Shown one piece after another: positions 1 through 46,005 of a stretch of 46,005 bases of DNA. The stretch covers positions 1 through 46,005 of the forward strand of contig CADBCZ010000023.1 in NCBI GenBank assembly GCA_902793335.1. Reading direction: 5' to 3'. How positions within the stretch are numbered: position 1 is the first letter of the stretch; every line of letters starts with the position of its first letter. The position numbers were made by a program, and so were the translations under genes. The notes below the pieces were generated by a model. The model saw nothing but the letters and a program-made list of their open reading frames with translations, had not been told where the DNA came from and did not search any database. Source of the stretch: an uncultured Lachnospiraceae bacterium (GTDB taxonomy: Bacteria; Bacillota; Clostridia; Lachnospirales; Lachnospiraceae).

Positions 1-51
1 GCACTAATTATAACACAGGAGGTTTTTGCTTGAAGCTAAAGCTATTTGGGA

Positions 52-82
52 ACACACCTGCATAGCAGGTGGTTTATTTTTC
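52..82 (+). terminator. Hairpin with T-rich tail at left edge
   Basis: Inverted repeat CACCTGC (55-61) / GCAGGTG (65-71) with a 3-nt loop, followed by GGTTTATTTTT. It could terminate a plus-strand gene lying to the left of the window. A hairpin near the end of an IS200/IS605 element would look similar, and an IS200-type tnpA lies at the right edge, but nothing else here proves an element end. Confidence 0.45.
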
Positions 83-92
83 TTGCTGATAC

Positions 93-134
93 AAAAAAAT
101 CCCTTCATTTTACGTCATGAAGGGACCTTTTTTG
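93..134. terminator. Bidirectional rho-independent terminator
   Basis: TCCCTTCAT (100-108) and ATGAAGGGA (117-125) form a 9-bp stem, flanked by an A-run on the left and a T-run on the right. It can therefore work on both strands. It lies 3' of the minus-strand LytTR/DUF3021 operon and probably ends that transcript. Confidence 0.8.
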
Positions 135-169
135 AAATGTCATTATTTATCTTTTTGAAGTTTTTGTTA

Positions 170-643
170 CTATATCTTTTCACCGTTCTTAAAGTATTTC
201 ATATCCTCATTGATATCATTTATCGACTTCTTATATATCAGATATTGTGAAAGCCATATCATAAAATAGGCAAATACCATCATTACTATCTGAATGACAT
301 TTACCATACTGTGTCTAGGTAACAACCATCCGTTATACAGTCCGACAATAACATAAACCGCCATTGTTACAACAAAATGTGTAAAAGTGGCTTTAATAAT
401 ACTCCAGCTTTCAATCTCATATACAACCGAGCCTCCATTGCCGACGCATCCCAAAATTCCACCTGTCAACAATTCTAACATTATCTTTGTAAAATCCATG
501 TTGTTTCTTATCTCCGTATAGGGATTCTCATTTAATGAACCATGAAAAATGAATCCTACAATAATGTTAATAATTATAGTAATGAAGACTCCAAGTGAAA
601 ATCCAATAGCTGATTTATATATAAATCTTTGCTTTAAATTCAT
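170..643 (-). CDS. DUF3021 family membrane protein
   Basis: A 157-residue protein with four hydrophobic segments (about residues 12-33, 55-75, 85-105 and 115-138) and a short basic/charged C-terminal tail. Size, topology and position directly behind a LytTR regulator match the DUF3021 family. These small four-helix proteins are typically co-transcribed with a LytTR-type DNA-binding protein and thought to modulate it at the membrane. The ATG is preceded by AAGGGAGG at good spacing. Only 16 bp separate it from the upstream LytTR stop, and the Shine-Dalgarno nearly abuts that stop, so the two are an operon. What it senses is unknown. Confidence 0.8.
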   Translation of the reverse strand: MNLKQRFIYKSAIGFSLGVFITIIINIIVGFIFHGSLNENPYTEIRNNMDFTKIMLELLTGGILGCVGNGGSVVYEIESWSIIKATFTHFVVTMAVYVIVGLYNGWLLPRHSMVNVIQIVMMVFAYFMIWLSQYLIYKKSINDINEDMKYFKNGEKI

Positions 644-659
644 ATCTTTTTGCCTCCCT

Positions 660-1139
660 TCAATTACTATTTTCGGAAGTTCTCTTCAGTTTTTCACGAA
701 GAGCCCTGATACATCTGCGTGCAACATAACTTTTTCTTCCGTTATCAAATAAAACCCCGACAGTTCCCGCAAGGTTAAAATCAAAAGTGTCAACTTTATA
801 CAGATTAATTATTTCAGATTGCGATATTCGAAAGAATCTCTCATTATCAAGTTCCTCTTCAAATTTTGTTAGAGTACCTTTTACAAAATAAGAATTGTCA
901 CGCGTATCCAAAACAACATCCCGTCCTTCAGTACGTATACAATAAATATCCCTTTGCGATATAAGCTTTAACGCCCCATTTTCATATGCGGCAACCGGCG
1001 GGTAGCTCATCATAGATACATTCTCTATTGCATATATTATCTTCCCCACTTGTTCGGTCTCGCTCTTTGTGTATATCTCCACCATAGGGTCAACATATTT
1101 TTCATCAATAACAACCTTGATATTAACCATATTTTCCAT
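660..1139 (-). CDS. LytTR domain transcriptional regulator
   Basis: A 159-residue DNA-binding protein without a receiver domain. The C-terminal ~100 residues have the LytTR pattern: a DIYCIRTEGRDVVL strand, then YFVKGTLTKFEEEL, RFFRISQSEIINLYKVD and a basic end. The N-terminal ~50 residues are a short unassigned alpha/beta segment. Stand-alone LytTR proteins paired with DUF3021 membrane proteins are common in Firmicutes and often regulate nearby transport or stress genes; the target here is not evident. GGAAGAG precedes the chosen ATG. The gene lies 35 bp downstream of the broken alpha-galactosidase on the same strand. Confidence 0.85.
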   Translation of the reverse strand: MENMVNIKVVIDEKYVDPMVEIYTKSETEQVGKIIYAIENVSMMSYPPVAAYENGALKLISQRDIYCIRTEGRDVVLDTRDNSYFVKGTLTKFEEELDNERFFRISQSEIINLYKVDTFDFNLAGTVGVLFDNGRKSYVARRCIRALREKLKRTSENSN

Positions 1140-1174
1140 GCATTCTCTTCCATTTCTTTATCTTCAGCTATATA

Positions 1175-2715
1175 TCATTCCTCTTCCATAAAATACAACC
1201 TTGAACCAAAGTCCTGATAAAATCTAACTTCATCGTTATATCCGGTTCCTCCGAAAGCCTGCTTAAGCTTTACTCCCGAATACATCAGAGCATCACCGTA
1301 TGCATAGCAGTCCTCAGTCTCTCCATCCATCTTGACAAACTTTGCAACCAGGTTATGCGCCAGCGAATCCTGTTTGATATGTACCGGTGCAACAGTATTA
1401 ACCAGATCACCGAAGTTCTTCACGTTATATTTAAGGAATCGATTGAAAAAATGATACCTGTTATCAGGCAGTAATCCCTTAGCCTTGTAATATTCATATT
1501 GAGTATTAGGTGCCACTAATTTCTGCATCACAAATCCTACAGCCTTCTTACCATCCTGTGATACACATGTCCACTCTGTTACATTACCATCATTCTCGGC
1601 AAGAATACTACCTGAAGTTTCAAGTCCTCCCGCAAATGTTCTTCCACGATAGAAGCTGCCCTTTTGCAGAACCTCTCTCCACTCCTTATATAGCGCTATC
1701 TGAATTTTGATTGCGGTTAAATCTTCTTTTTTCATATCGCAGAAATTACATTCATATCCCATTACACCAAAAGCAGCTACATTAAATCTTGTCTCAAGCG
1801 GTGTAGTTCTTAAAGTCTGGTGATTAGGACAAGCTGAAACATGAGCACTTACAACCGACATCGGATATCCGTAACTGTATCCGGTCTGAATTTCTGTTCT
1901 GCACAATGCATCTGTATCATCACTTGCCCATATCTGTGGGAAATATGAAAGTATACCAAGGTCAAATCGATTACCTCCCGCTGCACATCCCTCAAACAAT
2001 ATCTTCGGGAATTTCTCGGTAAGTGTCTTCATACAGCGATACAGGCCTATCATATATCTGTGGGCCACTTCACCCTGCTTTGAAGAATCAGTACCCTGTG
2101 AATAGTAGTCGGTAAATGTTCTGTTCATATCCCATTTAACATAAGATATATCACCACTTGAGAATACCTCTGTCATCTTGTCAATTATGAAATCCTGCAC
2201 TTCTTGATAAGCTTTGCACTTCTTGTGATAACATCACAATCTTCATACACATAGTAAGACATAACAAGATTAAGACCATATTGTTTATCAACAAGCGTTA
2301 CCTCTAAAGTCTCAACCTCATCCTCACTGCCATAAGAACCCGGAAGTGTCTCAAACTCCTTTTTACCTTTGATAACTTTTGCTTTTTCAAACAGGAAATC
2401 GGATGTGAAGCTTCCGTCTTCATGAGTAACCTCAATAAATGGTTCTCTTATATCACCCTTTCCGTAAGAAGACATTTCAAGACACATATCTTCCAAAGTA
2501 AATGTAGCATGTTCTCTATCATACTGATTAGTGTTTCCTGGCGGAAATGCATGTTTCTCGATAAACGGCCAGGCTCCACCATTCTCCTTATCCAAATCCA
2601 CCTTAATTCTTCTGCCATAATACAGGTGTTCAAGGTGTCCTGCCTCCATCACATTGAACATGTAGGTTGTGTTCTTGGTATGTAATACATATAACCCTTC
2701 ATTATTCTCTATCAT
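1175..2715 (-). pseudogene. Alpha-galactosidase (GH36), internally deleted and frameshifted
   Basis: Two consecutive minus-strand reading frames are the two ends of one GH36 enzyme. The 5' part (2185-2715, 176 codons) is the N-terminal beta-sandwich and ends at YEDCDVITRSAKLI. The 3' part (1175-2200) begins at VQDFIIDKMTEV and carries the nucleophile motif SYVKWDMNR and the acid/base motif IWASDDTDA, then the C-terminal domain. Intact relatives have about 700-740 residues, with roughly 250-300 between these points, so the first half of the catalytic barrel is missing and the frame shifts at the join. The 3' frame opens with GTG but lacks a good ribosome site. It would once have released galactose from raffinose-type sugars; activity is not expected now. 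The original start has AGGGGA upstream. Confidence 0.88.
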
Positions 2716-2763
2716 AATCCCATTCCCCTAATATTTCAATTTATAAGATAAAAGCTTTTAATC

Positions 2764-3660
2764 TCAATTTTCATATTCTATCCCATAATAATCAAGATAT
2801 TCTTTGAACTTGTCCTGCTCTGTCAGGCATGTATCTCTAAGATATCCCCGTTCATCTTTCCAATTGTGCAAACCCCTATAGTAAAATAATTTCATACTGT
2901 CTTCAATAATGAAAGGAACTATATTATTACAGAGACATTCTTTAAAAAGAATCAACCTTCCAACTCTTCCATTACCATCTTGAAACGGATGAATCCTTTC
3001 AAATTGATAGTGAAATTCCAGCAGATCATCGAGTTTCTTTAGTTTTTTAGCATTATAATCATTTAATAATTTCTGCAGTTCTTCTTTTACATTTTCAGGA
3101 TGTGTTGTTTCTAGATTTCCCACCTCATTCTCCAACTTCTTATAATCCCCAACCGCAAACCATCCTTTTCTACTGTCACTTGTTCCGGTCTTCAAGATCA
3201 TATGAAACTGCTTTATCAGCTTTTCCGTTAATTTTTTATCTGCCATATCAATCATAAGATCAATACATCTAAAGTGGTTAACCGTTTCAACAACATCATC
3301 AACATTTATTGTTTTATCATCAACACCTATTGTATTCGTTTCGTATATATAGCGCGTCTGTTCATGAGAAAGTCTGCTTCCTTCAATATGGTTAGAATTA
3401 TATGTCATTTCTATCTGAATCTTATGATATAATCCCCCTTTTACCTGTTCATTTTTTTCAAATTTTAACCTTGGTAAAATTTCAACAGGTATTTTTCTAC
3501 TCCTTGCTTTTCTCATCGGTTTTTGAGCATCCTCAGGAATGTTCCATGTCTTTCCGGTCATAAATGAACCTGCAACACGCCCCGAAGAACAGTATTCTCT
3601 TACAGTTCGTTCAGACACGCCCCATTTTTTTGCCATTTCAGCGACAGAAATATATATCAT
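2764..3660 (-). CDS. Fic family protein with N-terminal HTH
   Basis: A 298-residue protein. Residues ~1-50 form a MerR/excisionase-like winged helix (SVAEMAKKWGVSERTVREYC). A Fic domain follows with the catalytic signature HPFQDGNGRVGR at about residues 218-229, which supplies the His, Asp and phosphate-binding loop for AMP transfer. Upstream, at about residues 90-95, SNHIEG fits the autoinhibitory (S/T)xxxE(G/N) helix, which places it among self-inhibited N-terminal-helix Fic proteins. The family transfers AMP or related groups to protein hydroxyls; the target is unknown. AAGGAG lies upstream of the ATG. No separate antitoxin is adjacent, consistent with internal inhibition. The HTH suggests it may also bind its own promoter. 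Confidence 0.9.
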   Translation of the reverse strand: MIYISVAEMAKKWGVSERTVREYCSSGRVAGSFMTGKTWNIPEDAQKPMRKARSRKIPVEILPRLKFEKNEQVKGGLYHKIQIEMTYNSNHIEGSRLSHEQTRYIYETNTIGVDDKTINVDDVVETVNHFRCIDLMIDMADKKLTEKLIKQFHMILKTGTSDSRKGWFAVGDYKKLENEVGNLETTHPENVKEELQKLLNDYNAKKLKKLDDLLEFHYQFERIHPFQDGNGRVGRLILFKECLCNNIVPFIIEDSMKLFYYRGLHNWKDERGYLRDTCLTEQDKFKEYLDYYGIEYEN

Positions 3661-3826
3661 ATCATCACCAACTCCTTATTTCCTGATGATTTTGTGTTGC
3701 TTGTATTCTTTCAAATAATATATATTATATACCGTTATCGGCAATTTATCAACAAATATCATTGTCGTTTTTCATACTATATTCCGCCGATGCAGGAAAA
3801 TATACTAAAATTTGAAAAACCAACCA

Positions 3827-3901
3827 TCAAAACAGTTTCTTTAAATTAAGACATGCATACGTAAGCCCGACTTTCATTTCCATCCGAGCTTTACCATACA
3901 T
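3827..3901 (-). pseudogene. C-terminal remnant of a DDE transposase
   Basis: A 24-codon minus-strand stretch flanked by stops reads MYGKARMEMKVGLTYACLNL followed by KKLF. This resembles the conserved C-terminal end of IS1182-type DDE transposases, where RMxMKxGLTxAxxNLKKL is a typical tail. The rest of the gene and the element ends were not found, so this is a fossil between the HAD and Fic genes. Confidence 0.6.
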
Positions 3902-3906
3902 TTATG

Positions 3907-4761
3907 TTAACATTCTAATATTTCTGCAATATCACCCGACATGACAATATGTGGAGCATAACCATTAGGTATACCTTCTTTTTTCAAAAGTGTTTTCCAC
4001 TCTTTATTGATTTCATTCTTTGTAAAAGAAGATGTATTAAGATAAATGCTATCAACACCACAACGAAAAGCAACCATTGTATCACTTCTCAGTTCGTTAC
4101 CCACCATTACCGTTTCACTTATATTAAGTTTCTCCTCTGTAAGCAGTTTTTCCATAAACTCTTTTTGAGGTTTCATAACTTCACAATCAGAAGAAATGTA
4201 CATCTTATCAAACAGTATATTTATACCTGTCATCTCAATTTCAGGCATTGTAAAAATTTGCTGGGCATTTGATAAAAGATATACACCCTTACCCTGTTCC
4301 TTAAGCTTAGTCAAAGTTGAAATTGTGTTAGCATACGGACGTATAAATTTCCTTGAGTGAACTCTGAAAAGATTAGCTACCGTAACACACCAGTCACTTG
4401 ATGTAACAAGGTTTAATACTTCTTCCCGTTCTGTAGAATATCTCTTACGTAGCTCATCAACCGATACACCTGCTATTCTCATGCTACAGTCATAACATTT
4501 TGGCACTTCAAAAAGTAATCGTGCAAATACTTTTTCAAGTTTAATTTCTGCACCTTCTACTTTCATTTTATTTCGAGCAAGTTCTCGTTCTTCTGCATCC
4601 ATTTTCCAAAATGCATCGGATAAAGTCTTACCACTCCATCTGCATCCGTATACATTATATAATTCTGCCATCAATTTCCATAAAGACGGCTTATATTCAT
4701 TTGTGCAGATATCTACCAATGTTCCATATAGATCAAATATATAATTCTTGTATTCTTTCAT
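3907..4761 (-). CDS. HAD family hydrolase
   Basis: A 284-residue haloacid-dehalogenase-type phosphatase. Motif I is FDLYGTLVD at about residues 9-17, motif II is LLSNAQ at about 160, the motif III lysine is in VMKPQKEF at about 195, and motif IV is MVGNELRSDT at about 215. A helical cap of some 120 residues sits between motifs I and II. In motif I the second aspartate of DxD is replaced (DLYGT), as is seen in several HAD subgroups; this may affect catalysis. The substrate is unknown. The ATG has an AGAGGAG site 7 nt upstream. The gene is followed closely by the transposase remnant and preceded by an RtcB remnant. Confidence 0.85.
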   Translation of the reverse strand: MKEYKNYIFDLYGTLVDICTNEYKPSLWKLMAELYNVYGCRWSGKTLSDAFWKMDAEERELARNKMKVEGAEIKLEKVFARLLFEVPKCYDCSMRIAGVSVDELRKRYSTEREEVLNLVTSSDWCVTVANLFRVHSRKFIRPYANTISTLTKLKEQGKGVYLLSNAQQIFTMPEIEMTGINILFDKMYISSDCEVMKPQKEFMEKLLTEEKLNISETVMVGNELRSDTMVAFRCGVDSIYLNTSSFTKNEINKEWKTLLKKEGIPNGYAPHIVMSGDIAEILEC

Positions 4762-4921
4762 CTGTCTCTCCTCTAAATTTAATCATTTCCTGTCTGCTTT
4801 TATAGCTTGCAAACACTCCTATAAATAATATCACAAAACTCTGTTTTAGAATAGCATATTGTTCAATTTCAGGAATCACGCTCACATCAACAAACTCTGC
4901 AACCTCACTGCGCTTATAAAT

Positions 4922-4996
4922 AAGTCCTATCGTTCCGACCTTGCCGGGATGAACATCCGGCATCACGCGTATAGTCGAGCCTTCAGAACGATACAT
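4922..4996 (-). pseudogene. Fragment of RNA ligase RtcB
   Basis: Codons at the start of a minus-strand frame (4733-4996) read SEGSTIRVMPDVHPGKVGTI, which is the highly conserved RtcB segment around MPDVHxGKVGTIGLT. An in-frame stop lies two codons before the ATG. Downstream the similarity ends at once; there is no metal-binding CGM motif and no catalytic histidine. The rest of the frame (to 4733) does not look like RtcB and runs into the HAD start. This is a remnant of a tRNA/RNA-repair ligase gene, not a working gene. Confidence 0.7.
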
Positions 4997-5067
4997 TTTT
5001 CAATTTTCACTCATAAAACAAAGAGGTGCGTATATCTCTTCCACAAACGAGCGGTAGTTTTTACTAC

Positions 5068-5097
5068 AAAAAAGGCATCCTCTAACAAGGATGCCGT
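5068..5097 (-). terminator. Rho-independent terminator of the sugar operon
   Basis: GGCATCCT (5074-5081) pairs with AGGATGCC (5088-5095) around a 6-nt loop. On the minus strand it is followed by six T. It lies about 50 bp after the symporter stop. Confidence 0.85.
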
Positions 5098-5147
5098 TAA
5101 TCCAAATGCTATATCAAAATTGGGATAATATTTGAAACAAAAGAAAA

Positions 5148-6491
5148 TTATCCAAGTCGAACAACATTAAGGTCAGCTTCATCCTTGCATACAACTATTA
5201 AATTATGATTCTTACTATGTGCAACATTTTTTGCAAAATCCACAGTCTTATCTGCCTCTGTGGTATTTGCATTAGACAGATTATTAAGCTGTAAGCAAAG
5301 CGAAGCAATAAATGCTGCCACACCCGATGCAAGCTTAACTACAAAGGTCTGCATTGAGAAGATAACCGACTCATCACGTCTGCCGTTTTTAAGCTGTCCA
5401 TAATCAACGGTATTAGCAAGAAATACGGTTGTAAGTACCTGAAGTACTCCGTTTGTTGCAAAAATGAAAAATCCCGGAATAAACAAAACATATACTGAGC
5501 TCATACTTGTAAATGTCATTGCAAGTAAAACACCGTACCCAATAATCGCACTTGCAAGACATACATAGAATATATTGTTATTGCTTAGTTTCTTTCTAAG
5601 CAGCGGATAGAACAACATCATGGATATTATCTGAATTCCGCCACCAAATGTATTGAACAACGTATAACTGTTAAACCATCCGGTTCCACCAAAATCATAC
5701 TTAAAAAAATATATAACAAGATTAGATGTTATATAAATGGATGTATTGATAAGCACTATTGCTATAACGATGGTCATAGCCTGATCGTTAGAAAGAAGCG
5801 CTTTAAACATCTCTCCTACACTTAAAGATTCCATATCAACTGTTGATTTCTCCTTGATGTTGATACAGGTAATAATTATAAATACAACAAACAACACTGC
5901 CACTATAAATGCAAACCATTTAAACCCTGCAATCTCAATCTGCTTAGCTGTTGCATCGACTCCGGCAACAGCCCCACCAATTTTATTGACCAATATCATA
6001 GTAAATATGATAATCAATGCAGAGCCAACGCTTGCACAGGAACGGGCAAGTGTAGTAAGACCTTCTCGTTCCTTACCTCCCTCGGTAAATGCAGGAATCA
6101 TTGACCAATAAGGTATATCCATCATTGTGTAAGTCACACCCCAAAGAATGTAGAATACCGCTACATAAACCGTAAGTCCATTACTATCCAATGTTGGCGG
6201 AGCAGCAAACATCAAAAACAATATCACCGCATTAGTTATAGTTCCTATCATAAGCCACGGACGGAACTTGCCAAACTTAGTGTGAGTCTTAGCAACCACA
6301 ACACCCATTATAGGATCGTTAAATGCATCAAAAATACGTGCAGCAAGTAATATGATTCCCATCGCAACGGCACTTACTCCAAGAACATCCTGAAAGTAAT
6401 ACAGGATATAACTGGCAGACAACATATAAACCATATCTTTTCCAACAGCACCAAGGCCATAGGATATGATTTCTTTTCCTGTCAAATTCAT
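5148..6491 (-). CDS. GPH-family sugar:cation symporter, C-terminally altered
   Basis: A 447-residue major-facilitator transporter of the glycoside-pentoside-hexuronide group, with about eleven membrane helices. Diagnostic motifs are ARIFDAFNDPIMG at about residues 48-60 and FGKFRPWLMIG at about 73-83, plus DYGQLKNGRRDESV in the second half. It would import the glycoside that the upstream GH2 enzyme hydrolyses. Relatives continue from VDFAK through a twelfth helix and a charged cytosolic tail. Here the sequence switches after DFAKNVAHS to a short hydrophilic tail ending EADLNVVRLG, so about 50-70 residues including the last helix appear lost or replaced. Whether it still transports is uncertain. 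GAGGGG precedes the ATG, 69 bp after the GH2 gene. Confidence 0.85.
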   Translation of the reverse strand: MNLTGKEIISYGLGAVGKDMVYMLSASYILYYFQDVLGVSAVAMGIILLAARIFDAFNDPIMGVVVAKTHTKFGKFRPWLMIGTITNAVILFLMFAAPPTLDSNGLTVYVAVFYILWGVTYTMMDIPYWSMIPAFTEGGKEREGLTTLARSCASVGSALIIIFTMILVNKIGGAVAGVDATAKQIEIAGFKWFAFIVAVLFVVFIIITCINIKEKSTVDMESLSVGEMFKALLSNDQAMTIVIAIVLINTSIYITSNLVIYFFKYDFGGTGWFNSYTLFNTFGGGIQIISMMLFYPLLRKKLSNNNIFYVCLASAIIGYGVLLAMTFTSMSSVYVLFIPGFFIFATNGVLQVLTTVFLANTVDYGQLKNGRRDESVIFSMQTFVVKLASGVAAFIASLCLQLNNLSNANTTEADKTVDFAKNVAHSKNHNLIVVCKDEADLNVVRLG

Positions 6492-6560
6492 TGTAACCCC
6501 TCGCTTTCCGGTTTGATTTCACATTACCTAAAAGATATATGTTTGTAATCATGACAATAA

Positions 6561-9134
6561 TCAGTTGACATTCACAGTTACACATATCACAACATCATCA
6601 GTTTGTGGGCAGGATATTGTAAGAGTTCCTTTTCCTTTTCTTCCAACAGACTTAATATAGGTTCCTCCCATACCTCCATTAAGAGCAATAACTGAAGGTC
6701 CGATAAGTTCAATATCTCCATCAACCTTAAGGCTTATCGGATCATTAAATATCGGAAGTACATTACCATTATCATCTTTTACCTGAATTCGTACTGCGGC
6801 AACATCATAACTGTTTTCCTCAACTAACGTCTCACGATTAATCGATGCCTCCAGAACCATTTTGTTCATAGGCTTCTTGGTAAGAGTCTTTACAACCTCT
6901 CCGTCCTTTATTGCTTCAAAGGTATATACTCTAGATTCTCCGCCCCAGTCACCGATGTACTTATTGTATAACTGCACAGCATCTTCCATCTTCATATGAT
7001 GCATAACCATAAGCTTGCCTGCCTTGGCATACATAAGCTTTGACATTTTGTATAAGCCGACCTTAGCTACTTCATTTAATAAGGCCTTGACATCCTCAGC
7101 CTGTCTATGACTCATATTTTCATTTTTCTCAAGCATGTCACCGATATAGTCATCTATCATTATTGGTGCATGTTTTATATGTTTATATGGCGAATCCTTC
7201 GCTGTATACTCCTTGATAAATGTTCCGTTCTTATACATCTTAACACTGTCAGCATTGGTAAATATCCATACGATACCGCGATTACAACCCGGATGCTCAC
7301 CTATATCCATTGACGATGATACTTCGAGCACAGGCGTCTCTTCCTGCTGGCTTGCATAAATACTTGCAGCAAGTTTAGGATTTCTGAACATGTCCATAAC
7401 TCCGTGATAACATATACGGTCACCGCTTCCGAAATCCTTATGTGTATTGTAATCAAACATACACCATCCAAACGCACCCGAAATATCTTTCTGCTTTGCA
7501 ACCTCATCAAGCACATTTGCATGTCTTATCGCATGCTCTGTCCTGTGTTCCTCCCAATCAAATGTCTTTGTCGGATACATATGTCCGCCGTACTCGGTAA
7601 TAAGATACGGTCTTTCTACGTCAGGCGTTACATCTGCCTTTCTCTCACAACCCTTTTTATCACCGTCATGTATGAAATCATTATATGTGAATACATCCTC
7701 TAAGAAATCACCCTTCTTAAAGCATCTCACACCACCTGTAGGTCTTGTATGATCATAGGCATGAGCAATAGCGTTGGTTCTCTCATAAAAATCATGATCA
7801 TCCCCGGACTCATTAATACGAACACCCCAGAGGATTATTGATGTGTGATTCCTGTACTGTTTAACCATATCAGCCGCATTTTCAACAGCCTGTCTCTTCC
7901 AGTCCTCATCTCCGATATGCTGCCATCCCGGGAACTCGGTAAATACCAAAAGACCAATCTCATCACATCTGTCTATAAAATAATGTGACTGCGGATAATG
8001 TGATGTTCTAACAGCATTTACTCCAAGCTCATTTTTTAATATATCTGCATCATTCTCCTGCATAGACTTCGGCATTGCATATCCAACATACGGATAACTC
8101 TGATGACGGTTAAGTCCTCTTATCTTAAGCTTTCTACCATTTAAGTAAAAACCGTCTTTCTTAAAAACAGCTTTTCTGTAACCAAAGGTTACTATCTTTT
8201 CATCTATAACCTCTCCGTTACCTAAAAGCTCAGTCTTTAATTCATACAATGTCGGTTGTTCAACATCCCACAATTCAACCTTACCTGTATGACAAGTGAG
8301 TATCTTTGTAGTGTTTTTATCAGCATTAATCTTCAACGATCCATCTTTATTAATACCCGCATCGCTTAAAGCTACCGTCGAATCTTCTTTGCTCTCAAGT
8401 TCAATATAATCATTATCTCCCTTTTTTCTGATATACTGTTTTATTGCATATCGGCTTTCATCTGCATCCTGTTTCTTGTTTTCTTCATTTTTATCTTCAG
8501 TTAATTTTTCACTTTTAACCTCTTTAATTTCATTATGTATAGTCACTTCAGATATAGTCGCCGACTTTTCACAAAACCATGAAGGTTTACCTGGATTGCC
8601 AACAAACTCAACTACCTGTCCTGCAAGCTTAGTTGATACAAATACATCATCTATATACGTCGGATTCTTGATATCAATATACACATCACGATAGATTCCA
8701 CCATAGGTCATATAATCAATCACATATCCAAACGGCGGAATATTAAGATTTTCATTGCTGTCGACCTTGATAACGAGTATATTATCCTTGTCAAATTCTA
8801 AATGTGAGCTTATATCGATAGTAAATGCAGTATACCCACAGTGATGTTCTCCAATTTTAACTCCGTTTAAAAACACTTCCGAGTCATGAGCTGCACCATC
8901 AATTGTAAGAAGTACCGCTTTTCCTTCCCAATCCTTTAATGCTTTTATAATTCTTCTATATCCGCTCACCATCTGATAATCATGCTCATCAAAATAATGA
9001 AACGGCAGCTCCTTGCAGGTATGCGGAAGTCTTACGTCTTTCAAATCCTTAATCTTACAATCAGCATCTAATAAACCTTCACTAAATTCCTCAGTAAACT
9101 TCCAATCGTCATTAAGATAAATCCTTTGTCCCAT
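6561..9134 (-). CDS. GH2 glycoside hydrolase (beta-galactosidase/beta-glucuronidase type)
   Basis: An 857-residue cytoplasmic enzyme with no signal peptide. An N-terminal jelly-roll sugar-binding domain (~1-180) is followed by an Ig-like domain (~185-320), then the TIM barrel. The acid/base is in ILWGVRINESGDD (Glu near 442) and the nucleophile in YLITEYGGHM (Glu near 512). C-terminal Ig-like domains follow, including a Big-type end (VRIQVKDDNGNVLP). The linker region near residues 198-240 carries an unusually charged Lys/Glu/Asp-rich insert that interrupts the second domain. It probably cleaves a beta-galactoside or related glycoside imported by the co-transcribed symporter; exact specificity cannot be read. 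AAGGAG precedes the ATG. It follows the TetR gene by 73 bp on the same strand. Confidence 0.88.
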   Translation of the reverse strand: MGQRIYLNDDWKFTEEFSEGLLDADCKIKDLKDVRLPHTCKELPFHYFDEHDYQMVSGYRRIIKALKDWEGKAVLLTIDGAAHDSEVFLNGVKIGEHHCGYTAFTIDISSHLEFDKDNILVIKVDSNENLNIPPFGYVIDYMTYGGIYRDVYIDIKNPTYIDDVFVSTKLAGQVVEFVGNPGKPSWFCEKSATISEVTIHNEIKEVKSEKLTEDKNEENKKQDADESRYAIKQYIRKKGDNDYIELESKEDSTVALSDAGINKDGSLKINADKNTTKILTCHTGKVELWDVEQPTLYELKTELLGNGEVIDEKIVTFGYRKAVFKKDGFYLNGRKLKIRGLNRHQSYPYVGYAMPKSMQENDADILKNELGVNAVRTSHYPQSHYFIDRCDEIGLLVFTEFPGWQHIGDEDWKRQAVENAADMVKQYRNHTSIILWGVRINESGDDHDFYERTNAIAHAYDHTRPTGGVRCFKKGDFLEDVFTYNDFIHDGDKKGCERKADVTPDVERPYLITEYGGHMYPTKTFDWEEHRTEHAIRHANVLDEVAKQKDISGAFGWCMFDYNTHKDFGSGDRICYHGVMDMFRNPKLAASIYASQQEETPVLEVSSSMDIGEHPGCNRGIVWIFTNADSVKMYKNGTFIKEYTAKDSPYKHIKHAPIMIDDYIGDMLEKNENMSHRQAEDVKALLNEVAKVGLYKMSKLMYAKAGKLMVMHHMKMEDAVQLYNKYIGDWGGESRVYTFEAIKDGEVVKTLTKKPMNKMVLEASINRETLVEENSYDVAAVRIQVKDDNGNVLPIFNDPISLKVDGDIELIGPSVIALNGGMGGTYIKSVGRKGKGTLTISCPQTDDVVICVTVNVN

Positions 9135-9207
9135 ACATTTTCTCCTTTTATAATTGATATTGTCCGTTTAAAATACCTTTTATACTATGATATCTAAGAT
9201 ATTAAAT

Positions 9208-9771
9208 TCATTTGCAAACAACGATTCCTCCCATAAGGATTTCAACTACCTCATCGAGAGCATCCTGATATGATATTTTGCTTGTAACCAGTACATCCCT
9301 TTGGAAAAACTGTTCCAATGTCGATTCCAACATCATCTTAACTATCGGGATATGTACTCTTTTTATAACTCCCTGCTCCATTCCCTGTTCCAACAATGAA
9401 ATGGTATTTTCCCATCCGGTTTCAAGTCGTTTTTCCACTTTCTTGTATATCTTGGGATATTTCTCTTTTAACTGATATAACTGTCGAAAATCAATCTCAC
9501 GATAAGTCTCAGGCATTACTATAAATATTTTTCTCAACTTCTCAACCACATTTAACTCATCATTATCCATCACCTGCTGTTCACTTTCTTTTATTCCGTC
9601 AAAAATATAGTCAACCATAGTCAAAAAGAGTTCTTCTTTATTTTTAAACACCGTATAAATAGTCTTCTTACTAATACCCAACTCATGAGCAATATCATCC
9701 ATTGTAAACTTCAAACCTTTTTGATTAAACACCTTAAGTGTCACTTCTAAAATCTGCTCCTGAAGTTCCAA
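9208..9771 (-). CDS. TetR/AcrR family regulator
   Basis: A 187-residue repressor-type protein. The N-terminal HTH is clear: FTMDDIAHELGISKKTIYTV at residues ~23-42, followed by FKNKEELF. The remaining helical part is the ligand-binding/dimerisation domain. The start is a TTG (relatives begin close to this point) preceded by GAGGGGGTGGGC, a strong ribosome site. It heads an apparent three-gene operon with the GH2 enzyme and symporter, so it probably controls sugar use, autoregulating from the upstream region. An alternative is that it regulates an unrelated gene, as TetR proteins more often govern efflux than catabolism. Confidence 0.88.
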   Translation of the reverse strand: MELQEQILEVTLKVFNQKGLKFTMDDIAHELGISKKTIYTVFKNKEELFLTMVDYIFDGIKESEQQVMDNDELNVVEKLRKIFIVMPETYREIDFRQLYQLKEKYPKIYKKVEKRLETGWENTISLLEQGMEQGVIKRVHIPIVKMMLESTLEQFFQRDVLVTSKISYQDALDEVVEILMGGIVVCK

Positions 9772-9812
9772 AAGCCCACCCCCTCTTTATTAAATTATTA
9801 ATCAAAAAAAAA

Positions 9813-9824
9813 CGTACAAATACG
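9813..9824. promoter_or_regulatory. Possible TetR operator (CGTA-N4-TACG)
   Basis: CGTA (9813-9816) and TACG (9821-9824) form a short dyad 42 bp upstream of the tetR start, within the likely promoter region. It is the only clear dyad there besides the terminator. TetR operators are usually longer palindromes, so this is a weak candidate. Confidence 0.25.
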
Positions 9825-9864
9825 GAAAAACAAAAGGAAACCTTTTTTATTTTTCTAGTTTCCT
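9825..9864 (-). terminator. Terminator after the CBS-domain gene
   Basis: AGGAAAC (9835-9841) and GTTTCCT (9858-9864) pair around a 16-nt loop. On the minus strand the stem is followed by TTTTGTTTTT. It separates the CBS gene from the tetR operon. Confidence 0.65.
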
Positions 9865-9953
9865 CAATTGTAACACAAGCATCATAATGTTACAAGAAAC
9901 TAAATAAACAAAAAAGATTTCCATTTGTTATACATATTGACTAAATCAAATTT

Positions 9954-10772
9954 TTATGATATCTTTTTAATTTTTATCTTGGTTATCATATGCGACTCCG
10001 TCTTGAGTGCCATAAAGATAAAACCATTATATTTAATCTGCACTTTCTCGCCATTCTCAGGAAGTTTTCCAAGCTCGTAGAGCATGAAACCATTAACTGT
10101 ATCTATGTCTTCATCAGGGAATTCTATATCGAAAAGATCTTCTAACTCCTCTAACTTAGTACTTCCGTTGACAATATAACCATCACCGGTAGCAAGTTTC
10201 ATTATATCTACTTCTTTCTCGTCATGCTCATCCCAAATATCACCCACAAGCACCTCAAGAATATCCTCTAAAGCTATAAGACCTTCCGTCTGACCGTATT
10301 CATCTACTACTATTGCAAGATGATTCTTACTGCTCTGCATCTCATTGAATAGTTTTCTAATCTTTTGTGTCGGATGAACAAAATACGGTTCCGAGCCAAG
10401 ATCCCTTACTGTCTGATTAGCATTTTCAAGATAGGCGGCAACAGCTTCCTTTATATGTAATACTCCGATAATATTATCGATATTTTCCTCATAAATCGGA
10501 TATCTTGAATAACTGTTTTCGAGCATTATCTGGAGTGCTTCATTAATGTCATTATCCGCTTCGATTCCAAGTATTTTCTGTCTCGGGGAACACACATCAC
10601 GAACCTGTTTATCGCCAAATTCAAACACGTTTGATATCATTTCAACTTCATCAGTCTGAATTGCGCCCTGTTCATGTCCTTCCTCAATAATCGATCGTAT
10701 CTCTTCTTCTACAGCCTCAGCCTGTTCACCGCTGTTCTTCTTACCAAAAAGATTCTTAAAGGCTCCCGCCAT
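9954..10772 (-). CDS. CorC/HlyC-type CBS domain protein
   Basis: A 272-residue soluble protein. A short N-terminal region (FKNLFGKK, then an acidic helix) is followed by two CBS domains (~65-120 and ~130-185: VCSPRQKILGIEAD, then NHLAIVVDEYGQTEGLIALE). A CorC_HlyC transporter-associated domain (~195-272) ends the protein. The membrane DUF21/CNNM domain found in full hemolysin-C family proteins is absent, so it resembles CorC, which modulates Mg/Co efflux. CBS pairs commonly bind adenine nucleotides. GGGAGG precedes the ATG. It is the last gene after nnr, alr and mazF, separated from mazF by a large palindrome. Confidence 0.88.
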   Translation of the reverse strand: MAGAFKNLFGKKNSGEQAEAVEEEIRSIIEEGHEQGAIQTDEVEMISNVFEFGDKQVRDVCSPRQKILGIEADNDINEALQIMLENSYSRYPIYEENIDNIIGVLHIKEAVAAYLENANQTVRDLGSEPYFVHPTQKIRKLFNEMQSSKNHLAIVVDEYGQTEGLIALEDILEVLVGDIWDEHDEKEVDIMKLATGDGYIVNGSTKLEELEDLFDIEFPDEDIDTVNGFMLYELGKLPENGEKVQIKYNGFIFMALKTESHMITKIKIKKIS

Positions 10773-10812
10773 TTATTTTATCCTCCCTAACTTAAAACCA
10801 CTATATCATGAT

Positions 10813-10860
10813 CATGAACTTCGTAATTGTGCCATCCGTGGCACAATTACGAAGTTCATG
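10813..10860. repeat. Perfect palindrome with 22-bp arms
   Basis: The left arm (10813-10834, CATGAACTTCGTAATTGTGCCA in two halves: CATGAACTTCG then TAATTGTGCCA) is the exact reverse complement of 10839-10860, with a TCCG loop. There is no T-run on either side, so it is not a standard terminator. It lies between mazF and the CBS gene and would form a very stable RNA hairpin in a read-through transcript. Confidence 0.95.
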
Positions 10861-10886
10861 CTATATATACATCCATGTATAATATA

Positions 10887-11228
10887 TCACAATGCGAGAC
10901 TAACCATCAAAGCTCTGTTGACACTGCCCATCACGTCATCATCTAAATGACTCACTTTCTCAAGCAGTCTCTTCTTATCTATCGTTCTTACCTGCTCTAA
11001 CAATACAACCGAATCCTTTGAAATATTACATTTTCTGGCTGCAAGTTCGACATGTGTAGGTATCTTCGCCTTGTTCTGTCTGCTGGTAATCGCCGCACAT
11101 ATAACAGTGGAACTATGTTTGTTCCCTGCTTCATTTTGTATAATAAGTACCGGACGAACACCGCCCTGTTCTGACCCTACAACAGGTCTTAAATCCGCAT
11201 AATATATATCTCCTCTGGTGACTGACAC
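10887..11228 (-). CDS. mazF: MazF/EndoA-type mRNA interferase
   Basis: A protein of 113 residues from the preferred GTG start. [19 protein letters not shown] and RPVLIIQN at the N-terminus are the signature of the MazF/PemK fold, and the catalytic Arg and Thr positions lie in GGVRPVL and [29 protein letters not shown] and MVSLAL closely follow the B. subtilis EndoA pattern. The family cuts mRNA at short specific sequences. I chose GTG at 11228 because GGAG sits 8 nt upstream and homologues start 3-4 residues before RGD; an in-frame ATG at 11246 is an alternative. It lies 105 bp after alr, the usual place. No antitoxin gene is visible between alr and mazF. Confidence 0.92.
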
Positions 11229-11333
11229 TGGTATCACTCCAATCATTTATAATCTTTAATTGAAGTATGCCCATAATATATATTTCTATACATTATTGAC
11301 TTAGTCACCTGATTAGTTTTCGTCCTGCAAGAT

Positions 11334-12518
11334 TTAATCTCTTTTATCTAAAAGATATTCAACCGTAGATATCTTCTCTCCGTCTTTAAAGAAAACTCTC
11401 GGAACACGCCTGTTAATATCACAAACAAATTCATAATTAAAACTTGATGACATATCCGCAATTTCTTCGACAGGAATACATTTATCCTTTTGACACCCGA
11501 AAAGAACTACCTCATCACCAACTTCTACATCATTGATATCTGAGACATCAATCATAATCTGATCCATACAGACACGTCCGACAATAGGTGCATATTCTCC
11601 TCTAACAAGCACTCTTCCCTTATTGGATAACGCTCTTGGATATCCGTCTGCATATCCCACTCCAACAGTTGCAATCAGCTTATCACACGGAAGCTCATAG
11701 GTTCCGCCATAACCTACAGTCGCACCCTTCTTAACAGTTTTTAGATGGGTTATATGGCTCTTAAATGACATTGCAGGATAAAGTACACACGCCTCCTTGT
11801 CCATTTCCTCCGACGGATATAAACCGTAAGTAGATATTCCGGAACGAACCATATCATAGGTATCATTTGGCATCTCCATAATTCCCGCACTGTTGGATAT
11901 ATGCCTTATTTCAAAATGAACACCTGCCTTTTCAAGCTCGCCAACCATATTCGTATAAAGACTTAGCTGATTCATGGCACTTGCTTTGTCGACAGAATCA
12001 GCTTTGAAGTAGTGTGTAAATACACCTTCCATATCAAGATTATCCAGCTTACTTATCTTAACTATCTCACTAAGACTTTCCTTGATATGGTCTTCATCAC
12101 ACAAAAAACCTATTCTGTTCATTCCTGTATCAAGTTTGATATGTAATGTTCCTGTCATACCAAGACTTTTTGAAACTTCCGAAAGAGCTTTCGCCTGCTC
12201 GTATGAATAAATCGTCTGCGTTATATTATTGCGAACAAGCATTTCATACTGACTTGCATCGGTATATCCTAATATTAGAATCGGCTTTGTAATCCCTGCA
12301 TTTCGAAGTTCCAACGCTTCTTCAATACAGGCAACGCCATAGTAATCAGACAGGTCATCCAGTTCCTCTGCCACCTGCACCGAACCGTGACCATACGCAT
12401 TAGCTTTAATAACAGCAAGCAATTTCTTATCTTTAGGAATACATCCTTTCATTGTTTCTATATTTTTTCGAATGGCAGATAGATCAATGTCTGCCTCCAC
12501 CCGATGATATGCGTTCAT
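11334..12518 (-). CDS. alr: Alanine racemase
   Basis: A 394-residue PLP enzyme that interconverts L- and D-alanine for peptidoglycan synthesis. The PLP lysine is in AVIKANAYGHG near residue 38 and the catalytic tyrosine in VGVGYADGYPR near 287. LHIKLDTGMNRIGF, SNSAGIME and RVCMDQIMIDVSD are all typical. The chosen ATG at 12518 has GGAGG 10 nt upstream and gives the normal N-terminus (MNAYHRVEADIDL). A longer frame from 12542 would overlap the ribosome site. It follows nnr closely and precedes mazF, an arrangement common in Clostridia. Confidence 0.96.
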   Translation of the reverse strand: MNAYHRVEADIDLSAIRKNIETMKGCIPKDKKLLAVIKANAYGHGSVQVAEELDDLSDYYGVACIEEALELRNAGITKPILILGYTDASQYEMLVRNNITQTIYSYEQAKALSEVSKSLGMTGTLHIKLDTGMNRIGFLCDEDHIKESLSEIVKISKLDNLDMEGVFTHYFKADSVDKASAMNQLSLYTNMVGELEKAGVHFEIRHISNSAGIMEMPNDTYDMVRSGISTYGLYPSEEMDKEACVLYPAMSFKSHITHLKTVKKGATVGYGGTYELPCDKLIATVGVGYADGYPRALSNKGRVLVRGEYAPIVGRVCMDQIMIDVSDINDVEVGDEVVLFGCQKDKCIPVEEIADMSSSFNYEFVCDINRRVPRVFFKDGEKISTVEYLLDKRD

Positions 12519-12555
12519 TTTTAATATGCCTCCAAAATGCATTTTTATTAATTAC

Positions 12556-14046
12556 TCAAAAATCTCTCATCACTTCACTAAGTGATGCAATAATATCTGA
12601 TGCAAGCATTGCATATTTGCCTTTTTTCTCTGCTGCAACATCTCCAGCCAGACAATGGACATATGTTCCAATCTGGGCAGCTTCAAACAAGTCAAGCCCT
12701 CCTGCAAGCATACCTGCAATAATTCCGGCAAGCACATCTCCGGAACCACCGGTCGACATACCATTGTTACCGGCAAGATTAATATATGTCTTGTCACCAC
12801 CGTTAGTCACAATAGATTTTGCATCCTTAAGAACAAGATTAACTTCATATTCCTTTGCAAATCGTCTTGCAATATTAAATCTGTCATGTGCTATATCATC
12901 AACACTCTTGCCAATAAGTCTGCTCATCTCCTTCATATGCGGAGTCATGACTATAGGTACAGGGCACGTTTTAATCATGCCCAAATTATTTGAAAGGATA
13001 TTAAGAGCATCTGCATCGATAACCATCGGAACTTCCGAGTTAAGCAAAAGCTCGTAAAGCATTCTCTCAGAAGTAGTATCCATACCAAGTCCCGGACCAA
13101 CCACAATTACAGACGCCCATTTAACAGCATCCTCTACACAAAACAGCGCTCCCATGTAGTTATCATATGTCATCATAATCGCTTCAGGCAATTGTGACTG
13201 TAACACAACTCTGTTACTTTCATGGGTATAAATCTTAACCAGCCCGACACCTGTAGAATATGCAGCTTTTGCACAAAGAAAAGCTGCGCCCGACATATTC
13301 TTACTTCCTGCAACAACTGCAACCTTACCATAGCTACCCTTATTCGAGTTGTTATATCTCTTGGGTAATTTATCAAGGTCCTGCGGTTCATAAGAGTATA
13401 TCTTAGGCTTTACTGATTGAATCGCATTTGCCGGAAAACCAATATTCTTGCAAATGATTTCTCCACAGCAGTCAATTCCTTGTGAAAAGAACATTCCAAG
13501 CTTTTTAAGACCAAATGTAACAGTATAATCGGCTCTGAACGCAATTCCCAATATTTCACCTGTTGTCGCATCCAAACCCGACGGTATATCAATCGCAACC
13601 TTAATACCTTGCATCTGATTAAGGTTTTCAATCGCTTTCTTTTGACTCCCCTCAACATTTCTCGATAGGCCAACGCCAAATATTCCATCAACCACAACAA
13701 CATATTCACGATTAGGTATAGCTTTTCTCAGTCTTTGTCCAATCTGCATCAGAATATTTTTCTGAATCTCAAACTGTTCAGAAACCTCAGTAATTCCACC
13801 AACATAATATATATCTACAGGATATCCTCGCTCCGACAAAATTCTTGCCGCAGCCAGACCATCCCCACCGTTATTACCGCCATCAACAGCAATCAAAATG
13901 CGCCCTTTGTCAGGGTTAATGCGCTCAATCTCTTCAGAGAGGGCAAGAGCCGCCCTCTCCATAAGAACCGACTGTGGAATACCTATTTTATCAATCGTGC
14001 AGGCATCTATCGCCTTCATCTCATTCTTCGTAACTATATATTCCAT
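12556..14046 (-). CDS. nnr: Bifunctional NAD(P)H-hydrate epimerase/dehydratase
   Basis: A 496-residue protein that repairs hydrated NADH and NADPH. Residues ~1-215 are the YjeF_N epimerase (MERAALALSEEI, then VDGGNNGGDGLAAARIL and VDGIFGVGLSR). Residues ~230-496 are the ADP/ATP-dependent dehydratase of the ribokinase-like fold (YGKVAVVAGSKNMSGAAFL, then VIDADALN and GMSTGGSGDVLAGIIAG). Length and order are standard. It begins a same-strand cluster with alr and mazF; about 37 bp separate its stop from the alr start. AAGGA lies 12 nt upstream of the ATG, a little far. Confidence 0.96.
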   Translation of the reverse strand: MEYIVTKNEMKAIDACTIDKIGIPQSVLMERAALALSEEIERINPDKGRILIAVDGGNNGGDGLAAARILSERGYPVDIYYVGGITEVSEQFEIQKNILMQIGQRLRKAIPNREYVVVVDGIFGVGLSRNVEGSQKKAIENLNQMQGIKVAIDIPSGLDATTGEILGIAFRADYTVTFGLKKLGMFFSQGIDCCGEIICKNIGFPANAIQSVKPKIYSYEPQDLDKLPKRYNNSNKGSYGKVAVVAGSKNMSGAAFLCAKAAYSTGVGLVKIYTHESNRVVLQSQLPEAIMMTYDNYMGALFCVEDAVKWASVIVVGPGLGMDTTSERMLYELLLNSEVPMVIDADALNILSNNLGMIKTCPVPIVMTPHMKEMSRLIGKSVDDIAHDRFNIARRFAKEYEVNLVLKDAKSIVTNGGDKTYINLAGNNGMSTGGSGDVLAGIIAGMLAGGLDLFEAAQIGTYVHCLAGDVAAEKKGKYAMLASDIIASLSEVMRDF

Positions 14047-14100
14047 AACCTATGCCCATCCTTCTTTTTCTCCACTACCACGAATCCGTTTTACTATTTT

Positions 14101-14230
14101 TCCGCCTACAATTTATCTCTTCACCTCCAGACAGCGAAACTCCAACACAGTTTATCCCGTTCACTTCCGCTTACAATCTATATCTTCTCTTTCAGACAAC
14201 GAAACTCTTAATAAAGTTTATCCCGCTCAC
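14101..14230. repeat. Two imperfect 65-bp tandem copies
   Basis: 14101-14165 and 14166-14230 are direct repeats of about 80% identity, sharing TCCGCxTACAATxTAT, the core CAGACAxCGAAACTC and AGTTTATCCCG. They are upstream of nnr in a gene-free stretch. Short overlapping frames here contain the same repeat and look non-coding. Confidence 0.8.
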
Positions 14231-14237
14231 TTTAGAG

Positions 14238-14373
14238 AATGCATAATATATATTTTGCGAAGGGCTTTGCGAATTGTCAGTACTTAATGAGTGTGAAACA
14301 CGAATTTAGTACTGCTACAATGAGCAACGCAAGCGAGAGCGGGTCCCGAAGCAACAATATATATTCATGCATT
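14238..14373. repeat. Nested inverted-repeat element in the nnr-purL gap
   Basis: The outer arms AATGCATAATATATATT (14238-14254) and AATATATATTCATGCATT (14356-14373) are reverse complements except for one extra C. Inside are AGTACTTAAT (14279-14288) and AATTTAGTACT (14303-14313), which also pair. The ~136-bp unit could be a miniature inverted-repeat element or a structured RNA; it has no coding potential that I can see. Confidence 0.6.
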
Positions 14374-14421
14374 ATCCTGTGAGCGAACACAACTTATTCA
14401 AGTTTCGCGTCCGTCTTCACT

Positions 14422-17400
14422 CTACTTGAAATACTCAACACCGGATTCGAAGATCAACTGATTCTGATCACCGTAAATATTGATTGCAACATCCGTATCT
14501 CTTCTCTCTGAATGTGCCATCTTTCCAAGCACTCTACCGTCTGGGCTTGTAATACCCTCAATCGCCTCATACGAACCGTTAACATTGTAATCCTCATCCA
14601 TTGTCGGATTGCCGTTAACATCTACATACTGAGTTGCAACCTGACCGTTTTCAAATAATTTATCAAGCCATTCCTTACTTGCAACAAATCTTCCCTCACC
14701 ATGTGAAATAGGAACTGTGTATACTTCACCGAGTGTTGCTTTTCTAAGCCATGGGCTCTTGTTGCTGACAATCTTGGTATATACCATCTTAGACTGGTGA
14801 CGTCCGATACTGTTCATTGTAAGTGTCGGAGAATCCTCCTTCTGAGACTTAATCTCACCATAAGGTACAAGACCAAGTTTGATAAGAGCCTGGAAACCGT
14901 TACAGATTCCAAGTGCAAGTCCGTCTCTCTCATTGAGAAGTTTCATAAGTTCATCTTTAAGCTTCGCATTTCTAAATGCTGTAGCAAAGAATTTTGCTGA
15001 ACCTTCCGGCTCATCACCTGCTGAGAATCCACCCGGCATCATTACTATCTGCGACTGGCTTATTGCTCTCTCAAAAGCATCTACAGAATCAAGGATATTC
15101 TGCTCAGTCATATTCTTAAATACAATAGTCTCTACATCTGCACCGGCTCTTTCAAACGCCTTAGTTGAATCATACTCACAGTTTGTTCCAGGGAATACAG
15201 GAATAAATACTTTTGGTCTGGCAACCTTATTCTTGCAGACATATACTTTATCCGTCTTAAAGATATCATTTCTTACTTTCTTCTGCTCTACTCCTGATGA
15301 TGTAGGGAATACCTTCTCTAATTTACATGTCCATGCTGCAAGCGCATCCTTCATCGAAACCTTAACATTATCAAAGATGAATTTCTCTTCGGCAATAGTT
15401 TCACCGATTCTTGTAGCACCAACACTTAAATTCTTGATATCATCCTGTTTGATCTCACAGATAATAGCACCGTAATCCTTCTTAATAAGTTCCTCTCTTG
15501 AAACCGTCTTGTCAAGACTTGCGCCTATTCCGTTACCAAATCCCATCTTAGAAACAGCCTCAATAATACCACCATAAGAAACAGCAAATGCCGAAAGAAT
15601 CTTACCATCCTGCATATCTTTATACAATGCAGAATACTTCTTCTTCATATCTTCATAATCAGGAAGTCCGTACTCATCACGCTTGATATCTATCTTGATA
15701 ATAGCATTTCCTGTCTTCTTAAACTCTGAAGTAATAACATCTCCTGTTCTTGCAACATCAATAGCAAATGAACACAGTGTAGGAGGTACATCGATATCGT
15801 TAAATGAACCTGACATTGAGTCCTTACCTCCAATTGAAGCAAGACCAAATCCAAGCTGCGCATTGTATGCACCAAGAAGAGCTGCCATCGGCTCACCCCA
15901 ACGCTTAGGATCATTGCCAAGTCTCTTGAAATACTCCTGGAAAGTGAAATATATCTTACTCCAGTCACCACCTGCAGCAACAATCTTTGCAACAGAATGT
16001 ACCACCGAATATATTGCACCATGATACGGTGACCATGAAAGCATATATGGATCAAGTCCGTATGACATCATTGTTACTGTATCGCATTTACCCTTGCTCA
16101 TCGGCAACTTGGCAATCATTGTCTGAGTAGGTGACAACTGATATTTACCACCATACGGCATTACAACTGTTGCTGCACCGATAGAGCTGTCAAACATCTC
16201 TACAAGCCCCTTCTGTGAACATACATTAAGATCTGACAAAGTCTCTAACCATGTTTTCTTAACGTCTGTAACCTTCTTGTTATTCTCAAAATAATTCTTC
16301 TCCTCAGGCATAGAAACTGTCACATCACTCTCCTGATGAGCTCCGTTAGTATCGATAAATGCTCTGGAAATATTAACTATTTCCTTGCCACGCCATGTCA
16401 TTACAAGTCTTGGATCTTCTGTAACCTCAGCAACAACAACTGCCTCTAGGTTTTCCTCCTCACAATATCCTAACATCTTATCTACATCTGATTTATCTAC
16501 AACAACTGCCATTCTCTCCTGTGACTCAGATATAGCTATCTCTGTTCCGTCAAGTCCGGCATATTTCTTAGGCACTTTATCAAGGTCAATCATAAGACCG
16601 TCAGCAAGCTCTCCGATAGCAACCGAAACACCACCTGCTCCAAAATCGTTACATTTTCTTATAATACTTGCAACTTCATTTCTTCTGAAAAGTCTCTGGA
16701 TTTTCCTCTCTGTAGGTGGATTACCCTTCTGAACTTCTGAACCACAAGTATCAATAGACTGTGTAGTATGTTTCTTAGAACTTCCTGTAGCACCACCGAT
16801 TCCATCACGTCCTGTTCTACCACCGATTAAAATAATTACATTACCAGGATCAGATGTAAGACGTTTAACATTCTCCTTAGGAGCAGCTGCTACTACAGCA
16901 CCAATCTCCATTCTCTTAGCAACATAATTAGGATGATATACCTCATTAACAAGTCCTGTTGCGAGACCGATTTGGTTACCGTACGAACTGTAACCATGAG
17001 CAGCTACAGTAACAAGCTTTCTCTGTGGAAGCTTTCCCTCCAAAGTCTCTGATAATGACTTTGTAGGATCAGCAGCACCTGTTACACGCATCGCCTGATA
17101 TACATATGAACGTCCTGAAAGTGGATCTCTGATACAACCTCCAAGACAGGTCGCAGCACCACCAAAAGGTTCAATCTCAGTAGGATGATTGTGGGTCTCA
17201 TTCTTAAACTGAATAAGGTATGGAACCTCTTTGCCATCAATCACAACCGGAACCTCAATAGAGCATGCATTTATCTCATCAGAAACTTCCATCTCCTGCA
17301 ATTTTCCCTCAGAGCGAAGTTTCTTCATTGCCATGAGTGCGATATCCATAAGGCAGGTAAACTTATCATCTCTGCCCTTGTATAAATCTTCTTTATCAGC

Positions 17401-18174
17401 CAGATATGAGTTATATGAATCTTCGATAGGTTTCTTGTAGAATCCGTCTTCGAAATTGACATTGGTAAGCTCTGTCGCAAAAGTAGTATGACGACAGTGG
17501 TCAGACCAATATGTATCAAGCACTCTTATCTCTGTTACAGACGGATCACGTTTTTCGTCATTCTTAAAATAATTTTGAATATGAAGGAAATCCTTAAATG
17601 TCATGGCAAGTCCTAAAGAATCATACAGGCCTTTAAGTGCATCCTCTGCCATATCCTTAAATCCGTCAAAAACAGCAACATCTTCAGGCTCATCAAATAC
17701 CTGAACAAGCGTCTCCGGTATATTCTTGTCATCAGTCTCTCTTGAATCAACCGGATTAATACAATATGCTTTGATTGCCTCAAATCCAGAAGCATCAATA
17801 TCACCCTTAATAACATATGTGGTTGCACATCTTATTATCGGATCTTCTTTTTCATTTAATAACTTCACACACTGTTCAGCTGAATCAGCTCTCTGATCGA
17901 ACTGTCCAGGAAGTGCTTCAACAGAAAATACATTATCACCCTCATCAAAAGGAAATGTTGTTTCGTATACAAAGTCTACAGGAGGCTCGGAAAATACAGT
18001 CTTCAACGCCTTCTCATAAGTCTTATCGGAAATATTTTCTACATCATAGCGAACCAATACCCTCACATTTTCTATTGAAAGATCTAGGTATTTGCTAAGC
18101 TCCTCATACAACTCTTTTGCCTTTACTGCGTAATCAGGCTTCTTCTCCACATAAACTCTCTTTACTTTACTCAT
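14422..18174 (-). CDS. purL: Phosphoribosylformylglycinamidine synthase (single chain)
   Basis: A 1250-residue enzyme for the fourth step of purine synthesis: FGAR + glutamine + ATP to FGAM. It is the large fused type. An N-terminal PurS-like part (~1-170) is followed by two AIRS/PurM-like halves (TYWSDHCRHTTF near 225, QFKNETHNHPTEIEPFGGAA near 330, GGKDSMSGSF near 790). A C-terminal glutaminase has FPGTNCEYDS, MMPGGFSAGDEPEGS and the nucleophile Cys in LGICNGFQAL near 1090. The ATG has AGGAGG 6 nt upstream. It appears monocistronic, with a promoter and leader hairpin upstream; no other pur gene is adjacent. Confidence 0.97.
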   Translation of the reverse strand: MSKVKRVYVEKKPDYAVKAKELYEELSKYLDLSIENVRVLVRYDVENISDKTYEKALKTVFSEPPVDFVYETTFPFDEGDNVFSVEALPGQFDQRADSAEQCVKLLNEKEDPIIRCATTYVIKGDIDASGFEAIKAYCINPVDSRETDDKNIPETLVQVFDEPEDVAVFDGFKDMAEDALKGLYDSLGLAMTFKDFLHIQNYFKNDEKRDPSVTEIRVLDTYWSDHCRHTTFATELTNVNFEDGFYKKPIEDSYNSYLADKEDLYKGRDDKFTCLMDIALMAMKKLRSEGKLQEMEVSDEINACSIEVPVVIDGKEVPYLIQFKNETHNHPTEIEPFGGAATCLGGCIRDPLSGRSYVYQAMRVTGAADPTKSLSETLEGKLPQRKLVTVAAHGYSSYGNQIGLATGLVNEVYHPNYVAKRMEIGAVVAAAPKENVKRLTSDPGNVIILIGGRTGRDGIGGATGSSKKHTTQSIDTCGSEVQKGNPPTERKIQRLFRRNEVASIIRKCNDFGAGGVSVAIGELADGLMIDLDKVPKKYAGLDGTEIAISESQERMAVVVDKSDVDKMLGYCEEENLEAVVVAEVTEDPRLVMTWRGKEIVNISRAFIDTNGAHQESDVTVSMPEEKNYFENNKKVTDVKKTWLETLSDLNVCSQKGLVEMFDSSIGAATVVMPYGGKYQLSPTQTMIAKLPMSKGKCDTVTMMSYGLDPYMLSWSPYHGAIYSVVHSVAKIVAAGGDWSKIYFTFQEYFKRLGNDPKRWGEPMAALLGAYNAQLGFGLASIGGKDSMSGSFNDIDVPPTLCSFAIDVARTGDVITSEFKKTGNAIIKIDIKRDEYGLPDYEDMKKKYSALYKDMQDGKILSAFAVSYGGIIEAVSKMGFGNGIGASLDKTVSREELIKKDYGAIICEIKQDDIKNLSVGATRIGETIAEEKFIFDNVKVSMKDALAAWTCKLEKVFPTSSGVEQKKVRNDIFKTDKVYVCKNKVARPKVFIPVFPGTNCEYDSTKAFERAGADVETIVFKNMTEQNILDSVDAFERAISQSQIVMMPGGFSAGDEPEGSAKFFATAFRNAKLKDELMKLLNERDGLALGICNGFQALIKLGLVPYGEIKSQKEDSPTLTMNSIGRHQSKMVYTKIVSNKSPWLRKATLGEVYTVPISHGEGRFVASKEWLDKLFENGQVATQYVDVNGNPTMDEDYNVNGSYEAIEGITSPDGRVLGKMAHSERRDTDVAINIYGDQNQLIFESGVEYFK

Positions 18175-18203
18175 AGTATCCTCCTGTTTTATATATTATG
18201 ATG

Positions 18204-18233
18204 TTGGGGTCATATGATTTTTTGCCCCCAACT
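18204..18233 (-). promoter_or_regulatory. Leader stem-loop of purL
   Basis: GTTGGGG (18204-18210) and CCCCAAC (18227-18233) pair around a 16-nt loop. It falls between the proposed -10 box and the start codon, close to the expected 5' end of the purL mRNA. It could stabilise the transcript or bind a regulator. It does not match a purine or PRPP riboswitch that I can recognise. Confidence 0.5.
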
Positions 18234-18244
18234 GATGGTTGTTA

Positions 18245-18253
18245 ATTATATCA
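18245..18253 (-). promoter_or_regulatory. Extended -10 promoter of purL
   Basis: On the minus strand the sequence reads TGATATAAT, a perfect TGn-TATAAT extended -10. The -35 is poor (TAGTAC at 17 bp). It lies 71 bp upstream of the start codon, after the cheY-like terminator. Confidence 0.6.
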
Positions 18254-18285
18254 TTAAATCACTAATTGTACTAGTCCGAAATCGC

Positions 18286-18330
18286 AAAAAGAACACCTTT
18301 CCTAAAAAATAGGAAAAGTGTTCTAAAAAA
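18286..18330 (-). terminator. Terminator of the cheX/cheY-like operon
   Basis: AGAACACCTTTCCTA (18290-18304) pairs with TAGGAAAAGTGTTCT (18310-18324) apart from one mismatch. T-runs flank it on the minus strand. It follows the response-regulator stop. Confidence 0.85.
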
Positions 18331-18334
18331 CAGA

Positions 18335-18694
18335 TTAACCTGCAACCTTAGCAATTATTGATTTCAGATTATCGCGATCAAATGGTTTTGCAACAAATTC
18401 TGTAGCTCCATTGCGAACCGCTTCAACAATTTTTGTCTTCTGACCCGCAGCAGTTATCATAACTACCTTCGCATCAGGAAAATCATCTTTAATCTTCTTA
18501 AGTGCAGCTATACCGTCCAACACCGGCATAGTAATATCCATTGTAACAATATCAGGACGTAACTCGGCATATTTGTCGTAGCCCTCCTGTCCGTTAGTTG
18601 CCTCTCCGAGTATCTCGTGTCCTTCTTCCTCCAATAAGCCTCTTAATATTTTTCTCGATGTTCTTGAGTCATCAACAATTAAAACCCTAGCCAT
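18335..18694 (-). CDS. CheY-like single-domain response regulator
   Basis: A 119-residue stand-alone receiver domain. Acidic residues in LIVDDSRTSR (8-9), the phospho-acceptor Asp in IVTMDITMPVLDG (near 52), the switch Thr in VMITAAG (near 82) and the lysine in FVAKPFDRDN (near 104) are all present. It is probably active as a phospho-dependent switch in chemotaxis/motility or a related pathway. GAGGTG precedes the ATG. It lies 22 bp downstream of the MshEN-CheX gene, which encodes a plausible phosphatase for it. Whether it is the main CheY of the cell cannot be told from this window. Confidence 0.92.
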   Translation of the reverse strand: MARVLIVDDSRTSRKILRGLLEEEGHEILGEATNGQEGYDKYAELRPDIVTMDITMPVLDGIAALKKIKDDFPDAKVVMITAAGQKTKIVEAVRNGATEFVAKPFDRDNLKSIIAKVAG

Positions 18695-18716
18695 TAGTTT
18701 TCACCTCATTCCAAAA

Positions 18717-19613
18717 TTATTCAAGTTCCCAATCAGCTTCTCTGCAGATAACAAGATCCACACACTGATCCTTTATGTATATAGGTACTTTCACAATATT
18801 ACCTTCATCTTTAATCACAGTGACAGAATCCTTCAATATCGGCGGAAGCATGTCAATATCCACATATTCGTTACTTAACTTAGTAGCAAATAATCCGTTA
18901 TTACAGTTAAGGAATTCGCATGTTGCATCAACAACATCAAGATCAATAACATCAAATTCTTCTTTAGCATAAGCCTCAGCAATTATCTTCAACGCCTCAC
19001 CCTCTCCAAAGAAACCTGTGAAAATCCTATAGTCACCATCTAACACCTGTGCTGCCACGTAAGGTGCAGTCACCTTCTCGACCACCGACACAGGTCCGAT
19101 TCTGAATTGTCTCTCAATGAAACGACCAATATTTCTTGCCGTCAATGAGATATAATCCTTTATAACAGGTGCTATCGAGCAATCTCTTAATATCACCTCT
19201 ATTATCTTATCGGTATCTCCACTTTTCAAATCTTCAACATCCAGATCTGAAAGTTTCTTGGCAGCCTTATATTCTTTGACATAATCCTTAATCTGTTCAA
19301 GTGTAAGAATATTCTTCTCTACAACTGCCTGAACAAACAAAAGATAACTGTCTCCCTGCTTGTTCAATAACATCTCAACCTGTGAATCTGTAAGATAACC
19401 TCTATCTACAGCTATATCACCAAATCTTTTATCAAGTCTGCGCTGAGCATCATTGACTTCATCAGCCTCTTCCTCTGTCATAAATCCTTCTGCAACCGCC
19501 AATATACCAAGTCTGACTCTTGCATTCTGACTATCTACGACAACCTCCTGATACTGCTCTTTGGTGATAACCCCCCTATCCTCTAAATACTTCCCAAAAT
19601 ACGCTTCAAACAT
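18717..19613 (-). CDS. MshEN-like tandem module fused to a CheX-type phosphatase domain
   Basis: A 298-residue soluble protein. Residues ~5-95 resemble the MshEN/GspE_N module: after FGKYLEDRGVITKEQYQEV come two related blocks, RLGILAVAEGFMTEEEADEV and RFGDIAVDRGYLTDSQVEML, spaced by a few residues as in the tandem motif that binds c-di-GMP in MshE. A helical linker (~95-150) follows. Residues ~150-298 look like CheX/CheC: the ExxN phosphatase signature appears in CEFLNCNNG near 235, with the usual strand pattern around it. I infer that it dephosphorylates the adjacent CheY-like protein, possibly under c-di-GMP control. Neither binding nor phosphatase activity is proven. AGGAG lies upstream of the ATG. 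Confidence 0.7.
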   Translation of the reverse strand: MFEAYFGKYLEDRGVITKEQYQEVVVDSQNARVRLGILAVAEGFMTEEEADEVNDAQRRLDKRFGDIAVDRGYLTDSQVEMLLNKQGDSYLLFVQAVVEKNILTLEQIKDYVKEYKAAKKLSDLDVEDLKSGDTDKIIEVILRDCSIAPVIKDYISLTARNIGRFIERQFRIGPVSVVEKVTAPYVAAQVLDGDYRIFTGFFGEGEALKIIAEAYAKEEFDVIDLDVVDATCEFLNCNNGLFATKLSNEYVDIDMLPPILKDSVTVIKDEGNIVKVPIYIKDQCVDLVICREADWELE

Positions 19614-19784
19614 CCTTATTCTCCTATCTTCTATATAATAATTACTACTATAAAAATATGATTATCTGTCATTTTACAAGTAACTACATGAAAGATCTTC
19701 TTAATTATAGCATAAAAGGTGTCTTATATGCAACTTTTTAACCAAATTTATTGTATATTTTTACATAAAAAATCTTTTTCTACA

Positions 19785-19813
19785 TTGAATTATTCATTTA
19801 TATTATATATAAT
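19785..19813 (+). promoter_or_regulatory. Sigma-A-type promoter of the GGDEF-EAL gene
   Basis: TTGAAT (19785-19790) and TATAAT (19808-19813) with exact 17-bp spacing lie in an AT-rich intergenic region, about 70 bp before the start codon. Confidence 0.65.
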
Positions 19814-19880
19814 AACATTAATATACAAATGAAGTCTATAATAAGCGTATCTTTTATCTGATAGAGAGGAACTGTTATCG

Positions 19881-22304
19881 ATGTCAATCAAGCAAAACCT
19901 TCAAAGTTCTATCTTGTTTTTGGCGGTTATTCCCGTTATTTTAATGGCGTTACTGGCGTATTTTGTTTCTCTGTCAAAGTATGCAAGTATTAACGAAGTA
20001 AATATCACCAAAACAGCTTCAGACTACAGCTTCGGATTCACTTCTCAATTAGAATCTCAAATTATTGAGACAGAAGCATTGGCAGACACCAACAATATCA
20101 AAAGCTACCTCCTCGAAAAAGTCAACTCCCCTGATGCTTTACTTGACACAAATTCGGCTGCCTATCAGAGTATTCTCGAATCAATCGTACAGTTATCCAA
20201 CAATGCCGATCACAGTGTCAATTATTCATTTTACGATATCGATGGTTATCTCACAATAACCACTGACGATGACGCCGTATCGGACTGGGCTGAAATAATG
20301 GATAAAACCGTTTCCGAATATACCACTACCATTGTTATCCCAAAATCTGACTTTGACCCGAATACATTGGATATTATAACCCCGGTAATAGTAAATGGTA
20401 ACATCATCGGTCTTCTTAGAACCAATATTAAGAAGGAGTATTTCGGAATATTTATATCAGCGGAAAGAGGCACCTTTTTACTTGATAAAGCAGGCAAGCC
20501 GATATTTGGTCATAAGACAACAAAAGAAGATAAAACATTTTTGAATCATATCAAAAGTTTGTTCAATTCTTCTACCAATAATGATACTATGGTCAAATTA
20601 AATGATGCCTTCTCAGAGAATACCGATTATCTCTATGGATATGCAACCATCCCAACATACGACTGGATATATGTAGTCAAGCAGGACACATCCACATACA
20701 CAAATATAGTCTCCAGTCTTCCGGGTATAATGATAATACTGTTAATAGCAGTTGTCATTGTAGCTGCATTTATAACCAGAAACATTGTAAATTTATATAC
20801 GATACCTATTTTTCAACTACAGGAAGATATCAGAGCAGCCGCTTCAGGAAAACTGGATGTTCACTGTGATGTAAACAGCGATGACGAATTCGGGGATCTC
20901 GCTGACAATTTCAATCAGATGATGGATATCATTTCCACAAATTACACCGAATTGGTCGGTGCTCATCAGAAACTTGAAGATAATCAGATTGAACTGCAGC
21001 ATAACTATGAACACATTGAGAACCTTGCTTATACAGATGCTCTCACCGGAATATATAACAGACTTGCCTTCTATAAATTTGCCGACAAACTTCTCAAATC
21101 AAAAAATGAGAAAAAGAAGCGGCATGCGATGATTTTTATTGACCTTGATGGTTTTAAAGCGATCAACGACACTTTAGGACATGATTACGGCGATCTCCTT
21201 TTACAAGCTGTAACAGCAGAGTTATCAAAACGCATTTCAAAGTATGATATACTTGGAAGAAACGGCGGAGACGAATTTGTAATTCTGAGAGCACATCCGG
21301 GCTCAGACCAAGAATTGCAAGAATTTATGACTTCACTCGTCGATATAGCCTCTCATCCATTTATATTAAATGATGAAACTGTAAAGGTGACCATAAGCGC
21401 CGGTTGTGCCGTATATCCATCACAGGGCACTACTATTTCCGAATTGATGAAAAAAGCCGATATAGCAATGTATACCTCTAAAATGAGTGGCAAAAACAGC
21501 TATACATTTTTCAGCCTGGAGATGAAGCAGGAAATCGAAAGAAAGAATGAACTTATAGAAATTCTAAAAGATGCGATTAAAATGCAAGATATTTATCTTG
21601 TATATCAGCCTTTGTATAATAATATAAATGGTGATATAATCGGCTGTGAAGCACTTATGAGGCTTGATTCCATAGAGCTTGGAAACGTCTCTCCCACTGA
21701 ATTCATTCCTGTTGCCTGCGAGGCAGGCATGATAGATGAGATTGGCGAATGGGCTTTATTTGAAGCATGTCGATTTAACAGCCGACTACTCAAGTTTGGA
21801 ATCAAACCCATATTTATTTCAGTTAATATTACACCACTACAATTGATGGGCGACAAACTTTTAAACACCATAAAGTCAATTCCTAAACTCACAGGTATGC
21901 CGCTTGAGCATTTGGTCATTGAATTAACCGAAAATGTAATCGATAAAAATTACGAGCATAACCTGGAAATAATTAATCAGGTAAAAGAACTCGGCGTAAG
22001 AATTGCACTTGATGATTACGGAACAAAATCATCTTCATTTAACGTATTAAGCCGTCTTCCAATTGACATACTGAAACTTAACAGCACATTTATTGCAAAA
22101 ATATGCGATAATGAGAAAGAAGCATATATCTCCGAAACAATAATAAAATTAGCACATGAACTTGGGCTTACTGTTGTTGCCGGAGGCGTTGAAAATGACA
22201 ATCAGCGTTTATTGCTCAAAGAACAGTCCTGCGATATCGTTCAAGGTTTTATGCTCAGCAAACCTTTAGATGAAGAGGACTTCATGGAATTAATAAGTGA
22301 ATAA
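19881..22304 (+). CDS. Membrane GGDEF-EAL c-di-GMP enzyme with extracytoplasmic sensor
   Basis: An 807-residue protein. TM1 (~9-29) and TM2 (~282-304) bracket a ~250-residue extracytoplasmic sensor that fits a dCache fold. A HAMP-like segment (~305-358) and a short coiled coil follow. GGDEF is intact (GRNGGDEFVIL near 466), but the upstream inhibitory RxxD is replaced by SKYD. The EAL domain has CEALMRLD near 590, VNITPLQL, IELTENVID and LDDYGTKSSSF. The usual LKID lysine-aspartate reads LKLN, so one acidic residue is Asn. The protein could make, degrade or sense c-di-GMP; the domains suggest bifunctionality. GAGAGGA precedes the ATG. It is divergent from the MshEN-CheX gene, 267 bp away. Confidence 0.9.
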   Translation: MSIKQNLQSSILFLAVIPVILMALLAYFVSLSKYASINEVNITKTASDYSFGFTSQLESQIIETEALADTNNIKSYLLEKVNSPDALLDTNSAAYQSILESIVQLSNNADHSVNYSFYDIDGYLTITTDDDAVSDWAEIMDKTVSEYTTTIVIPKSDFDPNTLDIITPVIVNGNIIGLLRTNIKKEYFGIFISAERGTFLLDKAGKPIFGHKTTKEDKTFLNHIKSLFNSSTNNDTMVKLNDAFSENTDYLYGYATIPTYDWIYVVKQDTSTYTNIVSSLPGIMIILLIAVVIVAAFITRNIVNLYTIPIFQLQEDIRAAASGKLDVHCDVNSDDEFGDLADNFNQMMDIISTNYTELVGAHQKLEDNQIELQHNYEHIENLAYTDALTGIYNRLAFYKFADKLLKSKNEKKKRHAMIFIDLDGFKAINDTLGHDYGDLLLQAVTAELSKRISKYDILGRNGGDEFVILRAHPGSDQELQEFMTSLVDIASHPFILNDETVKVTISAGCAVYPSQGTTISELMKKADIAMYTSKMSGKNSYTFFSLEMKQEIERKNELIEILKDAIKMQDIYLVYQPLYNNINGDIIGCEALMRLDSIELGNVSPTEFIPVACEAGMIDEIGEWALFEACRFNSRLLKFGIKPIFISVNITPLQLMGDKLLNTIKSIPKLTGMPLEHLVIELTENVIDKNYEHNLEIINQVKELGVRIALDDYGTKSSSFNVLSRLPIDILKLNSTFIAKICDNEKEAYISETIIKLAHELGLTVVAGGVENDNQRLLLKEQSCDIVQGFMLSKPLDEEDFMELISE

Positions 22305-22325
22305 TAAAAATAAGGAGAACAGAAT

Positions 22326-22625
22326 ATGGACAAACAGAATAATAACATTGAATACACTGAGGACACAATTACATTAATGTTAGACGGGGATAAAGAAGTA
22401 GAATGCGATATCCTTGCAATTTTTGAGGTAGATGAACAGTTCTATGTGGCTCTTCTGCCACAGACACCTATCGAAGGTTATGAAGAGGGAGAATATTTCC
22501 TCTACCGCTATGCATCTGATGGTGAAAACGTTGAGCTTTCTGATATTGAAACAGATGAAGAATGGGAAGCGGTCGAGGATAAATTCGAAGAATTATTAGA
22601 TGAAGAAGAATTTAACTTAATGTAG
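22326..22625 (+). CDS. DUF1292 family protein
   Basis: A 99-residue very acidic protein. TITLMLDGDKEVECDILAIF, then YVALLPQ and EGEYFLYRY, ending EEWEAVEDKFEELLDEEEF, is the DUF1292 pattern widespread in Firmicutes. No biochemical role is established. AAGGAG lies 9 nt upstream of the ATG. It is 21 bp after the GGDEF-EAL stop and probably shares its transcript. Its last 14 bp overlap the converging small gene on the other strand. Confidence 0.85.
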   Translation: MDKQNNNIEYTEDTITLMLDGDKEVECDILAIFEVDEQFYVALLPQTPIEGYEEGEYFLYRYASDGENVELSDIETDEEWEAVEDKFEELLDEEEFNLM

Positions 22626-22836
22626 ATTTAAGCTGCTCAAACATCTCCAGGTCCTCTTGTGACACTCTCATATTTGTCGTAATCTTCTTTCCCATCGGAT
22701 CAGTTATACTGATTTCGATAACGCTGCCATCTTCTATCATTTGACCGGCAGCCTTGAAGAACATTGGGACCTTGGGGTGATTTCTCTTAAACTTATCATA
22801 CAAACCTTTCATCTGTAACATCGCCATTGGATTCAT
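22612..22836 (-). CDS. Small conserved protein of unknown function
   Basis: A 74-residue protein from the chosen ATG at 22836, which has AGAGG 8 nt upstream; a longer frame to 22875 has no better site. An N-terminal helix with a basic patch (MLQMKGLYDKFKRNHPKV) precedes PMFFKAA and a beta-rich end (SVIEISITDPMGKKITTNMR). Similar short proteins occur in Lachnospiraceae genomes, from memory. Its 3' end overlaps DUF1292, tail to tail. No function can be assigned. Confidence 0.7.
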   Translation of the reverse strand: MNPMAMLQMKGLYDKFKRNHPKVPMFFKAAGQMIEDGSVIEISITDPMGKKITTNMRVSQEDLEMFEQLKSTLS

Positions 22837-22986
22837 AATACAACCTCTTTTCATATCTATTTGGCATTTATCCATAGTATAAGATAAATGCTATAAATCT
22901 ATACAATGTTCCTATATATATCAGACCTTTTGACAATTTGCAACATATTTCACAAAAATTTTTATTAAAAAAATAATAATTTCCAC

Positions 22987-23015
22987 TTGTGCTTTTTCTC
23001 ATTTTAATGGATAAT
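22987..23015 (+). promoter_or_regulatory. Putative carB promoter
   Basis: TTGTGC (22987-22992) and GATAAT (23010-23015) are 17 bp apart, just upstream of the carB ribosome site. The match is partial. Confidence 0.4.
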
Positions 23016-23050
23016 GGATAACAGTATTGTAAAGTAGGAGGCAAATGATA

Positions 23051-26000
23051 ATGTCAAAAAGAACAGACATACACAAAGTTTTAATTATCGGCTCCGGTCC
23101 GATCGTTATCGGTCAGGCTTGTGAGTTTGATTATTCAGGAACTCAGGCATGTAAAGCTCTCAGAAAGCTTGGTTATGAGATTGTACTTGTTAATTCCAAT
23201 CCGGCAACTATCATGACAGACCCTGAAACAGCAGATGTAACTTATATTGAACCGTTAAATATTGACCGACTTGAGCAAATCATCGCTAAGGAGCGACCAG
23301 ATGCTCTTCTTCCTAATTTGGGTGGACAGTCCGGTCTTAATTTATGTTCAGAACTTTATAAAGCAGGAATTCTCGACAAATACAACGTTCAGGTAATCGG
23401 TGTTCAGGTTGATGCCATTGAGCGTGGTGAAGACAGGATCGAGTTTAAGAAGACAATGAATGAGCTCGGTATCGAAATGGCAAGAAGTGAGGTTGCCTAC
23501 ACAGTTGATGAAGCACTTGCTATCGCTGACAAACTTGGTTATCCGGTTGTTCTTCGTCCTGCATACACCATGGGTGGTGCCGGCGGCGGACTCGTATACA
23601 ACAAAGATGAGTTAAAGACTGTATGTGCAAGAGGTCTTCAGGCAAGTCTTGTGGGTCAGGTTCTCGTAGAAGAATCAATTCTTGGATGGGAAGAATTAGA
23701 GTTAGAGGTTGTTCGCGACAGCGAAGGTAATATGATAACTGTATGTTTCATTGAAAACATTGATCCTTTGGGAGTTCATACAGGTGATTCATTCTGTTCT
23801 GCTCCTATGCTTACCATTTCAGAGGAAACTCAGAAGAAATTACAGGAACAGGCTTATAAGATTGTAGATAAAGTTCAGGTTATCGGTGGTACTAACGTTC
23901 AATTTGCTCATGATCCCGTATCAGATCGTATCATCGTTATCGAGATTAATCCACGTACTTCACGTTCTTCTGCTCTTGCATCTAAGGCAACAGGTTTCCC
24001 TATTGCCCTTGTTTCAGCAATGCTTGCAACAGGACTTACATTAAAAGATATCCCATGCGGTAAGTATGGTACACTTGATAAATATGTTCCGGACGGCGAT
24101 TACGTTGTTATCAAATTTGCCCGTTGGGCATTTGAGAAATTCAAAGGTGTTGAAGATAAACTCGGAACTCAGATGAGAGCCGTAGGTGAAGTAATGAGTA
24201 TCGGAAAGAACTTCAAGGAAGCTTTCCAGAAAGCTATCAGAAGTTTGGAGACAGGTCGTTACGGTCTTGGACATGCTAAGAATTTCGATTCACTTTCTAA
24301 GGATGAATTATTACAGAAGCTCGTAACACCTTCCTCAGAGAGATACTTTGTAATGTATGAAGCATTGAGAAAAGGTGCTACAGCTGAAGAAATATTTGAT
24401 ATTACCAAGGTTAAACACTATTTCATCAATCAGATGAAAGAACTTGTTGATGAAGAGGAAGAATTATTAAAATCAAAAGGAAGCCTTCCTGCTGATGATC
24501 TTCTTATTCAGTCTAAAAAGGATGGTTTCTCTGATAAATATATAAGTCAGTTATTAGATATCCCTGAGGATGATGTACGTAACAAGAGACTTTCTCTTGG
24601 TGTAGAGGAAGCATGGGAGGGTGTTCACGTAAGTGGAACCGAAAACAGTGCTTACTACTACTCTACTTACAATTCAGAAGATAATAATCCTACCACTAAC
24701 AATAAGAAGATCATGATTCTTGGTGGTGGTCCTAACCGTATTGGTCAGGGTATAGAGTTTGATTACTGTTGTGTACACGCAGCACTTGCCCTTAAGAAAT
24801 TAGGATTTGAAACTATTATCGTTAACTGTAATCCTGAGACAGTTTCTACTGACTATGATACATCTGACAAGCTTTACTTTGAGCCACTTACACTTGAAGA
24901 TGTATTAAGCATTTACAATAAAGAAAAACCTCTCGGTGTTATTGCACAGTTTGGTGGTCAGACACCACTTAACCTTGCAGCTGACCTTGAGAGAAACGGA
25001 GTTAAGATATTAGGTACTTCTCCTTCTGTTATTGATCTTGCAGAGGACAGAGACCAGTTCCGTGCCATGATGGAGAAATTAGACATCCCTATGCCTGAAT
25101 CAGGAATGGCTGTAAATGTTGAAGAAGCAATTGAAATTGCTCATAAAATCGGTTATCCTGTTATGGTTCGTCCTTCTTATGTTCTTGGAGGACGCGGTAT
25201 GGAAGTCGTATATGATGATGAGAGCATGACAGACTACATGAAGGCTGCTGTTGGTGTAACACCTGACAGACCAATACTTATCGATCGTTTCCTTAACAAT
25301 GCATTAGAGTGTGAATCAGATGCTATATCTGACGGTACACACGCATTTGTTCCTGCTGTTATGGAACATATCGAGCTTGCCGGTGTACACTCAGGTGATT
25401 CGGCATGTATCATTCCTTCGATCCACATTTCTGAAGAGAATGTTAAAACAATCAAGGAATATACAAGAAAGATTGCTGAGGAAATGCATGTAAGAGGTCT
25501 TATGAATATGCAGTACGCTATCGAGAACGGTAAAGTGTATGTTCTTGAGGCTAATCCTCGTGCATCACGTACTGTACCTCTTGTTTCAAAGGTATGTAAC
25601 ATCAGAATGGTACCTCTTGCAACAGATATAATCACAAGTGAGCTTACAGGTCGTCCATCTCCTGTTTCAGAACTTAAAGAACAGAACATCCCATACTTTG
25701 GTGTTAAGGAAGCTGCCTTCCCATTCAATATGTTCCAGGAAGTTGACCCAATACTCGGTCCTGAGATGAGATCAACAGGTGAGGTACTTGGTCTTTCACA
25801 GGTATCATACGGTGAAGCCTTCTACAAAGCTCAGGAAGGTGTAGGCTCTAAGTTACCACTTAAGGGAACCGTACTTATCTCTGTTAACAGAAAAGATAAA
25901 GAATTCGTTGTTGATGTGGCTAAGAGCTTTAAGGATGATGGATTCAATATTCTTGCAACAGGAAATACCTACGAACTTATCCAAGATGCAGGTATTGAAT

Positions 26001-26275
26001 GTAATAAGATTAAGAAACTTTATGAGGGACGTCCTAACATCCTCGATGCAATTACAAACGGTGAGATTGATCTTATTATCAACTCTCCTGTCGGCAAAGA
26101 CAGCGTTCATGATGACAGTTACCTTCGTAAAGCAGCTGTCAAAGCAAAGATTCCTTACATTACGACTATTGCTGCCGCGCGCGCTACAGCAGAAGGTATC
26201 AAGTATGTAAATGAACACAAGACCGGAGAAATTGCATCATTGCAGGAGCTTCATTCTAAGATAACAGATAAATAA
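23051..26275 (+). CDS. carB: Carbamoyl-phosphate synthase large chain
   Basis: A 1074-residue enzyme that builds carbamoyl phosphate from bicarbonate, ATP and ammonia delivered by CarA, for pyrimidine and arginine synthesis. The two homologous halves are each ATP-grasp (IGSGPIVIGQACEFDYSG at the start; LGGGPNRIGQGIEFDYCC near 560). Repeats such as VNSNPATIMTD / VNCNPETVSTD and LRPAYTMGGAGGG / VRPSYVLGGRGMEV confirm both. A C-terminal allosteric MGS-like domain (~940-1074) ends the chain. I chose the second ATG, 9 nt after AGGAGG; the first (23045) is only 3 nt away from it. carA is not adjacent, which is unusual. Confidence 0.97.
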   Translation: MSKRTDIHKVLIIGSGPIVIGQACEFDYSGTQACKALRKLGYEIVLVNSNPATIMTDPETADVTYIEPLNIDRLEQIIAKERPDALLPNLGGQSGLNLCSELYKAGILDKYNVQVIGVQVDAIERGEDRIEFKKTMNELGIEMARSEVAYTVDEALAIADKLGYPVVLRPAYTMGGAGGGLVYNKDELKTVCARGLQASLVGQVLVEESILGWEELELEVVRDSEGNMITVCFIENIDPLGVHTGDSFCSAPMLTISEETQKKLQEQAYKIVDKVQVIGGTNVQFAHDPVSDRIIVIEINPRTSRSSALASKATGFPIALVSAMLATGLTLKDIPCGKYGTLDKYVPDGDYVVIKFARWAFEKFKGVEDKLGTQMRAVGEVMSIGKNFKEAFQKAIRSLETGRYGLGHAKNFDSLSKDELLQKLVTPSSERYFVMYEALRKGATAEEIFDITKVKHYFINQMKELVDEEEELLKSKGSLPADDLLIQSKKDGFSDKYISQLLDIPEDDVRNKRLSLGVEEAWEGVHVSGTENSAYYYSTYNSEDNNPTTNNKKIMILGGGPNRIGQGIEFDYCCVHAALALKKLGFETIIVNCNPETVSTDYDTSDKLYFEPLTLEDVLSIYNKEKPLGVIAQFGGQTPLNLAADLERNGVKILGTSPSVIDLAEDRDQFRAMMEKLDIPMPESGMAVNVEEAIEIAHKIGYPVMVRPSYVLGGRGMEVVYDDESMTDYMKAAVGVTPDRPILIDRFLNNALECESDAISDGTHAFVPAVMEHIELAGVHSGDSACIIPSIHISEENVKTIKEYTRKIAEEMHVRGLMNMQYAIENGKVYVLEANPRASRTVPLVSKVCNIRMVPLATDIITSELTGRPSPVSELKEQNIPYFGVKEAAFPFNMFQEVDPILGPEMRSTGEVLGLSQVSYGEAFYKAQEGVGSKLPLKGTVLISVNRKDKEFVVDVAKSFKDDGFNILATGNTYELIQDAGIECNKIKKLYEGRPNILDAITNGEIDLIINSPVGKDSVHDDSYLRKAAVKAKIPYITTIAAARATAEGIKYVNEHKTGEIASLQELHSKITDK

Positions 26276-26283
26276 GATTTTTA

Positions 26284-26313
26284 GCCTCTCGCTTTAAAAG
26301 CGAGAGGTTTTTT
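26284..26313 (+). terminator. carB terminator
   Basis: CCTCTCGCTTT (26285-26295) and AAGCGAGAGG (26298-26307) form a strong stem followed by six T, 9 bp after the carB stop. Confidence 0.93.
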
Positions 26314-26390
26314 ATATTCTTATAATTCTTTGCAACACTTTGCCTCTAATCAGTCACTACTATAGTGAAAACGTCATAAATCTATTAATG

Positions 26391-26419
26391 TGGCGAATAC
26401 ATAATTAATATGATATACT
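26391..26419 (+). promoter_or_regulatory. Extended -10 promoter for the DUF4349 gene
   Basis: TGATATACT (26411-26419) is a TGn extended -10, with TGGCGA 17 bp upstream as a weak -35. It lies about 75 bp before the start codon in otherwise featureless AT-rich sequence. Confidence 0.45.
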
Positions 26420-26495
26420 CGAATATATCTAAGTCTTTTACTTAAATTTAAAGTTTTACTTACCAAAACATACCAATGATTGGAGGCGTTATATT

Positions 26496-27584
26496 ATGAA
26501 AAGAAGATTAGGAATTGTTTTAACTTTATGTCTTTTACTTACTGGTTGCGGAAGTGCCGCTTCCAATTCATCCAGCTACAAATCAGCAGAAAGATCTTAT
26601 GATGGTGCAACTGCCGGAGCAGGTTTTAATTCAAACTCTTATGACAATTATGCCGGAGATGAAGCTGCTGACGTTGAATATTCTGACGAGGCATATGAAT
26701 CCGAAGACTACGCAGATGCATCATCTTCAACTAATACCACTAATACAGATGATGTACTTTCAGATGCAGAAAACCAGAAAAAATCAGCTGATAACAAAGG
26801 TGTTATCAACACGGAGATGCTTGTATATACCTGCAATGTATCAATCAGAACAGACAAGTTTCAGGAGTCTTACGATAAACTCAAACAGCTCATCAATGAT
26901 ATGAGCGGATTTATTGAAAGTGAAGATTATAACGAAAGTGATTCTTCATATAGTTCAAGTAAGACAAGCCATATGACAATTCGAGTTCCTTCGAACAACT
27001 ATAATACAATGCTCGACTCCTTCGGTGATATAGGAACCGTATCAAGCAAATCATCAAATGCACAGAATGTTTCACAGGAATACAGTGACACAGAAAAAGC
27101 TTTGGAAATATACGAAGCAGAACTTGCAAGATATATCGAAAGAATCAAGACAATCAAGGATGAATCAGCTCTTCTTGATCTTGAGAGTAAGATAACAGAT
27201 CTTCAGATCAATATCGCTCAGTTAAAGAGCCGCAAATCCCAGATCGAAACAGATGTTGCCTATAGCTATGTATACCTTACATTAACAGAATCAAGCTACA
27301 AAGAGGAAACACAAACCTCATTTGGCGGAAGATTTATCAATACTATCAAACAATCACTTCAAAGCTTCCTTGATATTGGCGAAGGATTACTCTTCTTCAT
27401 AATACTTGTACTTCCTGAAGTAATTGTAATCTTCATTATTGTAATGGTTATCATCAAACTGGTTAAGCGTTCAAAACGCAAGAAAGCTGAGAAGAAAGCA
27501 GGCAAAGAGGCTACTGACAACAACGAAATAAAAAATCAGATAAACGTTCAAGACAATACTCAGAACAATAATCCAAACAATTAA
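26496..27584 (+). CDS. DUF4349 lipoprotein
   Basis: A 362-residue membrane-anchored lipoprotein. The signal peptide ends in LLLTGC, a clear lipobox with Cys-18. A Ser/Asn/acidic spacer (~19-105) follows. The DUF4349 domain (~108-275) has MLVYTCNVSIRTDKFQESYD and MTIRVPSNNYNTMLDSFG, then a long coiled-coil stretch (YEAELARYIERIKTIKDESA). A transmembrane helix near 295-322 and a basic cytosolic tail end it. The function of the family is unknown; it is found in cell-envelope proteins of many Gram-positives. GGAGG precedes the ATG at good spacing. Confidence 0.88.
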   Translation: MKRRLGIVLTLCLLLTGCGSAASNSSSYKSAERSYDGATAGAGFNSNSYDNYAGDEAADVEYSDEAYESEDYADASSSTNTTNTDDVLSDAENQKKSADNKGVINTEMLVYTCNVSIRTDKFQESYDKLKQLINDMSGFIESEDYNESDSSYSSSKTSHMTIRVPSNNYNTMLDSFGDIGTVSSKSSNAQNVSQEYSDTEKALEIYEAELARYIERIKTIKDESALLDLESKITDLQINIAQLKSRKSQIETDVAYSYVYLTLTESSYKEETQTSFGGRFINTIKQSLQSFLDIGEGLLFFIILVLPEVIVIFIIVMVIIKLVKRSKRKKAEKKAGKEATDNNEIKNQINVQDNTQNNNPNN

Positions 27585-27596
27585 TATATTTAAAAT

Positions 27597-27618
27597 GGGG
27601 TGGCAATCATGCCACCCC
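27597..27618 (+). terminator. GC-rich hairpin, possible attenuator
   Basis: GGGGTGGCA (27597-27605) and TGCCACCCC (27610-27618) make a perfect 9-bp stem with an ATCA loop just after the lipoprotein gene. No T-run follows, so it may protect mRNA ends or limit read-through rather than terminate fully. Confidence 0.5.
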
Positions 27619-27643
27619 CCTACTAAAACGAGGTACTGATATT

Positions 27644-27832
27644 ATGGAAAATCAATATTTCAAAGAAGCGCTAGGAAACTTTGTGACAGATTTTAACTAC
27701 GGTGGTGCAATCCGCCATCTTGTCGATCATGGTTACGATACCGACAAGATAATACGCGAATTTCACTACCCTATTTCACGAGAAACTATAGATAAGATTA
27801 TTGAAGATTATAAGAAAACAAAAAATGAATAA
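27644..27832 (+). CDS. Small conserved protein
   Basis: A 62-residue protein: MENQYFKEALGNFVTDFNYG, then HLVDHGYDTDKIIREF and SRETIDKIIEDYKK. CGAGG lies 13 nt upstream of the ATG and codon use fits the neighbours. The second half resembles a short helix-turn-helix-like repeat, but no family could be assigned with certainty. It follows the lipoprotein gene across the hairpin and converges with the CAP-domain gene, with only 4 bp between stops. Confidence 0.7.
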   Translation: MENQYFKEALGNFVTDFNYGGAIRHLVDHGYDTDKIIREFHYPISRETIDKIIEDYKKTKNE

Positions 27833-27836
27833 AAAT

Positions 27837-28829
27837 CTACTTTGTCTTAACACTTGATTTTTTCCACTTTCCAAATGTCATAATATCATCAACATAGACA
27901 AAAGTACGAATTCTGACATAATATTTCTTTTTAGATTTAAGCTTTTTATTTTTATATTTCTTTAATATCACTTTGGTGCCGGAGGAACTCACATAGTAAT
28001 AATCCGATTTTTTGAAATTCTTCTTATCAGATATCTGAAGCTGATACCCTTCTACATCGGCTTTCTTCCATTTAATAGTGATTTTCTTTTTGCCAGATAC
28101 TAGTTTAAAACCTTCTACTTTTTTCGCTGTTTTATTATTCTTAGTAGGCGTTGTATCATTATCTGCTATATTTTCACCTGTTGTTGTCTCGGTTGTTGAC
28201 TTCTCTGATGATTTTTCTTCATTTTTATTATCAGCAGTGGTTTTCTCAGTAGTTTCACCAGAAGTTTGTGTTTCAACACCCTGTAAAAGCTTTGTTTCAC
28301 CTGACTTGCTTAACGCGACCTGATATTTTACAGAACCACTTGCCGGTTCGGTAACAGCTTCCGCCTTATCGTATCCAAATTGCTGTACCCAATATAAGCT
28401 ATTACCAAACTCAAAGCAACCGATACCTATCGACTTATAACTCTTATTAAGAATATTGCTCTTATGTCCCTGTGAGCTCATCCAACTACTCATCACAGCA
28501 CTTGCACTCCTCTGTCCCCAGGCTATATTCTCCCCAAATACCTTATCATTGATAGTAAAACAGTTTTCTCCATTAGGCCTTACATGATTAAATGTCACCG
28601 TTATCTCTGCCGACCTTGCCATAGCAGATTCCAAAAGGCTTGCATCCATCTCAACAGTAGGAACACCGGCAACAGAACGCTCCTTATTGACAAGTTCTAA
28701 CACTTTAAATGCATAGTCATATCTTACCTTACCTGAAACCTCCTTATTATCTGCAGCATACACCTTTACTGCAGGAAACAATAATATAACAAAAGCAATA
28801 GCAACTAAAAGTTTAGATATTTTCCTCAT
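27837..28829 (-). CDS. Secreted CAP-domain protein with Fn3-like C-terminus
   Basis: A 330-residue exported protein. The signal peptide is clear (KLLVAIAFVILLFPAVKVYA). The CAP/SCP domain (~35-160) has VLELVNKERSVAGVPTVEMD, FNHVRPNG, GENIAWGQRSA, SWMSSQGHKSNIL and YWVQQFG, with the conserved His and Glu residues. A Thr/Glu-rich linker (~185-235) and a Fn3-like domain follow (ITIKWKKADVEGYQLQIS, then KKYYVRIRTF). CAP proteins of bacteria are poorly understood; roles in envelope binding or lipid handling have been proposed. The ATG at 28829 is preceded by GAGGAG 8 nt away. Its Fn3-like part resembles those of the surface proteins further right. Confidence 0.88.
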   Translation of the reverse strand: MRKISKLLVAIAFVILLFPAVKVYAADNKEVSGKVRYDYAFKVLELVNKERSVAGVPTVEMDASLLESAMARSAEITVTFNHVRPNGENCFTINDKVFGENIAWGQRSASAVMSSWMSSQGHKSNILNKSYKSIGIGCFEFGNSLYWVQQFGYDKAEAVTEPASGSVKYQVALSKSGETKLLQGVETQTSGETTEKTTADNKNEEKSSEKSTTETTTGENIADNDTTPTKNNKTAKKVEGFKLVSGKKKITIKWKKADVEGYQLQISDKKNFKKSDYYYVSSSGTKVILKKYKNKKLKSKKKYYVRIRTFVYVDDIMTFGKWKKSSVKTK

Positions 28830-28961
28830 ATGCATCACTCCTCGTATAATCTATTATTATTAGTTTAACATATAGATAACAGACTTACTACTGTTAATAT
28901 ATGGTCTGGTAGAAAACAGATTTAGCAAAAAGGATGACCATTAATATGGTAATCCACTCAT

Positions 28962-29855
28962 TTATAGCATTGCTATTTTATTACCCATAAATTTTTTGAG
29001 ATTCTCTAACTCATTCTTCAATTTCTCATTCTCTTCCTTCTCCGTTTTTAATTCCTGTTCTACGCTCTGCAACTGTTTATCTTTGCTCTGCAATTGTTCA
29101 TTCAACTCATTGATTTCTTTATCAAACTCTTCTTTAAACATATCTCTCAAAGCTCCCATTCCGACCATCTCCTTTATAAAATCCTTGTCCTTATTTAAGG
29201 ATATACTAAAATCTATTACCGATTCCGCATTTACAAAATCTATCTCATCGTGCAATTTGGCTACTTCATCTTTAATCCTTAAAACATCTTCCCACTTAAG
29301 ATTTCTAGTAATCATTCTAAGCCATGGATAGGCTTCACCAAGTCTTCCAGTCACTATAATCTGCATATCTACATGCCCTTGTTTCCTCACATGGTATATT
29401 CCTTTATCATATTCACTGATCGAAAATTCATCGTTTTTTAAATATCCCATGAGATTTCTTGGATAAGATTCCCTTAAAAAAGAAACCGTTATATCGTTCA
29501 TAGAAATATCATTATCATTGTAGGCTATAAAAAGATTCATGTAACCCATTGTGCGGTGATATACCCTAGCATTAAGACTATCAGCGCAACTCTTGAATTC
29601 AAATATATTATACTTCTTAAATATTGCACCAATACCGCTTTTTACCTTAATGTTATCATCCATATTAATTGCAAGAAAGTCCATACTGTTAGGTTTTGTA
29701 TTAAGAAGAACCTCATCTTCGAATACCATATGACTCTCATCTTCTCGAAGCTCCATTTTCATAGCTACGCAAAATGCCGGATGATATTGTTTTTTAAATG
29801 ATTCTTTAACTTTTAAATCACCATTATAATTTTCAGTTATGAGTGTATTATTCAT
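28962..29855 (-). CDS. Coiled-coil protein with possible PD-(D/E)XK-like residues
   Basis: A 297-residue cytoplasmic protein. In the first half, SMDFLAIN (near 57) and NIFEFKSCADSLN (near 83-95) give a D...ExK arrangement seen in PD-(D/E)XK folds, followed by YHRTMGYMNLFIAY. The C-terminal ~70 residues (EEFDKEINELNEQLQSKDKQ onward) are a clear coiled coil. Such proteins are frequent in Lachnospiraceae and some resemble Rpn/transposase-linked nucleases. Identification is tentative. Its position between a CAP protein and a surface protease gives no help. Confidence 0.55.
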   Translation of the reverse strand: MNNTLITENYNGDLKVKESFKKQYHPAFCVAMKMELREDESHMVFEDEVLLNTKPNSMDFLAINMDDNIKVKSGIGAIFKKYNIFEFKSCADSLNARVYHRTMGYMNLFIAYNDNDISMNDITVSFLRESYPRNLMGYLKNDEFSISEYDKGIYHVRKQGHVDMQIIVTGRLGEAYPWLRMITRNLKWEDVLRIKDEVAKLHDEIDFVNAESVIDFSISLNKDKDFIKEMVGMGALRDMFKEEFDKEINELNEQLQSKDKQLQSVEQELKTEKEENEKLKNELENLKKFMGNKIAML

Positions 29856-30001
29856 TTATACTCCTTTCCTATTAAATAAATAATAAAAAATCAATAGAAA
29901 AGGAATTATGGAGTAAACAAATAAAAATGTTATTCGTGCAACACAAACATAGCTCTTATACATTTAATTGTCAAGTATATTTTTAGCATTATTATAAATA
30001 T

Positions 30002-33000
30002 TTACTTCACAGTTACACTTAAAGTCTTAGAAAGACCGTTTCTTGCATATACATGGACCTTTGTCGTTCCTACAGCAACGCCTTTGAGCTTACCGTTCTT
30101 ATCAACAGTAACAATACTTTCATCCAAACTAACATAGCGAAATTTCTTCACGTTCAAAAAAGTAAGCTGTTTCTTCTTATTATCAATCGGTATGGTTGTG
30201 GCAGATATTTTTTCTGTTTCTCCTACATTAAGCTTAATATATTTTTTTGCTAATGATATCGCTTTCGGATTAGTGTATTTCTTATTTTTATCACCTGCAA
30301 GATAACAAATATCACTTTTTGCAATCAATGTTTTTTTGCCATCAATTATTTTAAACGCTTCAATCTTAGCAGCAAAAACTTTATTGCGCTTAATCTTCTT
30401 ACCATTTAGCTTTGTTATTTTTATACTTCTTTTATTATTTTTGTTGATTATCTGCACAGGCTTTTTCATCTTGCTGCCATAATAACCGGCATACACATAA
30501 TATCCATCTGCACCTTTTATCTTGTTCCATTTTAGCTTTAAGGCATTCTTCTTCATCGTCATGTTAAACCCAATAAAGCTTATACTATTATCAGACGTAC
30601 CAACAGTTGATGAATTCTCAACAGAATTTTCTCCCGTATTGTCGTCTGGAGTTTGCTCTGATTTGTCACCTGAATCAGCCACAGAAGTATCTTGCCTAAC
30701 AACCAAATCACCACTCGGTTTAATCTCCGGTTTGTCACTTTGAGGATCTTTGGGTTCGACCCCTGGCGTATCGCTTAGGTTATCTGTCGGTGTGTCACCC
30801 GGTTCTACCTCTGGTGTTTCGCTTGGTGTATCACTTGGTTCTACCTCCGGCTTGTCATTTGGCGTTTCGACACTTTCTTCTCCCGGTGTGTCGCTTGGTG
30901 TATCACCCGGTTCATCTCCCGGTGTATCGCTCGGTTCTACCTCCGGCTTGTCATTTGGCGTTTCGACACTTTCTTCTCCCGGTGTGTCGCTTGGTGTGTC
31001 ACCTGGTTCTACCTCCGATGTTTCGCTTGGTGTATCACCCGGTTCTACCTCTGGCTTGTCACTTGGCTCTTCGCCCATTTCTTCTCCCGGTGTATCGCTC
31101 GGGTTATCACTCGGTGTGCCGACAACCGACTTCACCTCAAATGAATACCGACCCCAATCAGTTCCTGTGACAAGCCACTTATCTGTAGCTGCACAGGCAC
31201 CCTTAACTCTAACATACATTAGTTCTTCATTACTATTGTCATCAATTATTATATCTCCAACCCACTCTTTTGAGTTAACAAACGAACCGCTTACAATATG
31301 ATTGGTAAATGGATCATTTATATCATAAGAAACCTCAGGACAAATGTCACCACACATATCACGGTTAAATGCAATATGAAGCTTATATTCACCTGCAACT
31401 AATACACTCACTCTTTCTCCATTTTTGTCCTCGACATATACATCACTGACAACCGGATAACAACTTTCTGATGCATTGCCATAAGTCAAATCAGAATCAC
31501 TTGTATGTGAATTATTAAGAATGACATTATTTGAATGCTCATTTACTATATTCTCGGAATTAATGATCATCGGTTTATACACCAAACTGCCATTGTCAGA
31601 ACTGTCAACTCTGGCACAGTTGATCAAGAAAACACTGTTTGTCGCATAAACCTTACATGCATTAAATGAGCAGTTATCAAATTGAACCGTATCAAAATTT
31701 CCCTCAATATTAACATCATTTTTAGAGGTGTTACCGTTACCATTTTCACATCTGAGATTGCTCATATTGGAAAATGAGATATTATCACAGATAACTGATG
31801 AACCACCTTTATATACATGATATTTACCTTTATTATCTATCCCTCTGTAATTAACTGTATCAAAATCCTGAACCAGATTAAGATGATCACCATTATTGAT
31901 TGATATACATGGATTCGTTATATTGACATAGCTCATATTGACGGTGCCGTTATTAACGATCTTAACCTCATATGCAGTGAAATCTCTTCCTGGAAGTAGA
32001 TTGATTGGGTTGTCCTGACTACCATCACATATAAAACTTCCATTCACTTTAATGTATGTATACGGATCTGTTTTCTTAACCGTAGCAGGATCACCTGTCC
32101 AGAATTCTATTCTGCTTCCGCCAACCACAGTGACCGTAACGCCTTCATCGATTATAACTTCACCATCAATAATATAATTACCGTCAAGTGTTGTATCTTC
32201 AGTAATTGTTCCGTTCAAAACTGTAGGGGAGGTGGTATCCGTATCACTTTCCGCACTATAATTATCGGATGTTTCATTATCGACAACACCTTCTGTATTT
32301 CCATCATCCCTTGTCGGATCATCAACTTTAACTTTCACACTTTCAAGAAATGCACCCGAAGAAAACTTCACAAGACCATTATCATCAGCCTGCAAATTTT
32401 CAAGCATCTTATTCATTATTCCTCTTGATGAATATGAGGTCTTGCCCTTCATATCAGCTATATAAACAGCAGCCGCAGCTGAAACAATCGGTGCTGAGTA
32501 TGAAGTTCCGTTTTTAGCGCCATAACCCCCACCTGAAGTCGTACTGTATATTGAAGAACCCGGTGCAGCAAGCTCATATTCAGGACCTTCACCCTTCTTA
32601 GCATCCAGGTTAGAAAATGAAGCAAGTTTTCCTTCCTTGTCATAAGCCATAACACCTATTACATAAGGGTAACACGCCGGATATTGATTGCCCTTTTTTT
32701 CGCTATCAGAATCAGCAGTAGAATAGCTCTCATTTCCCGCCGCAGCAACAAGCACACTACTACCAAATGCCCGTCCCAGAGCAGTCTCAACAATTGCGGA
32801 ATGCACATAAGCACCAAAAGACATATTGATAACGTCAGCCCCCATTGCAGAAGCATAGTCTATAGCCTTAGCAATATCCGTAGATTTAAATGTTCCCGAA
32901 GCATCCCCGGCTTTCACAATCATCAGACGCGAATTACAGGCCATTCCTACACCGCCCACGTCATTATTCTCCATTCCGATAACTCCGGCAACAAATGTTC

Positions 33001-33790
33001 CGTGACCATTATCATCCATAAGGCCATCATCGCCCTCTACAACAGATACTCCATGAATATCATCCACGTATCCGTTGCCATCATCATCAACTCCTGCCTT
33101 ACCGTTTGCCTCGGCTTCATTTATCCAAATGTTATCTTTTAGATCTTCATGTGTATAGTCAACCCCGGTGTCAATGACCGCTACAACAGAACCTTTACCA
33201 CTATATTTATCTATTCCATTATTATTCCAGAAATCAAGCAATCCCTGCTCTTTTAAGTACCATTGTTCGGATATTCCCGCATTGGATAACAATGCTTCTT
33301 CCATACTATTATTTTCAGTATTATTATTTTCGATATTGTGTGTATCAACATGATCATCATCACAGATATGATATTCATAGACAGGCTCTGCTATAAGACA
33401 ATCGCCTGAAGAATTCCAGGAATCTATTTCATTCCATATATCAGAATTGCTATCAGATTTAACAGAGTATGTAACCAAGCGGCTTCCATCAGCATTTTCA
33501 CACACAGAAACGATCTCACATCCTGCAATTTCATTATCTAAAGAAAGGCTGTTATCTCCTTTGTCTTCTTTGCGCACAATAACAAAGCTCTCATCGCTTA
33601 TGTCTGCCTGAGCACGATATTTCTCATCGGAAATCTCTTCAATGATATCAGAATAATCATACATATCCGCTGTTGATACCGATATCATCTTTGCCTCACC
33701 GCCTGAAAACGGCATAATTGAAACAAGAGAGTTAACAATCAATGATAATGCAGTTGTAAATGTCAGAATAAATCTGTATTTTTTGATCAT
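30002..33790 (-). CDS. Subtilisin-like (S8) surface protease with repeats
   Basis: A 1262-residue secreted protein. A signal peptide (FILTFTTALSLIVNSLVSIM) and propeptide (~30-185) precede the S8 domain (~190-470): Asp in VAVIDTGVDYTHEDL, His in DDNGHGTFVAGVIG, Ser in NGTSYSAPIVSAA. A beta-helix-like region (~510-780) and Ig-like part follow. A Pro/Glu/Asp/Thr/Ser repeat (~905-1030: EPGDTPSDTPGE and variants) acts as a stalk. A Fn3-like (WNKIKGADGYYVYAG) and a Big2-like end (RYVSLDESIVTV, VYARNGLSK) close it. There is no LPXTG. The ATG at 33790 has GGGGGTGG a few bases upstream. It probably degrades external or cell-surface protein. Confidence 0.9.
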   Translation of the reverse strand: MIKKYRFILTFTTALSLIVNSLVSIMPFSGGEAKMISVSTADMYDYSDIIEEISDEKYRAQADISDESFVIVRKEDKGDNSLSLDNEIAGCEIVSVCENADGSRLVTYSVKSDSNSDIWNEIDSWNSSGDCLIAEPVYEYHICDDDHVDTHNIENNNTENNSMEEALLSNAGISEQWYLKEQGLLDFWNNNGIDKYSGKGSVVAVIDTGVDYTHEDLKDNIWINEAEANGKAGVDDDGNGYVDDIHGVSVVEGDDGLMDDNGHGTFVAGVIGMENNDVGGVGMACNSRLMIVKAGDASGTFKSTDIAKAIDYASAMGADVINMSFGAYVHSAIVETALGRAFGSSVLVAAAGNESYSTADSDSEKKGNQYPACYPYVIGVMAYDKEGKLASFSNLDAKKGEGPEYELAAPGSSIYSTTSGGGYGAKNGTSYSAPIVSAAAAVYIADMKGKTSYSSRGIMNKMLENLQADDNGLVKFSSGAFLESVKVKVDDPTRDDGNTEGVVDNETSDNYSAESDTDTTSPTVLNGTITEDTTLDGNYIIDGEVIIDEGVTVTVVGGSRIEFWTGDPATVKKTDPYTYIKVNGSFICDGSQDNPINLLPGRDFTAYEVKIVNNGTVNMSYVNITNPCISINNGDHLNLVQDFDTVNYRGIDNKGKYHVYKGGSSVICDNISFSNMSNLRCENGNGNTSKNDVNIEGNFDTVQFDNCSFNACKVYATNSVFLINCARVDSSDNGSLVYKPMIINSENIVNEHSNNVILNNSHTSDSDLTYGNASESCYPVVSDVYVEDKNGERVSVLVAGEYKLHIAFNRDMCGDICPEVSYDINDPFTNHIVSGSFVNSKEWVGDIIIDDNSNEELMYVRVKGACAATDKWLVTGTDWGRYSFEVKSVVGTPSDNPSDTPGEEMGEEPSDKPEVEPGDTPSETSEVEPGDTPSDTPGEESVETPNDKPEVEPSDTPGDEPGDTPSDTPGEESVETPNDKPEVEPSDTPSETPEVEPGDTPTDNLSDTPGVEPKDPQSDKPEIKPSGDLVVRQDTSVADSGDKSEQTPDDNTGENSVENSSTVGTSDNSISFIGFNMTMKKNALKLKWNKIKGADGYYVYAGYYGSKMKKPVQIINKNNKRSIKITKLNGKKIKRNKVFAAKIEAFKIIDGKKTLIAKSDICYLAGDKNKKYTNPKAISLAKKYIKLNVGETEKISATTIPIDNKKKQLTFLNVKKFRYVSLDESIVTVDKNGKLKGVAVGTTKVHVYARNGLSKTLSVTVK
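30839..30997. repeat. 96-bp tandem repeat within the protease stalk
   Basis: About 63 bp starting near 30839 recur exactly 96 bp away (from 30935), encoding PNDKPEVEPSDTP and neighbours. Shorter degenerate copies extend to about 31115. This can expand or contract by slippage or recombination, changing stalk length by 32 residues without a frameshift. Confidence 0.85.
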
Positions 33791-33862
33791 CAAATGCCAC
33801 CCCCAATGCAACATTTAATATATAAGGAAATCTGTTTCCAGTCGCCCATTTTACCAATTACA

Positions 33863-35461
33863 TTATTTTACGCATCGACGAATCCTGCATTTATGCTCTT
33901 TGGTATTTTTATCGTAATTTATACCCACCAGAACAATTTCGCCACCATAATTTTCAAGTAATCTGGGATAATTTCTGTCATTTATTTGTTGTATGGCTCC
34001 ATCTGCTGTTTTGTTCCATTTTAATTCAATTATCATAGCCGGAAGCATAGATCGCCTTTTCGGCAAGAACACTATATCTGCGATACCATGTCCGGATGGC
34101 AGTTCCTCAAGTTTTGCATACTGATCTACACATGAAATATATGCCATTTTTATAACATAACGAAGACTTTGTTCGTTATTGTAAAATGTAGGCGCATACT
34201 CAGATTCATGAACCTCTGCAATAGCTTCTGCCACAGCAGTTTCATTTCCTGCAAGTGTATCGTTTAACAATTTATCCGATTTCTCAACTAGTTCAACCAA
34301 TCTCTGATGCTTTGCCTTTCGAAGCATCATGTCAAATTCCGTCCTTACCTCTTCATTTGGAATACTTGCCATACCAATAACCTCATCATCGTCCTCATCA
34401 TAAGAATTCGATACCTCTTCATATGTCAGATATCCCAAATGAATCAACAATGTGAGCACATCGTCTTTGCATGTAAATGTATTAACATCATTTTGAAACG
34501 AATCAGTTGCTACCTCAACACTCTCTCCTGCTATCAGTCTCTTTATATCATCCTGAAGACCATCCTGATCTATATCAATATAGGTCATAAGTGTTTCTGC
34601 AGCAGAAGTTTTTTTCCAATAAGATCTGTACTTTCCATTTTCAATGACCTGCATAACAGAGTATGGATTGTATAAAGAATGCTTTTCCCCTATCGTATAC
34701 CCATCATACCATTTTTTCATTTTTTCAAAACTTTTTCCGGAGCTTTCACAACACTGTTTTACTTCATCCTCGGTAAAACCTATATAACTTGCCAGATTGC
34801 CCGGTTCAAGCACCGTATATTCTTCAAAATCTGATACTGCAGATTGATTACCATCCTTTTTGATAGGAAGTATTCCCGTCATATACGCAGCAGCGAATAC
34901 TTTAGAGGTAGTTCCACTGTTCTTAAACAAAGAACGAAGAAACTCAAGATACTCTTCCTGTACACCCGGGTTTTCCCTAATAGGAGCATCCCACTCATCT
35001 ATTACTATAATGAACTTATTACCCGCTTTTTCCACAGCATCAACTAATGTAGCCGATAGATCTTCTTTTTCTGTCACTTCCGGATACTGGATTTTTATTT
35101 CCTCTGTCAGGTTTCTTATAAGAAATGGTATCAATGTTTTATATTTATCAGTATATGGTTTAATACCTGTCATATCCCAATAGATAACATCATATTTATT
35201 CAAATGCTTTTCATAGTTTTCATCTCCGGCTATTTCATATTTTTCAAACAATTTACCGGAGTCACATGTTTTATCATAATAAGCGCAAAGCATTTGTGCA
35301 GCATAGGATTTTCCAAATCGTCTCGGTCTGCTAATACATATTAATTTTTTCTTGGTTCCTATCGCAGCATTTATTATTTTTATCAGACCTGTTTTATCAA
35401 TGTAATACGATTCCAATATTTCTGAAAATCCACTATTACCGGGATTTAGGTATGTTCCCAT
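33863..35461 (-). CDS. AAA-ATPase-like / PD-(D/E)XK_9 protein
   Basis: A 532-residue cytoplasmic protein of the AAA-ATPase_like (PF09820) plus PDDEXK_9 (PF08011) type. The P-loop variant SRPRRFGKS is at about residues 44-52 and Walker B KFIIVIDEWDAP near 153. YIDKTGLIKIIN is a conserved start. The C-terminal nuclease-like domain has GIADIVFLPKRRS and MIIELKWNKTADGA (ExK). This family occurs in many copies in gut Firmicutes and Bacteroidetes; the function is unknown. AAGGTGAGG precedes the ATG. It lies between the two big surface genes but has no obvious functional link to them. Confidence 0.9.
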   Translation of the reverse strand: MGTYLNPGNSGFSEILESYYIDKTGLIKIINAAIGTKKKLICISRPRRFGKSYAAQMLCAYYDKTCDSGKLFEKYEIAGDENYEKHLNKYDVIYWDMTGIKPYTDKYKTLIPFLIRNLTEEIKIQYPEVTEKEDLSATLVDAVEKAGNKFIIVIDEWDAPIRENPGVQEEYLEFLRSLFKNSGTTSKVFAAAYMTGILPIKKDGNQSAVSDFEEYTVLEPGNLASYIGFTEDEVKQCCESSGKSFEKMKKWYDGYTIGEKHSLYNPYSVMQVIENGKYRSYWKKTSAAETLMTYIDIDQDGLQDDIKRLIAGESVEVATDSFQNDVNTFTCKDDVLTLLIHLGYLTYEEVSNSYDEDDDEVIGMASIPNEEVRTEFDMMLRKAKHQRLVELVEKSDKLLNDTLAGNETAVAEAIAEVHESEYAPTFYNNEQSLRYVIKMAYISCVDQYAKLEELPSGHGIADIVFLPKRRSMLPAMIIELKWNKTADGAIQQINDRNYPRLLENYGGEIVLVGINYDKNTKEHKCRIRRCVK

Positions 35462-35570
35462 ATCCTCACCTTCTTTTCAAAATAATTATAGATATATCTA
35501 TAATTTTACCCTAACAAAATCTAATTTACAACAGCAAAAATGAAATGAAGTCTTTTAATATAAAAAACAA

Positions 35571-35625
35571 TTCTCCGGCACCTTTTAAACGCTTATTTAC
35601 AAACGTTTTAAAGGATACCGGAGAA
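35571..35625 (-). terminator. Terminator of the giant surface gene (copy A)
   Basis: A 55-bp imperfect palindrome: TTCTCCGGCACCTTTTAAACG pairs with CGTTTTAAAGGATACCGGAGAA. On the minus strand it is followed by TTGTTTTTT. It is identical to the copy at 44804-44858. Confidence 0.9.
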
Positions 35626-35657
35626 TCTTTATAAGTGTATCATATGAAGTTAATAAC

Positions 35658-38600
35658 TTATTTAACAACAGTTACTTTGATTTCCTTTGCATATCCATTT
35701 CTGGCATATACATAAATTATTGTTGTTCCTTCTTTAACTCCTGTGATCTCGCCCTTTGCGTTAACTTTCGCGATCTCAGGATCAGCAGATGCATATCGGA
35801 ACTCCTTGGCGTGAGCATCAGAAAGCTGTTTTTTAGAATTGTCAACCAGTATAGTCTTTGCATTAATCTTATGTGTACTACCCACACCGACATTGATTAT
35901 CGTATGGTTTGTAATCTTTATATCTTTAACATTAGTAAAATTATTATTCTTCAAACCTACTATGTGGGCAGTAATTGATTTGCCTATATTAAGTTTCTTT
36001 CCGCCTGCTTTCTTATATGCTCTGACAAGTATCTTGTAGTTCTTCTTAAGATTGAGTTTCTTGCCATTGATCTTCTTTACAGATAATTTAGTTGTCGTAT
36101 TCTTCTTAATAGTCTTGGTAGCTTTCCTGCTAAAGTCTTTACCGCAATACTGTACAAACACCTGATATCCGTCTGCATCTTTAACCTTCCCCCACTCGAT
36201 ATTGATCTTATTGCCTACCTGATCAACCTTAAGTTTTATGTTAATACTTAATGTATTCTTTCTAAGCTTCTCCGGAGTAGCATACTTGTTAGCTGCAACC
36301 TCGACCTGTGCATCTGACTTAGCCTCTTTTGCAATCTCAGCAGTTTTATTCATCACTTTTTTAACAAGTGTTGTATTTTCTTTTGTCGACTCAGCATCAG
36401 ACACTGTTCCTTTAGCTGCATTGCCAACAATCTTTTCAACTGTAGAATCCAGAGAGTCAATCACTTTCTTAGCTTCTTTATCAACCTCTGTCTTCAACGA
36501 CTTCTTCTGCTTATCGGTAAGTCCCTTAGTGTTATCAATCGTCTTCTTAGCTGCCACAATCTGACTTTCCACTTCTGTTTTGAGCGCATCTTTAATTGTT
36601 GCTTTGGTTGCTTCAATCGCTTTCTGATATGCCGCCTCTACAGCTTCAACATATGGTGAAGAATCTACAGCATTTTTAGCATCCGCAATTGTTGTATCAT
36701 TCTGTTTCTTAAATTCTTCCTTCTTTTCATCAGAAAGATTAGTTAATGAGTCAACTATTTTATTCACTTCCGCAACAACATTATTAATCTTATCTTCAGC
36801 ATTTTTCTTAGAAGCCTCAAGAGTTTCATCGATCTTAGGCTCGTCTGTTTTCTTGTCATCAGCCTTAGGCTCGTCTGTTTTCTTATCGTCGGTCTTAGTT
36901 TCGTCCGGTTTCTTCTCATCCTTACTCTTGTCGTCTTCGTTCTTGTCATCAGCCTTAGAATTTTCCTTCCACTGTGCATATAATGTCATATCAGCAGTCG
37001 GAGTAACATCTGCCTTATCAGCATATGCCGTTCCTTTTCCGTCGGTCTTGGTATTCCAACCGTCAAAAACAAAGCCCTCTCTTGTAAATGTGTTAGCATT
37101 TAATGCAGCTGTACCACCAATCTCCTGCTCCGCCATAGTTCCTGTCCCGCCGTTGGCATCAAATGTTACCGTATATTTTGCAACGGCTTTATAAGTTGTA
37201 GTTCCGTCTTCATTATCTGTCTTGGTAAGAATCAATGTCGGCGGTACTACTATATCAACAACTCCGGTATGATTATCCTTATCGATAGTAATTGTCTTTT
37301 CCGTATTGATACTTGCTGATACATCATTATCGTTGATAAGCTTAATAACAGCTCCATCTTCAGTGTCATCTATGGCACTCTGAAGATCAGTATAATTGTT
37401 ACCATCAACCGAAACAACGGATTCACTGGTGCCGCTTAATGTAAATGTACCGAACCCGTTAGGATCTACAAATTCAGCAACATACGCGTCGTCATCATAA
37501 TAAAGCTTTACATTATACTCGTAATTTATACCATTACTGCTATGCTTAACATAAGCGGTTTCAGGAGAATCATTAGTACTATTTTCTGTCGCGCCAATAG
37601 CCTGTGCAAATTCTTCCGGTAATTCAATCCTGATATTTACAGGAGTACCTTTCGTATCAATCTTTCCGGATCCGATCTCCTTAACCTTTTCCTTATCAGC
37701 CTCATCTTCTGATGCAGCCGCAGAAATGGTATCTGCAGCGGATGTGATATCATCAGTAGTCTCATAGCTCTTGTAAACAGCATCTATGTCCAGTGTAAGT
37801 TTAGTATCATCCTCTGAAATAACATAATCCTTCGCATCAATCTCAAGTGACGGAATGATAACTATATTCTTGTTGCTGTCTTCTACATCCTCAGATTTGT
37901 TGACAATATCCTGTGTCTGCCTGATTACGGCATCTTCAATATCTGCTGTTGTCTTCTTGGCAATCTCTTCTACTACTTCCACATATTCTTCAGGAATGTT
38001 TTCTGTATCAACATTTATTACCGGCTCTCCCTGATCTATCTTGACATCCGCATTCGTATCCGTCAGATTTTCAAGTACCCTCTGTTTTTCCAGATCCTTC
38101 TCAAGTTTGGTAATAATATCATCTAATGCGTCCTCGTTCCGGTCTAAAGCCTTGTCGTAATCATACGGAAGTTCATCAATATCCTTCTTGGCATTTTCAA
38201 CCAGCTTCCTGCTTTCTTCGCTGTCATCATCTTTCAAAAGGTCATCTGCAGCAGTTTTCCGTTCTTCCTTATCTGTGTTAAATGTTTCTACAGATTCTTT
38301 GTCTGCGATATTGTAACCGATTGCATAAGTTGATAACCTCTTGGTATAAATAGTAATAGTTTTCGCCTCATTATCGATCTGGAATGTCCCATCAATTCCC
38401 GGTGTCTTATCTGAAAGTGTCTCCGTGGTTTCTCCGTAAGAACGATAAACGGTAACATTGTCCTTACCTGTGAAATCATATGGAACCACAATGACCAAAA
38501 CGTTGTCGGTTTCAGTAACAGCGTTATCAGTTGTGCTGTCTACAACCTTCACAAGTTTAGTTTCAAAGAATTCTAACGTTTTGTCAGAAGCCTGTTCCCT

Positions 38601-41600
38601 GATCGCATTGACATTCTCCGAAGCTTCTGTACTATCTTCCTTCTTCTCCACCGTCATGGTAATTGTAACAGTTTCAGGTGCACCATTCTGTGCAGCTCTG
38701 ACCGTTTCAGCCTCGACATCTAATCCGCCGACCAGGATGTCCGGCATAGCATCACCTACAACCAATACTGAATTAGTATTCTTTTCCGGCATAGTAAGGT
38801 CAAAGTCCTGACTTGAGGTAATTTCTACAAGTTCTGTCTTGGTAACACCATTATATTCCGACACGACATTGTAGATACCGGGTTCGACACTGAAACTGTA
38901 TTTTCCGTCAGCATCAGTATTAGTTGTGGCAACTACGGTATTACCCCTCTTCAATGTGATCTTTGCATTGACAATCGGGGTGGTTCCATTGCTTTCATAG
39001 ATTTCACCTACAACGATAGGTTTATCAGCCTCCGCAACCGTCTCTGCTTTAGGTATGACCACGATATCCTCGCCGATCACTTTATCATTTAACTTAGCAG
39101 CCACTTTGATTGTTCTGCCTTTGTCGGCATCGGTCGGAGTATAGGTATTGCCCGTCTCACCTTCAATCAGTATAAATTCACCCGAATCGTCACCTGTATA
39201 CCATTCATAAACAACTGAGGCATCTTTAGGTGTGGTTGTTACAGTAACAGGTTCTCCTACCGTTGGTGTTGCCGGACTTAAAGTCACGCTGTAATCTATA
39301 CGAACCACTTTAATATTCTCCGGTTCCGTATCCTCATGGTTGTCATCCTTTACCGCCTTGAACCAAATATAATAAGTTCCGTCCTTTCCTTCCGGAATCT
39401 CATCAGACCATCCTGTATCCGGTACATTTTTGTCATCTATACCAATTGCATAGACTATCTTATAACCATCCGGTGTCTCCTCTGTCGGAGCATTAATAAG
39501 CGGTGTCTGGTCATCACCTTCAGGAACAACATTATTTGCAGTAGGTTTCTGTTCATCTGTAAGGACAGGTGCCGGCTTCTTCTGAATAGTTACATCAAAT
39601 GAAACCTTTGGTGAATCATTGTGAAGTTCGTCACCCTTTACATAAACCCATACCGTATAATTACCCGCATTGGTTGCAACAGGAATATCGCTGCTCCAGT
39701 TTTCATCATCTAAGCTGTATTGAATTGTTCCGTCTCTTCCGACTCCGGCAGTAACAAGTTCCTGCGCGGTATCGTTATATGTAAGTTCATTAACCTGTGG
39801 AACCGTTACAAAAATAGCCTCCGGTTTGATTATCATAAACTCCTGTTCAAGATATTCATTCTTAGAATTGAGAACAATAGGAAGCTTTGCTATATATGTA
39901 CCTTCCTCTGTAGGCGCACCGTCAAGCTTCGTCTCTCCCTCATAATATTCTATACTTCCTCCGGATTTCGATGTCGTTCCCGTAAGAATACTGAATTCTT
40001 CCCATTCGTTGTGGTTGACACTTGTCCATGCCGTTTTTGCCTTGTCATAGACCTTAGTGTCATACAGTTTATTAGGTGCTGTAAGAGTGAGTGTAAGCTT
40101 ACCATCAACAAGATTACAGTTTTCTACATCATTCGTGCATGTTGCATTAAGCACATTTCCCTCTATACCGTATGTAATATCACTGTGGATATGTTCCCAA
40201 ATCTTTACCCATTTTTTCCTGTGTGATGGATAATTAAAGCATGCCCCTGCAGTACTGTCTGAATTTCCCGCAAGGCTCACATGATCATTTGCAATGGTCA
40301 GTGTTCCATGATTCTTTCCGCCATTACCCTTGCCTATTCCTACTCCGCCGCCGCTGCTATAGGCTGTGACAGTGCCGCCCGAAATCGTAACCTTGCCGCC
40401 ATTAGCGTTCGGACCGCCGCCGATTCCTGCGCCACATATACTAGTCGCAGTTACCGTTCCACCGGTTATGATTATTGTACCGCCGGGCACACCATATCCA
40501 CCGCCGATTCCCGCACCGCCGCTTCCGCTTCCGGCAGTGTTTTTAGCTACGACAGTACCACCATTGATTCTGATAGTACCTGCATTAGTTTTGTTGTCTT
40601 TCCTCTCACCTGATCCGATAGCAGCACCTCTTGTTCCGTCAGTTGCAGTTACCGTACCACCATTGATGGTAATGTTACCTGCGGAACCCTGATAAGCTCC
40701 GCCGATAGCTGCTCCGGCATAACCGCCTGCATTAACAGTTCCACCATTAATTGTAATATTACCGCCGGAACCATGTCTACCACCACCGATACCGGCTACC
40801 GATTTCCTCATTGGGACAGTGACTACACCGCCATTGATCACAGTTGTTCCACCGGATGCGGTATAGCCGCCACCAATTCCTGCTCCACCGGCTTCTCTTG
40901 AGCCGGATGCAGAAACTTTACCGCCGTTGATGGTGATAACACCGGAAGTTTTTCCCTTGCCGCTTCCGCCGATTCCTGCTGCCGCAACTCCTGTTGTGCT
41001 TTGAGTTCTTGAATTGAGGGCACCCATCAGACTCGTGTCATTTGTCTGACCATAGACGGTGAATTTTTTACCACTGTCTACAGAAATACCATTCGTTGCC
41101 GTGAGGGTTGCTCCGTTACAAAGGATGAGCTTTACATCACCATTAACCGTCACACGACCTGATATAGTTACATTTTCAGTAACAGCATACCAGCCACTGT
41201 TCCATTTGGCAGCAGCTGCCGTAACCACTGTTACTTTATCTGCCCCGATATATTTCTCTGTATAATCCACCTGCTTCGTTGCAGCATTCCAAGCTGCGTC
41301 AAGATATAGATAGTCCTTTGACCACTGTGCATAGAGCGTTGTATCTTCAACGATATTAAACGTAGCATCAGCCGCATATGCTGTGCCGGTGCCGTCCGCC
41401 TTTGTGTTCCAGCCGGCAAATGTATAACCTATCCTTGTAAGGCTGCCCGTGTTGCCGAGTACAGTTACGGTCGAACTGATATTATAAGGACTCTTGCTGT
41501 CAGTCGGCACACTGCCGCCTGTTGCACCATTTGCATTGTAGGTCACAGTCTTAGCCTTAATAGATGCTGTTACCGTAAGCCATACTGTTCCTGCTTCATG

Positions 41601-44600
41601 TGTATGATGTGAATTAGTAATCTCGTATAACTTATCATTATAATACATCCAATCCTTTTCTCCGTCGCAGTAAACGATACCTGCATTTGTAGCATTATCG
41701 GAATGGATATGCAGGATATCATCCTTTTCTGCACCTGTTGCAATCTTCACATCAGTAGAACCCGAAGGTGTTGAGGCTGTATAGAAGCCTGCATCTGCTG
41801 TTTCTGTTAATTTCTCACTAATCTTTACAGTTTCGCCCGATGCCAGATAATAATTGTCTGTTTTATCTCCGGTTTTATTATCATTAATAATTATTGCACC
41901 GCCAATACTTGCACTGTTATTTCCTCCTCCTAAAGCTACTCCACTTCCGGATGCTGTATCCGGCTCACAGTTATTAGTTATAGCTCCTCCTGTCAGGACA
42001 GTTGTTGACTGCCACAGACGCACTCCAGCACCTGCTTTAGTGGCATAATTGTAGGAAATAGTTCCGCCGTTCATTACAAAACTGCCTGTGCCATCTACCT
42101 TTACACCGCCTCCGGCAACGCCTTGATTTCCAATGATCGTACCGCTTTCAAGTGTAAGTCTTGTTCCGGCGCCGGAAATCAGAACACCTCCGCCACCCAT
42201 GGTCGCATCCCCATAACCTCCGGTAATGTAACCACCGGTAAATGACAACTGACTGCCACTGTCTATATCACTGATATCAGTAGCAAGTCCAGGAGGATTA
42301 TTCGATACAGAGAAATAGTGTTTTTTCTCATCAGCCCTGCTGTCTTTGATAGTAAGGTTCGCGCTGTTTTTGATAGTTATTACACTGTATTTATTATTGT
42401 TGCTTGAATTAGCTTTAATACCACAGCCGTTAAGGTCAAGTACTTTGTTACCACTGACACTGATCGTGCCCGTTGTCTCCACATCCTTAAGCAATGTTAG
42501 TGTAGCGCCGTCTTCCGCACTGTTCCACTCGGTAACCGCCTTAACAAAATCATTGTACTCGGTTATCGAATTACCGATCGTTACGGTTGCGACAGGTGAC
42601 AACGTCCACTGTGCATAAAGTGTAATATCCTCAACGATATTAAACGTAGCATCAGCCGCATATGCTGTACCACTGCCGTCCTCCTTAGTATTCCAGCCGT
42701 CAAATGTATAACCGTCCATTGCCAGACTGCCAGTATTGCCAAGTACAGTTACGGTCGAACTGATATTATAAGGACTCTTGCTGTCAGTCGGGGCACTACC
42801 GCTTGTTGCACCATTTGCATCGTAGGTCACGGTTGCAACTTTAGCAATCGTTACAGTAACAGGACTTGAAGCAATATAGCCTTCATGATTACTGTCTCCT
42901 ATCACTTTATACCAAACATAGTAGGTTCCGACATCGATGCCTTTTGGGATTGATGCGTCCCAGCCGGTATTCGGTATGGTAGTCGCATCCATACCGATAG
43001 CGTACTGTATTTCACCGCCTTTAACAGTCCCTGCAGTAACCAATTCCTGACTTTCCCCGCTATAAATCAGTTCCTTAGGGGTTGGTGCTGCAGTAATCTC
43101 AACATCGCCCTTTTTGATTGTAATGTTTCCGGAACCAAAAACAGAAGGATAGTCCTTTGCAAAAACATGATAGTAAACTGTCTTTTCTCCAACATCAGTC
43201 AATGTCGGAATAGGATCACTCAAGCAGTAATCATCACTCTCACCATAGAAAATAATTGAATCACTTTCCGGATCTGTAACACTTACATTTATCCCATGCT
43301 CTTCACCGTCATATATGTCTTCATATTCAGATACATTACGACTAATTAATTTATCACCATAAGTAGTATAGTTACCGGAATGAAGCGGTCTTCCGTTTGA
43401 ATCTCCTGAACCCACATTCCCAGCAACGCTTATGATATTATTAACGGTTATTCCTTTATTCTTAGAATAGTAATATCCTACTGCATTGAAATAAGTCGTA
43501 GCTCCATATCGTCCGCCAAACTTACAATCACTTATATTCCAATTCGTGTTTTCTCCCCAGCCAATAATTCCTCCTATAAAAGAAGCGGAACCTGTAGTTG
43601 CTTTTATAGTTCCAAGGAACTGGGAGTTCGTCACGGTACAGGTATTACCACCTGGTCCGGCATGTCCAACAATACCTCCTAGATGAGAGCCTCCTATAAT
43701 AGTTGTGCAGACCATAACATTATCTATTGTAATTTTTGAACTATTACCATGGGCTTCGCCAAAAATTCCGGCTGCATGAATGCCACCCCTTATTACGCCG
43801 GCAAGTTTCAGATTCTTAACCGTAATATCACCAGAAGTCAAATATGGAAACAGGGCTGCTCCTCTCTCAGAGCTGCTATATGTGAAGTCAACCGTTAAAA
43901 GGTGTCCGCCTCCGTCAAATGTGCCGTTAAACGTTTTTCCAACATTAATTTTTTTCGTAACCGGTCCAATATCCGCAGTAAGTACTACATTCTTACCGGC
44001 ATATGTTTCTCCACCATTGACTTTTTCTACAAAATTATTCCAATCATTAATACTGCTGATCAGACAATCTCCTTTTTGTCCCTTAGACATATAGAACTCT
44101 GAAAGTTCCATATCTCCACTATTAACAATTTCGAGTTTATAATATTGATATGCGATGTTAGTACTGATCGGATAACTAAACGGTGTAAGTTGAGTAGTGC
44201 CAAAATTGCAACTTTCCTGACTCAATTGCGTCCATGTGTTCTTATCAGAACTTCCATATAATTTCCAACTTGCGGGATTGCGTTCCGGCAGACCATCCCG
44301 TCCACTGACAATGTAATATGTATCCGGTGAAATTGCTTCTTTGTAATGAAATAAGATTGTAAGAGTCCCGTTACAACTTCCTCCCATCTTCCAATCTCCA
44401 CTGTTGTAGCCATCAAAAAAGCAGTACACATCCTGTTTACCATAAGAACTATGATTCCAGTATGAACAACCGGAACTGCTCTCAACTGTAAATCCATCAC
44501 TTGAATAGTAAGTGACGCCGTTTTCAACAGAACCGTCTGCCGGAATAGCTGTCACTCCTGAATCATTTTCTTTCGCATGAACCGTCAGGCTCATATTAGG

Positions 44601-44669
44601 TATCAACAATAGCGCCAACGCAAGGCTTAATATAATGCCAATAACTCTTTTCATCTTCATCATTCTCAT
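35658..44669 (-). CDS. Giant multidomain surface protein
   Basis: About 3003 residues, secreted (signal IIGIILSLALALLLIPNMSL like, ending VHA; residues ~1-33). Then in order: a discoidin-like domain (~40-200, NPASWKLYGSSDKNTW); a GLUG/beta-helix region (~205-430); an Ig-like MBG domain; Flg_new/InlB repeat 1 (~610-690); a beta-helix; Flg_new 2 (~1040-1118); a Gly-rich beta-helical block (~1220-1460, repeats of AGIGGG and ITINGGTV); Ig-like domains; a carboxypeptidase-regulatory-like domain (~1890-1955); Flg_new 3 (~2500-2570); an acidic-basic KxDE linker; helical FIVAR-like coiled coil (~2615-2800); Fn3-like and Big2-like end. Likely adhesin or stalk. There is no LPXTG. ATG chosen with AAAGGAG upstream. 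Confidence 0.92.
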   Translation of the reverse strand: MRMMKMKRVIGIILSLALALLLIPNMSLTVHAKENDSGVTAIPADGSVENGVTYYSSDGFTVESSSGCSYWNHSSYGKQDVYCFFDGYNSGDWKMGGSCNGTLTILFHYKEAISPDTYYIVSGRDGLPERNPASWKLYGSSDKNTWTQLSQESCNFGTTQLTPFSYPISTNIAYQYYKLEIVNSGDMELSEFYMSKGQKGDCLISSINDWNNFVEKVNGGETYAGKNVVLTADIGPVTKKINVGKTFNGTFDGGGHLLTVDFTYSSSERGAALFPYLTSGDITVKNLKLAGVIRGGIHAAGIFGEAHGNSSKITIDNVMVCTTIIGGSHLGGIVGHAGPGGNTCTVTNSQFLGTIKATTGSASFIGGIIGWGENTNWNISDCKFGGRYGATTYFNAVGYYYSKNKGITVNNIISVAGNVGSGDSNGRPLHSGNYTTYGDKLISRNVSEYEDIYDGEEHGINVSVTDPESDSIIFYGESDDYCLSDPIPTLTDVGEKTVYYHVFAKDYPSVFGSGNITIKKGDVEITAAPTPKELIYSGESQELVTAGTVKGGEIQYAIGMDATTIPNTGWDASIPKGIDVGTYYVWYKVIGDSNHEGYIASSPVTVTIAKVATVTYDANGATSGSAPTDSKSPYNISSTVTVLGNTGSLAMDGYTFDGWNTKEDGSGTAYAADATFNIVEDITLYAQWTLSPVATVTIGNSITEYNDFVKAVTEWNSAEDGATLTLLKDVETTGTISVSGNKVLDLNGCGIKANSSNNNKYSVITIKNSANLTIKDSRADEKKHYFSVSNNPPGLATDISDIDSGSQLSFTGGYITGGYGDATMGGGGVLISGAGTRLTLESGTIIGNQGVAGGGVKVDGTGSFVMNGGTISYNYATKAGAGVRLWQSTTVLTGGAITNNCEPDTASGSGVALGGGNNSASIGGAIIINDNKTGDKTDNYYLASGETVKISEKLTETADAGFYTASTPSGSTDVKIATGAEKDDILHIHSDNATNAGIVYCDGEKDWMYYNDKLYEITNSHHTHEAGTVWLTVTASIKAKTVTYNANGATGGSVPTDSKSPYNISSTVTVLGNTGSLTRIGYTFAGWNTKADGTGTAYAADATFNIVEDTTLYAQWSKDYLYLDAAWNAATKQVDYTEKYIGADKVTVVTAAAAKWNSGWYAVTENVTISGRVTVNGDVKLILCNGATLTATNGISVDSGKKFTVYGQTNDTSLMGALNSRTQSTTGVAAAGIGGSGKGKTSGVITINGGKVSASGSREAGGAGIGGGYTASGGTTVINGGVVTVPMRKSVAGIGGGRHGSGGNITINGGTVNAGGYAGAAIGGAYQGSAGNITINGGTVTATDGTRGAAIGSGERKDNKTNAGTIRINGGTVVAKNTAGSGSGGAGIGGGYGVPGGTIIITGGTVTATSICGAGIGGGPNANGGKVTISGGTVTAYSSGGGVGIGKGNGGKNHGTLTIANDHVSLAGNSDSTAGACFNYPSHRKKWVKIWEHIHSDITYGIEGNVLNATCTNDVENCNLVDGKLTLTLTAPNKLYDTKVYDKAKTAWTSVNHNEWEEFSILTGTTSKSGGSIEYYEGETKLDGAPTEEGTYIAKLPIVLNSKNEYLEQEFMIIKPEAIFVTVPQVNELTYNDTAQELVTAGVGRDGTIQYSLDDENWSSDIPVATNAGNYTVWVYVKGDELHNDSPKVSFDVTIQKKPAPVLTDEQKPTANNVVPEGDDQTPLINAPTEETPDGYKIVYAIGIDDKNVPDTGWSDEIPEGKDGTYYIWFKAVKDDNHEDTEPENIKVVRIDYSVTLSPATPTVGEPVTVTTTPKDASVVYEWYTGDDSGEFILIEGETGNTYTPTDADKGRTIKVAAKLNDKVIGEDIVVIPKAETVAEADKPIVVGEIYESNGTTPIVNAKITLKRGNTVVATTNTDADGKYSFSVEPGIYNVVSEYNGVTKTELVEITSSQDFDLTMPEKNTNSVLVVGDAMPDILVGGLDVEAETVRAAQNGAPETVTITMTVEKKEDSTEASENVNAIREQASDKTLEFFETKLVKVVDSTTDNAVTETDNVLVIVVPYDFTGKDNVTVYRSYGETTETLSDKTPGIDGTFQIDNEAKTITIYTKRLSTYAIGYNIADKESVETFNTDKEERKTAADDLLKDDDSEESRKLVENAKKDIDELPYDYDKALDRNEDALDDIITKLEKDLEKQRVLENLTDTNADVKIDQGEPVINVDTENIPEEYVEVVEEIAKKTTADIEDAVIRQTQDIVNKSEDVEDSNKNIVIIPSLEIDAKDYVISEDDTKLTLDIDAVYKSYETTDDITSAADTISAAASEDEADKEKVKEIGSGKIDTKGTPVNIRIELPEEFAQAIGATENSTNDSPETAYVKHSSNGINYEYNVKLYYDDDAYVAEFVDPNGFGTFTLSGTSESVVSVDGNNYTDLQSAIDDTEDGAVIKLINDNDVSASINTEKTITIDKDNHTGVVDIVVPPTLILTKTDNEDGTTTYKAVAKYTVTFDANGGTGTMAEQEIGGTAALNANTFTREGFVFDGWNTKTDGKGTAYADKADVTPTADMTLYAQWKENSKADDKNEDDKSKDEKKPDETKTDDKKTDEPKADDKKTDEPKIDETLEASKKNAEDKINNVVAEVNKIVDSLTNLSDEKKEEFKKQNDTTIADAKNAVDSSPYVEAVEAAYQKAIEATKATIKDALKTEVESQIVAAKKTIDNTKGLTDKQKKSLKTEVDKEAKKVIDSLDSTVEKIVGNAAKGTVSDAESTKENTTLVKKVMNKTAEIAKEAKSDAQVEVAANKYATPEKLRKNTLSINIKLKVDQVGNKINIEWGKVKDADGYQVFVQYCGKDFSRKATKTIKKNTTTKLSVKKINGKKLNLKKNYKILVRAYKKAGGKKLNIGKSITAHIVGLKNNNFTNVKDIKITNHTIINVGVGSTHKINAKTILVDNSKKQLSDAHAKEFRYASADPEIAKVNAKGEITGVKEGTTIIYVYARNGYAKEIKVTVVK
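40300..41000. repeat. GC-rich repeats coding the Gly-rich beta-helix
   Basis: About eight degenerate units of ~75 bp encode 25-residue repeats with AGIGGG, GG and ITINGGTV. The stretch is markedly richer in GC (CCGCC runs) than the flanks because of the glycine codons. Confidence 0.8.
41322..41550. repeat. Flg_new coding repeat 2 (copy of 42608-42836)
   Basis: About 229 bp are highly similar to 42608-42836, with long identical blocks such as the stretch encoding TFNIVEDTTLYAQW and the one encoding DSKSPYNISSTVTVLGNTGS. They show recent intragenic duplication. The repeat at about 36960-37180 (third Flg_new) is much more diverged. Confidence 0.85.
42608..42836. repeat. Flg_new coding repeat 1
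   Basis: The partner of 41322-41550. Both encode YDANGATxGSxPTDSKSPYN and the GWNTKxDGxGTAYAADATFN part of a beta-grasp InlB-type repeat. Near-identity makes recombination between them possible. Confidence 0.85.
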
Positions 44670-44737
44670 AAGCACTCTTCTCCTTTAGTATTTATTACGA
44701 CTTTCCCGATTGTCGTTTGAGCATAAAATATATGTCT

Positions 44738-44746
44738 ATTATATCA
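44738..44746 (-). promoter_or_regulatory. Extended -10 promoter of the giant surface gene
   Basis: On the minus strand TGATATAAT lies 69 bp upstream of the start. It is preceded by direct repeats of TTTTTGATGA-like sequence (44744-44770), possibly a regulator site. No good -35 is present. Confidence 0.6.
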
Positions 44747-44803
44747 AAAATCATCAAAAATATCATCAAAAAAAACTCAAACGTAAATTATATGTAAAAA
44801 CAA

Positions 44804-44858
44804 TTCTCCGGCACCTTTTAAACGCTTATTTACAAACGTTTTAAAGGATACCGGAGAA
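44804..44858 (-). terminator. Terminator of the truncated paralogue (copy B)
   Basis: The same 55 bases as 35571-35625. On the minus strand TTGTTTTTAC follows. It lies about 60 bp after the stop of the remnant surface gene. Confidence 0.88.
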
Positions 44859-44917
44859 CCAATATAGGAAAACTATATGAAACTATTAAGCTACATTTTT
44901 AACGGAACTATAAACAA

Positions 44918-45808
44918 TTACTTAACCGTTACTTTAATCTTCTTCGCATAACCATTTCTGGCATATACATAAATGGTACATGTTCCACTTCCAACAGCTT
45001 TGATTACACCCGACTTGCTGACGGTAGCAACCTTCTTGTCAGAAGATGCATAACGGAACTCTTTTGCATGAGCATCAGTCAACTTCTTCTTACTCTTAGT
45101 AACAAGATTGGTCTTAGCCTTGATGACAGATACACCATTTACATCCAAATCAAGAGTCTTGGCTGATTTGATAGTAATGCTCTTAGCATTAGAGTACTTC
45201 TTATTCTTCCTGCCGACAACATGTGCTGTCAATGATTTTGCAAGAACTATCTTCTTACCCTCAACAGTTCTGTATGCCGTAACATAAACTTTGTAGTTCT
45301 TCTTAAGATTGAGTTTATTACCGCCAACCGTATCAATCTCAGCGCTTGTCACATCACTGCTTAAAGTTGTATCCGGTGTTTCTAAGAAAGCACTGCCACA
45401 ATACTGTAAATATACATCATAATTCTCTGCGCCATCAACCTTACCCCAGGAAACGTTAATCACAGAAGCCTTCTGGTCTACCTTAAGACCACTATTAATG
45501 CTAATTGAATTCTTGTCCATCTCCTCTGCAGTGACAGTAGATCTAACTCTGATATCTGTTGCATTCTTACCATCTGTTATAGCTTTATTAAATGAATTGT
45601 TAAATGATTCCACAGCACTCTTCTTGGCAGTAGAGCCTTTGCTCTCAATAGTTTTAATTGCTGAAGCTGCAGCTTCATCTACGATCTTCTTAGCTTCTGC
45701 CTTAGCTGTATCATCAAGTGCAGAATTAGAATCTATATCCTTCTTTGCAGCCACTAATTTGCTATTGATTTCTTTAATAGCCTCTGCACCAAAAATGACG
45801 ATTTCCAT
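44918..45808 (-). pseudogene. 5'-truncated paralogue of the giant surface protein
   Basis: A 296-codon frame. After the first few codons it is the C-terminal part of a surface protein: helical repeats (INSKLVAAKKDIDSNSALDD), Fn3-like (WGKVDGAENYDVYLQ) and the Big2-like end (AHAKEFRYASSD, then IYVYARNGYAKKIKVTVK), closely like the C-terminus of the giant neighbour. The nominal ATG lies inside the tnpA sequence, read in another frame, without a signal peptide or good ribosome site. The 5' bulk of the gene, with its export signal, has been lost or lies elsewhere. Any product would not be exported. Confidence 0.8.
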
Positions 45809-46004
45809 ATTTATACTTCAAATTTGCATGCCGTTCAAATATCATCAGTGAACTTTTCCCCTTCAAATATCCCATTATTTCAGACACACTATACTTCGGC
45901 GGAATACTTACAAGCATATGGATATGATCTGGACATGCCTCAGCTTCAATTATTTCAATTCCTTTTCGTTTGCATAATTCACTCAAGATATGTCCTATAT
46001 CTTC
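45774..46004 (-). pseudogene. tnpA: Truncated IS200/IS605-type transposase TnpA
   Basis: The frame enters from the right edge of the window. It carries the HUH histidines in CPDHIHMLVSIPPKYSVSEI and the typical IMGYLKGKSSLMIFE, then HFWCRGY and a stop. Normal TnpA continues for about 30-40 residues with a helix holding the catalytic tyrosine; this is missing, so the protein cannot transpose DNA. The join is in GAGGCTATTA, which fits both the normal transposase (RGYY) and the surface gene (EAIK), so recombination at this microhomology is likely. The N-terminus is outside the window. Confidence 0.85.
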
Positions 46005-46005
46005 A

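Follow-up and report, generated by a model that had tools for sequence, protein, structure and literature searches.

An MshEN-CheX protein and its CheY-like partner as a candidate c-di-GMP-gated phosphatase system in Lachnospiraceae

Genes and domains at the locus

The window analysed here is a stretch of 46,005 nucleotides from an uncultured Lachnospiraceae bacterium (GenBank assembly GCA_902793335.1, contig CADBCZ010000023.1). Three of its genes are laid out as a preliminary description of the sequence had reported: an MshEN-CheX gene and a CheY-like gene lie on the reverse strand, with 22 bases between the end of the former and the start of the latter, and a GGDEF-EAL gene is divergent from them. 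Their features are listed below.

18335..18694, reverse strand: CheY-like single receiver domain, 119 aa (Response_reg 103.6 bits; D8, D9, D53, T81 and K103 present)
18536..18538, reverse strand: codon of the phospho-acceptor Asp53
18717..19613, reverse strand: MshEN-CheX protein, 298 aa (profile and structure-sequence comparisons)
18834..19052, reverse strand: CheX domain (Pfam match at aa 188-260; region resembling CheX structures lies inside aa 173-290)
18906..18917, reverse strand: ExxN catalytic motif, E233 to N236 (aligned with 1squ; conserved)
19269..19340, reverse strand: possible degenerate fourth MshEN repeat, aa 92-115 (8 of 11 motif positions, glycine lost)
19356..19427, reverse strand: MshEN half-motif III, aa 63-86 (11 of 11 positions)
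19443..19514, reverse strand: MshEN half-motif II, aa 34-57 (10 of 11 positions; Asn54 at the Leu29-equivalent)
19530..19601, reverse strand: MshEN half-motif I, aa 5-28 (9 of 11 positions; imperfect, with Tyr at position 1 and Ser at position 24)
19881..22304, forward strand: divergent HAMP-GGDEF-EAL protein, 807 aa (family scan)
21027..21497, forward strand: GGDEF domain, motif intact (family scan and alignment)
21561..22265, forward strand: EAL domain (intact EAL motif, but substitutions at a catalytic Glu and at one Asp)
22182..22184, forward strand: codon of Gly768, which occupies the general-base Glu position of the EAL domain (alignment)

The MshEN-type region was identified by several comparisons. 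The NCBIfam model NF053729 (c-di-GMP_motif) matches three stretches of the window protein with 49.6 bits against a cut-off of 38 bits, which is also passed by all six further relatives scanned (39.2 to 65.8 bits); a Lachnospira eligens protein scores 40.9 bits, likewise above the cut-off. The MshE chain of PDB entry 5htl matches residues 31-85 of the single window sequence (phmmer, E 2.4e-4) and the MshEN-CheX family profile (E 1.4e-5), and PilB-type ATPases match the family in profile-profile comparison (E 6.8e-8, probability 94.6).

The CheX region of the window copy scores 22.3 bits with the Pfam model, below the 27-bit cut-off, whereas in a search of 21 genomes, 13 of them from the genus of the window, the cut-off is passed by seven genus orthologs (G001, G002, G003, G008, G009, G011 and G012) and one paralog (G007). 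In the same search G004 and G005 also fall below it, and the G010 ortholog has no listed Pfam CheX match. A direct scan placed relatives L061 (37.1 bits) and L157 (45.4 bits) above the cut-off and L223, L081 and L155 below it. The CheX structures 1squ and 1xko match the single window sequence with an E of 0.011, PDB CheX structures match the family profile with an E of 0.054, and canonical CheX matches the family in profile-profile comparison with an E of 7.3e-5 but a probability of only 62, with the E and N of the motif aligned. Among full-length relatives the Glu of ExxN is conserved in 69 of 70 and the Asn in all 70. Proteins of the CheC, CheX and FliY families insert an Asn together with an acidic side chain into the active site of the receiver (PMC3035606). 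That one protein carries both an MshEN-like tandem motif and an ExxN-bearing CheX-like domain is thus confirmed, the CheX part being the weaker, and the comparisons support the assignment of the window protein as a putative phosphatase of the CheX type with an attached MshEN-type domain.

MshEN motifs and the predicted nucleotide pocket

Motifs were scored with a relaxed form of the published 24-residue motif. The pair starting at residues 34 and 63 matches 21 of 22 positions, a score reached by none of 5000 shuffles of the protein, and an RLGxx..LxxxLxxQ pair with a 5-residue spacer is present. The score of the possible fourth repeat is also reached at one unrelated place in the window protein. 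As in the MshEN domain of the MshE, PilB and GspE ATPases (V. cholerae MshE, PDB 5htl), two 24-residue motifs lie 29 residues apart and the conserved Gly, Gln and Arg/Lys are present. Unlike these ATPases, the window protein has no match to an ATPase domain in family scans; unlike MshE, it has an additional motif that precedes these two and fits the pattern less well, and its family has Asn or His in place of Leu29.

The guanine contacts of MshE that were compared are Leu10, 25, 29, 39, 54 and 58. In the window protein Ala50 and Asn54 replace Leu25 and Leu29 in the first guanine pocket, and the second pocket is kept. Across 70 relatives, the Leu25-equivalent of motif II is Ala, Val or Thr in 67, and the Leu29-equivalent is Asn in 54 and His in 13, which makes 67 for the two together. 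Key positions of both motifs are otherwise conserved, with Gly and Gln each present in 68 of 70 for motif II, and Phe in 68, Gly in 68 and Gln in 67 for motif III. Residue 54 covaries with residue 66 (Asn with Asp in 52, His with Glu in 10, other combinations in 8; n = 70) in a pattern that follows clades.

The MshEN-type part might have ceased to bind a nucleotide and become a helical dimerisation or docking module, which would leave CheX dephosphorylating the partner CheY constitutively. This would be consistent with the Asn or His and small residues found in one guanine pocket of nearly all relatives, with the imperfect motif I, and with the documented loss of binding in the related XpsE, which is ascribed to several changes, L29R among them, where PMC5013675 deals with that protein. 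However, motif III conforms to the relaxed pattern, and both motif II and motif III keep their Gly and their polar, ligand-contacting Gln in 67-68 of the 70 relatives, which is not what one would predict for a simple scaffold. Residues 54 and 66 also change together as in a tuned site, although they follow clades. Loss of binding is a rather unlikely explanation, and it is reasonably probable, judging from the motifs, that the repeats bind a nucleotide. The imperfection of motif I was also counted against the reading of a c-di-GMP-gated phosphatase.

The CheY-like partner and distribution of the gene pair

The gene neighbourhoods cover 72 distinct MshEN-CheX proteins in which the profile match starts before position 70, ends after position 245 and spans more than 170 positions. 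The MshEN-CheX gene has a single receiver domain as its neighbour (under 220 aa, same strand, within 200 bases) in 57 of these, in both gene orders, and is fused to a receiver in five. The fused state requires two changes on a quick tree, most simply two gains; one example is EUBELI_RS14770 of Lachnospira eligens ATCC 27750, annotated only as 'response regulator'. Among the ten without a receiver neighbour, seven constitute one paralog clade and one (L040) lies near a contig end. An alignment of 63 receivers retains the Asp pair, Asp53 and the Lys in every row, and position 81 is Thr in 43 rows and Ser in 20. Its rows are the proteins shorter than 200 aa that similarity searches recovered from the fetched loci, and at least one of them, the flagellar CheY, is perhaps not a partner. 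The proposal that the CheY-like protein is the partner is supported by adjacency in the window and by recurrent adjacency or fusion across relatives. Given adjacency in both gene orders together with fusion, the phosphatase-receiver partnership is the best-supported part of the analysis, and the MshEN-CheX protein probably acts as a phosphatase of its partner receiver. A partnership at the paralog in the same genome was considered but rejected, as that gene has no adjoining receiver.

It is improbable that the flagellar CheY is the main substrate of the phosphatase, with the small receiver serving as a decoy or as a subunit that regulates the phosphatase: the CheY of the flagellar operon in the same genome is 46% identical to the partner, and the paralog clade that lacks a receiver neighbour needs a different target receiver or has none, but the partner is adjacent or fused in 62 of 72 proteins, and a free CheX, a CheC and a FliY-like protein, all encoded by the window genome, already serve the flagellar CheY.

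Within the genus, 23 of 25 further genomes encode an ortholog, with 49-92% identity, and MshEN-CheX is therefore not a chance open reading frame; one of these orthologs is split over two frames and another is cut by a contig end. In a sample of the order, 77 of the 79 genomes that encode the full protein also carry FliM, compared with 238 of 392 overall, in counts that are not corrected for kinship, and 161 of the 238 FliM genomes lack MshEN-CheX. Counted among the 79 were genomes whose match covers roughly residues 1-259 or more; matches to CheX alone or to MshEN alone (of ATPase length) were set aside. The MshEN-CheX and FliM samples were taken to be the same 392 genomes, since they agree in number and share their handles. 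A scan of viral contigs confirmed no relatives. Mobility was rejected as an explanation; the candidates were two Lachnospira eligens plasmid records and one unannotated, unverified 8.5-kb 'Bacteriophage sp.' record.

In three distant relatives within the phylum (L156, L157 and L158), a CheA-like kinase is the third gene, next in the locus; the L157 kinase has CheA as its best PDB match (E 2.8e-37), and the kinases of these lineages have no recognised CheW domain. A tentative reading, less likely than not, is that of a widespread module, mostly in flagellated relatives in the phylum, in which a second messenger would act directly on the lifetime of CheY-P: an MshEN domain with a remodelled nucleotide pocket gates a CheX phosphatase that serves a private CheY. 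It would exist as a gene pair, as a one-protein fusion and as a distant version with its own CheA-like kinase, the last forming a complete kinase-receiver-phosphatase circuit under cyclic-dinucleotide control.

c-di-GMP and the proposed pathway

The divergent enzyme had been described as making or breaking c-di-GMP. The first part fits the GGDEF motif, intact in all 20 rows that cover it, whereas the EAL site of the window protein is degenerate: its catalytic set is incomplete, with Gly at the general-base position, which is Val in L054 and Glu in 18 of the 20 rows covering it. Since the catalytic glutamate is lost, the window protein is probably a cyclase only. In 23 loci of the genus the GGDEF-EAL gene is adjacent in 18 and two genes away in two, is absent from the fetched stretch in two, and could not be judged in one. 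Outside the genus, where it was sought by similarity to the window's protein only, it rarely adjoins MshEN-CheX. The GGDEF-EAL gene is thus a neighbour mainly within the genus. Near the receiver-less paralog, GGDEF or GGDEF-EAL genes occur in L074, L076 and L077, and no GGDEF gene is present among the scanned neighbours of the own-genome paralog and of L075.

The window genome has 30 GGDEF matches above the cut-off and, among the receptor types searched, one PilZ and four MshEN proteins, two of the latter being MshEN-CheX. An Rfam scan of the window returned no family at the gathering threshold, and hence no known c-di-GMP riboswitch at that threshold. That the repeats bind another nucleotide, such as 3'3'-cGAMP, through an altered pocket and so report another messenger is quite improbable: Asn or His occupies one base-stacking position and MshE binds cGAMP weakly (PMC5013675, in its account of MshE), but the number of GGDEF matches in the genome and the presence of GGDEF genes near certain loci of either paralog type point to c-di-GMP, which is somewhat favoured as the bound nucleotide.

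In the proposed pathway, the window protein would be a ligand-gated response-regulator phosphatase. Its CheX domain would dephosphorylate the dedicated CheY-like partner encoded by the next gene, inserting Asn236 and Glu233 into the receiver active site, and its N-terminal MshEN-type repeats would bind a cyclic dinucleotide, most likely c-di-GMP. Binding, with whichever sign, would alter phosphatase activity or access to the partner, a gating step whose chances we consider even. The flagellar CheA is the likeliest phosphate donor, as it is the only CheA-type kinase found in the organism; an ortholog of the CheA-like kinase of the distant genomes was sought and rejected, as nothing came up beyond the flagellar CheA and a single weak match to a kinase. 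The output may be flagellar motor bias or speed, in parallel to the flagellar CheY, and this could equally well be so or not. The pathway first suggested is partly supported: the phosphatase, the MshEN-type domain and the CheY partner stand on domain homology, on conservation of both sets of key residues and on gene pairing, and the co-occurrence with FliM also counts in its favour. The whole reading of a c-di-GMP-gated phosphatase of the partner CheY, output left aside, is about evenly balanced.

The CheX proteins of Thermotoga (1squ, 1xko) and Borrelia (3hzh) share a CheX-like region with ExxN and a neighbouring CheY-like gene; the window protein differs in its added N-terminal MshEN repeats, its sequence similarity to them is weak, and its CheY partner sits outside the flagellar operon. 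Caulobacter Cle also ties c-di-GMP to CheY-type motor control, but there the CheY-like protein itself binds the ligand (PMC7534056, in its description of Cle), whereas here the ligand domain is on the phosphatase. In Pseudomonas aeruginosa c-di-GMP likewise acts on a chemotaxis enzyme, with MapZ, a PilZ adaptor, inhibiting the receptor methyltransferase CheR1 (PMC6370697, in the part on MapZ) rather than a CheY-P phosphatase. For Borrelia, action of c-di-GMP through CheX or CheY3 has been suggested in connection with PlzA; the link is indirect and genetic and involves a separate protein, and the passages of PMC4013479 concerned describe no fusion. The claim that no such pathway had been described holds in that literature searches found no functional study of MshEN-CheX, but the domain association itself was already in print (Wang 2016; the part of PMC5013675 on domain associations).

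The gene content suggests a direct route by which c-di-GMP might control swimming in gut and rumen bacteria. If this is correct, a phosphatase rate set by c-di-GMP would be another entry into chemotaxis, through the lifetime of the signal, in a common gut and rumen group; the L. eligens fusion makes the idea directly testable, since it comes from a named strain.

The flagellar-sigma promoter pattern, with two mismatches allowed, has 15 matches in the window against 4.7 expected, a number reached by none of 100 shuffles; one match lies in the divergent region and none is exact. No enrichment of this promoter was found upstream of MshEN-CheX genes relative to other open reading frames in the same loci. 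Apart from the evidence used above, a TATAAT element lies upstream of MshEN-CheX in five of seven alignment rows.

The MshEN-CheX locus and its receiver

The window's genome is a draft of 3.6 Mb in 157 contigs. Named records exist for six of its close relatives, all of them metagenome-assembled Lachnospiraceae, Clostridia or Clostridiales; roe deer omasum or rumen is the source of two. The locus comprises three genes:

18335-18694, minus strand: CheY-like protein
18717-19613, minus strand: MshEN-CheX protein, 298 aa, 22 bases upstream of the CheY-like gene
19881-22304, plus strand: GGDEF-EAL protein, 807 aa, divergent from the CheY-like and MshEN-CheX pair

Of 25 further genomes in the genus, 23 have an ortholog of the MshEN-CheX protein, and 72 distinct MshEN-CheX proteins, the window's among them, were gathered. 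A single receiver domain adjoins 57 of the 72 (next gene in 43, previous gene in 14), is fused at the C-terminus in five and is absent in ten, which upholds the CheY-like operon partner named in the preliminary description. The fused state requires two changes on the family tree, most simply two gains by a quick tree method. Given this adjacency and fusion across the family, there is strong evidence from sequence that the CheX domain would act with its adjoining or fused receiver. The same fusion occurs in Lachnospira eligens ATCC 27750 (WP_012740644.1, EUBELI_RS14770), where it is annotated only as 'response regulator'; its first 300 residues match the MshE-related model at 40.9 bits (cut-off 38), and the Pfam CheX model matches the fusion only weakly, at 19.2 bits.

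The receiver-less proteins include a supported clade of seven (L073-L078 and L139), which contains the second copy from the window's own genome, L073. At three loci (L221, L222 and L085) a receiver of this kind is paired with a CheX-like protein that has no MshEN repeats, and the genomes concerned also hold a full MshEN-CheX whose frame is of sufficient length to include a fused receiver. A further MshEN-CheX relative is encoded by MT836856.1, an unverified 'Bacteriophage sp.' record from human faeces that is possibly a bacterial fragment.

The CheX domain and candidate kinases

The C-terminal part of the 298-aa protein resembles CheX, and alignment with Thermotoga CheX places the ExxN pair in register, with Glu in 69 and Asn in all 70 of the full-length relatives. 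Within the genus, the Pfam CheX cut-off is passed by seven orthologs and by one paralog, and a distant relative, L157, passes it as well (45.4 bits); the orthologs of genomes G004 and G005 fall under it, and that of G010 has no Pfam CheX match listed. The CheX-type ExxN phosphatase initially proposed stands as to its conserved residues, but the window copy is under the Pfam cut-off and profile matches are weak. The family profile reached only E 0.054 against CheX structures and profile-profile comparison with CheX a probability of only 62, and the CheX fold is therefore a tentative assignment.

In three distant relatives from the same phylum (L156, L157 and L158), the receiver gene is followed by one for a kinase whose ATPase is of CheA type. 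An Hpt match was obtained in two of the three, under the Pfam cut-off, and no CheW domain was recognised in any; the top PDB matches of the L157 kinase are CheA (E 2.8e-37). No ortholog of this kinase type was found in the window's genome, where the flagellar kinase of contig C11 was the only one of CheA type found. At locus L218 (1380-5107), in another genome, a single 1000-aa protein combines a CheX domain with an ATPase of CheA type, and its gene overlaps the next gene, for a receiver protein; this protein is predicted to unite in one chain the kinase and the phosphatase that serve the same pathway.

The MshEN repeats and the nucleotide site

The tandem MshEN-like motif noted earlier is confirmed at profile level, as the 298-aa protein matches the NCBIfam model of MshE-related c-di-GMP-binding domains in three stretches (49.6 bits, cut-off 38). 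Repeats recur every 29 residues, at aa 5, 34, 63 and possibly 92; against the published motif in its relaxed form, which has eleven scored positions, they reach 9, 10, 11 and 8, respectively, and the score at aa 92 is equalled at one unrelated place in the protein. The pair at aa 34 and 63 matches 21 of 22 positions, a score reached in none of 5000 shuffles. Vibrio cholerae MshE is the top-scoring solved structure, and profile comparison with PilB-type ATPases of this and other genomes gave E 6.8e-8.

Across the 70 full-length relatives, the window's protein among them, Gly is kept in 68 in both motif II and motif III, Gln in 68 and 67, respectively, and Phe of motif III in 68. MshE Leu29, described in PMC5013675 as stacking on the first guanine, is systematically replaced, by Asn in 54 proteins and by His in 13, and at the Leu25 position 67 have Ala, Val or Thr. 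Whether Asn or His is present pairs with the residue at 66, Asp or Glu (Asn-Asp 52, His-Glu 10, 8 with other combinations), in a pattern that follows clades. The main rival explanation of these replacements is that the MshEN-type part has lost nucleotide binding; given the kept Gly, Gln and Phe residues, the site is read here as probably kept and modified, not lost.

c-di-GMP enzymes, proposed mechanism and flagella

The window's genome has 30 GGDEF matches over the cut-off and one PilZ, with MshEN in two ATPase-length proteins and two MshEN-CheX proteins. At 23 genus loci the GGDEF-EAL gene adjoins in 18, lies two genes off in two, is absent from the fetched stretch in two and is not judgeable in one; L081, from another genus, also has it. 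Elsewhere it is rarely a neighbour (two of 28 loci, one of them in the genus; one of 20 wider loci, the same place as the non-genus case), although these searches used similarity to the window's protein and can miss distant GGDEF proteins. Of the gene set, the MshEN-CheX and receiver pair extends across most of the family, and the GGDEF-EAL gene is a neighbour mainly within the genus. Three of the paralogs that lack a receiver (L074, L076 and L077) have GGDEF or GGDEF-EAL genes nearby, and none was found among the scanned neighbours of L073 and L075.

Each of the 20 rows spanning the GGDEF motif has it intact. The window's EAL domain has Gly instead of the catalytic Glu equivalent to RocR E352, and Asn for the nearby KxD Asp. 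In L054 the catalytic position is Val and the second Asp of DDFG is replaced by Asn, a replacement shared by L091; of 20 rows that span the catalytic position, the remaining 18 have the Glu. The ancestral enzyme was therefore probably bifunctional, and the window's copy, described at first as making or breaking c-di-GMP, is probably a cyclase only, its phosphodiesterase half having been lost.

In the proposed mechanism, CheA or another donor would phosphorylate the partner CheY and MshEN-CheX would strip the phosphate, with an efficiency set by a cyclic dinucleotide on the MshEN repeats and an output probably at the flagellar motor. The putative phosphatase-receiver step is well supported, the predicted ligand step by homology only. 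Within the literature searched, 'MshEN' and 'CheX' occurred together only in PMC5013675, in which Wang and colleagues associate MshEN with REC, CheA and CheX domains, among others, and no functional study of the fusion was found in the texts available. Within these searches, the claim of no described pathway therefore holds for function, but the architecture is already in print. A Borrelia review suggests that PlzA may act via CheX or CheY3; the design differs from MapZ, where c-di-GMP input acts on CheR, and from Cle, where the inputs are CheY-like proteins themselves.

A full MshEN-CheX is present in 79 of 392 genomes of the order, with FliM in 77 of the 79 versus 238 of the 392 overall, in a test that ignores phylogeny; 161 FliM-bearing genomes of the sample are without MshEN-CheX. 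In the window's genome, one operon region encodes both FliM and a second CheY, which shares 46% identity with the partner; the genome also has a CheX, a CheC and a FliY-like protein. Elsewhere in the window, 27837-45808 holds a series of genes whose products carry CAP, subtilase, Big_2 and Flg_new repeat domains, with one product reaching 3005 aa, and 33863-35461 encodes a 532-aa protein with AAA-ATPase_like and PDDEXK_9 domains.
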